This document shows, piece after piece, positions 1-64,000 of a stretch of DNA of 64,000 nucleotides; position 1 is the first letter of the stretch; every line of letters starts with the position of its first letter. The stretch comes from Amycolatopsis sp. cg9. GTDB taxonomy: Bacteria; Actinomycetota; Actinomycetes; Mycobacteriales; Pseudonocardiaceae. The stretch is taken from assembly GCF_041346945.1 (NCBI RefSeq), contig NZ_CP166851.1, forward strand, positions 62,001 to 126,000, read 5' to 3'. The translations under genes and the position numbers were made by a program. The notes under the pieces were generated by a model. It made no database searches and was not told the origin of the DNA. It saw nothing but the letters and a program-made list of their open reading frames with translations.

Positions 1-122
1 CGGTCGAGCTCTTCCCATCGGCGCACCAGGTCGACGACGTGAGGAACGATCGGCCGCGCACGTGTGCTGACGAACCCGTTCTGCATGTCGACGACGACCA
101 GCACGCTCTTTCCGCTGTTCAC
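1..122 (-). CDS. Isochorismatase-family cysteine hydrolase, N-terminal fragment (runs off left edge)
   Basis: Only about the first 40 codons are in the window. The GTG start at 122 overlaps the stop of the upstream gene by four bases (GTGA), so it is the last visible gene of a leftward operon. The N terminus reads straight into VVVDMQNGF, the opening strand of the isochorismatase-like hydrolases, in which the Asp belongs to the catalytic triad. Family members hydrolyse isochorismate, nicotinamide or similar amides in the cytoplasm. The substrate cannot be told because the Cys and Lys of the triad lie outside the window. Confidence 0.75.
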   Translation of the reverse strand, partial: MNSGKSVLVVVDMQNGFVSTRARPIVPHVVDLVRRWEELD

Positions 123-1309
123 GGCGCTTCCTCCTTGAGTAGTTGCACGGTCTCAATGAGCTTCTGGTCCAGCTCGCTCGAGGACACCACGGCGGCGCGC
201 AAGGCCCGCAGCTGTGCCGGTTCATTCGCGTCGCCACGCACGATTGCCGCCCGACGTCCGCGGAGCCAACGCCAGTCATGGCCGGCGGGCAACTTCGGGT
301 CCTCGCCGTCACGAATCTGCTGCTCTAGTTCTTCGCAGAGGCACCACAGTCCCTGGGCCAGGAGCTCAACGGAGGCCAGATCGTCTTCGGTGAGCGCGGC
401 CGCCGGCGCGAGCGGGTGGTACGCCACCCCGGCCCACGACGCCCAGCCGAGGGACACTCCGTCGACGCCAATCGGCACGTGGTCCTCGGGCGCGAACCCG
501 TCGTTGAACAGGCGCTGCTCGATCTGACGAGCATGGTGGTGGTCACCGTCGCCGCTACCGAGCAGCGCGCGGGGCGAGGTGAGCAGCCGCAGGGCGGTGT
601 GCAGATCACGTCCCGACCAGGCAGGTTCAACCAGCCAGAACGCTGTGAGCACATACCGAGCACACGCTCGTTCGTGATCCAGCAGGCGAGATAGGTGGGC
701 CGCGAGTCGCTGCCGTACGAAGCGGTGGGACTCGCGCCGCCACACCGACACATCAGCGATCGCGTCTGCGCGGTGCGGGGTGACCATGTGCCACACCGCT
801 ACTCCCCAGCTGAACAGGTACAACAGACCACGCACCGGAGGTTCGCCGTCCTCGTCGAGAACGAGTTCGACTCGCTGCGCGTCGGCCCAGCCGACGGTGA
901 CCGGGACAGCCGACAGCGCGCTGGCCAACTCGTCGACTGCCGCGCCAACGAAGACAGGTACGAACTGGTGAGCGTGCACGAGGAACGTTCCGTCACCTGA
1001 GATCGAGGGCCGCAGGTTGCCGAACAGCTCTTCTGGACGGCGTCGGTACGCAAGGGAGTAGAGCTGGGCGTAGGGGTCGTCGGCGCGCTTGGGGGAGGAC
1101 TGTCCGTCCTCGTGGCGCATCAGCGCTCGCCGCACGCTCTCGACGCTCGCGGTCATGGGTATTCCGGCCTCCTGAGCCATCCGGTGCAGCTCGAAGGCCG
1201 CGCGGTTCAGCGACCAGCCGCGTTCCTCACGGCAGCCGCGTAGCACCCCATTGGAGCGTCCCGCGTCGTCGTGGTTCGCCGCTAGTGACATCGGCAATGT
1301 CACCCCCAT
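119..1309 (-). CDS. HTH-type regulator-like protein of unknown ligand
   Basis: A 396-residue soluble protein without signal peptide or membrane segment. The first ~75 residues look like a divergent helix-turn-helix (GVLRGCREERGWSLNRAAFE, then SVESVRRALMRHEDG). This arrangement is common at the N terminus of long actinobacterial regulators of unknown signal. The remaining ~300 residues match no family I recognise. It follows the GNAT gene by about 50 bases and overlaps the hydrolase gene by four, so it is probably co-transcribed with both. ATG 1309 was chosen; ATG 1291, preceded by a G-rich stretch, is an alternative. DNA binding is inferred only from the N terminus. Confidence 0.6.
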   Translation of the reverse strand: MGVTLPMSLAANHDDAGRSNGVLRGCREERGWSLNRAAFELHRMAQEAGIPMTASVESVRRALMRHEDGQSSPKRADDPYAQLYSLAYRRRPEELFGNLRPSISGDGTFLVHAHQFVPVFVGAAVDELASALSAVPVTVGWADAQRVELVLDEDGEPPVRGLLYLFSWGVAVWHMVTPHRADAIADVSVWRRESHRFVRQRLAAHLSRLLDHERACARYVLTAFWLVEPAWSGRDLHTALRLLTSPRALLGSGDGDHHHARQIEQRLFNDGFAPEDHVPIGVDGVSLGWASWAGVAYHPLAPAAALTEDDLASVELLAQGLWCLCEELEQQIRDGEDPKLPAGHDWRWLRGRRAAIVRGDANEPAQLRALRAAVVSSSELDQKLIETVQLLKEEAP

Positions 1310-1358
1310 GTCCGTGCTGTCATCTACCGCACCCTCTCTGAACAGCCAAAACTGGCCA

Positions 1359-1931
1359 CTAATAGGTCAGTTCCTTGACAACTCCATCAGTGACTTGCTG
1401 ATCACCTTGCGCATCCGATACTGGCCGCTCGAACAGCGCGGCGGAAGGACGCTGCGGATCTGCAATCCGGACGAACCGGAATCCGGCGGCCCGGTAGTAA
1501 TCGTGCAGCCTCGTGTTCGAGGTCCACGCGTCGAGCCGCACGAACGCCTTGCCGCGTTGGCGGGCGATCATCTCGGCGTGATCGAGCAGCAGCGAGCCGA
1601 GCCCGCGGTGCCGGTTGCGCCGATCAGTGATCATCCGATGAACGATCACGCATTCGGCCTGTTCAGCGGGCGTCCATAGCCACGAGTCGGTGTGCTCGTC
1701 AATCGCGATCGTTGCAGCAGGACGCTCGTCCACCTCCGCGATCCAGGTTTCGCCGGCGGCGACCGACGCCGCCACCCGCTCCTCGAACCGTGCCGCGGAG
1801 AGTCCCTTCTCGGACCACTGGTCGCTCCCGATCGAGGCGAGCCACTGGGCGGTCTCGCGCCGCCACCGGGCGATCATGGCCACTTCTGCGGTGTTCGCGC
1901 GCCGGATCTCGACGTCCGCCTTCCCGCTCAC
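1359..1931 (-). CDS. GNAT-family N-acetyltransferase
   Basis: This 190-residue protein has the order of a single GNAT domain: an N-terminal strand (VEIRRANTAEVAMIARW), a central strand pair (ETWIAEVDERPAATIAI) and the acetyl-CoA loop in NRHRGLGSLLLDHAE, which fits the family R/Q-x-x-G-x-G/A motif. The C-terminal RLHDYYRAAGFRFV is the usual final helix-strand. GNAT enzymes move an acetyl group from acetyl-CoA to an amine; the acceptor is not predictable here. The GTG start at 1931 overlaps the stop of the GntR gene (GTGA), so the two are translationally coupled. Confidence 0.88.
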   Translation of the reverse strand: MSGKADVEIRRANTAEVAMIARWRRETAQWLASIGSDQWSEKGLSAARFEERVAASVAAGETWIAEVDERPAATIAIDEHTDSWLWTPAEQAECVIVHRMITDRRNRHRGLGSLLLDHAEMIARQRGKAFVRLDAWTSNTRLHDYYRAAGFRFVRIADPQRPSAALFERPVSDAQGDQQVTDGVVKELTY

Positions 1932-2734
1932 TCGTCCTCCCCACGGTCGTTGTCCCTGTTCAGAGCGGCGCGGATGAGCCCCAGGGCCTGGTGGTCACCA
2001 AGTTCGTGGATCAGCCGGTTCCGGTCCGCCACTGATCGCTTCCTCGTAACCCTGGTGATCTGGTGCGGGTTGGCGCCGATTCGGATGTAGTCAGTGATCC
2101 ATGTGCCAGTGGGCACCGCGAGGGCCATGGCCTCGTCCGGGGTGGCCGGCCGCGCGTGGTTGGAGTCGCGCCAGGCCACTTCGCCCAGGCCGCGATCGGC
2201 CAGGCGGCGCGTGGTGCCTTCCGGGATGTCGTGCGGAGAGTCGAGTCCTGCCTCTTCGGCCAGGGTTTTCGGATACCAAGACTCCTCCCAGGACCACGGC
2301 TCCCCGTCGACCAGTTGCCGCAAGGTCCGCACCACCACCCACGACTCCGGCTCGATCCCCAGCCACCGTGCGACTTCAGCGTTCGCCGGCTCCATCCGCA
2401 TCGCGAACTCCTTCGACGGCTCACGTCCGGCCAATCGCACGGTCTCCACGAAGACGTCGGAGATCGCGGATGGAGGCCGGTCAGGGCGGATGAAGTCGGT
2501 GACGACGTGGTCGAGCACTTCCTGCGACCGAACGATGGTGCCGCGGCTGGTCGAGGTCATCAGCAGCCGCTCCGCGACGAGCTGCTTCACGGCAGCGCCG
2601 ATGGTGACCGGCGATGTATTGAACCGTTCGCCCAGTTCAGCGTGGGTTGGCAGCCGATCACCGGGCTTCCAGACCCCGTCGTGGATGTTCCGACGCAGCC
2701 GGTCGGCGACGTAGGTCGTCTTCGTCGGACTCAA
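1928..2734 (-). CDS. GntR-family transcriptional regulator with UTRA-type effector domain
   Basis: 268 residues. The first ~75 form a winged helix (YVADRLRRNIHDGVWKPGDR then LPTHAELGERFNTSPVTIGA), typical of GntR regulators. The rest has the UTRA pattern of the HutC subfamily (WVVVRTLRQLVDGEPWSWEE, DYIRIGANPHQITRV). The start is TTG 2734, preceded by GGGAG. GntR/HutC repressors commonly guard transfer functions on actinomycete integrative elements (KorSA of pSAM2 is the model). The gene diverges from the transfer operon at 2874, and two matching 16-bp sites lie in between, so autoregulation and control of that operon are likely but inferred. Confidence 0.87.
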   Translation of the reverse strand: MSPTKTTYVADRLRRNIHDGVWKPGDRLPTHAELGERFNTSPVTIGAAVKQLVAERLLMTSTSRGTIVRSQEVLDHVVTDFIRPDRPPSAISDVFVETVRLAGREPSKEFAMRMEPANAEVARWLGIEPESWVVVRTLRQLVDGEPWSWEESWYPKTLAEEAGLDSPHDIPEGTTRRLADRGLGEVAWRDSNHARPATPDEAMALAVPTGTWITDYIRIGANPHQITRVTRKRSVADRNRLIHELGDHQALGLIRAALNRDNDRGEDE

Positions 2735-2755
2735 CGCTCAGCTCCCTCTTCCACG

Positions 2756-2823
2756 GTTTCCCAAGAGAAACCTAGCGAACACCCTTGACAGGCACCATCC
2801 CCGACATGTTTATTAAGAGAAAC
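2756..2823. promoter_or_regulatory. Divergent promoter region with paired putative GntR operators
   Basis: Two 16-base sites share the form GTTT(N4)AAGAGAAAC: 2756-2771 and 2808-2823. Their centres are 52 bases apart, about five helical turns. A rightward promoter lies between and over them, with TTGACA at 2785-2790 and a GTTTAT/TTTATT -10 near 2808-2814. Occupation of the right site would cover the -10. The arms fit a GntR-type palindrome with GT/AC ends. Which protein binds is inferred from the adjacent GntR gene. Confidence 0.55.
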
Positions 2824-2873
2824 TGTTACTGATCTTGAACGGTTGAACCGATGAACAGGGAGGTTGAGAAGCG

Positions 2874-3200
2874 ATGACCAGCACAAAGACCCAGCTCCGC
2901 GCCTGGTACCCGTCCCCTGCCCGGGGCTCGAAGGTGGAGCCGACGGTGCCCGAGCTGCTGGCGATGGCCGATCAGAGCCGCCAGGACTGGCGGCCGGAGG
3001 AGCCCTCGAGCCGCGATCTGGCCGCCTTGGACCCCGAGGTTCCGAAGCTGCTGGCCGAGTTCGCAGGCATCCAGAAGCAGCTGCTCGACACCGCTGAACG
3101 GAAGCTCGCGCGCACGATCCGGCCGTCTCGCCGACGCGCGCTTCGCGACGAGATCAAGGGCCACTGGGACGCCATCGGCCACCTGGCCACCGGCGCCTAG
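2874..3200 (+). CDS. Small conserved-looking hypothetical, first gene of the transfer operon
   Basis: 108 residues, no signal peptide or membrane segment, rich in charged helices; the C-terminal half (LLDTAERKLARTIRPSRRRA) is basic. The ATG at 2874 is preceded by GGGAGG, 12 bases upstream of the start, and follows the GntR-site promoter by about 50 bases. It opens the rightward operon that carries the membrane proteins and DNA translocases. I do not recognise the family. Position suggests a regulatory or accessory role in transfer, but nothing in the sequence proves this. Confidence 0.6.
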   Translation: MTSTKTQLRAWYPSPARGSKVEPTVPELLAMADQSRQDWRPEEPSSRDLAALDPEVPKLLAEFAGIQKQLLDTAERKLARTIRPSRRRALRDEIKGHWDAIGHLATGA

Positions 3201-3239
3201 TCCCCCGGCCAACCAAGCCCCCGTGAACTGGAGTCCCAG

Positions 3240-4373
3240 ATGACCCTTACGGAGCAGCCCACGACCAACGGGCACGCGCCGGCTGCGGCGTTCGTGCCGC
3301 CGCAGATGACCACCCAGCTCTACGCCGCGACTCCGCAGTCCCAGCCCCCCGCCACCCCCGACCGGTTCACGTCGATGCCGTCGGCGGCCGAGTTGAAGGC
3401 CCTCGAGCAGCGCGCCACCGAGGCGGTCGAGGTCCAGGACGCCGAGGTCATTCGCGAGTGGAAGAGCCGCAAGGAACTCGACGCTGACTGCGATCTGGCG
3501 GAGAAGCACCGCACCGCCCTGCGTGCCGTCCAGGCCAAGCGCAACGCATTCGAGATCGAACAGGCCGAGCGCGAACTCTCGACCGAGCAGGAGATCGCGA
3601 AGGCCAAGCAGCGTGACGTGCTGGACGCCATCAGGGCCAAGGACAAGCTGCGTGCCCTCACCAGTGCGACCGCGTTCCTCGGCGCGCAGTACCGCTCGCG
3701 GAAGCTGGCTCTCAACCTCGCTGGCGCACCGGCGGTCGCCGGCGTCATCATCGGCACCGTTCAAGCTCAGGACGCCTGGTCGCGGGTCATGCACCTGACC
3801 TGGACCAATCCTGTCTGGTCGGTGCTGTTCCTGCTGGAATCCCTGGCGACCGCTCCGCTGGTGGCCATCCTGATCTTCCAGGCTGGCAGGCCCGGCGGCT
3901 CGGCCAGCGCGATGCGGCAGGCGTTCGCCTCGATGCGCAAGGAGAAGTTCGCTGGGATCAAGGCCCTGCTGCTCGGCATCAGCGTGTTCATCAACGTCGC
4001 GCCGCACCTGATCCTCGGCGAGCTCTCGGGTCTGATCTGGCTCTGGGTCCCGGTCGCCGTTGTGCTCTCGCTGTGGCTGCTGCCGGTCCTCGCCGCGGAG
4101 TTCAACGACCGCATCCTCACGGCTAAGACCGACGCTGAGCTGAGCGCCCCGGCAGGACAGCTTTCGAGCGAGCTGTCGAAGCTCGGCCGCATGGTGCGCG
4201 CGGTCGAAGAAGCCGAATTGACCGGCGCGCTGAAGGCCCCGGAGGACCAGGCCACCGCCGGCGCCGGCGCGATCCGCAAGGTGCTCGCCGCACGCTTCGG
4301 GCAGGCCGGCATGCCGGACGCCCAGCTCACCCGTGACTGGCTGAAGTTCGTCCGCACCGGCGAACTGCCGTAA
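3240..4373 (+). CDS. Multi-pass membrane protein with N-terminal coiled coil, transfer-module protein
   Basis: 377 residues. The first ~55 are Pro/Ala-rich. Residues ~55-140 are a long, highly charged helical stretch that should form a coiled coil. Four hydrophobic segments follow between ~155 and ~290 (for example APAVAGVIIGTVQA and LIWLWVPVAVVLSLWLLPVL), then a charged cytoplasmic tail. Membrane proteins of this kind sit beside the translocase gene on actinomycete transfer elements, where Spd proteins aid plasmid spreading; assignment as Spd-like rests on context alone. Its 3' end is followed by two strong hairpins. Confidence 0.6.
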   Translation: MTLTEQPTTNGHAPAAAFVPPQMTTQLYAATPQSQPPATPDRFTSMPSAAELKALEQRATEAVEVQDAEVIREWKSRKELDADCDLAEKHRTALRAVQAKRNAFEIEQAERELSTEQEIAKAKQRDVLDAIRAKDKLRALTSATAFLGAQYRSRKLALNLAGAPAVAGVIIGTVQAQDAWSRVMHLTWTNPVWSVLFLLESLATAPLVAILIFQAGRPGGSASAMRQAFASMRKEKFAGIKALLLGISVFINVAPHLILGELSGLIWLWVPVAVVLSLWLLPVLAAEFNDRILTAKTDAELSAPAGQLSSELSKLGRMVRAVEEAELTGALKAPEDQATAGAGAIRKVLAARFGQAGMPDAQLTRDWLKFVRTGELP

Positions 4374-4382
4374 CCCCAAGCC

Positions 4383-4431
4383 GGTGGTCCGGCCAACGCC
4401 CCCCTACCAGCACTGCGCTGGCCGGACCACC
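4383..4431 (+). terminator. Hairpin terminator
   Basis: A perfect 13-bp stem: GGTGGTCCGGCCA at 4383-4395 pairs with its complement at 4419-4431 across a 23-base loop. It begins ten bases after the stop of the membrane-protein gene. There is no T-run, as is usual in high-GC actinomycetes. Confidence 0.6.
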
Positions 4432-4459
4432 TCCCAATCGAACACGGAGTCCGTGGACG

Positions 4460-4499
4460 CGTTGAGGTCCACCGGTAGCAGATCCGGTGGACCTCAACG
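4460..4499. terminator. Second, stronger hairpin terminator or attenuator
   Basis: A perfect 16-bp stem, CGTTGAGGTCCACCGG at 4460-4475 and its complement at 4484-4499, closes on an 8-base loop. It follows the first hairpin by only 28 bases and lies 132 bases before the next start. Two strong stems in a row within one operon imply either full termination with a new promoter after 4500 or attenuation. Confidence 0.6.
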
Positions 4500-4631
4500 G
4501 GAGCACGGAAGCCCGTCACCCCAACTGAACAGCACAAACGAACGCTCCGGCCGCTGCGGGCCGGGCAGGCGCGGAACTGCTTTCGACTCACGGAACCCGC
4601 GCTCCGATTGCACGGAAGGAGAACGACCGCG

Positions 4632-5405
4632 ATGTCCACACCAATCGACACCGGCAACCACGCCGGCAGCGAGACGGGTGCCGACGCGGAGTTCACCACG
4701 GCGGACTTCGCGCTGCTCGCCTCGAAGGGGAACTGGGAAGCCCAGCCTCCGACGCAGGTTGCGGCATCCGCCAAGACGGACTCTGCCGCGAACATCGACC
4801 GCGCAACGCCGATCGGCGACCCGGACGCCGAAGGCTGGAACTCCGCCGCCGCCAAGCAGGCCAAGAAGGCCGAGCAGAAACAGGTCACGGCGAACACCAC
4901 CGACAAGAAGTCGCGCATCCTCACCGCGGCCGCTTGGACGCCGGGCGACTACACCGCCGTTGCTCCAGCAGATCTCGGCGCGCTGTTTGCTGAGCACCGC
5001 GAGCGCTGCCAGGCCATCGACGCACCGATCGGTCGCGGCCTTTACCACGTCTACGCCGGCTCCGCCGCGACCGTCGGCGTCGCCCTGAACGTGTTGTCCT
5101 ACATCACCGCGAAGCTGTCTGCGTTGCTGACCGACCCCAAGAACTCCTCCGCGCCCGGCTCCCTGGAGGAGACCGTCGCAGTACACGTGCGCCGGGCGCA
5201 GAACGCCCGGTTCGGGGTCGGGAAAGTCCTGTACAGCGGCTGGGCCACCATCTCGACCCCGACGGCCACCGCCCTCAACCTGGTGTCGTGGCTGGCCGCC
5301 CAGTCCGCGGTTGCGGTCAACGATCCGCGCCGGTTGCGGCGCGTACTGCTCGCGGCGCTGCTGGCTGCGATCGTCATTGCCGGTATCACGATGGTGGCGG
5401 GCTGA
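4632..5405 (+). CDS. Hypothetical membrane-anchored protein, transfer module
   Basis: 257 residues from ATG 4632, chosen because GAAGGAG lies ten bases upstream; the in-frame codon at 4608 has no such site. The N-terminal ~100 residues are hydrophilic and Ala-rich with a basic patch (KQAKKAEQKQ). Residues ~125-155 contain a weak hydrophobic segment (ATVGVALNVLSYITA). The C terminus ends in a clear transmembrane helix (VLLAALLAAIVIAGITMV). The next gene starts three bases after its stop. No family recognised; operon position suggests a transfer-associated membrane component. Confidence 0.6.
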   Translation: MSTPIDTGNHAGSETGADAEFTTADFALLASKGNWEAQPPTQVAASAKTDSAANIDRATPIGDPDAEGWNSAAAKQAKKAEQKQVTANTTDKKSRILTAAAWTPGDYTAVAPADLGALFAEHRERCQAIDAPIGRGLYHVYAGSAATVGVALNVLSYITAKLSALLTDPKNSSAPGSLEETVAVHVRRAQNARFGVGKVLYSGWATISTPTATALNLVSWLAAQSAVAVNDPRRLRRVLLAALLAAIVIAGITMVAG

Positions 5406-5408
5406 CCA

Positions 5409-7064
5409 ATGCCGACCACCACCAGCAGCCGCCGGCGAAGCCGCTCCACCGCACCTACCCGTCCCGTCCGTGCGGCGGGACACCTGGCAGGTCGGCGCGC
5501 GGGTCGTCACGGCGACCCGGACCAGTGGTTGAACCGGGTCGAGCGGGAGGTCGGCGAGTACGCCCGCGACATGATCCACCGGGGTCACCAGGCCCGGCGG
5601 ATTATCTACAAGAAGCGTCCTGCTGTTGCGGGGAAGGGCAAGATCCGACACGTCCGCGTCGCCGGTCGTGGACTCGTTGTTGTCGGCCGCGCTGCGGTCG
5701 GAACTGCCGCCGTCGCTGTCGCCGGCGCCTACCTGACGACCCGCTGGACCGTGCGGCACTCCTACCGCGGCTACCGCGCGGTCAGGCCGCACGTGAGCCG
5801 CGTTGCCGGGCACGCTGCTCGGTACGTGCATTCCCGCAGCGTTGTCTACGGCGATGCCGCGGCCCGGCGGATCGTTCGGATGCAGGCCCGCAACCGCGTT
5901 CGGGTCCGCCGAATGCGGTATGCGGCAGCGACACGGCTGTCTGAGCTGCACGTCCGCTCGATTCAGCGGGACTGGAGCCGGATCACCCCGGTAGCTGCGC
6001 GTGCGGCAGCTGCGGTCGCACCTCGGAAGGGTCGCGTACACCCGATTCGTCAGTTCGGTGTGTTCAGCGGCGGCTCCAGTGCGGCCGGCCGTCGAGCGGA
6101 GGCCGAGGCGATCCGTCGAGCGGCGGACAACCTCGCCGACACCGCGTCGACCGACCGCGGAAGCAACGGCGACTCGGTCGGCCGAGGTGGCGTCGGCACT
6201 CTCGACGGTTCGGGTGATGCGCCAAAGCCGGCTTCGGGTGTGCGGGTGGAGCCCTCGGCTGACGAGGACGCTGCTGTTCGTCGCGCTCGGGCGAAGCTCG
6301 CCGGCCTCGGCGACGTCGATCTCGGCCGCACCCCGACCGGCGACCCGGACAAGGAAGCCCGCCGGGCCGGACTTCCCGAGGCCACGCCCGGCGTCTGGCA
6401 GCAGAACAAGCCCGATGTCCAAGAGACGCCCAAGCCGCAACGCGAGTCCACAGAGGACAGGGCGCGGCGGCACGACCTGGAGAACCACACGCTGCTGCGG
6501 CCTGACGGCTACGTGCCTGGGTGGGTCGGCCCCCGCATGGAGTGGGACTACGTCGTCCCGCCCGACAACAAGGCCGCCCAGACGCAACGTCCGGACAGCG
6601 GAGCGCACGCAGCTCGGGCGGCAGAGAGCGACCGTGGCGATCGCTCGACCGCCGCTCCGAAGACCCCCGCCAGCAACACCCCGAAGTTGAGCACGATCAG
6701 CACCACTGGAGGAACGATGTCGAACGACCCGACCGTCCACCTGAACAGGGGTTTTGCCCTGCTCGCGGACTACACCCCCGAGGGCTTCCAGGACTGGTTG
6801 CAGATGCTCGCCGGCACGGCGCACGCCTTTCGACTGGGGGCGGAGGCGGTCACCGTGCTCGCGTTGCGCATGGACATTCAGGAGAAGATGGACCCCCGCG
6901 CACTTCAGAAGCTCTACCTGACCGGCCCGATCCTCGGCACGGCCATGCAGATGACCGCCGGGGCGACCAAGGACTTCTGGTGGCTCTACCAGGACCGCTT
7001 CGAGGTCAACGGTGATCGTGGTCGCACGATGCGCGACGAGTCCCGGTTCTTCGGCCGGCGCTAA
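5409..7064 (+). CDS. Large basic protein with one membrane helix and a separable C-terminal domain
   Basis: 551 residues. The N terminus is very Arg-rich, followed at ~90-110 by one hydrophobic helix (AAVGTAAVAVAGAYL) and another basic stretch. Residues ~200-430 look disordered, with charged and Pro-rich sequence. The final 115 residues form a compact, differently composed domain starting MSNDPTVHLNRGFALLADY, and an internal ATG with its own ribosome-binding site opens that domain. The gene precedes the translocase gene and is closed by a 12-bp terminator stem. No family recognised; a transfer-associated role is inferred from the operon. Confidence 0.6.
   Translation: MPTTTSSRRRSRSTAPTRPVRAAGHLAGRRAGRHGDPDQWLNRVEREVGEYARDMIHRGHQARRIIYKKRPAVAGKGKIRHVRVAGRGLVVVGRAAVGTAAVAVAGAYLTTRWTVRHSYRGYRAVRPHVSRVAGHAARYVHSRSVVYGDAAARRIVRMQARNRVRVRRMRYAAATRLSELHVRSIQRDWSRITPVAARAAAAVAPRKGRVHPIRQFGVFSGGSSAAGRRAEAEAIRRAADNLADTASTDRGSNGDSVGRGGVGTLDGSGDAPKPASGVRVEPSADEDAAVRRARAKLAGLGDVDLGRTPTGDPDKEARRAGLPEATPGVWQQNKPDVQETPKPQRESTEDRARRHDLENHTLLRPDGYVPGWVGPRMEWDYVVPPDNKAAQTQRPDSGAHAARAAESDRGDRSTAAPKTPASNTPKLSTISTTGGTMSNDPTVHLNRGFALLADYTPEGFQDWLQMLAGTAHAFRLGAEAVTVLALRMDIQEKMDPRALQKLYLTGPILGTAMQMTAGATKDFWWLYQDRFEVNGDRGRTMRDESRFFGRR
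6706..6719 (+). other. Internal in-frame ribosome-binding site and ATG
   Basis: Inside the 5409-7064 gene, GGAGG lies four bases before an in-frame ATG at 6717 (codon 437). The residues after it form a distinct 115-residue domain ending at 7064. This is a better initiation site than that of the full-length gene. A shorter second product from the same frame is therefore plausible. Confidence 0.45.
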
Positions 7065-7086
7065 TCCCGAGATGGTCGCGGTCAAT

Positions 7087-7122
7087 CCCGGCCACCCCGA
7101 TCTCGCGCGCGGGGTGGCCGGG
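7087..7122 (+). terminator. Hairpin terminator
   Basis: CCCGGCCACCCC at 7087-7098 pairs perfectly with 7111-7122 around a 12-base loop. It starts 22 bases after the preceding stop. A possible GTG codon at 7122 for the next gene falls inside this stem, which argues for the downstream ATG at 7185. Confidence 0.65.
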
Positions 7123-7184
7123 TGTTGTCCCTGACCAATCCACTTACGAACGATCGGTTTGATCAGAGAGCGAGAACGACTCCG

Positions 7185-9665
7185 ATGGCGAACGCGACGA
7201 AGGTCAAGAGCCCGAAAGCACAGGCAAAGGCCGACGCCAAGGCCAAGGCCAAGGCGGCCAAGAAGAAGGCCCGCCACGACAAGCTCAAGGCTCAGTCGCG
7301 TGCCCTCGCGTCGCGAAACTCTCACCAGCTGCGCCCCTTGATGATCAACGGTTCGGCGCTGACGACCAGCGTGCTGCTGCACGGGATTTCTCCGACCATC
7401 GGCGCAGCGTTCGGTCTCTCGGCTGCTGCCGTGACCGCGGTCAACGCCTGGCTTGGCAGGCTGTCCGAGAACGAGCGCAAGCACATCGCCGTTCACGGGC
7501 TCTCGGCAGCAGCATGGTCCGCGCTGGCCGGCCTGGTCGGCTTCACGCCGATGGTCGATGTCGCCGGCCTGGTCGGCCTCATCACCTCGCACTTGACCTG
7601 GCATGAACGTCGCGGCGTCCCAAAGCAGGGTGTCTCGGAGCGCGCGACGTCGAACGAGTGGAACGCAGTCTCCGACGAGGGCGACGACCGCGACGGCATC
7701 CTCGCCCGCGCCGGGTGGCCTGGCGCACGGATGTTCTACCGGGAACCGATCACCGACGCGAAGGACACCCAGATCGGTTTTCGCTACCACATCGACATCT
7801 CCGAAGCCTCCACCACCGCTGACGCGTTCGTGGTGTCCGCGCCGGCCATGATCGCCAAGCACCTGCCTGGCCGCACCCGCAAGGGCGCGGTAACCGCCCA
7901 CGCCATCGAGGAAGACGTCAACCACGTCTACGTCGACGTCATCTGGCGGAAGCAGTGGTCGATGGAGACGAGCCTGTTGCACCCGATCGTGCAGCACCTG
8001 CCGGAGCTCACCGAGCTGGTCCACTGCGCGATCGAGCACCACCAGTCCGGCGGCGCCACCGAGCCGATCGTCATCCCGCGGCACCTGCGCCGCCTCATGC
8101 CCGGCATGGCGACCGTCCGTGACCCGATTCTCAAGGGCTTCAAGGCCGACCAGTCCTACGCGACCGAGACGATCTTCAAGAAAGGCTACGGCCCGTTCCA
8201 CAAGTTCGGCGTCGGCAAAAGCGGCTCCGGCAAGACCTCCGACATCAACTCGGAAATCGCGTCGCTGATGCCGTGCCGCGACGCGATCGTCTGGGCCATC
8301 GACGTCAGCGCGAAACGAGGCAAGCACTTCGCGCCCTGGGGTAGCTGCATCGACTGGCTGGCCACCGAGATCCCTGACGCCAACGCGATGTTGAAGGCGA
8401 TCGTCAACATCATCAACGCTCGCGGTCGCCATCCGGCCTACCGCACTGGCGCGGTGGTCTCTCCCAAGACCGCGCCCACCATCGTGCTCATCATCGACGA
8501 GCTGCCCGCGTTGTGGGAGGCGCTGGGCAGCGAGCGGATGAACAAGTTCCTCGCCAACATCGCGCGGCAGGCCCGTGCGCAAGGCGTGCGCCTCGAGCTG
8601 TGGGGTCAACGTGGCGTGCAGACGGACTACGGCAACGGGTTCCACTCGGTGATCACCCAGTGCGACAGCCGCACGCTGTTGAAGGTGCTCCACGAGACCG
8701 AGGCCGGCTACGTGCTGAACAACGCCGAGCTGGTGCAAAACGACGTGACCGCGATGCTGCCCGGCGAAGGCATCGACCAGGACGCGGAGACCGGCGAGAT
8801 GACCCACCGCCGCGGCTGGCTCGTCCGCGAAGGCGACGACGAGGCAGACGAGGGCTCGTTCGAGGCGCTGGGCGACATCCCCGCGATCGCCGCCCTTTAC
8901 GCCCCGTTCCGGCCGAAGCTCGATGCGGTGTCCGCGCAAGCCGCGGGTGAGGCGTACGCCAACCGGAAGGTCTTCCTCCCCGACAACCCGCTGCTCACGC
9001 CTGAAGAAGTCGTGACGCCGCGCGTCACCGTGGAGCCTCCGGTGTCCGAGGACGACCAGGACGCCGTGATCAGCCAGCTCCGCACCAACATCTCCTGGCT
9101 TGACGCGATGCTGGACGGCCGCCTGTCGGTCCCCGGCATCACCGCTATCACCGACGACGGCGAAGCCGTCATGACCGACGAGGACGACTCCCAGATGGAC
9201 ATCGCAGAACTCGACACCGCCGGCGTCATGCTGGACATGGGTATCCCAACCGGTGAGTCAGACGCCGCGCGGGAGCAGCGCGGCGAGATGATGAGGGCGC
9301 AACTGGACAAGCAGCTTGCCGGAGCGACCGCCGAACTGGACGAACTGACGTCCGCGATCGCCACAATAGAGCCGACTGTCACGGTGGCGGAGGCCGCTGG
9401 CCGCGACGAGGCGCCGCAGGCGTTTCCAGACGATGACCCGATCATCCTGGCCGCCCTGGAGATCATGGGCAGGCAGGGCCCCAAGGGCGCACCGGTCGGC
9501 GAGATCGTCGCGGCGCTGGGGAAAGCCGGCAAGACGCCGTCCTCGGAGACCGTCAGGGCCCGCCTGCGGGACCTCGCCAACCGGAACAAGGCTGTGCTGG
9601 CCGGCTCCGGCCGCGGAGCTCGCTGGTACCTCACCCACCACGCCCCGAAGGGCGGCGACAAGTGA
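7185..9665 (+). CDS. FtsK/SpoIIIE-type conjugal DNA translocase (Tra)
   Basis: 826 residues from ATG 7185. The N terminus is Lys-rich, followed by hydrophobic segments at ~50-130 ([20 protein letters not shown] and [20 protein letters not shown]). The FtsK-type ATPase carries Walker A GKSGSGKT at ~344-351 and Walker B IVLIIDEL at ~433-440. A C-terminal winged-helix-like region ([20 protein letters not shown]) may bind DNA. In actinomycete elements such as pSAM2 a single protein of this type moves double-stranded DNA between mycelia. A 4-base overlap couples it to a second translocase. Family assignment is firm; the role in mating is inferred from context. Confidence 0.85.
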
Positions 9666-12010
9666 CCAGCCGGAAACGCCAGCCCTCCAGGACCCGGACG
9701 TCGGCGCGGAAACCCGCGCGGCGCAGGGGGAGCGGCCGGTCGAAGAGCGGGAACTTCACCGCCTCGGTAGCGACCGCGTGGAAGTCGGCTGCTCGAGGCA
9801 CGGGCAAGCTCACCCGAGCAGTCGGTAGCACCCGTGAACTCGACGTTCCACACCAGCGTGACTGCACAGCACTCGGCCTCATCGTGGCTGCTGTCGTGGT
9901 AGCAAGCACGGCCTGGTTCCAGGCTGGCGGTTCGACCGGGCGACGGGTTGGCGACGGCATCCACGCTCTGCTCGGCCTGCCTGGCCTCGCTGTTCCTGTT
10001 GTGCTGATGGCGACGGCGGTCACGCTCATGCTCACCACCGCGCGGGTTGAGCGCCGCCCTCGCCTCATCTCGGGTGCCGTGCTGCTGGTGGCCACGATCC
10101 CCGGCCTGTTCGAGGTTTTTGCCTCTGCTGGTGGTGCAGTCGGTTCCCTGGCGGGCGGCCTTCTCGCGGAGTCGGTCACGGTGTGGCTCGCCACACCTCT
10201 CCTCCTTGCGGGTTGCGTCTTCGGCGCCATCTTGGTCGGCAACGTATCGCTGGCGACTGTCCGAGCCGTCCTCAAGGAGACGTTCATCGGCACGCCCGAC
10301 GCCACCGACGTCGCCCAGGCCGGTGTAAGTGATCAGCCTGCCTCGATTCCGCGCCGAAACCGGCCACGCGTCGCCACCTCCGGCACCTCGGGCACGGTGC
10401 CGGATTCCACATCGGACATCTTCGAAGAGCCGACGTCGGCCGAGGTCGCTCCTGTCGACTTGGACGCTCTCCAGTCAGCTCAGCCCGCGGTCTGCCGTGT
10501 TTCTTCGAGCAGCTACCAACTCCCGCCAGCTGACCTGCTCGCGCGCGGCGACCACTCCGAGATCGACCGCGAGGGTGTCAGCAGGCAGGCCAAGGCGATC
10601 ACTGCCGTGTTCGAGGAGTTCAAGGTGAACGCCAAGGTCACCGGCTTCACCTGCGGCCCGACGGTCACTCGCCACGAGGTCGAGCTGGGTCCGGGGGTGA
10701 AGGTCGAAAAGATCACCGCGCTAACCAAGAACATCGCGTACGCCGTGGCAACGGACAACGTCCGGCTGCTGGCGCCCATCCCCGGCAAGTCCGCGGTCGG
10801 CGTCGAGGTCCCGAACGTCAACCGGCAGACCGTCCACCTCGGCGACACCCTGCTGTCGAGCACTGCCCTGAAGGACAACCACCCGATGGTGATCGGGCTC
10901 GGCAAGGACATCGAGGGCCACTTCGTCACCGCGAACCTGACGAAGATGCCCCACCTGCTGGTCGCCGGTTCCACCGGTTCCGGTAAGTCGAGCTTCGTCA
11001 ACTCGATGCTGGTGTCGCTGCTCGCCCGGTCGACGCCCGAAGAGGTGCGGATGATCTTGATCGACCCGAAGATGGTCGAGCTGACGCCGTACGAGGGCAT
11101 CCCGCACCTGATCACGCCCATCATCACCCAGCCGAAGAAGGCCGCCGCCGCGCTGGCCTGGCTGGTGGAGGAGATGGAGCAGCGCTACCAGGACATGCAG
11201 GCCAACCGGGTCCGGCACATCGACGACTTCAACCGCAAGGTCAAGTCGGGGGAGATCACCGCGCCGCCGGGGTCCGAGCGCGAGTACCGGCCGTACCCGT
11301 ACATCATGGCGATCGTCGACGAGCTCGCCGACCTGATGATGACCGCCCCGCGTGACGTCGAGGACGCGATCGTCCGGATCACCCAGAAGGCCCGTGCGGC
11401 GGGGATCCACCTGGTCCTCGCGACGCAGCGGCCGTCGGTCGACGTCGTCACCGGCCTGATCAAGTCCAACGTGCCGTCGCGGCTCGCGTTCGCGACGTCG
11501 TCGCTGACGGACTCGCGGGTCATCCTGGACCAGCCCGGCGCGGAGAAGCTGATCGGCATGGGCGACGCGCTGTACCTGCCGATGGGCGCCGGCAAGCCGG
11601 TCCGCATTCAGGGCGCGTTCGTCGGCGACGAGGAGATCGCCGCGGTCGTCAACTTCGCCAAGAGCCAGGCGCAAACCGAAGCTATCGACAGCGTCGCAGG
11701 CAAGACCGGTGGAGCGAAGGTGCCTGCTCCGGATATCGGTGACCTCGACGAGCTGCTTCAGGCCGCCGAACTCGTCGTCACATCGCAGTTCGGCTCCACC
11801 TCGATGCTGCAACGGAAGTTGCGCGTCGGTTTCGCCAGGGCGGGCCGGGTGATGGAGCTGCTGGAAGACCGCGGAGTGGTCGGGGCGCAGAACGGGTCCC
11901 AGGCCCGGGACGTGCTCGTCCACCCAGACGAGCTGACCGTCGTTCTTGCCGCTCTGAGTGCCTACTACTCGAACGTCGACTCCGGGACCGACACCAGGAC
12001 TGACGCATGA
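9662..12010 (+). CDS. Second FtsK/SpoIIIE DNA translocase, chromosomal FtsK-like with gamma domain
   Basis: 782 residues, GTG start overlapping the previous stop (GTGA). A basic N terminus is followed by about four membrane helices (~70-205), a linker, and a complete motor: the alpha/beta core from ~300, Walker A GSTGSGKS at 436-443 and Walker [13 protein letters not shown]. The last ~75 residues form a winged helix ([20 protein letters not shown]), matching the FtsK gamma domain that reads polar DNA motifs. Chromosomal FtsK pumps DNA at the division septum. A copy with an intact gamma domain right after a Tra translocase is unusual and may give transfer a direction. Confidence 0.88.
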
Positions 12011-12025
12011 CCGCCGGCGCCGGGG

Positions 12026-12694
12026 TTACCCCTTGAACCGCTCTCGCAGTGGCTTCAGTCCACCCTTCCGTACCCACGTCTTCACGTCGCGGCGAACGGT
12101 TGCAAACCACCAAACGAACACCACGAGCGCGATGGGCACGGTAAGCACACCTGGCCACCAGCCCCACCATGCCGTGTCGAGCCACCAGCGCAGAAGGCCG
12201 GTAAGCACGAACCAAGTTCCGCCCCCCAACATCGCGCCGATCCAGAGGCCCTTGATGTACACACCAGGGGCTTGCAGGAGGCGGGTGGAGCGGTCGGGAG
12301 CGTCGGGAAGCTCGAAGTTCAGCTCCGGTATCCGCACGCGCGGTTCGGGCACGCGGTACTCGTCCTCATCGAACGCGTCGTCCTCATCGAACGCGTCGTC
12401 CTCATCGAACGTGTCGTGCGCATACGGCTCCGGCTGGGGCGGTGCGCTCGTTGCCGGCGCGGCCGTGCCGGTGCCAGGTCCGCCGAGAGCGGTTGCTAGC
12501 GCGGCGTCCAGGTGGCCCTGCGTGGTGTCGTACCAAGCCATCGCTTCAGCAACTTCACGCTCGTCATGCGCACGCCCGCGGACCATCTTCTCGAACCCGG
12601 TCCGGGACCGGACGTTGAAGTCGCGGGCGCCCGCGTCGAGCTGGTCCAGGCTGGCCACCAGCCATGGCGGCATCTGCTCATGCTGGCTGCCCAT
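12026..12694 (-). CDS. Membrane protein with acidic tandem repeat
   Basis: 222 residues, convergent with the translocase operon (15-base gap). The N-terminal ~75 residues are helical and soluble (WLVASLDQLDAGARDFNVRS). An Ala/Pro linker leads to the acidic repeat FDEDDAFDEDDAFDEDE, encoded by three 18-base units. Two transmembrane helices lie at ~145-200 (IGAMLGGGTWFVLTGLL and VLTVPIALVVFVWWF), followed by a basic tail. No family recognised. Proximity to the transfer genes may be meaningful but the opposite strand argues for separate control. Confidence 0.6.
   Translation of the reverse strand: MGSQHEQMPPWLVASLDQLDAGARDFNVRSRTGFEKMVRGRAHDEREVAEAMAWYDTTQGHLDAALATALGGPGTGTAAPATSAPPQPEPYAHDTFDEDDAFDEDDAFDEDEYRVPEPRVRIPELNFELPDAPDRSTRLLQAPGVYIKGLWIGAMLGGGTWFVLTGLLRWWLDTAWWGWWPGVLTVPIALVVFVWWFATVRRDVKTWVRKGGLKPLRERFKG
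12361..12414. repeat. Three tandem 18-bp units
   Basis: The unit CGTCCTCATCGAACGCGT occurs three times head to tail (the third copy ends GTGT) and encodes repeats of FDEDDA in the leftward membrane-protein gene. The length is a multiple of three, so copy number can change without a frameshift. Confidence 0.85.
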
Positions 12695-12910
12695 CGCCTG
12701 ACCTCGCCTTTCTTCGTGTCGTCCGCGTCATTGTCTCATCACGGACCGACATCATCCACAGCCGCGAACAGCGAGCCGCCTCTGAACCTGGCCCTCGACC
12801 GTGGCGCCGGCCCGGAGAGCCGGATGCCCTGGTGAACGGGGATGCAGCCCCCTTTTGCCCACCAGGGCATCACCACGCGACCCAACCGATCCGAAGGGAC
12901 AACGCGCACT

Positions 12911-13033
12911 ATGAACGATGCACCACGAGCAGTGACATCGCCAAGCCTGCCCCCGGCACTCGGCGATCGACCCTCGGCGTCGTCCACGCGCCCTAGCCGC
13001 GAGGCGGCGTGGAAGCTGGGGGTGCTCAGGTGA
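12911..13033 (+). CDS. Possible 40-residue leader ORF coupled to the next gene
   Basis: ATG 12911 opens a 40-codon frame ending at 13033. Its TGA overlaps a GTG start of the following gene by four bases (GTGA), the same coupling used throughout this operon. AAGGGA lies about 12 bases before the ATG. The peptide is Pro/Ser-rich and ends SREAAWKLGVLR. It could be a real small protein or a translational leader. It is too short to assign, and the coupling is the main support. Confidence 0.35.
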   Translation: MNDAPRAVTSPSLPPALGDRPSASSTRPSREAAWKLGVLR

Positions 13034-13896
13034 CAACCACGGGAGCCATGACGGCGGCGGCGCTCGTCGCCCGCCTGCGGGCGCACTACCTTCCGCCGCC
13101 GAAGCCGGCGGCTGGGCTGCCGATCACCGCTGAACAGCTCCTTCCCGGTGCGGTGCTGCTGACCGAGGTGCCGTCCCCGGCCGGCCGCAGGATCGACGCC
13201 TTGGTCGTCAACCTCACTCGCTCTCGGCAGGGGCTGGACGGGTTCGAGATCAAGGTGTCCCGCAGCGACTGGCTGGCGGAGCTCGACGCGCCGGAGAAGG
13301 CCGACCCGTGGTTCGCGGCCACCCACCGATGGTGGATCGCCGCGCCGTCCACCGACGTGGTGCGGCCGGAGGAACTGCCCGCCGGGTGGGGCCTGATGGT
13401 GCCGTCCCCGCGGTCGGCGGCGCGGATGAAGATCGTGACCCGCGCAGACACCCGCACTCCTGAGCTGGGGTGGCTGGAGCTGTGGGAGATCGTCAAGAAG
13501 CTCGACCGCATGCGGGCGGGTGAGTGCGCCGCGACGGCTGAGCAGGTACGGCTCCAGCTCGCTGAACAGGCTCGTGAACAGCTCGAACGCATTCGCGAGA
13601 GCGCGACCGCGGTTTCAGGAGACGCTGCCGCGGCCGGGTCAGCACTGTCTGCCGTTACCGGGTTGCCGGATTGGAGGCTGCGGCACGCGCTCGAGAAACC
13701 CTCGCCGTGGCTCAGTGAGGCGCTGCGCGCGGTCTTCGCCGTCGACCAGCTCCGAACCGGCGGGGCGACCGAGGAGGTGGTGCGTCACGTCCGACGGGTC
13801 GCTGAACAGCACGAGCAGGCCCTGACCGCCCTGAACAGGGCGCTTGTGGCGCTGGCGCCGCCCACCCGGGATGAGGAAGGCGAGGTGGGGACGTGA
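13030..13896 (+). CDS. MmcB-like PD-(D/E)XK nuclease-fold protein
   Basis: 288 residues from GTG 13030. Residues ~35-90 match the MmcB/PD-(D/E)XK pattern: LLTEVPSP supplies an acidic residue, RRIDALVV the Asp, and GFEIKVSRSDW the E-x-K, which together form the metal site. WWIAAPSTDVVRPEELP and the following VPSPRSAARMK also fit MmcB-like proteins. The C-terminal half is helical. MmcB is linked to DNA repair and mutagenesis in other bacteria. It overlaps the following kinase gene by four bases. Nuclease activity is inferred. ATG 13048 is another possible start but has poor spacing. Confidence 0.65.
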   Translation: MTTTGAMTAAALVARLRAHYLPPPKPAAGLPITAEQLLPGAVLLTEVPSPAGRRIDALVVNLTRSRQGLDGFEIKVSRSDWLAELDAPEKADPWFAATHRWWIAAPSTDVVRPEELPAGWGLMVPSPRSAARMKIVTRADTRTPELGWLELWEIVKKLDRMRAGECAATAEQVRLQLAEQAREQLERIRESATAVSGDAAAAGSALSAVTGLPDWRLRHALEKPSPWLSEALRAVFAVDQLRTGGATEEVVRHVRRVAEQHEQALTALNRALVALAPPTRDEEGEVGT

Positions 13897-14537
13897 CGAT
13901 GGTCCTTGCCTCTGGAGCAACTAGTTCGCCGGTCGTCGCTGATCCGTCACGGTTTCCGGGGAAGCCGGGATTGCTTGAGGTCTTCGGGGACGGGCCGCTG
14001 CTGGTCGCGTTGCTGGGAGCGCCAGGCAGTGGCAAGACGACGTGGCGTCGTCGCTGGCTGCCGGTGGTGCCGGCGGTGAACCTGGACGAGAACCGGGCTC
14101 TGCTGTCCCCGTTCCGGTGCGAGTCCGATCAGGCGGTCACCGCAGCCGCCCTGCACATGGCGTACACGCAGGCCGGTGCCGTGCTGGCGAGTGGCCGTCA
14201 GGTGCTCTGGGATGCGACCAGCACCGACCGCGCCAGCCGGATGGCCTTGCAGGTCCTCGCCGCTGAGCACGGCGCGACGACCGCAGCCTTCGTCCTGCTT
14301 CCGCCGTTGGAGGTGTGCCTCGAGCGCAACGGGCGACGCGACGCGACGTTGTGCCCCTGCGGGTTCCCGCGCCGGGTGCCAGAGGAGTTCGTCGTGGGCA
14401 GCTACGCCGACCTCGCCGCCGTGCTGCCGTCGCTGCCCAGCGAGGGCTGGGATGTCGTCGCGTTCGCCGACCAGCTGGTGCATGAGACACCCGCGGGCAC
14501 CTCGACGCCGGTTCAGCACCTGGGCGGCGGGCGATGA
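13893..14537 (+). CDS. P-loop kinase of the polynucleotide-kinase/AAA type
   Basis: 214 residues, GTG start inside the previous stop. Walker A is GAPGSGKT in LVALLGAPGSGKTTWRRRW. An Asp-containing strand (QVLWDATSTDRASR) and an Arg-bearing lid (CLERNGRRD) follow. The pattern matches the kinase half of Pnkp/T4 Pnk, which phosphorylates 5'-OH ends of nucleic acids. Two extra Cys residues (LCPCGFPRRVPEEF) lie in the lid. The C terminus EGWDVVAF resembles that of the kinase at 59082, so the two are likely paralogues. Flanking by a nuclease-like and an ASCH protein supports a nucleic-acid substrate, but this is inference. Confidence 0.7.
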   Translation: MTMVLASGATSSPVVADPSRFPGKPGLLEVFGDGPLLVALLGAPGSGKTTWRRRWLPVVPAVNLDENRALLSPFRCESDQAVTAAALHMAYTQAGAVLASGRQVLWDATSTDRASRMALQVLAAEHGATTAAFVLLPPLEVCLERNGRRDATLCPCGFPRRVPEEFVVGSYADLAAVLPSLPSEGWDVVAFADQLVHETPAGTSTPVQHLGGGR

Positions 14538-15490
14538 CGCTGCTCGAGCGGGTGCTGGACGAGGTCGGCGAGGGCTTGGTCGTCGACGAGCATCCGGACC
14601 TTCTCGGATCCGCGTCCGCGGTGTTCGACCCGGACGGGATCTACCGATATGCGCTGTTCAGGCACTGGGGGCCGGGCCCGATCGCGCTGCTGGTGATGCT
14701 GAACCCCTCGACCGCCACCGCGACCGACGACGACCAGACCATCCGCCGGTGCGTGGCGTTCGCGCGGCGTGAGGGCTGCGGGTCGCTTGGCGTGGTGAAC
14801 CTGTTCGCGTTGCGCTCGACCGACCCGAAGCGGCTGGCTGAGCACGCCGAGCCGGTCGGGCCGCACAACGACCAGGTGCTCGCTGCGGTCGCGCGGCTGG
14901 CAGCACGGCTGCCGGGCAGCCGGGTGATCGTGGCGTGGGGAACGGGCGGGCAGCTGCTCGAGCGGGATCAGCGGGTCGCGGCGACGCTGACCGGCGCCGG
15001 GCTGGACCTGCTGTGCCTCGGCGTCACGGCCGAGGGCTTCCCGCGGCACCCGAGCCGGCTGGCGAATTCCACGCCGTTGCGGCTCTACCGCGCGGCGCCG
15101 GCGGAGTTCCGGGTCCTCAGCGTGCGCCGCCCGTGGGCGAACCTGCTGTTCAGAGGCAAGAACATCGAGAACCGCTCGTGGTCGACCCGCTGGCGGGGCC
15201 GGGTTGTCCTGCACGCCGGGCAGCGCTGGGAACCCCGTGGCCGGGAAGTCGCCGCGGCGCTGGGCATCGAGGTCGCCCGCGACGAGCCGGAGGGCTATCT
15301 CGGCGTCGCCGAGCTGGTGGACGTCCACCTCGATGCCGGTTGCTGCCGGCCGTGGGGCGAACCGGGCGCGTTCCACTGGCAGTTCGCCGAGTCGCTGCTG
15401 TTCAGCGCCCCGATCGCCGGTCCAGGACGGCTGGGCCTGTACCGGGCGGTGCCATCGGCGGTCCGCAGCGTCCTCGGAGTGGCGGCGTGA
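14534..15490 (+). CDS. DUF1643-ASCH domain fusion protein
   Basis: 318 residues, ATG overlapping the previous stop (ATGA). Residues ~30-185 are a DUF1643 domain with its hallmark blocks VMLNPSTATATDDDQTIRRC, GVVNLFALRSTDP and PVGPHND. Residues ~192-305 are an ASCH (PUA-like) domain: VLSVRRPWANLLFRGKNIEN, RWRGRVVLHAGQRW and GYLGVAELVDV. DUF1643 has no settled function. ASCH/PUA-like domains bind RNA or modified bases. I do not know this fusion as a described protein. Its coupling with a nuclease-fold protein and a kinase suggests nucleic-acid processing or defence, which is a hypothesis. Confidence 0.82.
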   Translation: MTLLERVLDEVGEGLVVDEHPDLLGSASAVFDPDGIYRYALFRHWGPGPIALLVMLNPSTATATDDDQTIRRCVAFARREGCGSLGVVNLFALRSTDPKRLAEHAEPVGPHNDQVLAAVARLAARLPGSRVIVAWGTGGQLLERDQRVAATLTGAGLDLLCLGVTAEGFPRHPSRLANSTPLRLYRAAPAEFRVLSVRRPWANLLFRGKNIENRSWSTRWRGRVVLHAGQRWEPRGREVAAALGIEVARDEPEGYLGVAELVDVHLDAGCCRPWGEPGAFHWQFAESLLFSAPIAGPGRLGLYRAVPSAVRSVLGVAA

Positions 15491-15543
15491 GCGTCGCCGA
15501 GGCCGCCGAGGCATGGCCGCCGAAATTGCTTTGCCCGACCCCC

Positions 15544-15601
15544 TTGCACGAGTGTCGGTAGGTTCGGTAGCTTGAATCTACCGGAACTACCGAACCTACC
15601 G
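15544..15601 (+). promoter_or_regulatory. Promoter-palindrome module, copy 1
   Basis: TTGCAC at 15544-15549 serves as -35, with TAGCTT about 18 bases downstream as -10. A perfect 15-bp inverted repeat, CGGTAGGTTCGGTAG at 15556-15570 with its complement at 15587-15601, overlaps the -10. The same TTGCAC and the same arms recur at 17610-17658. A regulator bound to the palindrome would block the promoter. The nearest downstream gene starts at 16014. Confidence 0.55.
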
Positions 15602-16013
15602 AGTTCCACAAGCCGGAATCGGCAGCAGTCGCGCACCAGCCCTGGTGCCCTGCCGGTTCCGCGGGGCCGGGCAGGGCTTCCCCGCCTGCCCGGCCCCGCC
15701 AGCAGACTCCCGGCCGGTCGAGCGCAACCCCGATCGCGCACCCGCAGCGCGAGCGCTCCCGGCTTCCTCCGGGGCCGAGCCGCCATTGCCTCCCCGCGGC
15801 TCGGCCCCGGCCATGGCCTTCGGTCGCACGGCGCGCACCACGCCGGCGGCCCCGCGAGCGAGGCCCGGACCGCACGGCACCTCCCCCCAGCCGGCGGTCT
15901 GGGCCTCGCGCCCCGCACAACGCGGAGATCACCAGACCCGCATAGCCCGGACTGGCTGGGCAGCTGCGTAACCACGAGTTCGACACGACGAGACACCGCG
16001 AAGGAGCGGCAAG
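15602..16013 (+). other. Gene-free structured leader with two long hairpins
   Basis: No gene lies between 15491 and 16013. Downstream of the promoter module there are two strong stems. GCGGGGCCGGGCAGG at 15661-15675 pairs with 15685-15699 (15 bp, 9-base loop). GGGGCCGAGCCGC at 15771-15783 pairs with 15796-15808 (13 bp). If the 15544 promoter is active, its transcript has a leader of more than 400 bases before the next start. It could be an attenuated leader, an ncRNA, or an origin-like element. Confidence 0.45.
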
Positions 16014-16184
16014 ATGGCGAACCAGTTCGGCGAGACGGTCCACGACAGCCAGGCGTACAGCCAGGCGCGCGACGCCCTCGACCACATCGACGACCTCGAC
16101 TCGGTCGAGGCGCTGGCGGACACCCCGGTGAAGAAGGCCGCCCTGGCCGACGCGCGTCGGGCCCGGTCCGCGCCGCGCAGCTGA
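16014..16184 (+). CDS. Small acidic hypothetical protein (56 residues)
   Basis: ATG 16014 is preceded by AAGGAG seven bases upstream, and codon usage is normal for the region. The product is helical and acidic in the middle (DALDHIDDLDSVEALADTPV) with a basic tail (ADARRARSAPRS). No signal peptide or known domain. It is followed after 64 bases by a larger unassigned gene. Confidence 0.55.
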   Translation: MANQFGETVHDSQAYSQARDALDHIDDLDSVEALADTPVKKAALADARRARSAPRS

Positions 16185-16248
16185 GGCGACGGCGGTCGTG
16201 CCGAAACCCTTCAGCAGTCCCGCATTCGGTCGAGGGAGAAATTCGATA

Positions 16249-17334
16249 ATGAACGCTGCCGGGCAGATCCCGGAGGTCACCGTGGCGCGCTACGGCGCGC
16301 CACGGGTGAGCGTCACGCCGGTGACGGACGTAGTGTCGTCCGAGCCGATCGAGGGCCGATCACGGCCAGGGCACTACCAGAGCGTCATGCTGAACGTGGG
16401 AACGGCGGAGCTCAGCTTCCACGAGAGCACCGAGCACCTGGAGCCGTGGCTGCCGCAGTGGAAGGCGGTCAACGACGTTCCCCGCGAGACGTGGAAGCGA
16501 TGGCACCCCGGCACGCTCTTCTCCTTCCGGGGGCCGCACATGTGGTTCCAGCCGGTTCCGGAGCTGCTGAGCTGGGTGATCGACTCCGGTGTCAAGGAGT
16601 TGCCCTATCTCGACGTCCCGGCCGCGAACGCGTTGCTGGAGACGATGGTGCCGCACGCTCAGGCCCTGCTGGACGGCCTGTTCGAGGCCGGTGGCGAGCT
16701 GGACTGGTCGGCAGGTTCTGCCACGGCCGGCCGCAACATCGGCCGGTTGTGCCAGCGCGACCCCAGAGTCGGCGCCGCGGACGAGGACCGCGACCTGGTG
16801 GACTTCGAGATGATCGTGCGGCGGTTCCCGCACGTCTACCGGCCGGAGTTGCTGCTGCTGTCGCAGGCCAGGCTGGCCAAGGAGTGCGAGTACGTGACGC
16901 GGTACCTGGGTCACAACGAGCGCTGGCACGGCGAGATCAAGAAGGTGTTCGGCAAGCCCTACAGCGACGGCAGCGGCGTCGGCCTGGACGTGCTGGGCGT
17001 GCGGGCCTGGTACCGGACGGTTCTGCTGGACGGCGACCCCCGGGAGCTGCGCGATTTCAGCGACTGGGATGCCGAGCACGGGCGCCTGGCCGACGGTGAG
17101 ATCACCGCCGCGACCACGGACGACGAGCTCGCCGTCTGGGTGGAGCGCGAAGAGGGGCGCGCCGCGCGGGAGAACCTGCGCCTGCTCGGGACGCAGGAGG
17201 CGGTCGGCCTGCACCGGGCGCGGCTGCGCGCCACGGCGATCAGCTCGGGCGGTGGAGACGGCGAGATCGCCGAGGACGCCCAGGTGGGCGAGACAGAGGT
17301 AGGCGAGGCAGAGGTGGACGAGCTCCGCGGCTGA
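16249..17334 (+). CDS. Hypothetical soluble protein
   Basis: 361 residues from ATG 16249, chosen because GAGGGAG precedes it; GTG 16198 is possible but less well placed. No signal peptide, membrane helix or motif I recognise. The protein is rich in Trp and Arg (SFRGPHMWFQPVPELLSWVI) and ends in an acidic tail (QVGETEVGEAEVDELRG). A strong terminator follows 36 bases after the stop. A folded cytoplasmic protein of unknown role is the most that can be said. Confidence 0.55.
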   Translation: MNAAGQIPEVTVARYGAPRVSVTPVTDVVSSEPIEGRSRPGHYQSVMLNVGTAELSFHESTEHLEPWLPQWKAVNDVPRETWKRWHPGTLFSFRGPHMWFQPVPELLSWVIDSGVKELPYLDVPAANALLETMVPHAQALLDGLFEAGGELDWSAGSATAGRNIGRLCQRDPRVGAADEDRDLVDFEMIVRRFPHVYRPELLLLSQARLAKECEYVTRYLGHNERWHGEIKKVFGKPYSDGSGVGLDVLGVRAWYRTVLLDGDPRELRDFSDWDAEHGRLADGEITAATTDDELAVWVEREEGRAARENLRLLGTQEAVGLHRARLRATAISSGGGDGEIAEDAQVGETEVGEAEVDELRG

Positions 17335-17369
17335 CGCACTACCCGCGCGGAACGGCCAGACGCCTCGGG

Positions 17370-17400
17370 CGGCCCCCTGAACAGCGTGTTCAGGGGGCCG
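17370..17400 (+). terminator. Hairpin terminator
   Basis: CGGCCCCCTGAAC at 17370-17382 pairs perfectly with 17388-17400 across a 5-base loop, followed by TCTCGCATTT. It ends the 16014-17334 transcription unit. Confidence 0.75.
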
Positions 17401-17609
17401 TCTCGCATTTGCGCGCCCTTGCGCGACGGCGGTGCGTGTGGTGTCGCCGGGGCCCCGGCCGGGGCAGGACAGGCAGAAACGGCCCTGGCCCGGGACTGTC
17501 CGGTCGTCCGGTTCCTGGCGCCGTGCCGAGCTTCCTGGCGCGCCGTGGTTGCTCGCGTGCCGGTGACCGCCATCGTGGAACTACCGGACCTTCCGGGACT
17601 GCCGAACCT

Positions 17610-17658
17610 CTTGCACAGTTACGGTAGGTTCGGTAGTTTCAACCTACCGAACCTACCG
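17610..17658 (+). promoter_or_regulatory. Promoter-palindrome module, copy 2
   Basis: TTGCAC at 17610-17615 and TAGTTT at 17634-17639 form a promoter with an 18-base spacer. The 15-bp arms CGGTAGGTTCGGTAG at 17622-17636 and its complement at 17644-17658 are identical to copy 1 but closer together (7-base centre instead of 16). Partial copies of the arm lie just upstream (17581-17609). The next start is at 17678, so this controls that gene directly. The gap 17335-17677 holds only this module and the terminator. Confidence 0.6.
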
Positions 17659-17677
17659 GCTAGAAATGGGAGACGGG

Positions 17678-18184
17678 ATGAAGCCGACCGCGAGCCCCGA
17701 GGTCACCAGCACGGTGAACAGCGGCGACGTGGATATCGAGTTCACCGGCGAGGTGGTGCAGCTGCGAGTCGACCCGAACGGCTCGAAGGGCGACGTCGTC
17801 GCGGTCGCCTACGCCACCACCGAGGACGGCAAGACGGTCCGCATGTGGCTGCGGATCGACGCCGCCGGCGCGCGCTACCTGCGCGAGCGGATCGAGGACG
17901 CCACTCCCACGCCGGCGGCGGTCGCGCAGGGCATGGGGCCCGACAGTCGCGTGTTCCGCACCGAGCTGGTCTGGGCCGAGACCGACCAGAGCGCCTGGAG
18001 CCAGAAGGCCGGCTGGTCGCTGTTCGTCGACGCCGAGTTGATCGCCCACACCGGCGAGAAGCTGTCGGCGGACGACGCCCAGGCGTGGGCGGACACGCAG
18101 CTCGCCGCGAGCATGCGCTGGCTGCCGGGGCACGAGACCAGCAGCTTCTACTGGGTCGCCTCCCCGGCCGCCTGCCGCGCGTAG
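17678..18184 (+). CDS. Hypothetical protein under palindrome-controlled promoter
   Basis: 168 residues from ATG 17678, with GGGAG eight bases before. No signal peptide or membrane helix. The protein mixes strands and Trp-rich stretches (GKTVRMWLRIDAAGARYLRE, QSAWSQKAGWSLFVDAELIA) and ends in ETSSFYWVASPAACRA. No family recognised. It heads a run of small genes on the same strand and lies about 20 bases after the palindrome of copy 2. Confidence 0.55.
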   Translation: MKPTASPEVTSTVNSGDVDIEFTGEVVQLRVDPNGSKGDVVAVAYATTEDGKTVRMWLRIDAAGARYLRERIEDATPTPAAVAQGMGPDSRVFRTELVWAETDQSAWSQKAGWSLFVDAELIAHTGEKLSADDAQAWADTQLAASMRWLPGHETSSFYWVASPAACRA

Positions 18185-18266
18185 CTCTCTCCCGGCCGCC
18201 GCGGCCTTCCCCGTCCGTGGCGGCCGCCAGCTCGCACCCGGTTCCAGCTGCGAAAGGCTCGACACG

Positions 18267-18671
18267 ATGCCCGTCACCCGGCTACTGCTCGCCGCGTCGG
18301 CCGCCCTGCTCCTGGCCGGCTGCGGCGGGACCGCGACCATGCCGGAGTCCTCGCCCTCCGCCGCGCCGTGGACTGCAAGCGGATCCCCGGCCGACCTCGA
18401 CCCCGCCCGCGGTCCGTGGCTGGTGTCCAGCACCGGAATGTGCTGCAACAAGATCGGCCCGGGTCTGCCGCCGGTGCACTGGTACGTCGTGTGCGAACCG
18501 GCGACGGAAGTCTGGGACGAGATCCACAGCCCGGACAGCGGCGCGCCGCACTACCGCGACCCGGACGCGCCGCACATGGTCCAGCTGGAGGTCACCGAAG
18601 ACGTCTCCCACAACGCGCAGCCCGGCCAGCCGTGCCCCGTCCCGCCCACTTCCACCCCCGACAAGTCCTGA
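18267..18671 (+). CDS. Small predicted lipoprotein
   Basis: 134 residues. The N terminus MPVTRLLLAASAALLLAGCG is a lipoprotein signal peptide with lipobox LLAGC, so the mature protein starts at Cys19 on the outer face of the membrane. The mature part has CC and three further Cys residues and several His residues (PPVHWYVVCEP), but no catalytic motif I recognise. Confidence 0.7.
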   Translation: MPVTRLLLAASAALLLAGCGGTATMPESSPSAAPWTASGSPADLDPARGPWLVSSTGMCCNKIGPGLPPVHWYVVCEPATEVWDEIHSPDSGAPHYRDPDAPHMVQLEVTEDVSHNAQPGQPCPVPPTSTPDKS

Positions 18672-18709
18672 CAGCCCAACAACATCGAACCGCGAAAGGG
18701 CTCACGCCG

Positions 18710-18994
18710 ATGACCGCCACCACCCCGGAAACCGTGTCCACCGACCAGCGCCTGGCGACGCTGGCCAAGGTCCGCGAGATCCTGCCCGACATCGACGCCG
18801 CCCAGGCCACCGCGATCGCCGCGTGGGCGATCAGCGGCTCGATGCCGCTGGACCCGGACGCGCTCAACGCCGCCGGCAAGCGGCTGGCGCAGGTCTCCGG
18901 TTTGGCCTGGGACATGCGCGAGGTCGCCAACGACTGCCGCGGCAAGGCCGCCGAGGTCATCGGCGCCTACTACGCCGCCGCGCACCGGCCCTGA
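18710..18994 (+). CDS. Small helical hypothetical protein
   Basis: 94 residues from ATG 18710, with GAAAGGG upstream. It is all-helical in character (TDQRLATLAKVREILPDIDA; LAQVSGLAWDMREVANDC) without a signal peptide. No family recognised. A strong terminator follows at 19056, closing the 17678-18994 group. Confidence 0.5.
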   Translation: MTATTPETVSTDQRLATLAKVREILPDIDAAQATAIAAWAISGSMPLDPDALNAAGKRLAQVSGLAWDMREVANDCRGKAAEVIGAYYAAAHRP

Positions 18995-19055
18995 CCCGCA
19001 GTCGAGCCCGGGATTCGTGACCCGTCGCCCGGCTCGCTCCGCCCCACCAGCCCAC

Positions 19056-19092
19056 GCGGCGGTGGCACCGCCCCCACCGGTGCCACCGCCGC
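19056..19092 (+). terminator. Hairpin terminator
   Basis: GCGGCGGTGGCACC at 19056-19069 pairs perfectly with 19079-19092 (14 bp, 9-base loop), followed by a T-containing tail. It sits between the small helical gene and the gene starting at 19134. This excludes an alternative start at 19017 for the latter. Confidence 0.75.
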
Positions 19093-19133
19093 CTTCTCGT
19101 TTCCACCCCAGCCTTGATCGGAGGCCACCGGCC

Positions 19134-19760
19134 ATGCCGTCCCTCGCCGAGCTCGAACAGATCGCCCGCCACCCGGAACCGGCCTACCCGGAATACGACG
19201 CGCTGCGCGCGCAGACCACCGCGGTGTTCGGGCCGTTCGTGTCCCCGCAGGAGGTCGACGAGGGCACCGCGGTGCTCCGGGCGCACACCACCGATTGGGC
19301 TTCGGCGGTGCTGGGCCGCCCGTTTCCCGGCAGCCTCCGGGCGGTCAGCACGACCGACGCCCGGTTGCTGATCCTGGCGCACCGCCGCGAGCTCGACCCG
19401 CCGCTGCCTGAGCGGCTGCGGCGCTGGCAAACCGAGGCTGAACAGCACGAACGCGCCCAGACCGAGCGGCGGGAAGCCGCGCAGCGGCAGCGTCGGCAGC
19501 GGTGGGAGACAGTGCGCGCCGGCTGCGCCGTGGCGGTCGAGGTCCGCTTCAACACCCGCCACGCCGGCAAGTCCGGTCCGCTGGGGCACGTCGTGCCCCG
19601 CGTCGACGTTCGCTCGCCGCGCCGGCGGCACCCGGCCGGGCGCGCGCTGTGCGAGACGCCGCGCCGCTCCAGCCCGCTGGTGCTCGGCGAGCCCGTCGAC
19701 GAGCCAGCCACCTGCGAACGCTGCCTGGAGTTCGCCCGTACCGTCCAGCCTGCCGCCTGA
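19134..19760 (+). CDS. Hypothetical protein with coiled coil and C-terminal Cys motif
   Basis: 208 residues from ATG 19134, with GGAGG ten bases upstream. The centre (residues ~98-128) is a highly charged Gln/Arg/Glu-rich helix likely to be a coiled coil. The C terminus has ALCETPRRSS followed by TCERCLEFA. This C(x~20-25)CxRC spacing also occurs in the proteins at 32945 and, in part, 35604. It may bind zinc. No family name can be given. Confidence 0.55.
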   Translation: MPSLAELEQIARHPEPAYPEYDALRAQTTAVFGPFVSPQEVDEGTAVLRAHTTDWASAVLGRPFPGSLRAVSTTDARLLILAHRRELDPPLPERLRRWQTEAEQHERAQTERREAAQRQRRQRWETVRAGCAVAVEVRFNTRHAGKSGPLGHVVPRVDVRSPRRRHPAGRALCETPRRSSPLVLGEPVDEPATCERCLEFARTVQPAA

Positions 19761-19790
19761 CCGCGGCCGCGCCCCCACGACGAGGACCCG

Positions 19791-21104
19791 ATGCCGAAAG
19801 TTTCCGCTGTTCAGAAGGCCGCCGAGCTGTGGCAGGGCCTCAACGAGCGGCAGCAGACCTGGCTGATCGTGATCTACCGCGCCGACCAGGACGCCGAAGG
19901 CACCGCGCGCGGCGCGTTCGCCCGCGGCGAGCGGTCCCGGCCGGCGTCGCAGTGGCGCTGGCTGGACTACGGCATCGTCGACGACCCGCTGGGCAGCGGA
20001 CCGTCCGGCGATCTCCAGTTCGAGCTCAACCAGCGCAAGGTGTGGGACCAGGGCGCCGGGTCGACCATGACCGTCCTGATCGAGCGCGGGCTGATCCTGG
20101 TCAAGCGGGAGCCGCTGATGATCGGCTGCCGGATGCTGATCCAACTGACCAGGCTTGGCCGCGCGGTCACCCGTGCCGGCGGCGCCGACGACACCGAGCC
20201 CGCCCGTCGTCGGCCGCCCGGGATGCTCAGCGAGACGATGTGGTCGATGCTCGTCGACGTCCGCCGCGCCGGACGGCGGGGCGTGCTGCGGTACGCGCCC
20301 AGCGGCGCGTGGCAGGCGCTGGCCGAGCGCGACCCGGCGCTGGTGCAGTTCGGCCGCGACCCCGGCGGCAGCGGAAAGACCAGCATCACGCTGACCGACG
20401 CCGGCGTGGCGCACTACGCCGACGGCTGGCGGGAGTACGCCCGGCTCTACCCCGGCGTCGCCGCACCGCACCCGGACCCGCAGGCCGAGCCGGTGTGGCC
20501 GCGCGAGGTCGACGCCCGGCTCGGGCAGCTGGCCGAGGCGGTCGCGGCGATCGGAACGGACCTGCGCACGCTGGCCACGCAGCTGCGCGAGCTGGAAACG
20601 CTGGGGGAGCTGCCGCCGGTGCCAGACAAGGGTGCGGTGCCGGAGTTCGCGGCCGCGGTGAAGCTGCGGCGCGAGCGACACCGGCGCGCCGAGCGCCAGC
20701 GGCAGCTGGCCGGCGAGCATCGAGAGCAGCTGCTCGGCCTGTACCGGGACGCGATCGCCCGCTACGTGGCCGTGGCGGCCGCGGTGGTCACCGCGGCCGC
20801 CGAGGGACGCGACCCGCGCACGGTGCTCGACGCCGTCCCGGCCACGCTCGACGAGAACGACCGCCTGGTGGGGCTGAACTGCCCGCGGACCGGGCTCGCC
20901 GGTGTCGACCGCGAGATCGCCGTCGTGCACCGGGCCGCGGTCAAGGGTGCGAAGCCGGCGCGCCGCCGTGAGGACCGCGAGCGGGAGGAGCGCTCGGCCC
21001 CAGCCGGACGGCAGCTGGCCGCGGTCAACGGGTTCGGCGCCCACCTGCGCGCATTGGTCGGCAAGGGCCAGCTCGCTCGGCTGCTGCTGCGCCGCGACGC
21101 CTGA
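19791..21104 (+). CDS. Large cytoplasmic protein, possible tandem winged-helix domains
   Basis: 437 residues, no signal peptide or membrane helix. Residues ~5-125 and ~140-215 look like two winged-helix units ending in similar wing strands (QLTRLGRAVTRAG and LTDAGVAHYADGW). Residues ~230-330 form a long charged helix (KLRRERHRRAERQRQLAGEH). GGSGKT occurs near residue 195 but lacks the strand before it that makes a Walker A, so ATP binding is unlikely. DNA binding is a guess from the wing-like motifs. Confidence 0.55.
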   Translation: MPKVSAVQKAAELWQGLNERQQTWLIVIYRADQDAEGTARGAFARGERSRPASQWRWLDYGIVDDPLGSGPSGDLQFELNQRKVWDQGAGSTMTVLIERGLILVKREPLMIGCRMLIQLTRLGRAVTRAGGADDTEPARRRPPGMLSETMWSMLVDVRRAGRRGVLRYAPSGAWQALAERDPALVQFGRDPGGSGKTSITLTDAGVAHYADGWREYARLYPGVAAPHPDPQAEPVWPREVDARLGQLAEAVAAIGTDLRTLATQLRELETLGELPPVPDKGAVPEFAAAVKLRRERHRRAERQRQLAGEHREQLLGLYRDAIARYVAVAAAVVTAAAEGRDPRTVLDAVPATLDENDRLVGLNCPRTGLAGVDREIAVVHRAAVKGAKPARRREDREREERSAPAGRQLAAVNGFGAHLRALVGKGQLARLLLRRDA

Positions 21105-21320
21105 CCGCGAGGCGAGCACGCCGACGCGGCGGCCACGCTAGGGTGGGCACCGGGCCGAGGCGCTGGCCCGCACCGCCTTCCGGACCGACGCCCACGCCGT
21201 CACCCCGGAGTCTCACCTGGCGGGCAAGGTCTGGTGATCGCGCTGAGCGTGATACTCCGTCGTGCCCCGTGAACAGCAGGTGCGGAGCGTGGGAAGCCGT
21301 GCCGCGCAAGGAGTTCCGGC

Positions 21321-22577
21321 ATGACCCGTGATCACTACCGCAAGAAGGACGTGCGTGCGCACGCCGCGGCGACCGGCCGCCGCTACCTCGACGCCGCGAC
21401 CACCCTCGAGGGCGCCATCTCGGGCCGGAACCGGACGGCCACGCAGCTGCGCGACGCGCTCGCCGCGGCGCTGGAGACAGCCGGCTGGCCCGTGGTCATC
21501 GAGCACCACCCCCAGTTCCACGCCCTGCCCCTCTACGCCGGGCCGGCCACCGTCCACGTAGGACGCGCCGCCGAGCCGCCGCTGACCGCCACCGGTGACG
21601 AGCACCCCGACGACCCGGCCGTCTTCGACCTGGCCGCCCCGCTCACGGTGACGGCGTGGGCACCGCTGAGCGTGGAATATTCCGAGGCCCTGGGCCGGGT
21701 CACCGGTGTCGACGCCCACGAGCTCCCCGCCACCGCGACGCCCGCGGAGATCGTCGCGGAACTCGACCGGGTCGTCGGCCAGGCCCGCCGCCGCGACCTC
21801 GCCGACTTGAAGCTCGACACCGGCTGCGGGGTCTGCGGCGACCGCTACGCCGCGGGCGGGCTGGCCCGCCCGGCGCGGCCACGGGTCGCGGTGTGCCCGT
21901 GCTGCGCGTTCGACGGCGACCTGCTCGACCCCGAGCCCGGCCAGCTGGCGTTCGACCTCGACCAGGCCGCCTCGGGGACGCTGACCGCGCCGGCGGGATG
22001 GGCCGGGGTGCAGGCGCTGCTGTGCTGCCTGGGCGGCCCGCGGTTGCCGGACTGGCTGCACGAGGACTGGCGCAGCGCCGGAACCTCCTATGTGCCAAGG
22101 GAATGGTGGAGCAGCGCGGAGCAGACCTGGGTCTGGTTGCCACCGGCCGCCCAGCGACCGGCAGCCCTGACCGGGCTCGGCTGCGGCGCCTCGCTGGCGC
22201 GCGTGATCGCCGCGGTCGACCATGCGCACCCGGACGCGCGCGACCGCTTCCACGCCTACCTCGCACACGAACTGGCCGAAGGGGACGACGTCGACGACCT
22301 CGACGAGGACCGGGTGCCCGGCGAGGTCGTCGAGCGGTTCTGGCCCGCCGTCGTCGCCTACGCCGTCGCCCTGCTCACCCAGCAGGCCGAGCGGCCGGGA
22401 CAGCGGCGGCCCTGGCACGTGCTCGCCTCGTTGGAGCTGTCGGACTGGTTCGACATTCTCGCCGGCGACCAGGACGACGACCTCGATGCCTACCCGGTCG
22501 AAACGCTGCTGCACGGCGGCATCATCACCGTCCGCGACCTGCTCAACCCGGTCGAACCCGGCCGGCAGCCCGAGTAA
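21321..22577 (+). CDS. Hypothetical protein with Cys-rich knuckle
   Basis: 418 residues. Residues ~168-195 hold CGVCGDRY and then VCPCCAF, a four-Cys arrangement likely to bind zinc. Acidic runs (EGDDVDDLDEDRV; GDQDDDLDAY) are common in the C-terminal third. No signal peptide or membrane helix. GGAGTT precedes the ATG. Immediately after its stop lies a repeat-spacer-repeat unit. Function unknown. Confidence 0.55.
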   Translation: MTRDHYRKKDVRAHAAATGRRYLDAATTLEGAISGRNRTATQLRDALAAALETAGWPVVIEHHPQFHALPLYAGPATVHVGRAAEPPLTATGDEHPDDPAVFDLAAPLTVTAWAPLSVEYSEALGRVTGVDAHELPATATPAEIVAELDRVVGQARRRDLADLKLDTGCGVCGDRYAAGGLARPARPRVAVCPCCAFDGDLLDPEPGQLAFDLDQAASGTLTAPAGWAGVQALLCCLGGPRLPDWLHEDWRSAGTSYVPREWWSSAEQTWVWLPPAAQRPAALTGLGCGASLARVIAAVDHAHPDARDRFHAYLAHELAEGDDVDDLDEDRVPGEVVERFWPAVVAYAVALLTQQAERPGQRRPWHVLASLELSDWFDILAGDQDDDLDAYPVETLLHGGIITVRDLLNPVEPGRQPE

Positions 22578-22590
22578 GCTGCACGCGTTC

Positions 22591-22685
22591 GTCCTCCCCG
22601 CGTACGTACACGGGGCTGGCCCCATCGACGAACTGTCCGACGTCCACTCTGGACGTGTTGTCCCCGCGCGAGCGGGGCTGTGCCG
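22591..22685 (+). CRISPR. Degenerate type I-E-like repeat-spacer-repeat unit
   Basis: The second repeat (22657-22685, 29 bases, GTTGTCCCCGCG then CGAGCGGGGCTG) fits the actinobacterial type I-E pattern GTNNTCCCCGCG-N3-GCGGGG-NTG. The first (22591-22623) has the same ends, GTCCTCCCCGCG and CGGGGCTG, with a 4-base insertion in the loop. They are separated by exactly 33 bases, the usual I-E spacer length. No third repeat and no cas genes are seen. It may be an orphan or decayed array. The alternative is two GC-rich terminator hairpins. Confidence 0.35.
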
Positions 22686-22736
22686 GCGGCGATCGATGCC
22701 GCGGCTGCCCTGCGCCCGCGAAAGGACAACTCCCTC

Positions 22737-23915
22737 TTGCACAAGCCCCTTCACGAGGACGTCTCCGCGGACCGCGCCTGGGTCGTGGGGCGCCGGATCT
22801 ACGTGCGCTGTCCCAAGAACTCCCAGCTCGACAGGAAGCTGATCGAGCTGGGAGCGAAGTGGGACTGGGACGTGCGAGCTCGCTGGGTCGGCACCGGCAA
22901 ACGCGAGCAGGTGCTACCCCTGGTCCTGGCCGACGAGCAGCGAGCGCGGGCCGAGCAGGAGGCCGCCCGGCAGGTGCTGGAGGCCGGTCGGTGGGTGACC
23001 GTCCCGCGCGGCGTCGTCGCCCTGCACGGGCGCGCCGGCGAGCTGGGTGCGGTGTGGGACAGCGCCGGCCACCGCTACGCCATGCCCAGCGAGGACAGCC
23101 GGGCCGAACTCCAGCGGATCGTCGACGCCTGGGTCGCCGAGCAGAAGGCCGCCCAGCAGCGGCGCGCGGCCGACAACGCCGAAGCGCGCGCGACGCAGGA
23201 GGCCGAGGCGAAGGCGGCCGCGGTCGAGGAGGCCGAGCGGCGGCGGGCCGAGATCGTGGCCGACAGCGGCCGGGCGCCCATCGGGGACACCGAGACGTTA
23301 CACACGATCAGCACCCGGTGGATGAATCGCGCGACTGCGGAGAGCACGGCGTGGCCGGTCGGGACGGTGCACCGGCTGCGCGGCGGCCGCCGTGGACTGG
23401 TGGTCGCGCGAAAGGTGTGGTTCACCAACGACGACGACGCCACCGACATCGACTGGCACCCCGACGCGCCCGACGAGGCGCACTGGAACTTCCAGTACAC
23501 GCTGGCGATCGTCGAGCCGACCAACGCCGAACTCCGAGCCGACGCCGAGGCCGCCGCGCTGCGCGCCGACGCCGCGCAGCTGCACGCGTTGTTCCGGGAG
23601 CTCGGGCGGGCCGGACGCGTCGTCTACGCGTTCACCGCGGTGCCCGACTCGGCCCGGGTCGGCACGATCCGCGGCACTGCCGGCACGCCCGGCACCAGCT
23701 CGTTCGACACCGGCACGGTCATCCTCACCGACGACGACCGCGTGGTGTGGCAGCACCCCGGCCACCACGACGACTGGATCCGCACCGAAGCCGTCGTCAC
23801 CGGCTCGGATCAGCTGGACCGGGTGCGCGCCCTGCTCGCCGCCGGCGCTCGCACCCGCCACCACGTCGACCAGCTCACCTACACCTACGAGATCACCACC
23901 ACCGCCACGCGGTGA
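22737..23915 (+). CDS. Hypothetical protein with coiled coil
   Basis: 392 residues if TTG 22737 is used, which has AAAGGA ten bases upstream. The longer GTG start at 22680 would lie inside the second CRISPR-like repeat. An N-terminal strand-rich part (WVVGRRIYVRCPKNSQLDRK) precedes a long Ala/Glu/Arg helix (~130-190). Then come strands and acidic loops (WFTNDDDATDIDWHPDAP). No motif I recognise, no export signal. Confidence 0.5.
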   Translation: MHKPLHEDVSADRAWVVGRRIYVRCPKNSQLDRKLIELGAKWDWDVRARWVGTGKREQVLPLVLADEQRARAEQEAARQVLEAGRWVTVPRGVVALHGRAGELGAVWDSAGHRYAMPSEDSRAELQRIVDAWVAEQKAAQQRRAADNAEARATQEAEAKAAAVEEAERRRAEIVADSGRAPIGDTETLHTISTRWMNRATAESTAWPVGTVHRLRGGRRGLVVARKVWFTNDDDATDIDWHPDAPDEAHWNFQYTLAIVEPTNAELRADAEAAALRADAAQLHALFRELGRAGRVVYAFTAVPDSARVGTIRGTAGTPGTSSFDTGTVILTDDDRVVWQHPGHHDDWIRTEAVVTGSDQLDRVRALLAAGARTRHHVDQLTYTYEITTTATR

Positions 23916-24100
23916 CGTGGTGACCGGTCCCACGCGGCGCCACAGCGCTTCGGGCGGCCCCCACGGTGCGCGCGAGCGCGACGTCCCCGAACCCCGGAAT
24001 CTGGCGCTGTCCTGGGTGGACGCGTCTCGCGGCGGTCGGCCCGTCGGGCCGCAGGCGCTGCTGCTGCCCCGACGCCGCACACCGACCCACCCGCAAAAGT
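23916..24100. other. Gene-free stretch before the shared promoter
   Basis: Nothing recognisable. A small frame here has normal GC content but no ribosome-binding site and runs into the promoter arms. With the promoter and leader it forms a 406-base gap between genes. Confidence 0.4.
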
Positions 24101-24173
24101 ACGTCCACATGAGTTGACATCGGCCCGGCAAGCCCTAGTATCGACTCCCGTAGTCGTCAACTCATATGGACGT
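24101..24173 (+). promoter_or_regulatory. Promoter flanked by 18-bp inverted arms (copy 1 of two)
   Basis: TTGACA at 24114-24119 and TAGTAT at 24136-24141 are a good promoter with a 16-base spacer. Left arm ACGTCCACATGAGTTGAC (24101-24118) and right arm GTCAACTCATATGGACGT (24156-24173) are inverted with 17 of 18 positions matching, 37 bases apart. The left arm overlaps the -35 and the right arm lies just after the start point. The same design recurs at 47595-47668. It drives the secreted-protein genes to the right. Confidence 0.7.
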
Positions 24174-24321
24174 TCGGGGAGTTCGTCCGGGTTGGCGGCC
24201 ATGGACCGGCTGTGGGGGCCGGTCCGGCTGAGCCGGTCCGTGAGGGGAGCCGACCTGTTGGTCGGCAGCGCACGCGTGGGATGCGACGGACCGGCTCGTC
24301 CACGACGGGAGGGGACGAGCA
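24174..24321 (+). other. Structured 5' leader
   Basis: The ~150 bases between promoter and first gene contain GCCGACC-TGTT-GGTCGGC (24249-24266) and several copies of GGACCGGC/GCCGGTCC that can pair in alternative ways. A short frame from ATG 24166 ends after 21 codons and has no ribosome-binding site. The leader may be regulatory. Confidence 0.35.
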
Positions 24322-24711
24322 ATGCCAACCACCAGGCCCAGGAACTCGACACTGACCAGGACCGGGCGCGTGGCGGCCGCGGCCGCCGCGGTCGGCCTGG
24401 CCGCCGTCGGAGCCGGCATCGCCGGCGCCGGGACCGCCGCCGCGTCGGTCGCCGCGTACCCGTGCGGGTACAGCTCGCAGGGGATGGACGCGCACTATCG
24501 CCACTGCGCGGACAGCTTCATCCTCATCCGCGCCGACTGGGACACCGGCACCCACTACACGACCTGCGTCGGTCCGTGGGGCGAGGTGCCGCTCTACCAC
24601 GACGGGCCACACCGCCAGGTCAACGCCTACTACGTGCCCAAGGCCCCGGCGCTGATGCAGAACATCCACGGCGAGTGGATCTGCCGGACCGGCCAGCCGG
24701 ACTGGCCGTGA
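24322..24711 (+). CDS. Secreted small Cys-containing protein (DUF6355-like)
   Basis: 129 residues with GGGAGGGG upstream of the ATG. A Sec signal with a hydrophobic core VAAAAAAVGLAAVGAGIAGA ends near AAAS, so cleavage is expected around residue 42. The ~87-residue mature protein has four Cys (YPCGYSS, RHCADS, TTCVGPWGE, WICRTG) that could form two disulfides. The pattern resembles DUF6355 proteins seen near actinobacterial natural-product genes; this match is from memory and moderate. It is the first gene after the shared promoter. Confidence 0.65.
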   Translation: MPTTRPRNSTLTRTGRVAAAAAAVGLAAVGAGIAGAGTAAASVAAYPCGYSSQGMDAHYRHCADSFILIRADWDTGTHYTTCVGPWGEVPLYHDGPHRQVNAYYVPKAPALMQNIHGEWICRTGQPDWP

Positions 24712-24728
24712 GCGGCCGGGGAGGCACC

Positions 24729-24947
24729 GTGCGGGACACCATCATCGCCGTGGCCGCAGACCTGTTCGCCGAGCGCGGCGCCGACGACGTCGGCTTCGAC
24801 GAGATCGCCGCCACCGCCGGGATCAGCGCCCGCCACCTGCGCGTGTACTTCACCTCGACCACGGCCATCCGGGCCGCTGTCGACGCGCACGCGGGCGAGC
24901 ACGAACGGGAGGAGGCAGGCGGTGCCGGCGCGCAGCTGGTCGCCTGA
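24729..24947 (+). CDS. TetR-type DNA-binding domain without ligand domain
   Basis: 72 residues from GTG 24729, preceded by GGGGAGG. The sequence reads as one TetR HTH: AADLFAERGADDVGFDEIAA, then TAGISARHLRVYFTSTTAIR. The usual ~120-residue ligand/dimer domain is absent; the gene ends a few residues after the HTH. GTG 24708, overlapping the previous stop, would add seven residues. It overlaps the thioesterase gene by 26 bases. It may be a repressor fragment that still binds DNA or a remnant. Confidence 0.6.
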   Translation: MRDTIIAVAADLFAERGADDVGFDEIAATAGISARHLRVYFTSTTAIRAAVDAHAGEHEREEAGGAGAQLVA

Positions 24948-25392
24948 CCCGGCCGCGGCCACAGGATGGCTGCGCGGCACGGTCCGCACCGTGCGCTACC
25001 AGGTCACCGCGGCCGACTCGGTGCGGCGGCTGGCCGGGCGCAGCGTCGAGTTCGCCCGCAAGCCTGACGTGGTGGCCTCGGCCCGGTTGCTGGAGCTGTG
25101 CGAGTGGCCCTGCATGGACGCCGTCCGCGACGCCATCGCCCCCGCCGAGTGCAGCCTCGGCGCCCGGCAACACCTCGACCACCAGGCGCCGATCGCCATC
25201 GGCGCCGAGCTCACCATCACCGCGCGGTGCACCGTGGCCACCCACTCCTACAGCGAGTGGGAGGTCGACGTGCACGACGGCCACGAAGTCGTCGGCCAGG
25301 CGACGCTGGCGTTCGTCGTCGTCGACCAGGACACCTTCGAGCGGCAGAGGCTGAGGCCGAAGACGACGTCCGCCATCCCGAAAACCGCGTAA
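24922..25392 (+). CDS. Hotdog-fold thioesterase, FlK-like
   Basis: 156 residues from GTG 24922, with GGGAGGAGG upstream. The hotdog pattern is visible: LLELCEWPCMDAVRDA (central helix), SLGARQHLDHQAPIAIGAEL (strand with His) and WEVDVHDGHEVVGQATLAFV. This matches the thioesterase family that includes fluoroacetyl-CoA thioesterase FlK, with a Glu and His in the positions of the catalytic pair. The acyl substrate is unknown. Overlap with the TetR-like gene means coupled translation. Confidence 0.7.
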   Translation: MPARSWSPDPAAATGWLRGTVRTVRYQVTAADSVRRLAGRSVEFARKPDVVASARLLELCEWPCMDAVRDAIAPAECSLGARQHLDHQAPIAIGAELTITARCTVATHSYSEWEVDVHDGHEVVGQATLAFVVVDQDTFERQRLRPKTTSAIPKTA

Positions 25393-25478
25393 CAGAGCCA
25401 AATCCGAAGCTTTTCGCATTCCACACGCGGGTGACGTGTGCCCAGATTTTGCACCACTGCAACGAGAAGGGGAAACCA

Positions 25479-25979
25479 GTGAAGACTTTGACTAAGGGGC
25501 GCCGGATGGCGTCGGCGCGGACCTTGGCCGGCGCGGCGCTTGCCGGAATGCTCGCGCTCAGCGCGCTCGCCCTGGACGTGTCCACCGCCGCGGCCAGCCC
25601 GGCGCCGCCCAGCGCGGGACTCGACGCCGGGATGCCCAGCGACGGCCTGCACCCGGATGCCCCGGTGACCGCACCGGACGGCACCCGGATCTGGGGCACC
25701 CGCGAGGGGGCGGCGCCGGCTTCGGTCGCGCGCGCAGCCATGCCCAACACGATCGAGATCCGGGTCGACGGCGCCCGGGTCCGATCCTCGGTGCCGAACG
25801 GGCCGGTCGTCGGACTGGCCTACCGCGGCCAGACCGGCGGCGCGAACTGCAAGGTCTCCAGCGGCGGCTACACCTGGGGATTGGTGTCGGTCAACGGGTC
25901 CTACGGATGGATGCGCACGGACCTCTTCACCATCATCTACCAGAGCACCGGCCCCTGGGGCTCGCTGCCGCGGTGCTGA
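25479..25979 (+). CDS. Secreted SH3-like protein
   Basis: 166 residues from GTG 25479, with GAAGGGG upstream. The signal has a basic start (TKGRRMASARTLAGAAL), hydrophobic core and cleavage near STAAASPAPP. The C-terminal ~70 residues (IRVDGARVRSSVPNGPVVGL; GLVSVNGSYGWMRTDLF) have the look of a bacterial SH3 domain, which often binds cell wall. It ends GSLPRC. Likely exported and wall-associated (inferred). Confidence 0.68.
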   Translation: MKTLTKGRRMASARTLAGAALAGMLALSALALDVSTAAASPAPPSAGLDAGMPSDGLHPDAPVTAPDGTRIWGTREGAAPASVARAAMPNTIEIRVDGARVRSSVPNGPVVGLAYRGQTGGANCKVSSGGYTWGLVSVNGSYGWMRTDLFTIIYQSTGPWGSLPRC

Positions 25980-26168
25980 TTCCCGGCCCGGTGAGCAAAC
26001 AGGCGGTGAGCTCGCGGCCGCGGCACCCGGACCGAATGGGCGCCGCGGCCGCTGGGCCGCGCGGCGGTTCGCCCCCGCCAATCAGGACGTTCAGCGCGGC
26101 AACGCGCCGCCCCGTCGTCGCATCGTCCACGCACGACGGTGCTTACAGGCATTACCAAGGGGGACAAC

Positions 26169-26630
26169 ATGACAGCGCGGACACGACCTGAGCATCCGGC
26201 GCACGGCGCGCGCGGCCGCGGCGGGCGGGCCGTCCGTGCCGGGCTGCTGCTCGGCGCCGCCGGGATGCTGGCTGCGGTCGCGGGTGGATGCTCGGACACG
26301 CCGACACCGCCCGCGCCGACTCCGCCGTCGGGAACGCCGGTGGCCACGGTGCCGCTGCCCGCGCCGTCGGCGGACGGGCCGGTGCTCACCGTGGACGGCC
26401 AGGCCAGCTGGACGACCGGCCACCCCGGATGCGCGGTGCTGCGCACCGACGCCGGGCAGGAGTTCAGCCTCGTCGGCCCGGCGACCCAGCAGCGCCTCGG
26501 CGAAGTCCGCTCCGGAGCCTCGCCGGCCCAGCAGCGGGTGCGGATCACCGGCTACGTGCCCAAGGTCGGCGCCTCGGTGTGCGGCGCACTCCGCGCATTC
26601 GTCGCCGAAAAGGTGACGGCAATGAACTGA
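26169..26630 (+). CDS. Predicted lipoprotein
   Basis: 153 residues from ATG 26169, preceded by AAGGGGGA. The signal ends in the lipobox AVAGGC, so Cys is lipidated and the protein is anchored outside the membrane. A Pro/Thr linker (TPTPPAPTPPSGTPVATVPL) leads to a ~95-residue domain, possibly a small beta barrel (RVRITGYVPKVGASVCG). Function unknown. Confidence 0.68.
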   Translation: MTARTRPEHPAHGARGRGGRAVRAGLLLGAAGMLAAVAGGCSDTPTPPAPTPPSGTPVATVPLPAPSADGPVLTVDGQASWTTGHPGCAVLRTDAGQEFSLVGPATQQRLGEVRSGASPAQQRVRITGYVPKVGASVCGALRAFVAEKVTAMN

Positions 26631-26690
26631 CAGTCACCAAAACACAAAAGCAGACGCTTACGCAATCCCGGTTTAGCTACATGAGCCGGG

Positions 26691-26715
26691 GCCGTTTTCG
26701 TGCCCAAAAAACGGC
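26691..26715 (+). terminator. Hairpin terminator
   Basis: GCCGTTTT at 26691-26698 pairs with AAAACGGC at 26708-26715. It lies 60 bases after the lipoprotein gene in the AT-richest part of this area. The gap 26631-26993 contains this stem, a promoter-like TTGACA and otherwise nothing recognisable. Confidence 0.45.
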
Positions 26716-26751
26716 AAGAAAAACGGCTGGGAATATTCGTTCAGAAACGGG

Positions 26752-26781
26752 TTGACATTCCCGATCCAGGCGATGCAGAGT
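26752..26781 (+). promoter_or_regulatory. Possible promoter for the S53 peptidase gene
   Basis: TTGACA at 26752-26757 is followed after 18 bases by CAGAGT, a poor -10. The start codon is about 215 bases downstream. It is placed correctly between a terminator and the peptidase gene. Confidence 0.3.
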
Positions 26782-26993
26782 GAGGCTGTCCAGCTGATAC
26801 ACGCTGGTCACAGGCCAGCAGGGGAGACGCTGGCCGCACCGAGGGGGACTCGTCGCCACGTAGGGGGAATCGTCCGGCGCGCTATCGCCATGCCGGTTTC
26901 GCATTTCTCCCACATCCGTCCTGTTGTCGATAGCACTCGCCGTCGGCCCGGGGTCTCGGTGTGTCGGAAGAGCAAACGGAATCGGGGACATTA

Positions 26994-28955
26994 ATGGCAG
27001 TACGACCATCCCGTGCGGCCGGGCTGATCGCCGGGTGCGCGGTACTCGTGGGGATCGCGGCCGCGCCGTCCGCGCTCGCCCAGGGATCGACGACCTCGCC
27101 CGGCGCCGACCGCTCCGCGGTCGAGGGCAACCAGCCGAGCTGGGCGACTCCCTCGGCCAAGGTCGGGCACGCCGACCTGCACCAGCAGCGGCACATCAAG
27201 GTGGCGCTGGCGCTGCGTGATCCGCAGGGCGCGGAAGCCCTCGCCAAGGCGGTCAGCAAGCCGGGCTCGCCGCAGCATGGCAAGTTCCTGTCCAGCAAGG
27301 AATTCCTCGACCGGTTCGGCCCGACCCAGCAGACGGTCGACCAGGTCACCTCCTGGCTGCGCGGGCAGGGCCTGAAGGTCGACGGCGTCGCGAGCAACCG
27401 CCACTTCGTCGAGGTCACCGGCGACGTCGCGCAGTTGCAGACGACGTTCGCCACCTCGCTGGCCACCTTCCGGCACCAGACCAAGGACGGCCGGTCGTTC
27501 ACCCTGACCGCGCCGGAGTCCGCTGTGTCGGTGCCCCGGCAGGTGCGCGGCGCGGTGAGCGCGGTGCTCGGCCTGGACGACGCGAGCCGGACCATCACCA
27601 CCGGGCAGGTCGCGCCGCGAGCGGCCAACGGCGCCCGGCCGGGAGTCACCCCGGCCGCGGGCGACCCGTCCAGCTGCGCGCGGTACTGGGGCGAGGTCAA
27701 CAACGGCGCGGTGCCGCAGAAGTACGCCGGCGGCAACCAGTCCAACTACCTGTGCGGCTACACCGCCCCGCAGATCCGCGCCATCTACGGCCTGAACAGC
27801 GCGAACACCGGTGCCGGGCAGACGGTGGGCATCGTCGGTGCCTACCACCTGGACTCGATCGTCGCCGACACCAACAAGGCCGCCGGCCAGTTCGGCGCGC
27901 CCGCGCTGACCGCCGGCCAGTACAGCGCGGTCCTGCCGGGCAGCTTCGACAACCAGGACAAGTGCAACCCCGACAGCTGGGCAGGGGAGCAGGCGCTGGA
28001 CGTGCAGTCCATCCACGAGGTCGCACCGGCGGCGAAGATCGTCTACTACGGCGCCAAGAGCTGCTACGACCTGTACAACGCGCTGAACAAGGCCGTGGCC
28101 GACAACAAGGTCTCGCTGATCAACAACTCCTGGCTCTACCCCGGTGAGACCGCGGTCTCGCAGGCCGAGCGCGACCAGATGGGCTCGATCGCGGTGCAGG
28201 CCGCGATCCAGGGCCAGGCCCTGACCTTCTCCAGCGGCGACTCGGGCGACAACTCCGGTCCGGGCGCGGCGGGCAAGGCCGAGGCCAGCTTCCCCGCGTC
28301 GCACCCCTGGGTGACCGCGGTCGGCGGGACCTCGGTGGCGCTGGACGCCAGCTCGAAGATCAAGTTCACGGCGGGCTGGGAGAACTCGGGCAACACGCAG
28401 TCGGGCTCCAGCTGGGTTGCGCAGAACGACGCGGACGGCCGGTTCGCCGGCGGCGCCGGCGGCGGCGTGTCCAAGCTGTACGACCAGCCGGACTACCAGA
28501 AGAACGTGGTTCCCGCCGGGGTCGCGAACGGCCACCGCGCGGTGCCGGACATCGCGGCGCTGGCCGACTCCTACACCGGCATCGCGATTGGCTACACCAC
28601 GCCGCAGGGCTACATCGCCTACTCCTCCGGCGGCACGTCGCTGGCCTCGCCGATCCTCGTCGGCCTGGTCGCCAACGCCCAGCAGGCCCAGGGCCTGACG
28701 CGGATGGGCTTCTTGAACGACGCGATCTACGCGCTGGCCGGGAAGCCGCAGATCACCGACGTGAAGCCGACGCAGGCGGGTGTTTGGTCGCCGTTCATGG
28801 CCGGGTTCGGCCACGTCTCGGTGCCCACCCAGAACGGCTCCTACCTGCTCGACCTCGACTCCAAGCCGCAGTCGCTGGTGTCGGGCTCCGGCTGGGACGC
28901 CGTGACCGGCATCGGAACGCCGACCTCGGGCTTCGTCACCGCCCTCGGCAAGTGA
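26994..28955 (+). CDS. Secreted S53 peptidase (sedolisin/kumamolisin type) with pro-domain
   Basis: 653 residues from ATG 26994. A Sec signal (VLVGIAAAPSALA) is followed by the pro-kumamolisin activation domain (~50-190; KVALALRDPQGAEALAKAVS, GKFLSSKEFLDRFGP). The catalytic domain has Glu332 and Asp336 in GEQALDV, the oxyanion Asp416 in SSGDSGD, and Ser549 in GGTSLASP. A C-terminal calcium-site region (GWDAVTGIGTP) is present. All residues needed for a serine-carboxyl peptidase are there. Such enzymes mature by self-cleavage at acidic pH outside the cell. It may process neighbours or envelope proteins (inferred). Confidence 0.93.
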   Translation: MAVRPSRAAGLIAGCAVLVGIAAAPSALAQGSTTSPGADRSAVEGNQPSWATPSAKVGHADLHQQRHIKVALALRDPQGAEALAKAVSKPGSPQHGKFLSSKEFLDRFGPTQQTVDQVTSWLRGQGLKVDGVASNRHFVEVTGDVAQLQTTFATSLATFRHQTKDGRSFTLTAPESAVSVPRQVRGAVSAVLGLDDASRTITTGQVAPRAANGARPGVTPAAGDPSSCARYWGEVNNGAVPQKYAGGNQSNYLCGYTAPQIRAIYGLNSANTGAGQTVGIVGAYHLDSIVADTNKAAGQFGAPALTAGQYSAVLPGSFDNQDKCNPDSWAGEQALDVQSIHEVAPAAKIVYYGAKSCYDLYNALNKAVADNKVSLINNSWLYPGETAVSQAERDQMGSIAVQAAIQGQALTFSSGDSGDNSGPGAAGKAEASFPASHPWVTAVGGTSVALDASSKIKFTAGWENSGNTQSGSSWVAQNDADGRFAGGAGGGVSKLYDQPDYQKNVVPAGVANGHRAVPDIAALADSYTGIAIGYTTPQGYIAYSSGGTSLASPILVGLVANAQQAQGLTRMGFLNDAIYALAGKPQITDVKPTQAGVWSPFMAGFGHVSVPTQNGSYLLDLDSKPQSLVSGSGWDAVTGIGTPTSGFVTALGK

Positions 28956-28961
28956 TCGGAG

Positions 28962-29003
28962 GCGGTGCGGCCGCCGCTGCCTGACCCGCGGCGGCCGCAC
29001 CGC
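28962..29003 (+). terminator. Hairpin terminator
   Basis: GCGGTGCGGCCGCCGC at 28962-28977 pairs perfectly with 28988-29003 (16 bp). It starts seven bases after the peptidase stop. Confidence 0.75.
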
Positions 29004-29043
29004 GACTCCCCAGACCCCCCAACGAGCAGGAAGGAGGTTCACC

Positions 29044-30027
29044 GTGATCGACGGCGACGGCGACCGGCATGCCCACGCGGACGGAGACGATCCGCGCCCG
29101 GACGGCACGACCGACCCGACCACCCCCTCGGGTGCGCGGCACAGACTCGAGCAGCCGCCCGCGGTGACGCGCCGCCGCCGGACCGTGCTCTGGACGCTCG
29201 GCGCGCTGGTCGTCGTCGCCCTCGGCGTGACCGGCTGGACCGTCGCCTCCGGCGGCACGCCGTCGGCCGCGACGAACACGGCCACCGCCACGGCGACCGC
29301 CGCCGTCCATCCCGGCGCCGACGACGGGCCCGCGATCGTGGACCCGCAGCCGGTGAGCCCGCAGCAGCTGAGCCAGCTGCCCGCGGCCACCACCTTCGGC
29401 ACCGTCGCCGCCGCACTGAAAGACCCAGCCCCGGGCCAGGCGCCCGGCGGCCGGCTGGTGCACCCCTCGACCACGGTGCCGCTCTACGCCTCGCCCGGCG
29501 GCCCGGCCATCGCCGCGCTGCCGCCCACGCAGCTGGTCAGCGACACCTGGCTGCCGGTGGTGGCAGAGCAACCCGGCTGGGCGGAAGTCCTTCTGCCCTC
29601 GCGCCCCAACGACACCGCGGCCTGGATCTACCTCGACGACACCGTCACCACCGCGCACAGCCCGTACCGCATCGAGGTCGACCGCGCACGGTTCACGCTG
29701 ACGCTGTTCAAGGACGGCAAGGAGACCGGGCACTGGACGGTCGGCATCGGCAAGCCGAACTCGCCGACCCCGGCCACCCGCACGTTCCTCCTCGCGTCCA
29801 TTAAGGACACTCACCCGACTTTCAGTCCGATTGTGCTGCCGACCGGCGCGCACTCCGACACCTACGAGTCCTACGGCGGCGGTCCCGGGACCGTCGGCCT
29901 GCACACGTGGCCGAGCGCAGACGTCTACGGCCACCCCAGTTCTGACGGCTGCATCCGCATTCCGCCGGATGCGCTTCAGGTGATCAGCAGCGACGTCCCG
30001 ATCGGGTCACCGGTGCTGATCAGGTGA
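29044..30027 (+). CDS. L,D-transpeptidase (YkuD domain), membrane anchored
   Basis: 327 residues from GTG 29044, with AAGGAGG upstream. One transmembrane helix (VLWTLGALVVVALGVTGWTV) follows a cytoplasmic N terminus. A linker and an SH3-like stretch (VPLYASPGGPAIAAL) precede the YkuD domain from ~210. The active site holds His287 and Cys303 in SSDGCIRIP; the common SHGC is SDGC here. These enzymes make 3-3 cross-links in peptidoglycan or attach proteins to it, outside the cell. Location among secreted genes suggests wall modification linked to mating, which is inferred. Confidence 0.88.
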   Translation: MIDGDGDRHAHADGDDPRPDGTTDPTTPSGARHRLEQPPAVTRRRRTVLWTLGALVVVALGVTGWTVASGGTPSAATNTATATATAAVHPGADDGPAIVDPQPVSPQQLSQLPAATTFGTVAAALKDPAPGQAPGGRLVHPSTTVPLYASPGGPAIAALPPTQLVSDTWLPVVAEQPGWAEVLLPSRPNDTAAWIYLDDTVTTAHSPYRIEVDRARFTLTLFKDGKETGHWTVGIGKPNSPTPATRTFLLASIKDTHPTFSPIVLPTGAHSDTYESYGGGPGTVGLHTWPSADVYGHPSSDGCIRIPPDALQVISSDVPIGSPVLIR

Positions 30028-30077
30028 AACACCCATCCAGAGGCCCATCCGGGCCACACCACACCAAGGGGGGACCA

Positions 30078-30785
30078 GTGGTCCGTACCACCTCTCGATC
30101 CACGCGCATCCTGGCCGGCGTCAGCGCCGGCGGTGTCCTGGCCGCGGGCGCCGTCGCCCTGGTGCTCAGCACCGGGTCGCCAGCCAGCGCGGCGGGCACC
30201 ACCTCGACCGCCTACGGGGTCTCGGCCACCGGCGTCGATCCGGTCGGCGCGACGCCGTCGGTGTCCAGCGACGGCGCGGTCAAGACCGCCTCCGGCTCGG
30301 CCGCGGGCAAGGCCGGCACGTTCAGCGCCTCGGGGATCACGGTCAAGGCCGGCGCCGGGATGGCGGAGGCCACCGTGGGCGCGCTGACCGTGGGAGGCAA
30401 GTCCATCGGGTCGGTCAGCGCCAAGTGCGCCGACGGCAAGACGACCTACAGCCACTCCGGGGCCGCGCCGGAGGCCAGCAACCTCAAGGTGAGCTTCGGC
30501 GGGGGCGCCGGTGCCACCGTCCAGATCATCGGCGCCGGTGGCAAGGCCGTGGAGACGATCACCGTCGCGGTGGTCAAGTGCGGCACCGGCACGCCTCCGA
30601 CCGAGCAGCCGCCGACGCAGCAGCCCACGGGTCAGCCGACCGGCCAGCCGACGCAGCACCCGACCGGTCAGCCCACGACCAAGCCGACCGGCACGACCAA
30701 GCCCGGCCAGAAGCCCGGTCAGCGGCCCGACCAGCCGGCGCCCAAGCCGGTCCCGCACGACGGTCACCACCCCGTCACCGGCTGA
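30078..30785 (+). CDS. Secreted protein with Pro/Thr/Gln-rich repeat tail
   Basis: 235 residues from GTG 30078, preceded by AAGGGGGGA. A signal peptide (GGVLAAGAVALVLSTG, cleavage near ASAAG) leads to a ~130-residue strand-rich domain with two Cys (SAKCADGK, VVKCGTG). Residues ~175-235 are PTGQPTGQPT-type repeats ending in a basic/His stretch. Such tails usually span the cell wall, so a surface protein is likely. Confidence 0.65.
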   Translation: MVRTTSRSTRILAGVSAGGVLAAGAVALVLSTGSPASAAGTTSTAYGVSATGVDPVGATPSVSSDGAVKTASGSAAGKAGTFSASGITVKAGAGMAEATVGALTVGGKSIGSVSAKCADGKTTYSHSGAAPEASNLKVSFGGGAGATVQIIGAGGKAVETITVAVVKCGTGTPPTEQPPTQQPTGQPTGQPTQHPTGQPTTKPTGTTKPGQKPGQRPDQPAPKPVPHDGHHPVTG

Positions 30786-30811
30786 CCCTGGCCGAACCGG
30801 TACCCATCCGC

Positions 30812-30847
30812 TGGTGGGGCGAGGTCGAACCCGGCCTCGCCCCACCA
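30812..30847 (+). terminator. Hairpin terminator
   Basis: TGGTGGGGCGAGG at 30812-30824 pairs perfectly with 30835-30847 (13 bp, 10-base loop). Confidence 0.65.
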
Positions 30848-30868
30848 ACCCGCGCAGCAGGGGAAGAC

Positions 30869-31072
30869 ATGCCCGCACGCACCACGACACCGTCCTCCGC
30901 CGCGGTCCGGCGGGTGCTCGCCGGCGCCATCCTCGGCGCGGCGCTCGCGGCCGGGGCGACCCTGGCCGCCACCTCACTCACCTCCGCCGCGCCGGACTCG
31001 CCGGGGTCGGTGCGCACCGCGGCCGTCCCCGATGTCGTGGGCCTCAACGGCGCGATGCCGAATGCCCCGTGA
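30869..31072 (+). CDS. Small secreted peptide (67 residues)
   Basis: ATG 30869 follows GGGGAAG. The peptide is nearly all signal: a basic start, a hydrophobic core (GAILGAALAAGATLAATSL) and a possible cleavage after TSAA, leaving a ~26-residue product ending GLNGAMPNAP. It sits last in the secreted-protein group and is followed by a terminator. A peptide factor is possible but unproven. Confidence 0.5.
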   Translation: MPARTTTPSSAAVRRVLAGAILGAALAAGATLAATSLTSAAPDSPGSVRTAAVPDVVGLNGAMPNAP

Positions 31073-31115
31073 CCCCAACCCCGGCCGGTGTTGCGCACCG
31101 GCCTCCCCACCGCGG

Positions 31116-31143
31116 GGGCCCGGACCATCTACGGTCCGGGCCC
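31116..31143 (+). terminator. Hairpin terminator
   Basis: GGGCCCGGACC at 31116-31126 pairs perfectly with 31133-31143. It lies 44 bases after the small secreted peptide gene. Confidence 0.65.
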
Positions 31144-31222
31144 TCGTGCCTGTTCAGGGGCTGTCCGGCTGGAGCCCGCGACCGCCACCAGCGAGCCGCT
31201 GGTGCCGCGCGGCTTGCCTTTC

Positions 31223-31262
31223 GGGAGCGAACCCCGAAAAATCGGTGGTCAACCCTGTTTAG
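31223..31262 (+). promoter_or_regulatory. Paired-operator element, copy 1
   Basis: This 40-base stretch matches 31648-31687 at about 30 positions. It contains two degenerate half-palindromes (GAACCCC and TCAACCCTGTTTAG) 21 bases apart and ends just before the ribosome-binding site of the 31275 gene. Confidence 0.45.
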
Positions 31263-31274
31263 GAGGACGATCCG

Positions 31275-31556
31275 ATGCCTTCGGTACGCCCGCAAGCCCG
31301 TCGCCGCGACGCCGAGGGGGAGTGGGTCTACGACGCGCGCATTCCGGCGAAGATCACGCTGGAGCAGGCCGCGACCGCCCTGGCCGTGGTCGACGGCACT
31401 CCGAACCGCGCGCGGGTCGCCAAGGACGCCTTGCCGAAGGCGCTCCAGGAGGTCGTCCGGCTGCTGCTGGCGGGCGAGACGATCGCGCCGCCCGCCGCTC
31501 TGGTGGGCCAGTGGCGCGAACGCCTCGTCGCCGACGGCGTCTTCCCCGCTGCCTGA
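31275..31556 (+). CDS. Small basic hypothetical protein
   Basis: 93 residues with GGAGG upstream of ATG 31275. Basic N terminus (RPQARRRDAEGEWVYD), then helices (ITLEQAATALAVVDGTP; LQEVVRLLLAGE). It could be a small DNA-binding protein, but there is no clear HTH. It is preceded by the paired-operator element and follows a terminator, so it forms its own unit. Confidence 0.5.
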   Translation: MPSVRPQARRRDAEGEWVYDARIPAKITLEQAATALAVVDGTPNRARVAKDALPKALQEVVRLLLAGETIAPPAALVGQWRERLVADGVFPAA

Positions 31557-31647
31557 CCCGCGCGGCGGCGCAGCGTGCGCCGTCGGCCGGTCCGCGGCGC
31601 AACCGTGGTCCGTCACGTCCCAGCGATCCCGTTCACCCGAAATGATC

Positions 31648-31687
31648 AGGGTTGAACCCTGGAATATCGGGGTTGAACCCTGTTTAG
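31648..31687 (+). promoter_or_regulatory. Paired-operator element, copy 2
   Basis: GGGTTGAACCCTG occurs at 31649-31661 and again at 31670-31682. Each is a palindrome around a central G, and the period is 21 bases, two helical turns. The same element in weaker form is at 31223-31262. It lies ~160 bases before the gene at 31849. Confidence 0.55.
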
Positions 31688-31848
31688 ATCGAGGTGTCCG
31701 CATCAGCGGACGCCGCCCGCTTCTCCTGGCCGGATTCCCGGGCGGCGTCCATGCCCTCGCTGGGAGAGCGCCTTATGGATACCAGTCTCAGGATCACCAC
31801 GTCGTCCACCGCCGGCCGCGGGCCGGGCCGGGCCGGACGGGGACGCTG

Positions 31849-32040
31849 ATGGCCACCGCCGGGGAGCTGCGGGAAGCACTCCAGAGGCTGCGCAACGCCT
31901 CGCCCGCGGAGAAGAACGCGGCGAAGTCGGCCGCCCTGACGCTGGGCGCGCAGACGGCGCTGGAGATCTCCGACCGCACCGCGCGCGGCCAGTTCGTCGC
32001 CTCCTTCGAGTCCGACATCAACGCGGCGGCGGACGCCTGA
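31849..32040 (+). CDS. Small helical hypothetical protein
   Basis: 63 residues, helical (GELREALQRLRNASPAEKNA; ALEISDRTARGQFVASFESD), no signal peptide. GGGGAC precedes the ATG. A 16-bp terminator follows the stop by 21 bases. Function unknown. Confidence 0.45.
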   Translation: MATAGELREALQRLRNASPAEKNAAKSAALTLGAQTALEISDRTARGQFVASFESDINAAADA

Positions 32041-32060
32041 GCGTGTCCCGCTCGCCGACC

Positions 32061-32099
32061 GGCGCCCCGGCACGCCATGATCAGGCGTGCCGGGGCGCC
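32061..32099. terminator. Hairpin terminator
   Basis: GGCGCCCCGGCACGCC at 32061-32076 pairs perfectly with 32084-32099 (16 bp, 7-base loop). A possible ATG at 32087 for the next gene lies inside the stem, so the downstream GTG at 32135 is preferred. Confidence 0.75.
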
Positions 32100-32134
32100 C
32101 GCTCCGCGCACGCCCGATTCGCGCGGAGGTACTG

Positions 32135-32341
32135 GTGGACCGCATCGCCCCCGGCGACCAGCCGTTCACCGTGGCCGAGGCCCGCGACTACGTCGCGACC
32201 CTGATCCGCGAGTTCGAAGGCCAGCCCGGCGTGGAGCTGCTGGGCCTGGTCGGCGGCGTGCTCGACAACGTCGTCTGCACCTGCCGGCACGACACCGGCC
32301 GCCTGGCCGACGTCGTGCCGCTGCACCCGCGCGCGGACTGA
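32135..32341 (+). CDS. Small hypothetical protein
   Basis: 68 residues from GTG 32135, five bases after GGAGG. The product is an alpha/beta mix (FTVAEARDYVATLIREFEGQ; VELLGLVGGVLDNVVCTCRH) with Cys-x-Cys near the C terminus. No family recognised. It is convergent with the kinase gene. Confidence 0.5.
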   Translation: MDRIAPGDQPFTVAEARDYVATLIREFEGQPGVELLGLVGGVLDNVVCTCRHDTGRLADVVPLHPRAD

Positions 32342-32411
32342 ACCCCGCGGACCGGCCACCGCCCGGCACGCCGACGACGTCGAGACACCGACCCCCGGGC
32401 CACGCGGCTCG

Positions 32412-32948
32412 TCAGGTGCGCGCGGCGGCCAGCTCGGGGAACATCTCGGCGACGACGCGCCCGACGGTCGTCTCCAGCTTGGAGGTCTCCGGCACGATGC
32501 GTTCGCCGATGCCGGGAAGCAGGTCGCGCTCGATGTACCAGCCGCGCAGATGCTCGGGGCCGAACTCGGCGGCCTGGGGACGGGTGGCGTGCCGGCGCAG
32601 CGACTCCTCGAGGGAGACGTCGAAGTAGTAGAACGCGGTCGGTCCGCGGTGGTCTGCGTGCAGGCGGGTGAGCATCGCGCCGTAGCGCTCGGCTGCCAGG
32701 ATGCCCTCGACCACGACGTCGTAGCCGCGGTCGAGGGAGAACCGGGTGACCTGGTCGATCAGGTCGATGTTCGCCCCGCCGTCGACGTCGTGCTCGCGCA
32801 GCACCCGGCGGCGCAGGTAGTCCTGCTCGACCAGGGCCAGGCCACGGCCGCGTCGGCCGCGCAGGCCCGCGGCGGTGGAGGACTTGCCGCTGCCGCTCGG
32901 GCCGCGCAGCACGATCAGCCGGGTCTCCGTGGTGCCTACCTCGCTCAT
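32412..32948 (-). CDS. P-loop kinase, zeta-toxin/AAA-like
   Basis: 178 residues from ATG 32948. Walker A is GPSGSGKS in VLRGPSGSGKSSTAAGLR. ALVEQDYLRRRVL and YDVVVEGILAAERYG supply the acidic second motif, and an Arg-rich lid (ESLRRHATRPQA) follows. This suits small kinases such as chloramphenicol phosphotransferase-like and zeta-toxin-like proteins. The ATG overlaps the stop of the small CxRC protein by four bases, so they are co-translated. No obvious epsilon antitoxin is present. The substrate is unknown. Confidence 0.7.
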   Translation of the reverse strand: MSEVGTTETRLIVLRGPSGSGKSSTAAGLRGRRGRGLALVEQDYLRRRVLREHDVDGGANIDLIDQVTRFSLDRGYDVVVEGILAAERYGAMLTRLHADHRGPTAFYYFDVSLEESLRRHATRPQAAEFGPEHLRGWYIERDLLPGIGERIVPETSKLETTVGRVVAEMFPELAAART

Positions 32949-33256
32949 CGGCGGTTGCCGCCGGCCAGGCAGGCGAGCTCGGCCGCGCGGGCCACGCACC
33001 GCAGGCAGGGCCGGTCGCCCAGGGCGTCGACCACCTCGATCCGCCCGCGATCGGCCGGGCGGCCGCACAGCGTCCGCGGTTCGACAGAGGTGTCCAGCAG
33101 CGCCACGTGCACCTCTCCCGTGTCGGCGGCGCCGTCTGGAGAGCTGGCCGCGGCCCCTGAGGAAGGCGGCGGGACGTCCGGGAGCAGGCGCAGGTAGGTG
33201 ACCGTCGCGCCGGCGTCGGCCAGGGCCTGCCGGGCAGTAGGCCAGGCGTCGTCCAT
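32945..33256 (-). CDS. Small protein with CG...CLRC motif
   Basis: 103 residues from ATG 33256, where GAGGGG lies upstream; GTG 33298 would add 14. The C-terminal part has TLCGRPADRG followed by DRPCLRCVARA, a possible zinc site. A similar C...CxRC motif is found in the proteins at 19134 and 35604. It overlaps the kinase gene by four bases. Function unknown. Confidence 0.5.
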   Translation of the reverse strand: MDDAWPTARQALADAGATVTYLRLLPDVPPPSSGAAASSPDGAADTGEVHVALLDTSVEPRTLCGRPADRGRIEVVDALGDRPCLRCVARAAELACLAGGNRR

Positions 33257-33370
33257 CTCGTTCCCCTCGCCCGGTCGCCGGGTGGATGCCGTGCTCATCG
33301 TCGCGTACCGCCTGGAGTTGCAACCGACCGGAGCCGCTGTGCCCTGAACAGCACATTCACTCGGAGTTTA

Positions 33371-33441
33371 TGCCTATAGTCATAAGGTGCGTCACCTTAT
33401 GGCAGTCGCCTCTGGCTTGATCCACATTGTGCCTATAGGCA
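33371..33441. promoter_or_regulatory. Operator cluster before a small XRE regulator
   Basis: CATAAGGTG at 33381-33389 and its complement at 33393-33401 form one palindrome. TGCCTATAGGCA at 33430-33441 is a perfect 12-bp palindrome, and a near copy, TGCCTATAGTCA, lies at 33371-33382. The last site ends ten bases before the start of the XRE gene, which suggests autoregulation. Confidence 0.6.
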
Positions 33442-33450
33442 TAGCGATCT

Positions 33451-33726
33451 ATGCCGGCCGTCGAACCACCCTCGGACTTCGCACGCGAGCTGGGCAGCCG
33501 CGTGCGGGCCGCCCGGCTGGCGAAGGCGCCCAAGCGCTGGAGCCTGGAGCGCCTGGGGCGCCGGGCCAGGGTGAACTGGAGCTACATCGCCGAGATCGAG
33601 CGCGGCGAGGTCAATCCGACGGTGCTGGTGCTCGCGCGCATCGCCGCGGCGTTGGAGATCGACCTGGGAGTCCTGCTGGGCGAGTTGCCGGCGCCGCCGC
33701 CGGGCAAGGACCCCGATCTCGACTGA
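33451..33726 (+). CDS. XRE-family HTH regulator
   Basis: 91 residues, almost entirely one Cro/C1-type HTH domain: LGSRVRAARLAKAPKRWSLE, then LGRRARVNWSYIAEIERGEV and NPTVLVLARIAAALEIDLGV. The family binds operators as dimers. The palindromes immediately upstream are the probable targets. Start ATG 33451 has only a weak Shine-Dalgarno, so it may be expressed from a short leader or at low level. Confidence 0.87.
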   Translation: MPAVEPPSDFARELGSRVRAARLAKAPKRWSLERLGRRARVNWSYIAEIERGEVNPTVLVLARIAAALEIDLGVLLGELPAPPPGKDPDLD

Positions 33727-33887
33727 GCGGGTTCCGCCGGCCCGCGGGCGGCGGTAGCGTGCGGCCGCCGACGCGGTCAATTGTTCACGACCATGCGCTC
33801 CGACGTGCGCGTGATCTCCCTCGACGCGGTCCCCGAAGCGGATACCGTGGTGCGCGCACGGCTACGTAGCGTTCGGGGCTGCCAACG

Positions 33888-33926
33888 GCGGAGGCCCGCG
33901 CCGTCACTCCCGGCGCGGGCCTCCGC
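33888..33926 (-). terminator. Hairpin terminator of the XRE/DUF397 unit
   Basis: GCGGAGGCCCGCGCC at 33888-33902 pairs perfectly with 33912-33926 (15 bp). It lies 27 bases beyond the stop of the leftward DUF397 gene. Confidence 0.7.
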
Positions 33927-33953
33927 ACGTCTTGCTGCCGCTGCGCGACTCGG

Positions 33954-34199
33954 TTACGCGATCAAGTGGTCGAACTCGCCGGCCTTCGCGCTGATCAGGA
34001 ACGCTTCCAGCTCAGCGATCGTGAATCCGAGCGTGGTGCGCTTGTCGACCGGCGTCGTCGTGTACTCCTTGTCGTCCTGCACCCCGATCCAGTCTCCGAC
34101 CCTGGTCAACCGGAAGCAGTTGCCTTTGTCAGGCGAGGCCGAGGGCTTCTCGTACTTGCCCCTGCGCAGCTGCTCGATGGGCGGCCGTTCTTCTGTCAT
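33954..34199 (-). CDS. DUF397-family small protein
   Basis: 81 residues from ATG 34199 with AAGGAG upstream. The order GKYEKPS...GNCFRLTRVGDWIGVQDDKE...LGFTIAELEAFLISAKAGEF is that of DUF397. These are small partner proteins encoded next to XRE/DUF5753 regulators in actinomycetes, where BldB- or antitoxin-like roles are known. Here it lies 124 bases downstream of such a regulator, on the same strand. Confidence 0.78.
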   Translation of the reverse strand: MTEERPPIEQLRRGKYEKPSASPDKGNCFRLTRVGDWIGVQDDKEYTTTPVDKRTTLGFTIAELEAFLISAKAGEFDHLIA

Positions 34200-34323
34200 C
34201 TCCACTCCTTCTGCGGTTACGGGTGGGGCCGCCATGGGTGGTGGTCCCACCCAAACGCAGCATCCCCCGCGCTCACAGAGGGTGCGCGGGGGTGCGGCGA
34301 CGAACACCGTAACGGCGGCTGGC

Positions 34324-35187
34324 TCAGCCGCTGTACATCGCCCAGATCTCCTCGATCCGCCGGCGCGAGTCCTCGATGTCGAGCGCGACCGCGCGGCTGG
34401 CGGCCACGCTGAACAGGTTGTTGTAGTAGCGCAGCTCGGACGGCTTCTCCAGGAAGCCGCTGCCCGGCCCGGACTCGACGAACACGGCTTCGGGGTCCTC
34501 CGGGTCGGAGAACTGGGTGATCTCGAAGCTCATGCCCTTGGCACCGTAGGCGTCGGCGGTGAACGGTGCCACCAAAATTTCGACGGTGGCCGCCCAGTTG
34601 GCGTCCAGCAGGTGCCGCAGCGCCGAGGCCAGCACGAGGCGGCCGCCGACGTGGCCGTGCAGGGCGGCCTCGCCGATCACCACGGTGTAGCGAAAGTCCG
34701 GGTCGGTCAGCCGCTGCTGGCGCAGCATCCGGAACTCCACCACCCGCGACATGTCCACCGGGCGCGTGTGCTGCGACGCGCTCACGACGGCACGGGTGTA
34801 CGCCTCGTCGGCCAGCAGCGTCGGGATGTAGGCGTCGACGTACTGGCGCACGTGCGCGGCGTCGAGCTCGAAGCCGGCCAGCATCTCGTCGTGCTCGGTG
34901 ATGACGTCGACGTAGTCGGACCACCACCCGAGCTGGTCGCCGTGCTCCCACCACTCATGCCACCGTTCGGCCTGTTCAGGCGTCGGTTGCAGGATTTCTA
35001 CGGCCTTGCCGAGCTGGAAGTGGGTCAGCTTGGCCTTGCCAATCTCGATCTTCGACCACCGGGACTGGTTCATCTTGCCGATGTAGTTGGCGATGTCGGT
35101 GCCCGACAGCTTCAACGCGGTGCGGCGATCGCGCATCTGACGGCCGAGGCGGCGCCGGCGCAGTGTGGGACTCACGTTCCCGTTCAT
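34324..35187 (-). CDS. XRE-family regulator with DUF5753 domain
   Basis: 287 residues from ATG 35187, where AGGAAGGG precedes; an upstream in-frame start at 35262 lacks this. An N-terminal Cro/C1 HTH (LGRQMRDRRTALKLSGTDIA; MNQSRWSKIEIGKAKLT) is joined to the DUF5753 effector region (~90-280; VVEFRMLRQQRLTDPDFRYT, YNNLFSVAASRAVALD). Paired XRE-DUF5753/DUF397 genes are widespread in actinomycetes and influence development or act as toxin-antitoxin-like pairs. It diverges from the gene at 35604. Confidence 0.85.
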   Translation of the reverse strand: MNGNVSPTLRRRRLGRQMRDRRTALKLSGTDIANYIGKMNQSRWSKIEIGKAKLTHFQLGKAVEILQPTPEQAERWHEWWEHGDQLGWWSDYVDVITEHDEMLAGFELDAAHVRQYVDAYIPTLLADEAYTRAVVSASQHTRPVDMSRVVEFRMLRQQRLTDPDFRYTVVIGEAALHGHVGGRLVLASALRHLLDANWAATVEILVAPFTADAYGAKGMSFEITQFSDPEDPEAVFVESGPGSGFLEKPSELRYYNNLFSVAASRAVALDIEDSRRRIEEIWAMYSG

Positions 35188-35275
35188 CGTGCCCTTCCTG
35201 GGTCGGGCCACATTCCGTGGCTGTGTCACCCATGTCTCCGGCCGCATACCGCGGCCGTTCACCCGAATGGCGTCC

Positions 35276-35316
35276 TTGACTAGCTAAAGACTAGTTCTGG
35301 ACTATGTTCTACATAG
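35276..35316 (+). promoter_or_regulatory. Divergent promoter region with GACTAG repeats
   Basis: TTGACT at 35276-35281, GACTAG at 35279 and 35289, and the palindrome CTATG-TTCTA-CATAG at 35302-35316 lie between the leftward XRE gene and the rightward gene at 35604. Repeats of this kind are expected targets of the XRE-DUF5753 protein. Confidence 0.45.
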
Positions 35317-35603
35317 GTCGGGTACTAGATCGCAACGGTAGTCGACCTTCCGAGTTGTCGGGGGAGGGCTCGCACGGCAGCCCCCCAGGTCGTGCACAGC
35401 GGCCCTCTCCCGGCGCCGAAAGAAGAAACGGCGTGTCCCGAAGGTCCCCCGCCTTCCCCGGGGACGCGCCGACGAAAGGAAACGTGGCGGGCCCTCGCGG
35501 TCCTCCCCCTCCCGCAGGGGCCCGCCACCCCAGACAGCGGTGGCCCCCTCGTGGAACCCCTCGAGCGAGGGGGCTACTGCACCAACCGGCACCGGGAGCC
35601 GCG
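35317..35603 (+). other. Gene-free structured leader
   Basis: No gene is supported here. Two stems stand out: GTGGCGGGCCC at 35484-35494 with 35518-35528 (11 bp), and GCCCCCTCG at 35543-35551 with 35566-35574 (9 bp), the latter ending 30 bases before the next start. Confidence 0.4.
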
Positions 35604-36161
35604 ATGGATCAGGCAGCGCACGCGCCCAGCGCGCCGTTCCTGGTACGCGGCCGTATCGGTGATACCCCAGTCGAGCGCGCGGTCGCCACGATCGAGGAAG
35701 CCGAAGAACTCGCACAGCTCGCGGCCACCGCCGGCGACGGCTCCTGGGGCTCCTGGATGGTGCTGCCCACCGACCCTGACTCCCCGGCCGAACCCATCGT
35801 GCTGTTCGGCCGCCTCCGCAAAGGCATCACCGGCGAATCCCGCCGGGAAGTCCACGCCGTCGGCGTCGTCCCGGGCCTGCTGCTGGCCGAGCAGCTGCGC
35901 GCCGCCTGCGGTGCCCAGCTCGCGCGCGGCGACCTCGAGTTCGTCGAACTGGGCCACCACATGCCCTGCGAACGCTGCCTCCAGCGCCTCGGCCTGATCC
36001 CCGAGCGCGTCGAGCTTCCGCCCGCGGCCGCACCGGCACCGGCCGGGCTGCCGGACCTGCACCCGGACCTGCACGAGCTGTTCGCCCAGCTCGGCCACGA
36101 CAGACCCGTCCTTCCTGGAAGGGGATGCATCGAACCACCAGTCACACGACCAGAGAGGTGA
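35604..36161 (+). CDS. Hypothetical protein with CERC motif
   Basis: 185 residues from ATG 35604, with GGGAG six bases upstream. An alpha/beta N-terminal half (RIGDTPVERAVATIEEAEEL; WMVLPTDPDSPAEPIVLFGR) precedes HHMPCERCLQRLGLIP, which resembles the CxRC ends of the proteins at 19134 and 32945. No export signal. It heads a chain of small genes to 37525. Confidence 0.5.
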   Translation: MDQAAHAPSAPFLVRGRIGDTPVERAVATIEEAEELAQLAATAGDGSWGSWMVLPTDPDSPAEPIVLFGRLRKGITGESRREVHAVGVVPGLLLAEQLRAACGAQLARGDLEFVELGHHMPCERCLQRLGLIPERVELPPAAAPAPAGLPDLHPDLHELFAQLGHDRPVLPGRGCIEPPVTRPER

Positions 36162-36166
36162 ACGTC

Positions 36167-36586
36167 TTGACCGTCCTGACCGACCATCCCGCCCCCGCCG
36201 GCATGTCCGACCCGCTCGACCAGGCCGCGGCGCTGCTGGCCTGCATCGAGACCGAACCCGCAGTGTTCCTGCGCGGACTGGACCACCACCACGCCGGCGC
36301 TCTCATCACCGCCGGATTGCCGACCCTGCGCTACCGGCGCACGCCGTACCCCGGCCACCAGGAGCACCTGGTCGTCGACCTCGCCACCGGCGACGGCGTG
36401 CGCATCGACGTCCGCTACGACAAGACCGACCGCGCGGCCATCGCGCGCGTCGCGCAGACCGACAACGGCGTGCTGTTCAACCGGCTCGTCGCCCACCTGA
36501 CCTGGTGGGACCTCAACGGGCGTCCGGCCGTGGCGAACATCCCGGCCGCGCTGGCCGCCCAGAACAACGTGCTGAGGGCATCGTGA
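36167..36586 (+). CDS. Hypothetical protein
   Basis: 139 residues from TTG 36167, chosen because GAGAGGTG lies six bases upstream; ATG 36125 and GTG 36158 are in frame but badly spaced. An alpha/beta fold is suggested by strands such as LVVDLATGDGVRIDVRY. No motif recognised. Its stop overlaps the next GTG start (GTGA). Confidence 0.5.
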   Translation: MTVLTDHPAPAGMSDPLDQAAALLACIETEPAVFLRGLDHHHAGALITAGLPTLRYRRTPYPGHQEHLVVDLATGDGVRIDVRYDKTDRAAIARVAQTDNGVLFNRLVAHLTWWDLNGRPAVANIPAALAAQNNVLRAS

Positions 36587-36918
36587 CCGCCCCGGCCGGA
36601 ACCGACGAACTCGACCGTCGCGAACCCGGCACGCACATGCCCGGCATCCTCAAGACCCTCCGCATCGACTGGCCCACCCGGGACCCGGACGAGGAGGAAG
36701 CCGAAGCCCACACCCGGCTCCTCGAGCGCATCGCGGCCGGTCTGGCGAAGCTGCCGGAATCCGGGCCGGTCGTCGTGGAGGTGCCCTCGCAGCTGAGCGC
36801 GGCTGACGCCGAGGTGCTGCGCCCGATGCTGGACTCGCTGCGGAAAACGGCCCCCGAGCTCAAGTTCGCCTTCTTCACCCCGTCGTCGCCGGATGCAGCC
36901 GGCCCCGACGAGGTCTGA
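36583..36918 (+). CDS. Small acidic hypothetical protein
   Basis: 111 residues, GTG start in the previous stop. It is acidic in the middle (DEEEAEAHTRLLERIAAGL) and ends with an alternating strand-helix pattern (PVVVEVPSQLSAADAEVLRP). Coupling to the previous gene is the best support. Function unknown. Confidence 0.5.
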   Translation: MTAPAGTDELDRREPGTHMPGILKTLRIDWPTRDPDEEEAEAHTRLLERIAAGLAKLPESGPVVVEVPSQLSAADAEVLRPMLDSLRKTAPELKFAFFTPSSPDAAGPDEV

Positions 36919-36944
36919 CCCGAATCCGATCCGAGGAAGTGACG

Positions 36945-37292
36945 ATGACCAGCATGCTTTCCGCGCCACCGGCACCATCGATGCCGTCGCTGGCGTTCCC
37001 CGACCTTCCGGAGCGACCGGCGCTCGCCCTGCCCGTGGAGGACCCCGCCTTCATGGCCCTGCTGCGCGACGCCGAGCCCGATCTGACCCACGTCCGGCAG
37101 AACCACCGCCACGCCGGCGAGGTCGTCCACGTCTGGCGCCACACGCACACCGGCGCGTTCGCCGTCCTGATCATGCGCGACTCCGGCCGCCACGGCGTCA
37201 AGGAGTCCGGCGGCACGCCGCTGTACGACCGGCTCTCCCAGCTCGCTGGGATGTGGCTGGCCAGCGAGAGCCCACGCCCGGCCCGGTGCTGA
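36945..37292 (+). CDS. Hypothetical protein
   Basis: 115 residues from ATG 36945, five bases after GAGGAAG. Pro-rich N terminus, then a His-rich centre (LTHVRQNHRHAGEVVHVWRH). No family recognised. The next gene starts inside its last codons. Confidence 0.5.
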   Translation: MTSMLSAPPAPSMPSLAFPDLPERPALALPVEDPAFMALLRDAEPDLTHVRQNHRHAGEVVHVWRHTHTGAFAVLIMRDSGRHGVKESGGTPLYDRLSQLAGMWLASESPRPARC

Positions 37293-37525
37293 TCGTGTGG
37301 CAAGGCGCTGGGCTCCTTCTCGGGTGCGCGCTCGCGGGCCTGTTCGCCGTGGCGCTGCTGGCAGGGCTCGTGCTGGCCCTGCGCAAGCGGGCCGTCCAGC
37401 GGCAGCCGCGCTATCCCGATTACCAGGAAACCCTCGTGCAGAAGCGGGTGCGCACCCTGCGTCTGCGCGATCGCTCGCCCGACGCCACTCAGCCGCTGCG
37501 CCCGGACCCCCGGTGGACGCGCTGA
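37286..37525 (+). CDS. Small single-pass membrane protein
   Basis: 79 residues from GTG 37286, overlapping the previous gene by seven bases. One strong transmembrane helix (LLLGCALAGLFAVALLAGLV) near the N terminus is followed by a basic cytoplasmic tail. A strong terminator follows. Function unknown. Confidence 0.5.
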   Translation: MLIVWQGAGLLLGCALAGLFAVALLAGLVLALRKRAVQRQPRYPDYQETLVQKRVRTLRLRDRSPDATQPLRPDPRWTR

Positions 37526-37554
37526 CCTCGAACCCTCTGGCGAGTCACCCAGAT

Positions 37555-37592
37555 CCGGCCCGGACATCACCACCACGCGATGTCCGGGCCGG
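37555..37592 (+). terminator. Hairpin terminator
   Basis: CCGGCCCGGACATC at 37555-37568 pairs perfectly with 37579-37592 (14 bp, 10-base loop). It separates the small-gene chain from the Nudix gene. Confidence 0.75.
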
Positions 37593-37645
37593 GTCGTCTC
37601 GAACCTCATTCCGCACCACCGCATCAACCCTGGAAGGCAATCTTC

Positions 37646-38461
37646 ATGATCGACACGACGACCGAGTCCGCCGACACCACAATCGGCACGGCCGCCGACG
37701 GCTACACCGACCCGCCGCCCACGACCGTGGCCGCCGACGTCGTGCTGTTCGGCGTCGACGACGAGGGGCGGCTGCGGGTGCTGACGATCCGGCGGCTGTG
37801 GGACCCGTACGCCGGTCGGCGGGCGCTGCCCGGCGGCCTGCTGGAGGAGAACGAGGACCTGGCCGCGGCCGCCGTGCGTGAGCTCGGCGAGGAGTGCGGC
37901 ATCCACGTGGTCGCAGACGACCTGACCGAGATCGGCTCCAGCAGCGCCCCGGACCGCGACCCACGCCGGCGCGTGCTGTCGGTCGCCTTCGGCGCCGTGC
38001 TGCCGGACTGCCCGGTGCCGACCGCCGGTGACGATGCCAGCGAGGCCCGCTGGATGCTGGCCGAGGCGATCATCGACGATCCCGAGTCGGTGGCCTTCGA
38101 CCACCACCAGATCGTGGTCCGCGCGAGGAAGCAGCTGGTTGAGCAGATCATGCGGGTCGCGCCGGGCGCGCTGCCGGCGCTGGACCGCGTCGAGGACGCG
38201 GTGCGGGCGTTCACCGCGGTGCTCGGCTCCGTCGACCGGGAGGCCCTGGTCACCGAGCTGAAGCAGGTCCGCAAGAGCCAGCTGCACGAGCTGGTCGGTG
38301 GACTGGACGGGGCGCTGTCCAAGATCTCGGATGTGCTCGGCGACTGCGGCGAGACCGTCGGCGACTTCCTCAGCTCGACCGAAGAGCTGGAAGCAGCGAG
38401 CGAAACCCTCGCGGAGGTCGGCACGCATCTGGAGAACGTGGTGCACGAGCTGCGCCCCTGA
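37646..38461 (+). CDS. Nudix hydrolase with long helical C-terminal extension
   Basis: 271 residues from ATG 37646, preceded by GGAAGG. Residues ~30-155 form a Nudix domain with the full box from GGLLEENEDL to RELGEECGI, matching Gx5Ex7REUxEExGU, so metal-dependent pyrophosphohydrolase activity is expected on a nucleoside diphosphate-linked substrate. The last ~100 residues are helical (LVTELKQVRKSQLHELVGGL; FLSSTEELEAASETLAEVGT), which is not part of a normal Nudix enzyme and may serve oligomerisation or regulation. Some longer Nudix proteins are regulators (NrtR), but no winged helix is seen. Confidence 0.82.
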   Translation: MIDTTTESADTTIGTAADGYTDPPPTTVAADVVLFGVDDEGRLRVLTIRRLWDPYAGRRALPGGLLEENEDLAAAAVRELGEECGIHVVADDLTEIGSSSAPDRDPRRRVLSVAFGAVLPDCPVPTAGDDASEARWMLAEAIIDDPESVAFDHHQIVVRARKQLVEQIMRVAPGALPALDRVEDAVRAFTAVLGSVDREALVTELKQVRKSQLHELVGGLDGALSKISDVLGDCGETVGDFLSSTEELEAASETLAEVGTHLENVVHELRP

Positions 38462-38497
38462 CCCCGTCCCCGTCCCCGTCACGCCACGACACGAGTC

Positions 38498-38528
38498 CGG
38501 CCCCGGCACCGCGAAGGTGCCGGGGCCG
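38498..38528. terminator. Bidirectional hairpin terminator
   Basis: CGGCCCCGGCACC at 38498-38510 pairs perfectly with 38516-38528 across a 5-base loop. It sits between the convergent Nudix and MAB_1171c-like genes and can serve both. Confidence 0.75.
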
Positions 38529-38535
38529 CTCGTTG

Positions 38536-39783
38536 TCACCGCGCGCGCGGGGTGTCGCCGGGGCTGTCGTGCGCGGCCGTGACCGCTGCGCGGCCGCGCA
38601 GCGCGGCGACGTCGGGGTCGCGGCGCAGCATGGCGGCGACCTGGATCAGCCAGCGGGCCTCGGCGAGCAGGTCCGGCGTGGCGGGGGAGTGCTGTGGCAT
38701 GACGACGTCGACGACTTCGGGATGGTGTCGTCGCCCGGCCCGGTAGGCGTCGAGGGCGGCGCCGAGCTCGGCTGCTTCCAGCAGGACGTCTCCGGCGACG
38801 GGGCTCAGGCCGCGTTCGCGGGCGGCTGCCAGCGCCCAGCCCGGGATCTGCGGCGGGATGTAGGGCCGCAGCGCCAGCTGTGCGTCGCGGATCTCCAGCG
38901 TGCGGCGGTAGAGCCGGTACTCGGTGCGTTCGGCGCGGGTCAGCCGTCCCTGCTCGGGCTCGTCCAGCTGCACCTGCGGCATCACCTCCTCGACCACCTG
39001 CCGCCACAGCGGGGTCAGGCGCCGGGTGGCGTGCCACACCTGCCAACGGACCGGCAGGTTGCGCAGCGCTGGCCACCAGCTGGTGAAGGTGGCGCCGGCC
39101 GTGCCGACGCCGATCGAGAGCAGGGCCAGCCCTTCGGCGATCTCCGCCTGCAACGGCAACGCGTGGCCGGTCACGGCGAGCACCACCACCCCCGCGCCCT
39201 TCCACGCCGCCCACACCAGGCCGAGGATGGCTGCGCCCAGGACGATGCGGAAACCGGTGCGCAGCAAGGGGTGCAGTTCGCGGGCGCGCACGTAGCGGCG
39301 CATCAGCGCGAGGAAACTGATCAGGCCCCAGCTCATGAAGGCCACGTACAGCGTCAGGTAGGCGACGATCCGCGGGTCGCGGCCGTAGGTGGCCGCGAAC
39401 TGCGGGGTGTAGTCGGTGTCGGCCAGCGCCAGCAGGATGGCCATCGCTGCGACGCAGCCGGCCAGCGCGGCCGCGCTGATCACCGACCGGCGCCGGGCGT
39501 CCGGTCCGGCGCCGGCGTGGTTGAGCACGCCGATCAGGCAGAAGGCCGCGCCCATCGCCAACGCGTTGCCCAGCAGCCGGACGCTGTTGTCCACCGGCTC
39601 CAGCCACCGTGCGGCTGCCAGCGTCGCCGGCGCGGTCACCGCCAGCGCGAGCGCGAAGCACACCATGGCGGCCACCAGGTACTTCCGGCTCGTGCTCATC
39701 GAGATGCCGCGGGTACTGAGGATCTTGGCCGCCGCGCCGGCCAGGGTGAGTGCCGAACAGAGGTAGGCCAGCAGGTCAACCAC
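38536..39783 (-). CDS. MAB_1171c-type multi-pass membrane protein
   Basis: 415 residues from GTG 39783, overlapping the ImmA/IrrE gene by eight bases. Six to seven transmembrane helices fill residues ~5-245 (DLLAYLCSALTLAGAAAKIL, YLVAAMVCFALALAVTAPAT, YLTLYVAFMSWGLISFLALM). A ~165-residue cytoplasmic region follows (YRLYRRTLEIRDAQLALRPY; EARWLIQVAAMLRRDPDV). This is the organisation of the MAB_1171c family, called putative transporters and normally paired with an ImmA/IrrE protease and an XRE regulator. Its function is unsettled. Confidence 0.75.
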   Translation of the reverse strand: MVDLLAYLCSALTLAGAAAKILSTRGISMSTSRKYLVAAMVCFALALAVTAPATLAAARWLEPVDNSVRLLGNALAMGAAFCLIGVLNHAGAGPDARRRSVISAAALAGCVAAMAILLALADTDYTPQFAATYGRDPRIVAYLTLYVAFMSWGLISFLALMRRYVRARELHPLLRTGFRIVLGAAILGLVWAAWKGAGVVVLAVTGHALPLQAEIAEGLALLSIGVGTAGATFTSWWPALRNLPVRWQVWHATRRLTPLWRQVVEEVMPQVQLDEPEQGRLTRAERTEYRLYRRTLEIRDAQLALRPYIPPQIPGWALAAARERGLSPVAGDVLLEAAELGAALDAYRAGRRHHPEVVDVVMPQHSPATPDLLAEARWLIQVAAMLRRDPDVAALRGRAAVTAAHDSPGDTPRAR

Positions 39784-40348
39784 GCCGGCCGCCGGCCCGG
39801 ACCGGGTGGCCGAACGCGGACTCCAGCCCCACCAGGCCGTCACCGTGCCGCCGTCGTGGTGTGAGACCGCGATAGGCGTCCCGGGTCGAGCTGATCCGGG
39901 AGAGCACCAGCGATGCGAACAGCTCCGCCTCGCGCTCCTGGTTGGTCGCGTAGACGGTGCGGCCCAGGATGCGGCGAACAAGCGCCGGCGACAACGTGGG
40001 CAGCAGCAGCCGCAGGGCGTCGTCCCCGGCCACCCGCGGCGCCTCGCCGCAGTCCGACATCGAGGTGCAGTGGTCGAACAGCAGATGGCCGACCTCGTGC
40101 ATCACCGTGTGCTGGGACTGCAACGGAGACACGTTGCTCGCGCAGTAGATGTAGTCGATCTCGGTGGTGCTGATCAGCATCCCGCACGGCTGGTCGGCGC
40201 CCAGCCGTCCGGGGATCAGCTGGATCTTCTTCCCCCGCTTCTCGGCCAGGGAGGCCAGGAAGTGGTCGATGTCGAACGGACGCGGAATGACCAGGGTGTC
40301 GATCAGTTCTTCGCACCGTGTGGCCATGTCCTGCACGGCGGTACTCAA
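39776..40348 (-). CDS. ImmA/IrrE-family metallo-endopeptidase
   Basis: 190 residues from TTG 40348, preceded by GGGGAGG. The zinc motif HEVGH lies in HTVMHEVGHLLFDHC, with the third acidic ligand probably in QEREAELFASLVL. The N-terminal helix and strand (KIQLIPGRLG) fit the family. ImmA/IrrE proteases cut XRE-type repressors to switch genes on. The membrane-protein gene overlaps its end, so both are made together. The expected XRE partner is not adjacent; the repeat-rich region upstream may be where such a repressor binds. Confidence 0.85.
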   Translation of the reverse strand: MSTAVQDMATRCEELIDTLVIPRPFDIDHFLASLAEKRGKKIQLIPGRLGADQPCGMLISTTEIDYIYCASNVSPLQSQHTVMHEVGHLLFDHCTSMSDCGEAPRVAGDDALRLLLPTLSPALVRRILGRTVYATNQEREAELFASLVLSRISSTRDAYRGLTPRRRHGDGLVGLESAFGHPVRAGGRRG

Positions 40349-40432
40349 CGCACAGCCTCCCCTCGTGCAGTTCCGCGTAGCGCGGCCGGCCTGCCGTCCG
40401 TGCGCTCGACAACGGCGGCGTGGCGCGATGAG

Positions 40433-40692
40433 CCACGTACCGGCTTTCCGTGGCAGCCGATTGGCACGTTCTTACCCCCTTTGCCCCTCGATGCCGATGA
40501 GCCTCCGGACCACCGTTTTTCCGCCATCCCCTGCACGGCGGAACACCCTCGGTGCGGAGGCTCATCGACGTAGCCACAATAGGCCAGACGGTGGCGTTGT
40601 CAACGCACTTCCACACATCTCGGTAACCGATTTTCCGAGGGGCTTGTGCGAAATGTCAGGGGAACCACGTAGCCTTTGCGCGCAGCGCCACG
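40433..40692 (-). repeat. Inverse-oriented CCACGTA motifs upstream of the ImmA gene
   Basis: CCACGTA occurs at 40433-40439, 40665-40671 and 40686-40692. It is the reverse of the TACGTGG iteron found further right. The cluster lies in the leader or promoter zone of the leftward ImmA/MAB_1171c unit. Confidence 0.45.
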
Positions 40693-40871
40693 TAGACATC
40701 AACACTGCGTAGTAACTCCTGCCCACAGCGTCAGCGGTGACGACCTCAGCCCTGTGGCCCGTCGACCAGGGCCACCTCCCGCCGACTTGTGACCCAGGAC
40801 TCTTCGGCAGTCGCTACGCGCACCAGACAATTGTTTGCCTTTAAACGAGTATGTTCCGAAAATAATTGCGA

Positions 40872-40946
40872 TACGTGGTATCTATCGCCACGTTACGTGG
40901 TCCGTTCATATCGAGTACGTGGTCCCATTCGGAGAAATTACGTGGT
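40872..40946 (+). repeat. Four TACGTGGT iterons at 22-23-bp intervals
   Basis: TACGTGGT starts at 40872, 40894, 40916 and 40939, spaced 22, 22 and 23 bases, two helical turns. Two copies sit in larger palindromes (GATACGTGGTATC; CCACGTTACGTGG). The region is AT-rich and lies between ImmA (left) and the P450 (right). The gap 40349-41111 contains these repeats and no supported gene. Confidence 0.75.
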
Positions 40947-41111
40947 TACCCTGATAGTGCCTGAAACCTTTTTCGCAGATGCTCGAAGTAGGCCCGCCAA
41001 ATGACGGGACGAAGTTGACGCGCGCCATCACCGCCGCCTCCGACTGCACGGCACTCGATGTGGCCGCACTCCCGCTGGTGCAGGGCGTCGCGCACGAGGA
41101 AGGCATCCGGC

Positions 41112-42323
41112 ATGACGCCCTGCACGACCGCCCTGTTCGGCGAGAACTACTGGAACCAGTCACTGGCGGTGGCCGACGCGTTGCGTCCCCAGGCGTCGGT
41201 GCATCGCGCGACGCTGCCCAACCAGGTCCGCGTGTGGGTCATCAGCCAGTACGACGACGCGCGCGCCGCGCTCAGCGACCCGCGCCTGAGCAAGGACAAC
41301 GCCGGCCTCACCGCGATCATCCGCGACCAGCTCGCCGCGGCCGGGCAGGAAGCGGACCTGTCGAACATGTTCGCGCCGCACATGATGTTCAACGACGATC
41401 CGGCTCACGCCCGGCTTCGTGCCCTGGTCGCGGCGAAGTTCACCCGCGGCCGGGTCCGTGCCTTGCGGCCGTGGATCGAGCAGCTGGCCACCGCGGTGCT
41501 CGACGAGCTTCCCGTCGACCGGCCGGTCGACCTGATCGACACCGTCGCCTTCCCGCTTCCGCTGAACGTCATCTGCCAGCTGCTCGGGGTGCCGCTCGAC
41601 GACCGCGAGTATCTGCGGGAATGGACCGCGGCGCTGATGGAGGACTTGCCGGAGCGGGCTCTTCCTGCGTCCCGCGAGATGGAGCGGTACTTCGATCGCC
41701 TGATCGCCGCCAGGCGCGCGGTCCCCGGTGACGATCTGCTCTCGGCGCTGGTGCAGCAGTCCGAGCACGGGGACCAGCTGACCCCGCCCGAACTCATGGG
41801 CACCCTGTTCCTGCTGTTCGTGGCCGGGCACGAGACCACGACGAACCTCATCGGCAACACCGTGCGGCACCTGCTGGCCGAACCGAGCCGGTGGCGCCGG
41901 CTCGCCGCCGACCCTGGCCTGGTGCCCGCGGCGATCGAGGAGTCGCTGCGCTACGACAGCCCGGTACGCATGGCCACCCACCGGTTCACCACCGAGGACG
42001 TCGCATACGGCGGTGTCGTCATCCCGGCCGGCGAGATCGTGCTCGTGTGGTTGCAGAGCGCCAACCGCGACGACAACCGGTTCCCCCGCGCGACCGACCT
42101 GGTGCTCGGGCGGGCCGACGCCGCCGCCCACCTGTCGTTCGGCCACGGCATCCACTACTGCCTGGGCGCGCCGCTGGGGCGCATGGAAGCCGAGATCGTG
42201 CTACGCGCCCTCACACAGCGGTTTCCTGACGCCCGGCTGGCCGCCTCCGCGCACGAGCTCCAGCGGCGTCCCAGCGCCATCATGAACGGCTACGTCGGGC
42301 TGCCGGTCCGCCTCGCCGGCTGA
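41112..42323 (+). CDS. Cytochrome P450
   Basis: 403 residues from ATG 41112, with GAGGAAGG upstream. All P450 marks are present: the oxygen-binding I-helix AGHETT at 238-243, the E-x-x-R of EESLRYDSP, and the haem loop FGHGIHYCLG with ligand Cys350. The length and absence of a membrane anchor fit a soluble bacterial class I enzyme, related to the CYP105/107 group that tailors natural products. It needs a ferredoxin and reductase, neither of which is nearby. Its promoter region holds the iterons at 40872. Confidence 0.95.
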   Translation: MTPCTTALFGENYWNQSLAVADALRPQASVHRATLPNQVRVWVISQYDDARAALSDPRLSKDNAGLTAIIRDQLAAAGQEADLSNMFAPHMMFNDDPAHARLRALVAAKFTRGRVRALRPWIEQLATAVLDELPVDRPVDLIDTVAFPLPLNVICQLLGVPLDDREYLREWTAALMEDLPERALPASREMERYFDRLIAARRAVPGDDLLSALVQQSEHGDQLTPPELMGTLFLLFVAGHETTTNLIGNTVRHLLAEPSRWRRLAADPGLVPAAIEESLRYDSPVRMATHRFTTEDVAYGGVVIPAGEIVLVWLQSANRDDNRFPRATDLVLGRADAAAHLSFGHGIHYCLGAPLGRMEAEIVLRALTQRFPDARLAASAHELQRRPSAIMNGYVGLPVRLAG

Positions 42324-42368
42324 CCCCTGCGGCGGCCGCCTCGGCGTCGGACGGCCGGCCGCTGCGGG

Positions 42369-44792
42369 TCACTTCCCGGCTTCGGCGAGGTACCAGGCGG
42401 CGATCTCCACGCGCTTGCTCACGCCGAGCTTGCGGTTGATCCGGCGAATGTGCTCCTCGACGGTGCGGAAGCTGATGTGCAGCCGCTCGCCGATCTCCCG
42501 GTTGCTCATCCCTTTGGCGACCAGGTCCGCCACCTCGAGCTCCCGGTCGGACAGCCCGCCGGGCAGCATCTCCTGAGCTGAGGGCTGCCGCTGGGTCGGA
42601 AACGGCGTGGCGGCCAGCGCGTAAATCTCCTCGGGACGCAGCGACTCGCCGAGTTCTACCTGCTTCTCGAACCGCCTCTTGTATTCGTCGTCACCGAGCT
42701 CACGCCTGGCTGCGGCCTTGGCCTGCTGCTGTACCCGTAGGAACGGCAACAGCCCCAGCACCGTCGCTTCGGTGTGTCGCCAGCCGGCCTGGGCCCCGCC
42801 GAGCAGCTGTCCCGCCAGCTCGTAGTCCCCGCGCGTCACGGCGACGATGGCGATCAGCCACAAGCTCCAGGTCGGACCCCATGTGTCTCCGGTCGCCTGC
42901 TGCGAGCGCAGCGCTTCCTGCGCCAGCCGGGCGGCGGCATCCGGATCGCCGTGCAGCAGCTCGGCGAGCGCGTTGTTCCACAACGCCCAGGAAAGGCACC
43001 ACGGGGCGCCCGACGCGCGGGCTGCCGCGAGCACCCGCTCGGCTTCGGCGAAGGCGCGCTGGGCGTCGCCGAGGAACGAGGCGGCCATGCCCAGGAACAA
43101 CATCGTCATGAACACGTCGCCCGGCGTGCCCTGGCTGCGCAGTGCGCGCTCCGCGCGCGACAGCAGCTCCAGCGACTCCCGTGCCTTGACCCGGTCGGGC
43201 TCGGTGAGCAATTTCTGGGTGCCCTGCCCGTAGAGCAGCGGCCCGAACGGCTCGTCGATCCCAAGCTGGCGGACGACCTCCTCGGCCTGGGCCAGCAGCG
43301 GCCTGGCCAGCGCCTGGCTGCCCTGGATGAGCGCGACCCAGGACGACATCGACAACGCGGCGGCCTGCTGGAGGCTCGGTGCGTCGGAGCAGCCGTCGAG
43401 TCCCATCGCCAGCATCCGGCGCGCCTCGTTCAACTTGCCGGAGAAGACGAAGAACCGGGTCCCCGTCGCGCGGATCGCCATCTCCCGGCCGCGTTCGGCT
43501 GTGGCCGGGTCGGACAGGAAGTACTCTTGCGCGGCGCGCAGGTTCGGCAGTTCCACCTGCAACCGGCGCATCCACTCGATCTCGGCGGGGCCGAACCATT
43601 CGCGTGCGCAGCGCGCGACGAGCTCGTCGAAGTACTCCGCGTGCGCCTGGCGCAGCTCGTATTCTTCGCCGGCGGCGGCGACGAGCTCCTGGCCGTACTC
43701 GCGGATCGTCTCCAGCATTCGATACCTGGTGCGGCCACCGCGGGCCTCGGTCACGAGCAGAGACTTGTCCCGCAGTCGGACAATCAGGCTGAGCACATCC
43801 GGCTTCTCGACGCCGCGGCCGCCGCAGATGGCCTGCGCCGCGTCGAGGTCGAAGCCGCCCTCGAACACCGAGACCAACGCCCACACCCGACGCTCGGGCA
43901 CCGGGAGCAGGTCGTAAGACCAGTCGATCATGGCGTGCAGGGTGCGGTGGTGGTCCTGCTCGTGCGGCCCGTCGGCCAACAGGTGCAGCCGGCTCGGGTG
44001 CTCGACCATCTCCTGGAGCGTCATCGCCGCCAGCATCGGCGCGGCCAGTTCGATGGCCTGCGGAATGCCGTCGAGCAGCTGGCACAGCCGCGCGGCCAGC
44101 GGGTACTCCTCTTCGGAGATGCGCACGCCGGCTGCGGCCGCCCGGTCGATCAGCAGCTGCTGGGCCTCGTGTATCCCGTTCTCGTCACCGTCGCGCCCGC
44201 AATCGCCCGTGCCGATGCACAGCGGCGGGACGATCAGCAGGTGTTCGCCCTGCACGCCCAGCCGCACCCGGCTGGTGGTCATCACCTGGAGACCCGGCGC
44301 GGCCTTGAGCAGCGTGGTCAGCAGGCGCGGCACCTGGCCGGTCCCGGGCGACTTGCCGACCAGGTGCTCGCAGTTGTCCAGCATCAATAGCATCTGCCGG
44401 TGCCGGAAGTACTCGATCAGCCGCGCCAGGCCGGGGGTGGACGAGTTGTCCAGGATGCCCAGCTCGCCGGCGATCGTGGACTCCAGCCGGTCGTCGGCCT
44501 CCTTCAGGTCGGCGAGCTGCACCACGACTACGCCGTGCTTGTACGCGCCGGCGTCGACGAGTTCCCGGGCCATCCGCAGCAGCAGGCGGGTTTTCCCGAC
44601 GCCGCCGGTGCCGATCAAGGTCACCAGGCGGGCGGTCCGCAGCAGTCGTATGCCGTCGTTGAGCAGGCTGCCGCGACCGATGAAACTGTTCATCTCCGCG
44701 GGCAGGAGCGATGGGCTGGCGGGCGAGATGTACTCGTCCGTCGGCGCTTCCCCCTCGCGGACCAGGTGATCGTGCTGGGTACTGCTGACCAT
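42369..44792 (-). CDS. NB-ARC ATPase-LuxR transcriptional regulator
   Basis: 807 residues from ATG 44792. A P-loop ATPase opens the protein (Walker A GTGGVGKT at 61-68, Walker B MLLMLDNCEH), with the ARC/winged-helix continuation to ~400 and TPR-like helical repeats to ~720. The last 63 residues are a LuxR/GerE HTH (LSDRELEVADLVAKGMSNRE, ISFRTVEEHIRRINRKLGVS). Such regulators use ATP and repeats to sense a signal and often control specialised metabolism. It is convergent with the P450, which makes that gene a candidate target (inferred). Confidence 0.9.
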   Translation of the reverse strand: MVSSTQHDHLVREGEAPTDEYISPASPSLLPAEMNSFIGRGSLLNDGIRLLRTARLVTLIGTGGVGKTRLLLRMARELVDAGAYKHGVVVVQLADLKEADDRLESTIAGELGILDNSSTPGLARLIEYFRHRQMLLMLDNCEHLVGKSPGTGQVPRLLTTLLKAAPGLQVMTTSRVRLGVQGEHLLIVPPLCIGTGDCGRDGDENGIHEAQQLLIDRAAAAGVRISEEEYPLAARLCQLLDGIPQAIELAAPMLAAMTLQEMVEHPSRLHLLADGPHEQDHHRTLHAMIDWSYDLLPVPERRVWALVSVFEGGFDLDAAQAICGGRGVEKPDVLSLIVRLRDKSLLVTEARGGRTRYRMLETIREYGQELVAAAGEEYELRQAHAEYFDELVARCAREWFGPAEIEWMRRLQVELPNLRAAQEYFLSDPATAERGREMAIRATGTRFFVFSGKLNEARRMLAMGLDGCSDAPSLQQAAALSMSSWVALIQGSQALARPLLAQAEEVVRQLGIDEPFGPLLYGQGTQKLLTEPDRVKARESLELLSRAERALRSQGTPGDVFMTMLFLGMAASFLGDAQRAFAEAERVLAAARASGAPWCLSWALWNNALAELLHGDPDAAARLAQEALRSQQATGDTWGPTWSLWLIAIVAVTRGDYELAGQLLGGAQAGWRHTEATVLGLLPFLRVQQQAKAAARRELGDDEYKRRFEKQVELGESLRPEEIYALAATPFPTQRQPSAQEMLPGGLSDRELEVADLVAKGMSNREIGERLHISFRTVEEHIRRINRKLGVSKRVEIAAWYLAEAGK

Positions 44793-45423
44793 GCGTGTCC
44801 CCCCGACACGTTCGACGATCAACAGGCGACGCGGCCGCGCCGCCCGGCATCCGCTTCGTCGACACGGGTCTGGATCACGCGGCCCCCTTTGCCACGCCCG
44901 GCCCAAGCTCCCCGGTTGGTCCTTGACCCGTCACGAACGGACGAGCCGATCACGCCCCGTGTCTCAGTGCAGCGGTGTCCCGGCTCGCGGCACCGCATGC
45001 CACGAGCCCCTTCATGGGACCGGCTACGCCCGACGACCAACGGGAACGAGCCTTGTGACCAGCGCATAGGCTGCATGGTCACGACTTCATCAACACTATC
45101 GGATCAACCGACGACGACTGTACGGTTTTCGTGACCTCGGCGCGTCAGCCCGCTCGGGTTACCCCGTTTGAGCAGGAGGTGTCACGTGCTGTAGTTGGCC
45201 TTGTTCACCCGTCTCAGCGATCTTTCGCGGCGGGATGTCGGCCGACTGGCCTAGTGCAATCTGCCACATAGAGTTGACCAGTGACCCGTGAACAGTGGGA
45301 ATACCGGCATGGACTCCACAATGGACAGCGTGGCGAGGGTTGTGGCCGGGCGCGGCCGCGTGCGGGCGGGACGACGGACGCCCGCCGGCTCATGTTGACC
45401 TCATCACGATCGCCCCTGGCCGA
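44793..45423. other. Gene-free stretch of about 630 bases
   Basis: No supported gene. Overlapping frames here have poor third-position GC. There is a strong AGGAGGTG at 45174-45181, but the GTG after it (45186) stops after two codons. TTGACC at 45275 may be a -35 for the PAS-like gene. Confidence 0.4.
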
Positions 45424-46488
45424 ATGACCGGACCCCGCGAGGCCGGCAGAGATCGCTGGCGGCACGCCGGGCAGTGGATTCTGCTCGACGCGCGTTTCCA
45501 CCTACTGGCCATCGGCCAGGCCCTCTACCAGGGCATCTCGCCGAGGTTGGATGTCACCGCCCGCCGGGTCCTGCTTCCGCGGATGCGCCTGGCCGCCCAG
45601 GAGCGGCGCCCTCGCGCCCAGGTCGCCGAGGACTTCGGCCGCCGGTGGTCGGTTCGTGTCCAGCCGATCCTCGGGCCGGCCAGCGGCGCCGTGCTCGCCG
45701 TGCTCGGTTGCTACGTCCCCGAGGGCACCGAGTTGCCCGAGCCGCCGCTGGTCGGCGGCTGGGAGTGGCACGCGACCCCGCCCGGCCCCGACCAGCAGAT
45801 GCGCCTCTACTGGTCGCCGGACACCTTCGCCGTGCACGGGCACCCCGTGCCGGACGGTGAGGAGCCGCACTGGTGGGAAGCCGCGCAGTGGCTGGACGAG
45901 GTCGTGGCCGGTGCCCATCGGGCCGACATCCAGCGGGTGCTGGAGACCTTCCAGGCCGCGGCCTCCGACGGTCTGCTCATTCACAGCTTCGCCGCGCGCA
46001 CCGCGCAGGGCGCGCGGGTGCACGTGCGCCTGGCCGGACGCCGTGACGTCGATGGCGCCGGACCGGACAGGTGGTTCCGCGGGGTCAGCACCCGCGTCGA
46101 GAACGACGGGGCCACGCCGCCGGCACCGTCCACGGCCGCGGTGCTCGACGCCGCCTTCGCAGTGTCGGCCGATCCGCTGTGCGCGATAGACACCAGCTAC
46201 GAACACATCTACATGACCTCGGCGAACTTCGCCGTCCTCGGCATCGAGCTGCCCGCGGACCGGTATCTGCCCAAGATGGCACATCCCGACGACCTCCCCG
46301 CGCTGCGTGGCTTCCTCAAAGAGGCGGCAACGCGGCCGGCCGAGACGATCGGCCCGGTGACCGTCCGCATGGCGACCCGCGGCCGACGCGGGTGGACGCG
46401 AGTGACGCTGGTCGGCACGGGGATGCGGCTGTCGGCGTCGGGCCCGCAGCACCACGTGCTGTGCCGGGTCACCCCGGCCGTCGGCTGA
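45424..46488 (+). CDS. PAS-like domain protein
   Basis: 354 residues from ATG 45424. Earlier in-frame starts (GTG 45295) are disfavoured because third-position GC is low there. The N-terminal ~110 residues (GQWILLDARFHLLAIGQALY; WSVRVQPILGPASGAVLAVL) and the stretches ~110-230 and ~240-350 (EHIYMTSANFAVLGIELPAD, KMAHPDDLPALRGFLKEAA) look like successive PAS-type sensory units; the MAHPDDL turn is typical of PAS. No kinase or output domain is attached. It could signal through a partner. The gene overlaps the convergent HIT-like gene by 20 bases. Confidence 0.6.
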   Translation: MTGPREAGRDRWRHAGQWILLDARFHLLAIGQALYQGISPRLDVTARRVLLPRMRLAAQERRPRAQVAEDFGRRWSVRVQPILGPASGAVLAVLGCYVPEGTELPEPPLVGGWEWHATPPGPDQQMRLYWSPDTFAVHGHPVPDGEEPHWWEAAQWLDEVVAGAHRADIQRVLETFQAAASDGLLIHSFAARTAQGARVHVRLAGRRDVDGAGPDRWFRGVSTRVENDGATPPAPSTAAVLDAAFAVSADPLCAIDTSYEHIYMTSANFAVLGIELPADRYLPKMAHPDDLPALRGFLKEAATRPAETIGPVTVRMATRGRRGWTRVTLVGTGMRLSASGPQHHVLCRVTPAVG

Positions 46489-46861
46489 ACGGTCCGGACC
46501 CGCGGATGGACGCGAGGGAGTCGGCCGCGCCGGTCCGGACGAACTCGCTCGACGGTGCGCGCGGGATCAGGTCCAAGTGCAGGTGAGGCGGCTCATCGCC
46601 CGCCCGTACCTCCTCGCGCGTGGCGAGGATGGTGCAGCACGGGTAGTCGGCGGCGAGCTCCGCGGCCGCGACCATCACCACGCCCGCGACGTGCGGGGCG
46701 GCGGCGACGTCGTCGAAGTGGTCGGTGGCGATGAGCAGCACGTGACCAGGAGCGCGCGGTGACGGGGCTTCGACGGCGATCACGTCCGGCCAACACCGCA
46801 GCACCACGACACGCGTCGTGCCGCTGACCATGGCGCACAGCGGACAGTCGGGGACGGCCAT
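46469..46861 (-). CDS. HIT-like protein with altered histidine triad
   Basis: 130 residues from ATG 46861. The fold follows HIT proteins: a Cys pair (CPLCAMVSG), the strand pair (VIAVEAPSPRAPGHVLLIAT), a helix, and the triad region PPHLHLDLIPR. In active HIT hydrolases and transferases the motif is HxHxHxx, with the second His as nucleophile. Here the third His is Asp, so activity may be changed or lost. Nucleotide binding is likely. It overlaps the convergent PAS-like gene. Confidence 0.65.
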   Translation of the reverse strand: MAVPDCPLCAMVSGTTRVVVLRCWPDVIAVEAPSPRAPGHVLLIATDHFDDVAAAPHVAGVVMVAAAELAADYPCCTILATREEVRAGDEPPHLHLDLIPRAPSSEFVRTGAADSLASIRGSGPFSRRPG

Positions 46862-47066
46862 GACGCTCACCCGATTCCAGGCCCGCGGTCACGGCTCAGA
46901 CCAGGCTGGACGACGTGCGGCTGCGGGAGCGCCTGTTCGCGCTGCCGGGCCGGTGCACCTGAGTCCATGACCCAAAGGGTGTCGGGCGCAGCACGCTCCG
47001 TCAGGGGGTTTCAGCCATTTGACCGCGAATTGTCCAGTAGTCCGCCCAGTTCGGCCTGGATGTTGG

Positions 47067-47510
47067 CTACTCCGCCTTCGCGGCGCGGCCTTCCCCGCCG
47101 GACTGGTTGGCCTGGAGGGTGCGCATCAGCTCCAGGACCTGTTCCCGGTGGGCCGGGGTGAGGCTCAGCGCGCGCAGCGCCACCGAGTGCACGTCGGCGT
47201 CGCGCAGCGCCACCACCAGATCAAGATCGGCCTGGATCTGCCGGGACTTCTCCGAGTCGAAGAAGATCGCCGGATCGACCTCGAAGAAGGCTGCGATCGC
47301 CTCGAGGTGCCCCTTGGTCGGGTTGTCCGCGATTCCCGCGCGCAGCTGGCGCATGTACTCCTTGGAGAAGGTCTTCGTCGGGTGGCGCTCCTTCAGCCAG
47401 GCCGCGCACCACTTTGCGACGTGTTCCATGGAGTGCTCGCTGCCGTTGGACCGCGTCACCGTCTTGAAGAGCTTGTCGATGATCTCCGCGAGCGTGGATG
47501 CCTCCGCCAT
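47067..47510 (-). CDS. EspR-like XRE regulator
   Basis: 147 residues from ATG 47510, with GGAGG upstream. The organisation matches mycobacterial EspR: a divergent N-terminal HTH (LAEIIDKLFKTV, then FSKEYMRQLRAGIADNPTKG), the segment HLEAIAAFFEVDPAIFFDSE, and a C-terminal helical dimerisation region (LVVALRDADVHSVALRALSL; REQVLELMRTLQ). EspR is a nucleoid-associated regulator of the ESX-1 secretion genes. Here the gene diverges from a type IV secretion operon, with an arm-flanked promoter between them. Control of that promoter is inferred. Confidence 0.75.
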   Translation of the reverse strand: MAEASTLAEIIDKLFKTVTRSNGSEHSMEHVAKWCAAWLKERHPTKTFSKEYMRQLRAGIADNPTKGHLEAIAAFFEVDPAIFFDSEKSRQIQADLDLVVALRDADVHSVALRALSLTPAHREQVLELMRTLQANQSGGEGRAAKAE

Positions 47511-47594
47511 GGCAACCCGCCTCCTCGTCTGTCCGGGAATCTTCTCGACGGTCCGTAACCGCCCGGTCGCCAAACATAGGTGATCGAGCCCGAT

Positions 47595-47668
47595 ACGTCC
47601 ACATCAGTTGACATCTTGGCGGCTGGGCATATCCTCTGTCTAGCAGGGACGGCAACTGATATGGACGT
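47595..47668 (+). promoter_or_regulatory. Promoter flanked by 18-bp inverted arms (copy 2 of two)
   Basis: TTGACA at 47608-47613 and TATCCT at 47630-47635 share the 16-base spacing of copy 1. Left arm ACGTCCACATCAGTTGAC (47595-47612) and right arm GGCAACTGATATGGACGT (47651-47668) are inverted with 16 of 18 matches, 38 bases apart. The central G of the copy 1 left arm is C here, and the right arm changes to match. It drives the type IV operon. Confidence 0.72.
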
Positions 47669-47816
47669 TTCACTAGGGAACGCCAGGTCAGCGCCGTCTC
47701 GCGGGGGCAGGGAAACCCAGAAGGGGTTGGCCCACCCGAGGGGAACCGAGCCGGCTACGGGGGCCGGACGAACCGAGGGACGCCGGCGCGGCCGGTGTTT
47801 CGCAGGAGGGGGCTTG

Positions 47817-47861
47817 ATGCACAACCGACCGACGAGGTCGCGCAGCCGCACCGCGCAGTAG
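47817..47861 (+). CDS. Possible 14-residue leader peptide
   Basis: ATG 47817 follows AGGAGGG by six bases and reads MHNRPTRSRSRTAQ before a TAG. It lies in the 577-base leader between the arm-flanked promoter and the first operon gene. The ribosome-binding site is strong, but such a short frame can arise by chance. The rest of the gap 47511-48244 holds no supported gene. Confidence 0.2.
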   Translation: MHNRPTRSRSRTAQ

Positions 47862-48244
47862 CGACGGCACGCCGACTCGTACCGCCGGGCCCGCACCGGG
47901 CTGACCGGCGATAACCGAAGCTGGCGCAGCCGTCGCCGGAGCTCGGTCCGCCACCGGCTCCGCCGACGCGCGTGAGCGCATGGCGCGATTCATCGCGCCG
48001 TCGACCTTGGTCTTTCCAGCACTGGATCGCACCAGCGACCCAGCGTGCCCTCGCACGCCCTCGTGACGGCCGACAGGCGGCCGGAGAGAGACCGGGCCGC
48101 GCTCACCTTCTGCGCCGCCGTGGCGCACCCCACCGGGTGCGCCACGGCACCACCAACAGCCACGCGGGTCGCGGGCCTGGGTTCAGCGCGCCCTCGACCT
48201 GGCACGGCCGCAGCACCAGCGGCGCACGCAGAAGGGAGGAGGAC

Positions 48245-49642
48245 GTGCCCACCGTGAACAGCGAACCCTTGGGAAACAACGGGTTCCGTCGCCTCGTTGG
48301 CACCGTGCCCTTCGACGCCGACGCCGGGCAGCGGCCCGACGAGCAGGCCGCAAGGCCCGCCCCGCAGCAGGGGCCCATCGACCATCCGCCGTCGAGCACC
48401 ACCTCGCCGGCAAGCCTGGGGCGCCCGGCCGGTCTCACCCTCCGGCCGGGCGCTCCACCACCCGTGCCCGTCGCGACGTCGCCGGCGGACACGAATCCCA
48501 CGACACCGGTGCGCACCGCCACGCCCCCCGGTGGGCCGCCGATGCCACTCGCCGGGCCGGCCGCCGCGCCGGCTGAACCCGAGGGACTGCGCACCCTCGA
48601 GGCCGAGCTCGCGCAGGCCGCCCGGCGAACGTGGGCCCAACTTCCGGCGGCCGACGTCGCCGCGGCTGTGGAAGCGGGGACGATCTCCGCAGCCACGCAG
48701 GCGTCCGAGGAGCTGACCGCCACCCGCGCCGGGCAGCCGCTCGTCGGCGATCAGCCCGCCCCGCCCGGCGGCGCCGCGCACGCGGCGACCATCGAGGTCG
48801 CGGCCGCCGCGGCAGCGATCCAGCGCCAGGGCCTGCCGCCCACGGCGACCGACCCGGTGGACTGGAGCGGCTTCGGCACGGTCATCCCCGTGCTGGCCGG
48901 TTCGCCCGGCGCCGGTGCCTCGGTCCTGGCCGCGGTGCTGGCCGACGTCCTCCAGCTCGCGCAGCTGCGGGTGCTGCTGGTCGACCCGGCCGACCCGCCG
49001 CGCTCCGGCCTGGCCGCCGCCACCCGCTCGCTGGGCCCGTGGCTCGCGCACCCGCACCCGCATGTGCACATCCGCTTCTCGTGGCGGGCGCAGGCCCTGC
49101 TGGCGCGGCTGGAGACCAGTCTTCCGGTCCTCGCGCCGGGCATGGTGCCGCCGCCCCGCTTCTGGCACCCGCCGGTGCAGCAGCTGCACGCCACCGTGGT
49201 CGATCTCGGCCACGACCCGTGGCGGGTCACCGCGCACCCGCTCTCGGGCGCCGGGGCGTGGCTGCGCCGCGGTACCCCGCAGCCCCGCCCGGTGCTGGTG
49301 GTGCGCCCCAGCCGCCCGTCGCTGCTGCACGCCGAACAGGTCCTCGCCCGGCTGGACCACTGGATCTCCTGCGCCGCCGCGGCCGCTCCGGCGCAGCTGG
49401 TGGTGATGGGCGCCAAGCGCTGGCCCGACGGGGTGGCCGGCGCGGCCGGACGACGAGTCAGCGCCCTGCTGGACGAAGCGGTGTTCCTGCCACACGACCC
49501 CGATCTCGCCGCGGCCGGCGTCACCGCCGCGGTCACTCCGCCCCGGCTGCGGCAGGCGATCACGCCGGTGCTGCGCCGCTGGGGCCTGCTGCCTGACACC
49601 GCCGGCAAGAGCAGGCGGTCGAGTACGAGGGGGCGCTCATGA
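48245..49642 (+). CDS. MinD/ParA-like protein with degenerate P-loop, type IV operon
   Basis: 465 residues from GTG 48245, with GGGAGGAGG upstream. The first ~170 residues are Pro/Ala-rich and probably disordered. The remainder resembles a MinD/ParA-type fold (VIPVLAGSPGAGASVLAAVL, LRVLLVDPADPPRSGLAAA). The P-loop reads SPGAGAS where K-G-G-x-G-K-T/S is expected, so the ATP-contacting lysines are missing. It is the first gene of the secretion operon. A structural or regulatory role is more likely than ATPase activity (inferred). Confidence 0.55.
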   Translation: MPTVNSEPLGNNGFRRLVGTVPFDADAGQRPDEQAARPAPQQGPIDHPPSSTTSPASLGRPAGLTLRPGAPPPVPVATSPADTNPTTPVRTATPPGGPPMPLAGPAAAPAEPEGLRTLEAELAQAARRTWAQLPAADVAAAVEAGTISAATQASEELTATRAGQPLVGDQPAPPGGAAHAATIEVAAAAAAIQRQGLPPTATDPVDWSGFGTVIPVLAGSPGAGASVLAAVLADVLQLAQLRVLLVDPADPPRSGLAAATRSLGPWLAHPHPHVHIRFSWRAQALLARLETSLPVLAPGMVPPPRFWHPPVQQLHATVVDLGHDPWRVTAHPLSGAGAWLRRGTPQPRPVLVVRPSRPSLLHAEQVLARLDHWISCAAAAAPAQLVVMGAKRWPDGVAGAAGRRVSALLDEAVFLPHDPDLAAAGVTAAVTPPRLRQAITPVLRRWGLLPDTAGKSRRSSTRGRS

Positions 49643-49935
49643 TCGAGCACTTCGAGACCGTGATGTTCCTGGCCCAGCAGATTCCCAACCCCGGCCCGGC
49701 CGAGCCGCCCGGCGCCAAAGAGATCCTGGGCGTGGTCAGCAACGTCAAGTGGGCGGCGGGAATCGCCCTGCTGGTCGGCTTCTTCGCCGGGCTGGTGGTG
49801 TGGGCCGGCGGGCGCTGGATCGACCACCACCGCGCGGGCCGCATCGGCTTGATCATGATGCTCTGCGCCATCGGCGGCGGCCTGCTCTACGGCATCGGCT
49901 GGCAGGTCATCAACCACTTCGCCGGCGGTCAGTGA
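49639..49935 (+). CDS. Small two-helix membrane protein, pilin-like position
   Basis: 98 residues, ATG overlapping the previous stop. Two membrane helices (WAAGIALLVGFFAGLVVWAG and IGLIMMLCAIGGGLLYGIGW) are separated by a short basic loop. The size and topology are like VirB2/TrbC-type subunits, and the gene lies early in a type IV operon as virB2 does. The sequence itself gives no further proof. Confidence 0.6.
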   Translation: MIEHFETVMFLAQQIPNPGPAEPPGAKEILGVVSNVKWAAGIALLVGFFAGLVVWAGGRWIDHHRAGRIGLIMMLCAIGGGLLYGIGWQVINHFAGGQ

Positions 49936-50765
49936 TGACCGAGAGCCCGACGGAGGACACCCAGGCCCGCAAGAAGGCCGGGCTGACCCTGACCGGGGTC
50001 CTGGTCGCCGCGATCGTGCTGATCGGGGGCGTGATCGCGGTCGTGGTCGCGCACTACGTCACCGCTCCGGCGCCGGCGCCGCGCGCACCGGGCGCCACCA
50101 CGCCTCCGGCCGTGGCGACGAGCACGTCCGGCGCCGGCGGCGCGGCCGAGGAGAACGCGCTGGCCGCCCAGCCGATGGTGCAGCTGCCCGCCCAGGCGGC
50201 GCAGCCGCAGGCGATGACGACCGCGACGGCGGGCCCGGCGATCACCGTGCCCAAGCCCACCGTCACCACCGGTCGCTGGATACCGGGTGGGTTTCCCGGC
50301 ACGCCCGAAGGCGCGCTCGGCCAGCTCAAGGCCCTGGACGAAACCGCGATGACGGCCGCGGATCCGCAGGTCTACGCCCGCGGCTACCGCGAACTCGCCG
50401 AGTCGGGCGCGCCTGATCCCGGCTCGACCGGGCTGGCGTCGCTGCTGACCAGCATGCGCGCGCGAGCCCAGCTGCCCGCCACCGGCTCGGTGACCGGGCT
50501 GAGCGCGACCTACCAGGTCACGCACGGCCAGATCAAGGGCACGGCCTCGGGCGGGCGCTACGTGGTGGCGTGCGTACTCGGGCAGTTCTCGGTGGGCGTC
50601 AACGGCCAGCTCGTCAGCGTCGGAGTCGGTGACTGCCAGGCGATGCGCTGGACCGGCTCGGACTGGCGGATCGCCTCGGCCGCGCTGGCCGCGCCGGCGC
50701 CGAGCGCGTGGCCGGGCAGCGCGGACGCGGTCAAGGCCGGCTACCGCGAGCTGAGCGGGAGCTGA
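49935..50765 (+). CDS. Membrane-anchored periplasm-side protein, TcpC/VirB8-like position
   Basis: 276 residues; ATG shares one base with the previous stop (TGATG). One N-terminal transmembrane helix (LTGVLVAAIVLIGGVIAVVV) is followed by a Thr/Ala/Pro linker and an extracytoplasmic domain (~170-276; GSVTGLSATYQVTHGQIKGT, MRWTGSDWRIASAA). This topology is that of VirB8/TcpC/Orf13-type scaffold proteins. Assignment rests on topology and operon order. Confidence 0.6.
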   Translation: MTESPTEDTQARKKAGLTLTGVLVAAIVLIGGVIAVVVAHYVTAPAPAPRAPGATTPPAVATSTSGAGGAAEENALAAQPMVQLPAQAAQPQAMTTATAGPAITVPKPTVTTGRWIPGGFPGTPEGALGQLKALDETAMTAADPQVYARGYRELAESGAPDPGSTGLASLLTSMRARAQLPATGSVTGLSATYQVTHGQIKGTASGGRYVVACVLGQFSVGVNGQLVSVGVGDCQAMRWTGSDWRIASAALAAPAPSAWPGSADAVKAGYRELSGS

Positions 50766-50771
50766 GCGCAG

Positions 50772-52148
50772 ATGTGGCCTTTCGACGACATCGGCTCCTC
50801 CATCGGCGATTCGATCAAGGGCATGATCGCCTCGGCGTTCGAGGCCGCCATGCAGGCGATCTGGGACGCGAGCCTGTTCGTGCTGCGCGGCGCCTTCTCC
50901 CTGGCCGACCGGTTCTCGGTGTTCAGCGTCAGCACCACCGAGGGCCCGATCTCCATCTTGTGGCCGATGATGCTGTGGATCTCCGGCGTCCTCGCGCTCG
51001 GGCTGTTCTTCTGGCAATTGATCATGACGAACCTGCGCGGCGGCCGCGGGTTCATGCGGCTGGTCGTCGGGCCGGTGCAGTACGGCATCGCCCTGGCGGT
51101 GACCGTGGGCATGGTCGCGGCGTTCCTCGCCGGCACGGACGCGCTGACCGAGGGCATCCTCAACTACGGGTTGCAGTCGAAGAACTTCACCGACGCGCTC
51201 AACCACACCAGCTTCGGTGACAGCGTCGTTGACGGCGTCAAGGCCATCGTGCTGGGCATCTGCGCGTTCGTCGGCGTGATCCCCGCGGCGATCGGCTACA
51301 TCCTCGAGATGTTGTTCCGCGAGGCGGCGATCTACGTCCTCGTGGGCACGGTGCCGATCGCCGCGGCGGGGCTGCTGGCGAACGTCACCTCGCACTGGTT
51401 CTGGACTCCCTGCCGCTGGTGCCTGGTCTGCATCGCCATGAAGCCGGTGCTGAGCCTGGCACTGGTATTGGGCGTGGCGATCGCCGGCGGCGCGCAGGGC
51501 CTGTCCGGTCTGCTCGCCGGCGTCGGCGTGCTGATCATCAGCTTGTTCTGCCCGTTCGTGTTGTTCCGGTTGTTCGCCTTCATCGACCCGAACTCCGATG
51601 CCGGCGCCGCGTTCCGCGACGCCCTGTCCGGGATCGGCGTCGACTCCTACGGCGCGAACAACCCCGCGATGATGGCCGCCGGCGCCGTCGGGGGCAGCGG
51701 TGGCGGCGGGGCGATCGAGGACGCCAACACCGGCCGGTTCGACGAGGCGGTCGCCGACCACGCCGAGAACTCCATGGACGAGTCCGGCGTCGGCCGAGGC
51801 TCCGAGGGCGGCTCCGAGTCCGACAGCGACAGCGACACCTCCAGCCCTGACCAATCCGGCGACGACGGCGTCGGCGGCGGAGGCAGCAGCTCCGGCGGAG
51901 GCGGCGAGCTGCCGCCGGCGAACTCCGGATCGGTCGTGTCCTCCAGCCGCGACAGCGGCCCATCGGGTGACTACAGCAACGACAGCACCGGCGGCGACGG
52001 CGGCGATCCGCCCCCGCCCGAGCCGCCCGGCGGCGGCGGAACGCCCTCACCGCACGGCGGAGGCGGCGGTGGGCCCAGTTCCGGTGGCGGCGGCGGAGGC
52101 ACCGCCAGCGAAGCAGAAGAAGCAGAGGAAGCGGCGGTGATCGCATGA
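50772..52148 (+). CDS. VirB6/TrbL-like polytopic membrane protein
   Basis: 458 residues. Six or so transmembrane helices lie between ~60 and ~280 (WPMMLWISGVLALGLFFWQL, GPVQYGIALAVTVGMVAAFL, LSGLLAGVGVLIISLFCPFV). The last ~150 residues are a Gly/Ser/Asp-rich low-complexity tail. VirB6/TrbL proteins form the inner-membrane channel of type IV systems and share this layout. The stop overlaps the next ATG. Confidence 0.72.
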   Translation: MWPFDDIGSSIGDSIKGMIASAFEAAMQAIWDASLFVLRGAFSLADRFSVFSVSTTEGPISILWPMMLWISGVLALGLFFWQLIMTNLRGGRGFMRLVVGPVQYGIALAVTVGMVAAFLAGTDALTEGILNYGLQSKNFTDALNHTSFGDSVVDGVKAIVLGICAFVGVIPAAIGYILEMLFREAAIYVLVGTVPIAAAGLLANVTSHWFWTPCRWCLVCIAMKPVLSLALVLGVAIAGGAQGLSGLLAGVGVLIISLFCPFVLFRLFAFIDPNSDAGAAFRDALSGIGVDSYGANNPAMMAAGAVGGSGGGGAIEDANTGRFDEAVADHAENSMDESGVGRGSEGGSESDSDSDTSSPDQSGDDGVGGGGSSSGGGGELPPANSGSVVSSSRDSGPSGDYSNDSTGGDGGDPPPPEPPGGGGTPSPHGGGGGGPSSGGGGGGTASEAEEAEEAAVIA

Positions 52149-53650
52149 CGACGCCTCGGATCTACCGGGGACTCAACCGGCGCGAGCACGCGGGCTGGAT
52201 CATGGGGCTGACTCCGGTGCAGGCCCTGGTGTGCATCCTGCTCGCGGTCCCGGTGCTGTGGACCATCTCCGACGGCAGGTTCACCGACGCCGCAATCCTG
52301 CTGCTGATCTGCGGGACGATCGCGGCCCTCGTGGTAATCCCGGTCCGCGGCCGTCCGGCGTTCCGCTGGTTGCTGCACCTGGTGCTGTTCCAGGTCGGGA
52401 TCGTCACCGGCTGGTCGCGCTGGCAGTCCAAGGCCGCCGCCGGCGCGTCCGTCGACCCCAACGAGCCGGATCTGCCCGGCGTGCTCCAGCGCGTCGACTT
52501 CCCCGACGGCCCGCAGTTCAAGGACGCCGGCCGGGTGTGCCTGATCCACGACACCGGGGACGGCCGGTGGGGCGCCACCGCGCGCCTGACCCACTCCGGG
52601 GTGGGGATGCTCTCGGACGAGCAGTGCGAGCGCTTGGCCCACCGCTTGGGCAACCTGCTGCTGTCGCTGGGGCACCGCGAGGTCATCGACCGGATGAGCC
52701 TACTGGTGCGCACCGTGCCCGACGACGGCACCGAGTACGAGGTGTGGCGCAGCGACCACGAGGTCACCGACGCGCCGCGGCTGGCGCGCCAAGCCAGCTA
52801 CGAACTGGACCGCACCATCGGCAACGTCAGCGTCCGCCACGAGGTGTTCGTGACGGTCAGCGGCCCGGAGGACAAGCTGCGCAAGCCGGCCGCGGCGGCC
52901 GGCGGCGGCGTCGCCGGGCGCGCGCTGGCGCTGTACCGGGTGCTCGACGGCCTGGAGGATCCGCTCAAGGCGCTCGGTGCCCGCACCGTGGAATGGCTCG
53001 ACGGGCCGGGCATGGCCGAGGCGCTGCGTACCGGGTTCAACCCCGCGGCGCGGGCGGTGCTGGCCACCGCACACGAACGCGGCACCGGCGGCCGCGGGCT
53101 GGAGAAGGCGGCGGCCGGGCCGACCGCGGCGCCCTCGCCGTCGGCGCGGGCCTACACCCACGACGGGTTCACCACGGTCTCCTACAGCGCGCTGATGCCG
53201 GAGGCGGGCACGGTCTTCGGCAGTCTCGGGCCGCTGTTGGCGGTGCGCACCGCCGGGGAGCGGCGCACGCTGGCGATCCACTACGAGGTCCTGGACTCCC
53301 GCCGCGCGCATCGTGCGGTGCAGGGCAACCGGTTCCGGTCCAACGTGATGACCGACTGGAAGCGCAGCAAGGGTTTCAACACCACGGCGATGGACGAACG
53401 GGAGGCCAGCGGCGCCCGCGCGCAGGAGCGTGCTGTCGCAGCCGGGCACTCGGTGGTCCGCTTCGCCGTCGCGGCCTCGGTCACCGTCCCCAGCACGTGG
53501 AACGTCGAGGACCACGCCGCCCGCCTGGAGAACGACGCGAGCGGCCGGTTCCGGCTGCTGCGGCTGGATTTGGCGCAGGACTCGACGTTCGTCGTCGCGG
53601 TGCTGCCGGTCGGGATCGGGCTGCCCCGCCAGCGGGGAGGTCTGCTGTGA
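52145..53650 (+). CDS. SCO6880-type type IV secretion protein
   Basis: 501 residues, ATG overlapping the previous stop (ATGA). The N terminus has a PrgI-like opening (YRGLNRREHAGWIMGLTPVQ) with two membrane helices (ALVCILLAVPVLWTIS; AAILLLICGTIAALVVIPV). A large soluble part follows, resembling the N-terminal domain of VirB4 (ELDRTIGNVSVRHEVFVTVS). Proteins of the SCO6880 type always precede a VirB4-like ATPase in actinobacterial conjugation clusters, as here. Confidence 0.8.
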   Translation: MTTPRIYRGLNRREHAGWIMGLTPVQALVCILLAVPVLWTISDGRFTDAAILLLICGTIAALVVIPVRGRPAFRWLLHLVLFQVGIVTGWSRWQSKAAAGASVDPNEPDLPGVLQRVDFPDGPQFKDAGRVCLIHDTGDGRWGATARLTHSGVGMLSDEQCERLAHRLGNLLLSLGHREVIDRMSLLVRTVPDDGTEYEVWRSDHEVTDAPRLARQASYELDRTIGNVSVRHEVFVTVSGPEDKLRKPAAAAGGGVAGRALALYRVLDGLEDPLKALGARTVEWLDGPGMAEALRTGFNPAARAVLATAHERGTGGRGLEKAAAGPTAAPSPSARAYTHDGFTTVSYSALMPEAGTVFGSLGPLLAVRTAGERRTLAIHYEVLDSRRAHRAVQGNRFRSNVMTDWKRSKGFNTTAMDEREASGARAQERAVAAGHSVVRFAVAASVTVPSTWNVEDHAARLENDASGRFRLLRLDLAQDSTFVVAVLPVGIGLPRQRGGLL

Positions 53651-55152
53651 GCCGGCGCGGTCACCGGGAGCGCAGCGCGGCGCAGCTGCTCGGCGACTTC
53701 GGCGCGCCACCGGCGACCAGGCCCCGGCAGGAGCCGCAGCGCCGCAGCCGGGACCGGGTCAACCGGGCGATCGCGCCGCGCCGCGGCCGCGCCCGCCCCG
53801 GTGAGGGATGGTCGCCGGTCGAGGCGCCGATGGCGGTCTACCAGGCCGCCACCTCCGAGATCGGCGGCTTGTTTCCCTTGCTGGCAGCCAATGGCATTCC
53901 CGCGGTCGGCGCGCGCATCGGCTACGACACGCTCTCGGGTGGCGCGTTCTACGCCCACCCCATCGAGTGGGTGCTGCGCGGCCTGGCGACCAACCCCAAC
54001 CTCGTCATCTTCGGCGAGCCGGGACGCGGCAAGTCCAGCACGGTCGTGGCGTTTCTGCTGCGGATGATGCTGTTCGGCATCAAGACGCTGATCTCCGGCG
54101 ACGTCAAGGGCGAGTACAGCCCGCTGCTGCGGGCACTGGGGATCACGCCGATCGCGCTGGGCCGCGGCAGTTCCGCCCGGCTCAACGCGCTGGATCTCGG
54201 GCCGCTGCGCAGCCGGTGGGGCGGCTGGACGGTGACCCGGCAGCGTGAAGAACTCGCCGGCGTGCTGGGCCGGTGGGTGAAGCTGCTGGTCGCGCTCGCC
54301 GAGGCGCAGGGCTACCGCCCGACCGTCACCGACGAGGCGGTCCTCTCGGCGGTGCTGCGGCGGCTGGTCGGCGTCGACGACGGCTACACCCAGCTGCGCC
54401 CGGTCACCATCCCCGACGTGCAGCGCGAGCTGGCTGAGCCGGACGACGCGCTGTGGGAGGCCACGCGATTCGCCGGCCGCCGCCAGTTCCTCGACACCCT
54501 GCGCCCGATCACCGACGCGCTGGGCAACCTGATCAACGGGCCGCTCGCGGGCTTGTTCGACCAGGAGACGAACTTCGAGCTGGACTGGGACGCCCCGGTG
54601 CAGTCGATGGACCTGTCGCTGCTGCGCTCGCGCGGCGACCAGGCAATCGCCGTCGCGCTGACCTGCCTGGGTTCCTGGTCGTCCATGGTCACCGACCTGC
54701 AAGACGACGGCGAGATCCGCATCGTCGTGCGCGACGAGGTGTGGCGGCAGATGCGGCTCGGGCTGCGCGCGGTGCAGGCCGTCGACTCGGACCTGCGGCT
54801 CTCGCGCGCCGAGCGCAAGATCCAGATCTTGGTCATGCACAAGCCGTCCGACCCGCTGTCGGTCGGCGCGGCCGGGTCGCAGGAAGTGGCGATCGCCAAG
54901 GACCTGCTGGCGTTGTGTAGCACCCGGATCCTGTTCGGCCAGTCCACGCGGGTGGCCGACGAGCTGGCCGAGGACTTCGCGCTGTCTGAGCGCGAGCAGG
55001 ACGTCACCACCGGGTGGGCCATGGAGCGCACCGGCCGGGCGCTGTGGAAGATCGAGAACAACCCGGGCTACAAGGTCCAGACCGTCCTGTCGCGCACCGA
55101 GCGCAAGATCTTCGACACCAACGCGCAGCTGCGCGCCCGGCGGGACGGGTAG
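53647..55152 (+). CDS. VirB4-like conjugation ATPase
   Basis: 501 residues, GTG inside the previous stop. Walker A is GEPGRGKS at 123-130 and Walker B IRIVVRDE ends at 364; the usual V-D-E is R-D-E here. YQAATSEIGGLFPLLAANGI and LISGDVKGEYSPLLRALGI are typical of VirB4/TraC C-terminal motors. The N-terminal half of a normal VirB4 appears to be in the preceding SCO6880-type gene, so the two together replace one long VirB4. It powers assembly and transport at the inner membrane. Confidence 0.87.
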   Translation: MSRRGHRERSAAQLLGDFGAPPATRPRQEPQRRSRDRVNRAIAPRRGRARPGEGWSPVEAPMAVYQAATSEIGGLFPLLAANGIPAVGARIGYDTLSGGAFYAHPIEWVLRGLATNPNLVIFGEPGRGKSSTVVAFLLRMMLFGIKTLISGDVKGEYSPLLRALGITPIALGRGSSARLNALDLGPLRSRWGGWTVTRQREELAGVLGRWVKLLVALAEAQGYRPTVTDEAVLSAVLRRLVGVDDGYTQLRPVTIPDVQRELAEPDDALWEATRFAGRRQFLDTLRPITDALGNLINGPLAGLFDQETNFELDWDAPVQSMDLSLLRSRGDQAIAVALTCLGSWSSMVTDLQDDGEIRIVVRDEVWRQMRLGLRAVQAVDSDLRLSRAERKIQILVMHKPSDPLSVGAAGSQEVAIAKDLLALCSTRILFGQSTRVADELAEDFALSEREQDVTTGWAMERTGRALWKIENNPGYKVQTVLSRTERKIFDTNAQLRARRDG

Positions 55153-55158
55153 GCCGCC

Positions 55159-56322
55159 GTGGGGATCGGGGCGGCCAAGGGACCGCTGTTCGCCGGCGCC
55201 GCCGCGGCCATCTACGTGGTCGTGGTGATTCCGGCGCTGCTGGTCGGCACCGTGCTGATGGCCTCGCAGTCCAGCGCCATCGGCATCACCACGGCCGCGG
55301 CGGTGGAGTGCTCGCCCTACCAGTTCGCCGACTACGGCAAGGGCGGCGGCACCCAGGAGATCGGCGACGAGAAGTTCCACGCCGAGCAGCTGGCCAACGC
55401 CCAGACCATCGTGGCCGTCGCCGTGCAGCGCAAACTGCCCAAGCGGGCCGCGGTGCTCGCGCTGGCCACCGCGATGGTCGAGTCCGAGCTGCGCAACCTC
55501 AACTACGGCGACCGGGACTCGCTCGGGCTGTTCCAGCAGCGGCCCAGCCAGGGATGGGGCAGCCCGGAGCAGATCCTCAACCCCGTCTACGCGGCGGGCA
55601 AGTTCTACGACCACCTCGTCGCGCTGCCCGGCTGGCAGACCATGCCGCCCGGCGCGGCTGAGCAGGCGGTCCAGCGCTCCGGGTTCCCTGATCGCTACGC
55701 CCCGCGCGAGCCCGCGGCCGCGGGACTGACCGAGCGGTACTGGCAAGGGCCCGACAACCCGACCCCGCCGCCCGTCACGGACCCGGTGCAGCAGGTCGAC
55801 TTCTCCGCCAGTGCCTGCCCGGACAAGGGGCGCGGCAAGCTGCGCGACGACGGCAAGCTCGACCCGAAGAAGCTGCCTCCGGACTTCACGCTGCCCACGG
55901 ACCCGAAGCTCGCCGCCGCGGTGACCTACGCGCTCGCGCAGCTGGGCAAGCGGTACGTGTGGGGCGCGGAAGGCCCGGACGCGTTCGACTGCTCCGGCCT
56001 GATGCAGGCCGCCTGGGCGCACGCCGGCGTCGCGATCTCGCGTACCACGTCCACCCAGGTCCACGACGGCGTCGCCGTCGGCTCCCTGTCCCAAGTTCAG
56101 CCCGGGGACCTCGTGTTCATCCCGGGCGCCGACGGCACCCCCGCCAATCCGGGCCACGTCGGGATGTATGTCGGCAACGGCTACATGGTCGACGCCTACG
56201 ACGACGACCACGGCGTCATCCTCACGACCCTGGAGTCGTGGGTGCCCAAGGTGGTGGCAATCCGGCGGGTCGCGGTCGGCAACAACGGACAACCGCCACC
56301 AGGAGGTGACCCGCGGGTATGA
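55159..56322 (+). CDS. Peptidoglycan hydrolase: transglycosylase-like plus NlpC/P60
   Basis: 387 residues. A membrane helix (AAAIYVVVVIPALLVGTVLM) is followed by a lytic-transglycosylase-like region (~90-170; ALATAMVESELRNLNYGDRD, GLFQQRPSQGWG), then an NlpC/P60 domain from ~260. The latter has Cys278 in FDCSG and His333 in GHVGMYVG. The first part cuts glycan strands and the second cuts stem peptides, as VirB1-type enzymes do to open the wall for a conjugation channel. The stop overlaps the next gene. Confidence 0.88.
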   Translation: MGIGAAKGPLFAGAAAAIYVVVVIPALLVGTVLMASQSSAIGITTAAAVECSPYQFADYGKGGGTQEIGDEKFHAEQLANAQTIVAVAVQRKLPKRAAVLALATAMVESELRNLNYGDRDSLGLFQQRPSQGWGSPEQILNPVYAAGKFYDHLVALPGWQTMPPGAAEQAVQRSGFPDRYAPREPAAAGLTERYWQGPDNPTPPPVTDPVQQVDFSASACPDKGRGKLRDDGKLDPKKLPPDFTLPTDPKLAAAVTYALAQLGKRYVWGAEGPDAFDCSGLMQAAWAHAGVAISRTTSTQVHDGVAVGSLSQVQPGDLVFIPGADGTPANPGHVGMYVGNGYMVDAYDDDHGVILTTLESWVPKVVAIRRVAVGNNGQPPPGGDPRV

Positions 56323-58199
56323 GGAACACCGTCTCGCCGACCGCCGACCGCGACCTGGCGCTGATGGGCGTGTTCGTGGCTCTGCTCGGCGTGCTCGCCG
56401 CGATCGCCGCCGCCCTGATGCTCGGCGCTGCGGTGACCACCAGCCTGCTCGGCGGGCCCTGGTCGATGCCCGGCGTCGACAGCTGGCTGGCCGGGGTGTT
56501 CGGGGTGCTCAGCCATCCCGGCAGCCCCGGCGCGGGCCTCGGGCAGCCGTGGGCGAGTGCCCTGACCGGCCAGGGCGGCTGGTACTGGACGATCACTGCG
56601 GTGCTGCTCGTGGTGGCCACCGGCCTGGTGTTGCTGGTGGCCGTGCCGGCGTGGCGGCGGTTCGGGCCGTCGCAGGCCGGGCACGCCAGCCGCGAGGATA
56701 TCCGCGAGGAGCTGTCGCTGACCGCGGCCCGGCGCACCGCGGAGTGGACCCGGCCGGGCCTGCCGCGGGCGCAGGCGCTGCGGGCGCCGCTGGAGGAGGT
56801 CGCCGCGCCCCTGCACCTGTCCCCGCAGCGGCAGCCGATGTGCACGCCGTTGGAGAACCCCACCGGCACGCTCGCCCCCACCCAGAGCGGAAAGTCGCGG
56901 CGGGACTTGGTGCACAAGGCGATCGCGGCGCCGGGGGCGCTGTTGTGCAGCACGACCAAGCCGGATCTGCTGGAGTTCAGCGGGCTGCTGCGGGCGGCGC
57001 GCTACCAGGCTGGCCCGGTGATGGTCGCCGACGTGACCGGCGCGGTCCCGTGGCCGGCGCAGGTGCAGTGGCTGCCGATGCAGGGCTGCGAGGACACCAC
57101 GGTGGCCTTCCGCCGGGCGCACACGATGGTCGAGGCCGCCTCGGTCGGGCTGGCCGGGGTGGGCGGCAACGACAAGGTGTTCCGGGACCGGGCCAAGGTG
57201 GTGCTCCAGGCGTACTTCATCGCCGCGGCCATCCACCACCGCGGCGTCGACGACCTGGTGCGGTGGGCGATGAGCAAACCGGTCGACCAGGAGCCGGTCA
57301 AGTTGCTCCAGCAGGCCGGGTTCGCCGAGCACGCCCGCAACCTGCGCTCGGAGATCGGGATGGTCGCCGAGACCTCCGACGCGGTGTGGATGAGCGTGCG
57401 GCGGGTGATCGAGCCGTTCATGGACCCGCAGATCCGGCGGCTGTGCACGCCGGCGCCGGGCCGCGACTTCGACGTGCGCGCGATGATCGCCCAGCACGGG
57501 TCGCTGTACCTGGTCGCCGGGCAGCACCAGGCCGCCCAGGCCGCGCCGATCCTGACCGCGCTGGTCGAGCACTGGCTGACCACCGCGCAGGAGATGGCCC
57601 TGCACACCCCGCACCGGCGCCTCGACCCGCCGGCCACCGCGATTCTGGACGAGATCACGAATGCGACGCCGGTCCCCTCCATCCCCGACATCGTCTCCGA
57701 CTCCGCGGGCCGGGGCGTGCTGATCCACTGGGGCGCCCAGTCGGTGGCCGCGCTGGAGAACACGTTCACCGCGCAGCGGACCCGGCAATTGCTGGACAAC
57801 ACCACGACATTGAGCGTGTGGGGCGGCATCAAGGACCGTGTGACGCTGGAGTGGGTGTCGCTGCTGACCGCGCACCACGAGCGGCGGCGCTTCCAGCAGC
57901 AGAACGACGGCCTGTTCAGCCAGGGCCGCACGTCGGTGGGTCTGGAGACCGTGCCCACCTACCGGCCCGGCGACGTCCGGCGGGTCCGCCGCGGCCGGGT
58001 CCTGGTGATCCACCGCCACCTCGACCCGATCCTCGCCCTCACCCTCGACGTGCGGAACCGGCCCGACTGGAAGGTCATCCGCGAGCACGTCCAGGCCGTG
58101 CGCGACGGGCAGGTCCCGGTCGGGCCGGACGGGTTCGCCCTCGCGCCCACGCTGAGCACCACGCCCGGCGCCGGCCAGCCGGGGAGGTTCACGGCGTGA
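56319..58199 (+). CDS. TraG/VirD4-type coupling protein
   Basis: 626 residues. Two N-terminal membrane helices (LALMGVFVALLGVLAAIAAA; WTITAVLLVVATGLVLLVAV) are followed by the TraG/TraD ATPase: Walker A TQSGKS at 188-193 and Walker B TAILDEI with Asp444-Glu445. SVWGGIKDRVTLEWVSLLT is the TraM-recognition-type end. Coupling proteins link the relaxase-DNA complex to the channel. No relaxase is encoded in the window, so the substrate must be provided elsewhere. Confidence 0.87.
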   Translation: MRNTVSPTADRDLALMGVFVALLGVLAAIAAALMLGAAVTTSLLGGPWSMPGVDSWLAGVFGVLSHPGSPGAGLGQPWASALTGQGGWYWTITAVLLVVATGLVLLVAVPAWRRFGPSQAGHASREDIREELSLTAARRTAEWTRPGLPRAQALRAPLEEVAAPLHLSPQRQPMCTPLENPTGTLAPTQSGKSRRDLVHKAIAAPGALLCSTTKPDLLEFSGLLRAARYQAGPVMVADVTGAVPWPAQVQWLPMQGCEDTTVAFRRAHTMVEAASVGLAGVGGNDKVFRDRAKVVLQAYFIAAAIHHRGVDDLVRWAMSKPVDQEPVKLLQQAGFAEHARNLRSEIGMVAETSDAVWMSVRRVIEPFMDPQIRRLCTPAPGRDFDVRAMIAQHGSLYLVAGQHQAAQAAPILTALVEHWLTTAQEMALHTPHRRLDPPATAILDEITNATPVPSIPDIVSDSAGRGVLIHWGAQSVAALENTFTAQRTRQLLDNTTTLSVWGGIKDRVTLEWVSLLTAHHERRRFQQQNDGLFSQGRTSVGLETVPTYRPGDVRRVRRGRVLVIHRHLDPILALTLDVRNRPDWKVIREHVQAVRDGQVPVGPDGFALAPTLSTTPGAGQPGRFTA

Positions 58200-58813
58200 G
58201 CGAGCAGCCGGAGCAGCAGCAGGCGGCCGCGGGCGCCGACGGCGACCGGGACGGCCAGATCAAGGCCCTCACCGAGATCATCGGGGCGCTCGCGCAGACC
58301 GTGCGCCGCCTGGAGGGCCGGGTCAACCAGCTGTCGAAGAAGCCTGCGGACGGGGAGAAGGAGGACGAGGAGGATCCCACCGCGCCGGCGTCGTGGGTGT
58401 GGTTCAACCAGCCCGCGGCCGCCGAGGACGATCCCGACGGCGAAGACGACCCGCGGGCCACCGTCGGGAACTTCGTGGCCTGGTACAACGTGACCTTCGT
58501 CGGCGTCGACGGCAGCCGGGCCCGGCCGATCCCGCCGTGCTGGCGCAAGCATCCCGGCCTGGCGATGGAGGTCGCGGCGCTGGCCTACTCCTGGCGGGCG
58601 GCCAACATCGGACCGGAGGCCAGCGTGCGCGACGCCCAGTACTGGCTGCACCAGTGGCGGCCGGGGTTTACCGACCGGCTCACCCGCGACTGGGTCCGCC
58701 CCGACTGCCTCGACGGCGACCACCGCGACGACGGCGCCCCGGCGCGCGCGGACCGGTTCGAGCTGGCCGAGCAGCACGCCGCCGCAGCGGCGCACGCGCG
58801 CCAACCGGTGTGA
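58196..58813 (+). CDS. DUF4913-family protein
   Basis: 205 residues, GTG inside the previous stop. An N-terminal coiled coil (IKALTEIIGALAQTVRRLEG) and an acidic linker precede the DUF4913 region (FVAWYNVTFVGVDGSRARPI; PPCWRKHPGLAMEVAALAYS). The family is common on actinomycete plasmids, usually last in conjugation operons, but its role is unknown. It ends the nine-gene unit. Confidence 0.75.
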   Translation: MSEQPEQQQAAAGADGDRDGQIKALTEIIGALAQTVRRLEGRVNQLSKKPADGEKEDEEDPTAPASWVWFNQPAAAEDDPDGEDDPRATVGNFVAWYNVTFVGVDGSRARPIPPCWRKHPGLAMEVAALAYSWRAANIGPEASVRDAQYWLHQWRPGFTDRLTRDWVRPDCLDGDHRDDGAPARADRFELAEQHAAAAAHARQPV

Positions 58814-58830
58814 CCCGCCGGCACGAAGAA

Positions 58831-58922
58831 GGCCCCGCGCGGTGCTCGGCAACCGGGGGGTTGCTGTCGAGATGAGCAGGAGCCCAAGGGGGAGGGGCCA
58901 CTGCGCGGTCCCGCGCGGGGCC
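58831..58922. repeat. Long-range 12-bp inverted repeat
   Basis: GGCCCCGCGCGG at 58831-58842 is complementary to 58911-58922, enclosing 68 bases. It lies just after the secretion operon and could act as its terminator. The rest of the 58814-59081 gap is AT-richer with nothing recognisable. Confidence 0.4.
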
Positions 58923-59081
58923 ACACCTTCAGGGTACGGCGCGTTCCCGCCGCGGCGCCGGGGATTTGCCTGGAATAGGGGCGTTTTTCACCTCAAACCG
59001 CCCATTGTTCTTCGCTCGGCAGGGTGACGCGAGTCGGCGGCGTGCGACTCAACTGCGACGCCGTCGACGCAGGATGCCGCC

Positions 59082-59666
59082 ATGGTCGAGAGGATGAAGA
59101 CCAGCCCGGTGCGCGGCGGCGCGCATCTCGACGACCCGGTGCTCGATCAGTTGCTCAGCGAACCGGTCGTCGTGCTGATGGTCGGCCCGGCCGGCGCGGG
59201 CAAGAGCACGGTGGCGCGCGAGCTGGCGGCCCGGCGCCCACACCTGGCGATCGTGTCCTACGACCAGGAGCAAGGCGACGGCCAGGTCGTCGGCGAGGCG
59301 GCCGTGGCCCGCGCGCACACCCGGCTCGACCGGCACCTCGCCGACGGCGCGGGCGCAGTGGTCGACGGCACCCACCGCCAGTCCGCACGCCGCGCCGCCG
59401 TCCGGCGGATCGCCGCCACACACCGGCTGCCCACCGTGGCTGTGGTGGTCCTGCCCGGCCTGGACCAGTGCCTGCACCGGCAGACCCTGCGAACCCGCGT
59501 CGTCGCGGAGCATCGGGTGCGCGCACACCACGCCGCGGTGACCGCGCTGCTGCCCGTCCTTCCCGGCGAGGGCTACGACCTGGTCGCGGTTCTCGCCCTG
59601 GCCGCGTCCGGACTCCCGGATTTCCGGGAAAACGCCGCGGCCGTGCGTGATCCACTGAAGTCGTGA
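59082..59666 (+). CDS. P-loop kinase, polynucleotide-kinase-like (paralogue of 13893)
   Basis: 194 residues. Walker A is GPAGAGKS in VVVLMVGPAGAGKSTVAREL. YDQEQGDGQ, GAVVDGTHRQSARRAAVRRI and LDQCLHRQTLRTRVVAEH supply the base, acceptor and lid motifs of Pnk-type kinases. The C terminus GEGYDLVAVL parallels SEGWDVVAF in the kinase at 13893. ATG 59094 is another possible start. It overlaps the next gene by four bases. Confidence 0.7.
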   Translation: MVERMKTSPVRGGAHLDDPVLDQLLSEPVVVLMVGPAGAGKSTVARELAARRPHLAIVSYDQEQGDGQVVGEAAVARAHTRLDRHLADGAGAVVDGTHRQSARRAAVRRIAATHRLPTVAVVVLPGLDQCLHRQTLRTRVVAEHRVRAHHAAVTALLPVLPGEGYDLVAVLALAASGLPDFRENAAAVRDPLKS

Positions 59667-60127
59667 CCTGCGACGTCGACGACCCCGATGCCCTGACCGA
59701 CGACGAGTACGCCCAGCGGTACCTCTTCCCGCACCGTGCAGCCCTGGATCTGCGGGTGCGGGCGTTGCTGCGCGGCCGCGGCTGGACGTCGCGGCACAGC
59801 GACGACGAGGCACTGGGGGAGAAGTGGGTCTACGCCGGCAGCTTCGGCGGCCGGTCCCCGAACTACGGGCTCGAATGCGGCATCGAGCCGCTGGGCCTCG
59901 GTGTCGAGGCGGGACCGCCGGCGATGCTGCGCGTGCACGACTGCGGCGTGTACCAGGGCTGCGACGCCCACGCCTCGACCGAGCACACCATCCCGGCGGA
60001 TGCGGCCGACCTGGCCGACCTGCTGGACGCCCTGGAGCGCCAGGCCCGTGCCGTCGACCCGGCCGCCGTCGCCGAGTACGTGGTGTTCGGGGCCTGCGGC
60101 CGGCGCGGCCGCGAGCGGGCATGGTGA
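59663..60127 (+). CDS. Hypothetical protein coupled to the kinase
   Basis: 154 residues, GTG inside the kinase stop. It begins with DVDDPDALTDDEYAQRYLFP and contains ECGIEPLGLGVEAG and HDCGVYQGCDAHAS, with several Cys and His. No family recognised. Coupled translation suggests it works with the kinase. Confidence 0.5.
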   Translation: MTCDVDDPDALTDDEYAQRYLFPHRAALDLRVRALLRGRGWTSRHSDDEALGEKWVYAGSFGGRSPNYGLECGIEPLGLGVEAGPPAMLRVHDCGVYQGCDAHASTEHTIPADAADLADLLDALERQARAVDPAAVAEYVVFGACGRRGRERAW

Positions 60128-60166
60128 ACACCCTGGGCGTGGCACCGCGTGCGCGCCCGGCGAGCA

Positions 60167-60829
60167 TCACCATTTCGGCCAGCGAGGTTCGATGTGGATT
60201 CCCGCTGCTTGCTGGTGGGAGCAGGGGGCTGCCGGTGCCGGCGGCGGTGGTCCGATGCGCGCCCAGAACGCGGCGGAGTCCGGTTCGTCGGGCGGGTTCG
60301 CGCTCCAGCGGTATCCGGCGCCTCGGGCCGCTGCCGCGCGGGCCAGGACCCGGCCGACGCCGCGGCGTCGGTGCTGCGGTTCGACGTGGATGCCGAGCAG
60401 CAGTCCGCGCCGATCGAGCGGGCACAGCGACAGCTCGACCTGGCCGTAGATCGTGGCGCCCCACCGCAGCTGGATGAGGCCGATCCCCGCGCGGTCGGCG
60501 GGCGGGAGGACTACGAGCTGGAGTCGCCGCGACTGGACCTGTTCCTCGGTGACCTGCGCGGCGACCGACGGGTCGACCAGCGCCCATCGTCCACCGGTGC
60601 CTGGCTGGTTTTCGCAGTGCCGGCACACGAGCTCGTTGAGCTGGTAGTCCTGGTTCGGGGCCTCCTGCAACTGTCCGGGCCGCAGCCAGTGCCGTGCCGG
60701 GCACCACCGGGGCAGGTGCGGCCCGGACTCCGGCCGAGTCCATGGCCAGAGCGGGACGTCGAGGTAGCGTCCCGCTCGCGCCGCCCCCGCGCCGGCGTGG
60801 CGGGCTGCTGTCGGGTCAGCGGAAGTCAC
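60167..60829 (-). CDS. GNAT-family acetyltransferase
   Basis: 220 residues from GTG 60829, overlapping the polymerase stop by 14 bases. An N-terminal part with a Cys pair (NELVCRHCENQPGTGG) precedes a GNAT domain: LLLGIHVEPQHRRRGVGRVL is motif A with the Q-x-x-R-G-x-G loop, followed by SAAFWARIG. The substrate is unknown. Coupling to DnaE2 is notable, but a functional link is not proven. Confidence 0.78.
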   Translation of the reverse strand: MTSADPTAARHAGAGAARAGRYLDVPLWPWTRPESGPHLPRWCPARHWLRPGQLQEAPNQDYQLNELVCRHCENQPGTGGRWALVDPSVAAQVTEEQVQSRRLQLVVLPPADRAGIGLIQLRWGATIYGQVELSLCPLDRRGLLLGIHVEPQHRRRGVGRVLARAAAARGAGYRWSANPPDEPDSAAFWARIGPPPPAPAAPCSHQQAAGIHIEPRWPKW

Positions 60830-63800
60830 GGCTCTTGCTGGCCAAAGCGCGCAGGTCCAGCGGGGTGATGTGGTCTGCGACGAGCGACGCGGTGCCCTGG
60901 GAGACTTGGGCTTTCCCGCGGATCACCAGCGCCGAGCAGGTGGAGAGGACTTGCCGGTACCGCGTCCAGGTGCCGGGGTGGACGATCACGTTGGTCATCC
61001 CGGTCTCGTCCTCGAGGTTGAGGAAGGTGATCCCGCCCGCGGTGGCGGGCCGCTGCCGGTGGGTGACCGCGCCGCCGACCAGGATGCGGGTGCCGTCGGC
61101 GACGTCGAGCAGCTGCGCAGCGGGGACGACGCCGAGGCTGTCGAGGTGCTGGCGGACGAACTGGACGGGGTGCTGGTCGGGGGTGATGCCGGTGGCCCAC
61201 ACGTCGGCGGCCGCGACCTCGAGCGCGGTCATGCCCGGCAGGGCTGGGGCGTCGACGCCGGTGGCGATGCCGGGCAGGTGTCCGGCGCGGGTGCGGGCGG
61301 CGGCGCCGGCGGCCCAGAGGGCTTGGCGGCGGTCCGGGCCCAGCGTGCTGAACGCGCCGCTGGTGGCGAGGGCTTCGGCGACCGGCTGGGTGAGCTGCAC
61401 CCGCTGGGTGAGTTCGCCGATGCTGCCGTACGGGCCGTGTAGGGCGCGGTCGGCGACGATCCGCTCGGCGACGTCGGCGCCGACGTTGCGGATCGCGGCC
61501 AGCCCGAGCCGGACCGCCACGCCGCCGGCGGAGTCGGGGTCGGGCTCGAGGGTGGCGTGCTCGTGGGAGGCGTTGATGTCGGGTTCGCGGACGCGGACGC
61601 CGTGCCGGCGGGCGTCGGCGACCAGCGACTGCGGGGAGTAGAACCCCATCGGCTGCGCCCGCAGCAGTCCGGCGCAGAACGCCGCCGGGTAGTAGTACTT
61701 GAACCAGGCGCTCGCGTAGACCAGCAGCGCGAAGGCCATCGAGTGCGCTTCGGGGAAGCCGTAGCCGGCGAAGGCGTGGATCTGCTCGAAGATCCGCTCG
61801 GCCAGCGGCCGCGGCACGTCGTTGGCGGCGCAGCCGTCGAAGAAGCGGGTCATCAGCGCCCGCATCTTCCGGTCCGAGCGTTTCGAGCCCATCGCCCGCC
61901 GCAGCCGGTCGGCTTCGGCGGGGGTGAAGCTCGCGACGTCGACGGCCATCTGCATCACTTGCTCCTGGAACAGCGGCACGCCGAGCGTGCGGTCCAGGCT
62001 CGGGGCGAGCAGCGGGTGAGCGTGGCGCCAGGTTTCCTCGCCGCGGCGGCGCCGGATGTAGGGGTGCACCGAGCCGCCCTGGATCGGGCCCGGCCGGATC
62101 AACGCGACTTCGACTACGAGGTCGTAGAACTTCCTCGGCCGCAGCCGCGGCAGCGTGCCGAGCTGAGCACGGGACTCGACCTGGAACACGCCGATCGCGT
62201 CGGCGGCGCAGAGCATGTCGTAGACGTTCTTGTCGGCCAGGTCCAGCTCGCCGAGGTCGACCTCGCGGCCGTGGTGCTCGGCGACCAGGTCGATGCTGAA
62301 GCGCAGTGCCGAGAGCATTCCGAGCCCGAGCAGATCGAACTTGACCAGCCCGACGGCCGCGCAGTCGTCTTTGTCCCATTGCAGCACGCTGCGCCCGGCC
62401 ATGGTCGCCCATTCGACCGGGACCACTTCGGACACCGGCTGCTTCGAGATCACCATGCCGCCGGAGTGGATGCCGAGGTGGCGTGGCATGTCCTCCATCT
62501 GCGCGGCGAGCTCGCGGACGTCCTCGGGCACGCCGTGGCCGCGTTCGCCCGGTGTCTCGCTGTCGGCGATCCGGCGCCACCGGTCGACCTGTTTGCCGAA
62601 CGCGTCCTGCTGGCCCTCGCTGTATCCGAGTGCCTTGGCTGCGTCGCGGACCGCGGACTTCGCCCGGTAGGTGATCACGTTGGCGACTTGGGCGGCGTGC
62701 AGTCGGCCGTGCCGCTGGAAGACGTACTGGATGGCTTCCTCGCGGCGGCCGGACTCGATGTCGACGTCGATGTCCGGCGGGCCGTCGCGTTCCTCGGACA
62801 GGAACCGCTCGAACAACAGGCCCCATCTGACCGGGTCGGCATGGCAGATCCACAACGCGAAGCAGACCGCCGAGTTCGCGGCGGAACCGCGGCCCTGGGC
62901 GAGTATCCGGTTCTCGCGGCAGAACCGGACGATGTCCCAGACGACCAGGAAGTAGCCGGCGAACCCCAGCGCCTTGATGACGTCCAGTTCGCGCTCGAGC
63001 TGCGCGTAGGCGTCCGGTGCCTCGGCGGGGGTGCCGTAGCGGACGGCGGCGCCGTCCATGACCAGGTGGCGCAGGTAGGCGTCCTCGTCGGCGTGGCCAG
63101 GGGGCACCGGGAACGGCGGCAGCGTCGGGGCCACGAGCGTCAGGTCGACCGCGCACTCCTGGCCGAGCTTCGCCGCGCGGGCGACGGCGCCGGGGTAGCG
63201 GCGTTCGAACTGCTGCCGCTGCTCCGCGCCGGAGCGCAGGAACGCCGCGCCGGCTGCGGGAAGCCAGCCCTCCATCTCCTCGAGCGAGCGCTGGGCCCGG
63301 ATCGCCGCGAGGGCATCCGCCAGTCGGCTGTCGCGGGGAGCTGCGTAGTGCACGTTGTTCGACACGACCGTCGGCAGGCGCAGTTCGCGGGCCATGGCGG
63401 CCAGGTGGTCGTTGTGTGTGCTGTCCAGCGGCTGGCGGTGGTCGATGAGCTCCACCGCGACGTGCTCGCGACCGAACCGGTCGGCCAGCAGGGCCATTTC
63501 GTCGGCGGCCGCGGCGGGGCCGCCCTGGGCGAGGGCCTGGCGGACGGCGCCCTTTCGGCAGCCGGTCAGCACCTGGACGTGCCCGGCCAGCTCGTCCACA
63601 ACCTCGGCGAGGTCGTAGACGGGGCGTCCTTTCTCCCCGCCGGCGAGCTGGGCGTGGGAGATCACCCGGCACAGCCGGCGGTAGCCCTCCAGGCCGCGGG
63701 CCAGGACCAGGAGGTGGGTGCCTTCCGGATCCGGGACGCCGTTCTGCCGGGCGGTCAGCCCGAGCGAGAGCTCCGCGCCGTACCCCGCGTCGATTCCGAG

Positions 63801-63968
63801 TTCGCGGGCGGCCGTGGCGAAGCGGACCGCGCCGTACATGCCGTCGTGATCGGTCAGCATGATCGCGTCCAGGCCCAGCCGGACGGCCTCTTCGACCAAT
63901 GCCTCCGGTGAGCTGGCGCCGTCGAGGAAACTGAAGTCGGAGTGCACGTGCAGCTCGGCGTAGGGCAC
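60816..63968 (-). CDS. dnaE2: Error-prone DNA polymerase III alpha subunit, DnaE2 type
   Basis: 1050 residues from GTG 63968. The PHP domain opens the protein (YAELHVHSDFSFLDGASSPE). The polymerase acidic residues are Asp401 and Asp403 in PDIDVDI and Asp545 in KFDLLGL. A helix-hairpin-helix (AAIRNVGADVAERIV) and an OB domain (FLNLEDETGMTNVIVHPGTW) follow. DnaE2 copies damaged DNA with ImuA/ImuB under SOS control. Neither partner is in view. Many homologues have ~20 more residues before this start, and the frame stays open to the window edge, so the true start may lie outside. Confidence 0.93.
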   Translation of the reverse strand: MPYAELHVHSDFSFLDGASSPEALVEEAVRLGLDAIMLTDHDGMYGAVRFATAARELGIDAGYGAELSLGLTARQNGVPDPEGTHLLVLARGLEGYRRLCRVISHAQLAGGEKGRPVYDLAEVVDELAGHVQVLTGCRKGAVRQALAQGGPAAAADEMALLADRFGREHVAVELIDHRQPLDSTHNDHLAAMARELRLPTVVSNNVHYAAPRDSRLADALAAIRAQRSLEEMEGWLPAAGAAFLRSGAEQRQQFERRYPGAVARAAKLGQECAVDLTLVAPTLPPFPVPPGHADEDAYLRHLVMDGAAVRYGTPAEAPDAYAQLERELDVIKALGFAGYFLVVWDIVRFCRENRILAQGRGSAANSAVCFALWICHADPVRWGLLFERFLSEERDGPPDIDVDIESGRREEAIQYVFQRHGRLHAAQVANVITYRAKSAVRDAAKALGYSEGQQDAFGKQVDRWRRIADSETPGERGHGVPEDVRELAAQMEDMPRHLGIHSGGMVISKQPVSEVVPVEWATMAGRSVLQWDKDDCAAVGLVKFDLLGLGMLSALRFSIDLVAEHHGREVDLGELDLADKNVYDMLCAADAIGVFQVESRAQLGTLPRLRPRKFYDLVVEVALIRPGPIQGGSVHPYIRRRRGEETWRHAHPLLAPSLDRTLGVPLFQEQVMQMAVDVASFTPAEADRLRRAMGSKRSDRKMRALMTRFFDGCAANDVPRPLAERIFEQIHAFAGYGFPEAHSMAFALLVYASAWFKYYYPAAFCAGLLRAQPMGFYSPQSLVADARRHGVRVREPDINASHEHATLEPDPDSAGGVAVRLGLAAIRNVGADVAERIVADRALHGPYGSIGELTQRVQLTQPVAEALATSGAFSTLGPDRRQALWAAGAAARTRAGHLPGIATGVDAPALPGMTALEVAAADVWATGITPDQHPVQFVRQHLDSLGVVPAAQLLDVADGTRILVGGAVTHRQRPATAGGITFLNLEDETGMTNVIVHPGTWTRYRQVLSTCSALVIRGKAQVSQGTASLVADHITPLDLRALASKSRDFR

Positions 63969-64000
63969 CCGCTCCTGCTCGGTGCCGTGCCCGGTCGCCA

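Follow-up and report, generated by a model that had tools for sequence, protein, structure and literature searches.

What reads the two matched modules at 24101 and 47595 of the window, and which genes may be controlled through them? By the window we mean the whole stretch of DNA that was analyzed, 64,000 nt corresponding to positions 62001-126000 of the replicon C2. A preliminary description had singled out these modules, each with a TTGACA box, a 16-base spacer and 18-bp inverted arms separated by 37 or 38 bases, as a link between an island of secreted proteins and a type IV secretion (T4SS) operon. The layout was confirmed in full, with inter-arm gaps of 37 bp (24101-24118/24156-24173) and 38 bp (47595-47612/47651-47668), and with the following parts:

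24101..24118, plus strand: left operator arm ACGTCCACATGAGTTGAC, overlapping the -35 box TTGACA (24114-24119)
24136..24141, plus strand: predicted -10 box TAGTAT, 16 bp past TTGACA
24156..24173, minus strand: right operator arm ACGTCCATATGAGTTGAC, inverted, 55 bp from the left arm start to start
47573..47578, minus strand: predicted -10 box TATGTT of the leftward espR-like promoter, 17 bp from TGGACG (47596-47601, within the left arm)
47595..47612, plus strand: left operator arm ACGTCCACATCAGTTGAC, carrying the -35 box TTGACA of the T4SS operon (47608-47613) and, on the minus strand, the -35 box TGGACG of the espR-like gene
47630..47635, plus strand: predicted -10 box TATCCT of the T4SS promoter, 16 bp past TTGACA
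47651..47668, minus strand: right operator arm ACGTCCATATCAGTTGCC, inverted, 56 bp from the left arm start to start

The half-site pattern ACGTCCAYATSAGTTGAC, with up to 3 mismatches allowed, matched the window four times against 0.06 matches expected from 100 dinucleotide shuffles, none of which reached four. A scan of the whole genome with 0-2 mismatches placed nine sites at five loci of C2 (185,872 bp):

22590/22644: inverted pair, 54 bp start to start
86101/86156 (window 24101/24156): inverted pair, 55 bp start to start
109595/109651 (window 47595/47651): inverted pair, 56 bp start to start
153704 and 153720: direct repeats, 16 bp
156504: single site

A scatter of copies over the chromosome, named in the preliminary description as a point against a dedicated operator, did not appear: the scan of the whole 10.45-Mb contig C1 (10,451,212 bp, taken as the chromosome) gave no site at up to 2 mismatches. 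Its three matches carried 3 mismatches each, and at the same looseness the reversed control gave two in the genome. The broader pattern TYCAYNTNAGYTRAY matched C2 six times and C1 once (reversed control 0). The computations thus support an operator-like site common to the secreted-protein island and the type IV operon, but two modules before two units was too narrow a picture, since outside the window there are further sites before the relaxase gene, before an accessory gene and before another gene cluster. The reading that we favor, and consider likely, is that five operator regions, the two modules among them, serve a plasmid-wide conjugation regulon governed by an EspR-like repressor and an M78-like antirepressor.

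Related elements were sought in 390 genomes of the family, 22 of which contained a match with at most one mismatch (reversed control 5/390). Inverted pairs, defined by at most one mismatch per arm or by a weaker partner arm found in a matrix scan, occurred in six of them, namely G000 (the genome of the window), G068, G074, G174, G206 and G383. A weight-matrix scan of the stretches fetched for these six elements gave 39 sites scoring at least 18, a count that takes in weak copies in G206 and includes four pairs of 16-bp direct repeats. Their column counts describe a 20-bp pseudo-palindrome, ACGTCCAYATSAGTTGACRT, with columns 3, 5, 7 and 12-16 invariant (39/39). All 12 inverted pairs are spaced 54, 55 or 56 bp, which corresponds to 5.14-5.33 turns at 10.5 bp, and a distance of about 5.2 helical turns would place both arms roughly on one face of the DNA. 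Because the reversed control itself matches 5 of the 390 genomes, isolated matches in the other 16 of the 22 genomes were not counted as evidence. Five of these 16 were scanned by matrix, giving single sites in G072 (at a gene boundary within a chromosomal gene run), G098, G153 and G216 and two direct sites 53 bp apart in G147; G216 was used as evidence because its site sits upstream of an EspR-like gene. At the level of the order, matches were found in 8 of 397 genomes and a pair in G000 only, and tblastn found no EspR-like gene among the 116 loci listed from a loose-pattern scan. In blastn against PLSDB the first module had no match and the second matched two Streptomyces records, in the XRE gene only. 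The six elements share descent, so the six co-occurrences do not count as six independent events.

The preliminary description had also read a G/C difference between the arms of the two modules, each answered by the matching complement, as compensating changes that implied a dimeric binder or a paired structure. The change and its complement are present in the two modules, but there is no such pattern across the 12 pairs. The arms agree at that base in 8/12 pairs (permutation p 0.31, six elements), and within pairs the arms share 183 identical positions, the permuted mean being 185.9 (p 0.87, 12 pairs). Covariation was rejected, as arms within a pair are no more alike than arms from different pairs. 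Complementary 18-bp arms with one matched base difference might be thought to fold into an RNA or cruciform hairpin. This is hardly credible when the arms do not covary and other copies of the 18-mer stand alone or form direct repeats at 16 bp. With the predicted -35 box inside it, the left arm precedes the predicted transcript, which cannot then include both arms, and an RNA hairpin was rejected on this arm position and on the single and tandem copies.

The position of the sites relative to promoter-like boxes bears on how they may act. TANNNT is the usual actinobacterial -10 form, and its background rate at one of four spacers was 0.0032 (random positions, genic ones included). A pair lies between the divergent T4SS operon and espR-like gene in 6/6 elements, and in these six pairs the TTGACA of the left arm is followed by TATCCT or TAAGCT at a spacer of exactly 16 (6/6), while in the leftward direction the TGGACG of the same arm is followed by TANNNT at 17 or 18 bp (6/6). 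On the boxes only, overlapping divergent promoters are predicted with both -35 boxes in the left arm (6/6); the inverted pair overlaps the espR-like gene's own predicted promoter in all six elements, and the right arm falls just past the predicted T4SS transcript start. The leftward box is absent from the seven other pairs, G216 included. Three of these seven have the rightward box at 16: the 24101 pair of the window and the pairs at 2712165 in G206 and 20389 in G174, the latter two with the -10 box TAATAT at the same spacer as the window pair. The C2:22590 pair has a rightward box only at 19, and a rightward -10 box at 14-19 bp is lacking from two pairs in G206 and from the one in G216.

Since the left arm holds both predicted -35 boxes in 6/6 elements, a single dimer there would cover both and would be likely to repress. 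The distal tandem site of the relaxase unit includes TAGTGT, TAATAT or TAGTAT, possibly as a -10 box. The sites overlap the -35 box, the -10 box or the interval between them, depending on the unit, and this fits blocking better than activation from a fixed position. We therefore regard it as unlikely that the EspR-like protein binds the sites and mainly activates the conjugation genes, or acts either way by site position. M. tuberculosis EspR is described as an activator or a repressor by position in the available part of its report (PMC3315491), and the single site before the 156582-type gene, lying between a possible -10 box and the -35 region and off the consensus -35, would suit such a role. 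In the six T4SS pairs, on the other hand, one site contains the predicted -35 box and the second lies just downstream of the predicted start, and the distal tandem sites before the relaxase gene contain the TANNNT box, all of which speaks for the repressor.

The genes behind the two modules of the window are given below. Genes were called with a home-made caller based on codon-position G+C, not a published program, and sites were placed with BLAST as well.

24322..24711, plus strand: DUF6355 protein (Pfam E 2.3e-14), first gene after the 24101 pair
24729-24947: TetR-N fragment, after the DUF6355 gene
24922-25392: FlK-type thioesterase, after the TetR-N fragment
25506-25979: predicted protein, after the thioesterase
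48668..58199, plus strand: T4SS operon with ParA/CpaE-like (start uncertain), small membrane, VirB6-like, SCO6880-like, VirB4-like, NlpC/P60 and VirD4/TraG proteins

In the T4SS operon the NlpC/P60 and TraG matches are above the curated cut-offs, the names VirB6 (TrbL E 0.012), VirB4 (AAA_10 E 0.019) and CpaE come from matches below them, and SCO6880 is what Pseudonocardia plasmid records call the corresponding gene. The DUF6355 protein (24322..24711) is apparently secreted, judged by eye, and in G174 homologues of the thioesterase and of the 25506-25979 protein (53% and 36% identity) are directly behind the operator pair. Outside the window, sites precede the gene for a MobF relaxase (TrwC Pfam E 1.4e-75): 16-bp tandem sites lie 13-16 bp before its start codon in four elements and one weak site lies 17 bp before it in G206, while no relaxase homologue was found in 40 of the 45.6 kb of the G174 contig. 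A homologue of C2:156582 stands behind a single site in five elements and a homologue of C2:22298/21135 behind a site in G000 and G206, while the G206 pair at 2712165 yielded no target gene. In the six elements, most sites sit a short way ahead of gene starts, many with promoter-like boxes, and in many other genomes EspR-like genes have similar sites upstream (see below). Both facts make it very improbable that the sites are centromere, recombination or transfer-origin repeats, a role for which one could point to their dispersal over the replicon and to the tandem copy just before the relaxase gene.

Three further observations concern these surroundings. A CTGAATCG stretch at C2:153767-153774 (minus strand), about 80-90 bp upstream of the MobF relaxase start, is matched upstream of the relaxase gene in G068 (with one base different), G074, G206 and G383 and is possibly part of a transfer origin. 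A pro-kumamolisin-type protein and two L,D-transpeptidases are encoded near operator-linked clusters (window 27048-28955 and 29044-30027; L010:346-1068), consistent with cell-wall remodelling. C2 also encodes a DpdA-like protein (DeoxyPurine in DNA protein A; L009:13522-14415, Pfam E 7e-58), hinting at 7-deazapurine DNA modification on the plasmid.

The candidate binder is encoded next to the second module:

47067..47510, minus strand: EspR-like XRE regulator of 147 aa, proposed to bind all nine sites

No Pfam or NCBIfam model matched this protein, which by sequence and predicted fold is an EspR homologue. Phmmer against the PDB matched residues 4-132, which take in the HTH and the C-terminal part, to EspR 3r1f (E 1.3e-10), a fold search gave EspR 3qf3 (E 9.9e-7), and all 15 PDB matches at E <=0.001 were EspR chains; the AlphaFold2 model has a pLDDT of 80.5, with a less confident C-terminal half and a full-length rmsd of about 6. 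Among the 390 genomes, close relatives were found only in the six with inverted pairs, at 64-78% identity depending on the method and at 66% or more in the comparison across the 390; the next-best protein, at 46% identity, is that of G216. There, a perfect site and a weak arm 55 bp away lie upstream of the EspR-like gene. The genes listed within 9 kb of it include no T4SS homologue, and the fetched 20 kb no homologue of VirB4, VirD4 or the relaxase.

EspR-like regulators are common, being encoded in 199/390 genomes at E <= 1e-10, and their upstream regions were searched for related sites. With the element matrix, a site scoring at least 12 was found in 24 of 64 such regions (24 of 30 loci, the six elements left out, plus 40 further stretches) against 3 of 1,280 base shuffles, a count that takes in G216 and close orthologues. 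A distant set was made up of 42 dissimilar regions upstream of other EspR-like genes (39-52% identity), with G216 left out. In this set the broader half-site TYCANNNNAGYTRAY, at no more than one mismatch, was found 67 times against 0.64 in base shuffles; at least one match was present in 33/42 regions (0.98 in shuffles) and none in 9/42. Inverted pairs at 54-56 bp, with up to 2 mismatches, occurred in 8/42 regions against 0.01 in shuffles, and an inverted spacing of 32-34 bp was likewise common (9/42). Loci L196, L212, L235 and others have three sites upstream of their EspR-like genes, arranged as + (about 55 bp) - (about 33 bp) +. A comparison of recognition-helix residues with half-site bases yielded no clear rule.

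The T4SS genes can be found without the site. VirB4 relatives at least 68% identical occurred in 21 of 150 genomes searched, 18 of them without a site at up to one mismatch; the other three are G000 and G206 with pairs and G153 with a single site. Ten sister T4SS stretches, one of them on C1 of the same genome, contain no exact match to the broader half-site, and their best matrix scores, 17.7 and 16.6 (both in L274, unpaired), compare with at least 18 for the element sites. Four whole Pseudonocardia plasmids, of eight with VirB4 at 73-78%, have no site at up to 3 mismatches; their best EspR-like proteins are 22-34% identical, and one plasmid has none. As site and T4SS come apart both ways, the presence of the site is tied more closely to the EspR-like gene than to the T4SS. 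Partial exceptions are G153, which has a T4SS element (VirB4 70%) and one strong isolated site 22 kb from VirB4, and G147 (L180, G147:C76), where the end of the contig cuts off the two direct sites, which are 53 bp apart; neither has a close EspR-like protein.

These two exceptions would agree with a different binder, either another element protein (156582-type or 154360-type) or a host factor, for which the EspR-like gene is merely one target, and homologues of 156582 and 154360 are indeed near sites in 5/6 elements, G000 included. Still, the 20 kb fetched for G216, where a pair precedes the EspR-like gene, encode no homologue of either protein, many other EspR-like genes have related sites upstream, and a host factor would be expected to have chromosomal sites, of which there are none at up to 2 mismatches. 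We consider such a binder improbable. The EspR-like XRE protein (47067-47510), whose binding to both arms the preliminary description had suggested testing, is the best candidate and, on these genomic associations, most likely the binder of the sites.

Nine regions of the regulator-less sisters were searched for an inverted pair of their own before the T4SS, and this idea was dropped, as L272-L279 never exceeded the maximum of 20 base shuffles. L280 has a 17/18-bp inverted repeat, 31 bp apart, in the interval that separates an EspR-like gene (33% identity) from the T4SS operon of G252, about 625-675 bp ahead of the T4SS start; it is possibly the operator of that element. The second T4SS element of G000, on C1 (L276, C1:9328001-9348000; VirB4 73% identical), has no operator in the fetched 20 kb and carries homologues of the following two genes beside its T4SS:

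38536..39783, minus strand: MAB_1171c-family putative transporter (NCBIfam E 2.2e-58, above the cut-off), third member of the espR-M78-MAB trio
39776..40348, minus strand: M78 (ImmA/IrrE)-like protein with the motif HEVGH, candidate anti-repressor (Pfam Peptidase_M78 E 0.0097, below the curated cut-off)

HExxH is a zinc-protease motif, and ImmA is an M78-type peptidase. The M78 assignment of the 39776-40348 protein is weak: among the four homologues scanned, three matched Pfam M78, every one below the cut-off (G206 E 0.0014 and G174 E 0.023, with no match for G216), and the PDB gave no useful match. An M78-like homologue is found in all six elements, 0.6-7 kb from the espR-like gene and at 58-70% identity outside G000, which suggests derepression of the ImmR/ImmA type. 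MAB_1171c homologues are also present in 6/6 elements, several as partial alignments and in G206 as a fragment only. Of 24 loci (L189-L212), which include many close orthologues, 22 have an M78-like gene no more than 1.5 kb from the EspR-like gene and 21 have MAB_1171c beside it. Homologues of both stand before or beside the T4SS genes in 7/10 sister stretches, several of which have a different divergent open reading frame. Between the M78 and espR-like genes of the window lies a gene for a LuxR-type STAND-like regulator (42369-44792; GerE, AAA_22 and TPR matches), a possible extra sensor, and in G074 a 35%-identical protein is encoded beside the espR-like gene.

In the regulon that we favor, a dimer of the EspR-like XRE protein would bind the 20-bp pseudo-palindrome, and dimers on the two inverted arms, on about the same face of the DNA, would enclose the promoter and block RNA polymerase. 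The T4SS operon, the relaxase gene, the DUF6355/thioesterase cluster and two further units would thereby be kept off, and the regulator would limit its own synthesis. The M78-like protease encoded nearby would probably inactivate the regulator and so switch mating on, as ImmA does to ImmR. The sites, their positions and spacing, the promoter-like boxes, the conservation and the association with EspR-like genes were computed; from these we infer binding by the EspR-like protein, repression over activation (from site position), a tetramer or loop, and the protease step (by analogy only). More tentatively, and with rather less than even confidence, we suggest that the EspR-like repressor, the M78-like protease and the MAB_1171c membrane protein form a gene trio widespread in the family and captured by conjugative elements as a mating switch, in which the membrane protein, on sensing a signal from outside, would allow the protease to destroy the repressor, the paired operators 54-56 bp apart being a signature of the regulator family.

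A repressor/protease switch for conjugation is already known, and an EspR-type regulator as its repressor would be new. Among open-access titles and abstract openings, with the subscription literature mostly uncovered, none described an EspR-like regulator of actinobacterial conjugation or this operator. Control of conjugation by relaxase and T4SS in actinobacteria is little covered in the literature as far as it was available, which treats Bacillus, Enterococcus and the FtsK-type actinobacterial route. The analysis supplies a defined operator together with candidates for the master repressor and the anti-repressor, all open to direct test, and EspR-like regulators, a common family here (199/390 genomes), gain a DNA motif.

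The closest parallel to the proposed switch is ICEBs1, where ImmA cleaves ImmR and where, in the accessible part of the account (PMC6540685), the element encodes a master repressor and a metalloprotease anti-repressor and conjugation is off by default. The likeness here is one of gene content, including a HTH regulator gene adjoining the transfer genes on a conjugative element. Differences from ICEBs1 are the EspR-like nature of the putative repressor, the actinobacterial element with its MobF relaxase, and the MAB_1171c-family membrane protein that accompanies the regulator-protease pair.

With Rco of the Bacillus plasmid pLS20 the system shares overlapping divergent promoters, two operators and a proposed cooperative bridging. 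According to the portion of that report at hand (PMC4207663), a 75-bp loop is backed by a half-turn insertion test. The spacing of 54-56 bp in 12/12 pairs is compatible with looping of this type, although short loops normally require bent DNA (PMC4207663), which we count against the model. The pLS20 operators are 75 bp apart and have several motifs each, whereas 36-38 bp separate single 18-bp arms here, and the layout recurs in three inverted pairs on C2.

In actinobacterial AICEs, too, conjugation is controlled by element-encoded DNA-binding proteins, KorSA and Pra, and small XRE genes are noted on Frankia AICEs in the excerpted source (PMC3218068). KorSA is of the GntR type and transfer of the FtsK/SpoIIIE type (PMC3218068), in contrast to the EspR-like XRE protein, T4SS and relaxase of the present element.

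To M. tuberculosis EspR itself (PDB 3qf3, 3r1f) the regulator is related in sequence and predicted fold. In the available text (PMC3315491), EspR forms a dimer able to pair with a second dimer, a proposed dimer of dimers, binds an inverted repeat upstream of its own gene and is thereby autoregulated, and activates or represses by position. EspR differs in its consensus, TTTGC[TC][GA], which by eye is absent from the 20-bp consensus of the 39 sites with its TCCA-N4-AGTTGAC motif, a mismatch that speaks against the model, and in its hundreds of chromosomal sites, against nine plasmid sites here (PMC3315491). An M78 partner is not mentioned in that text (PMC3315491), while an M78-like gene is linked to the EspR-like gene in the elements described here.
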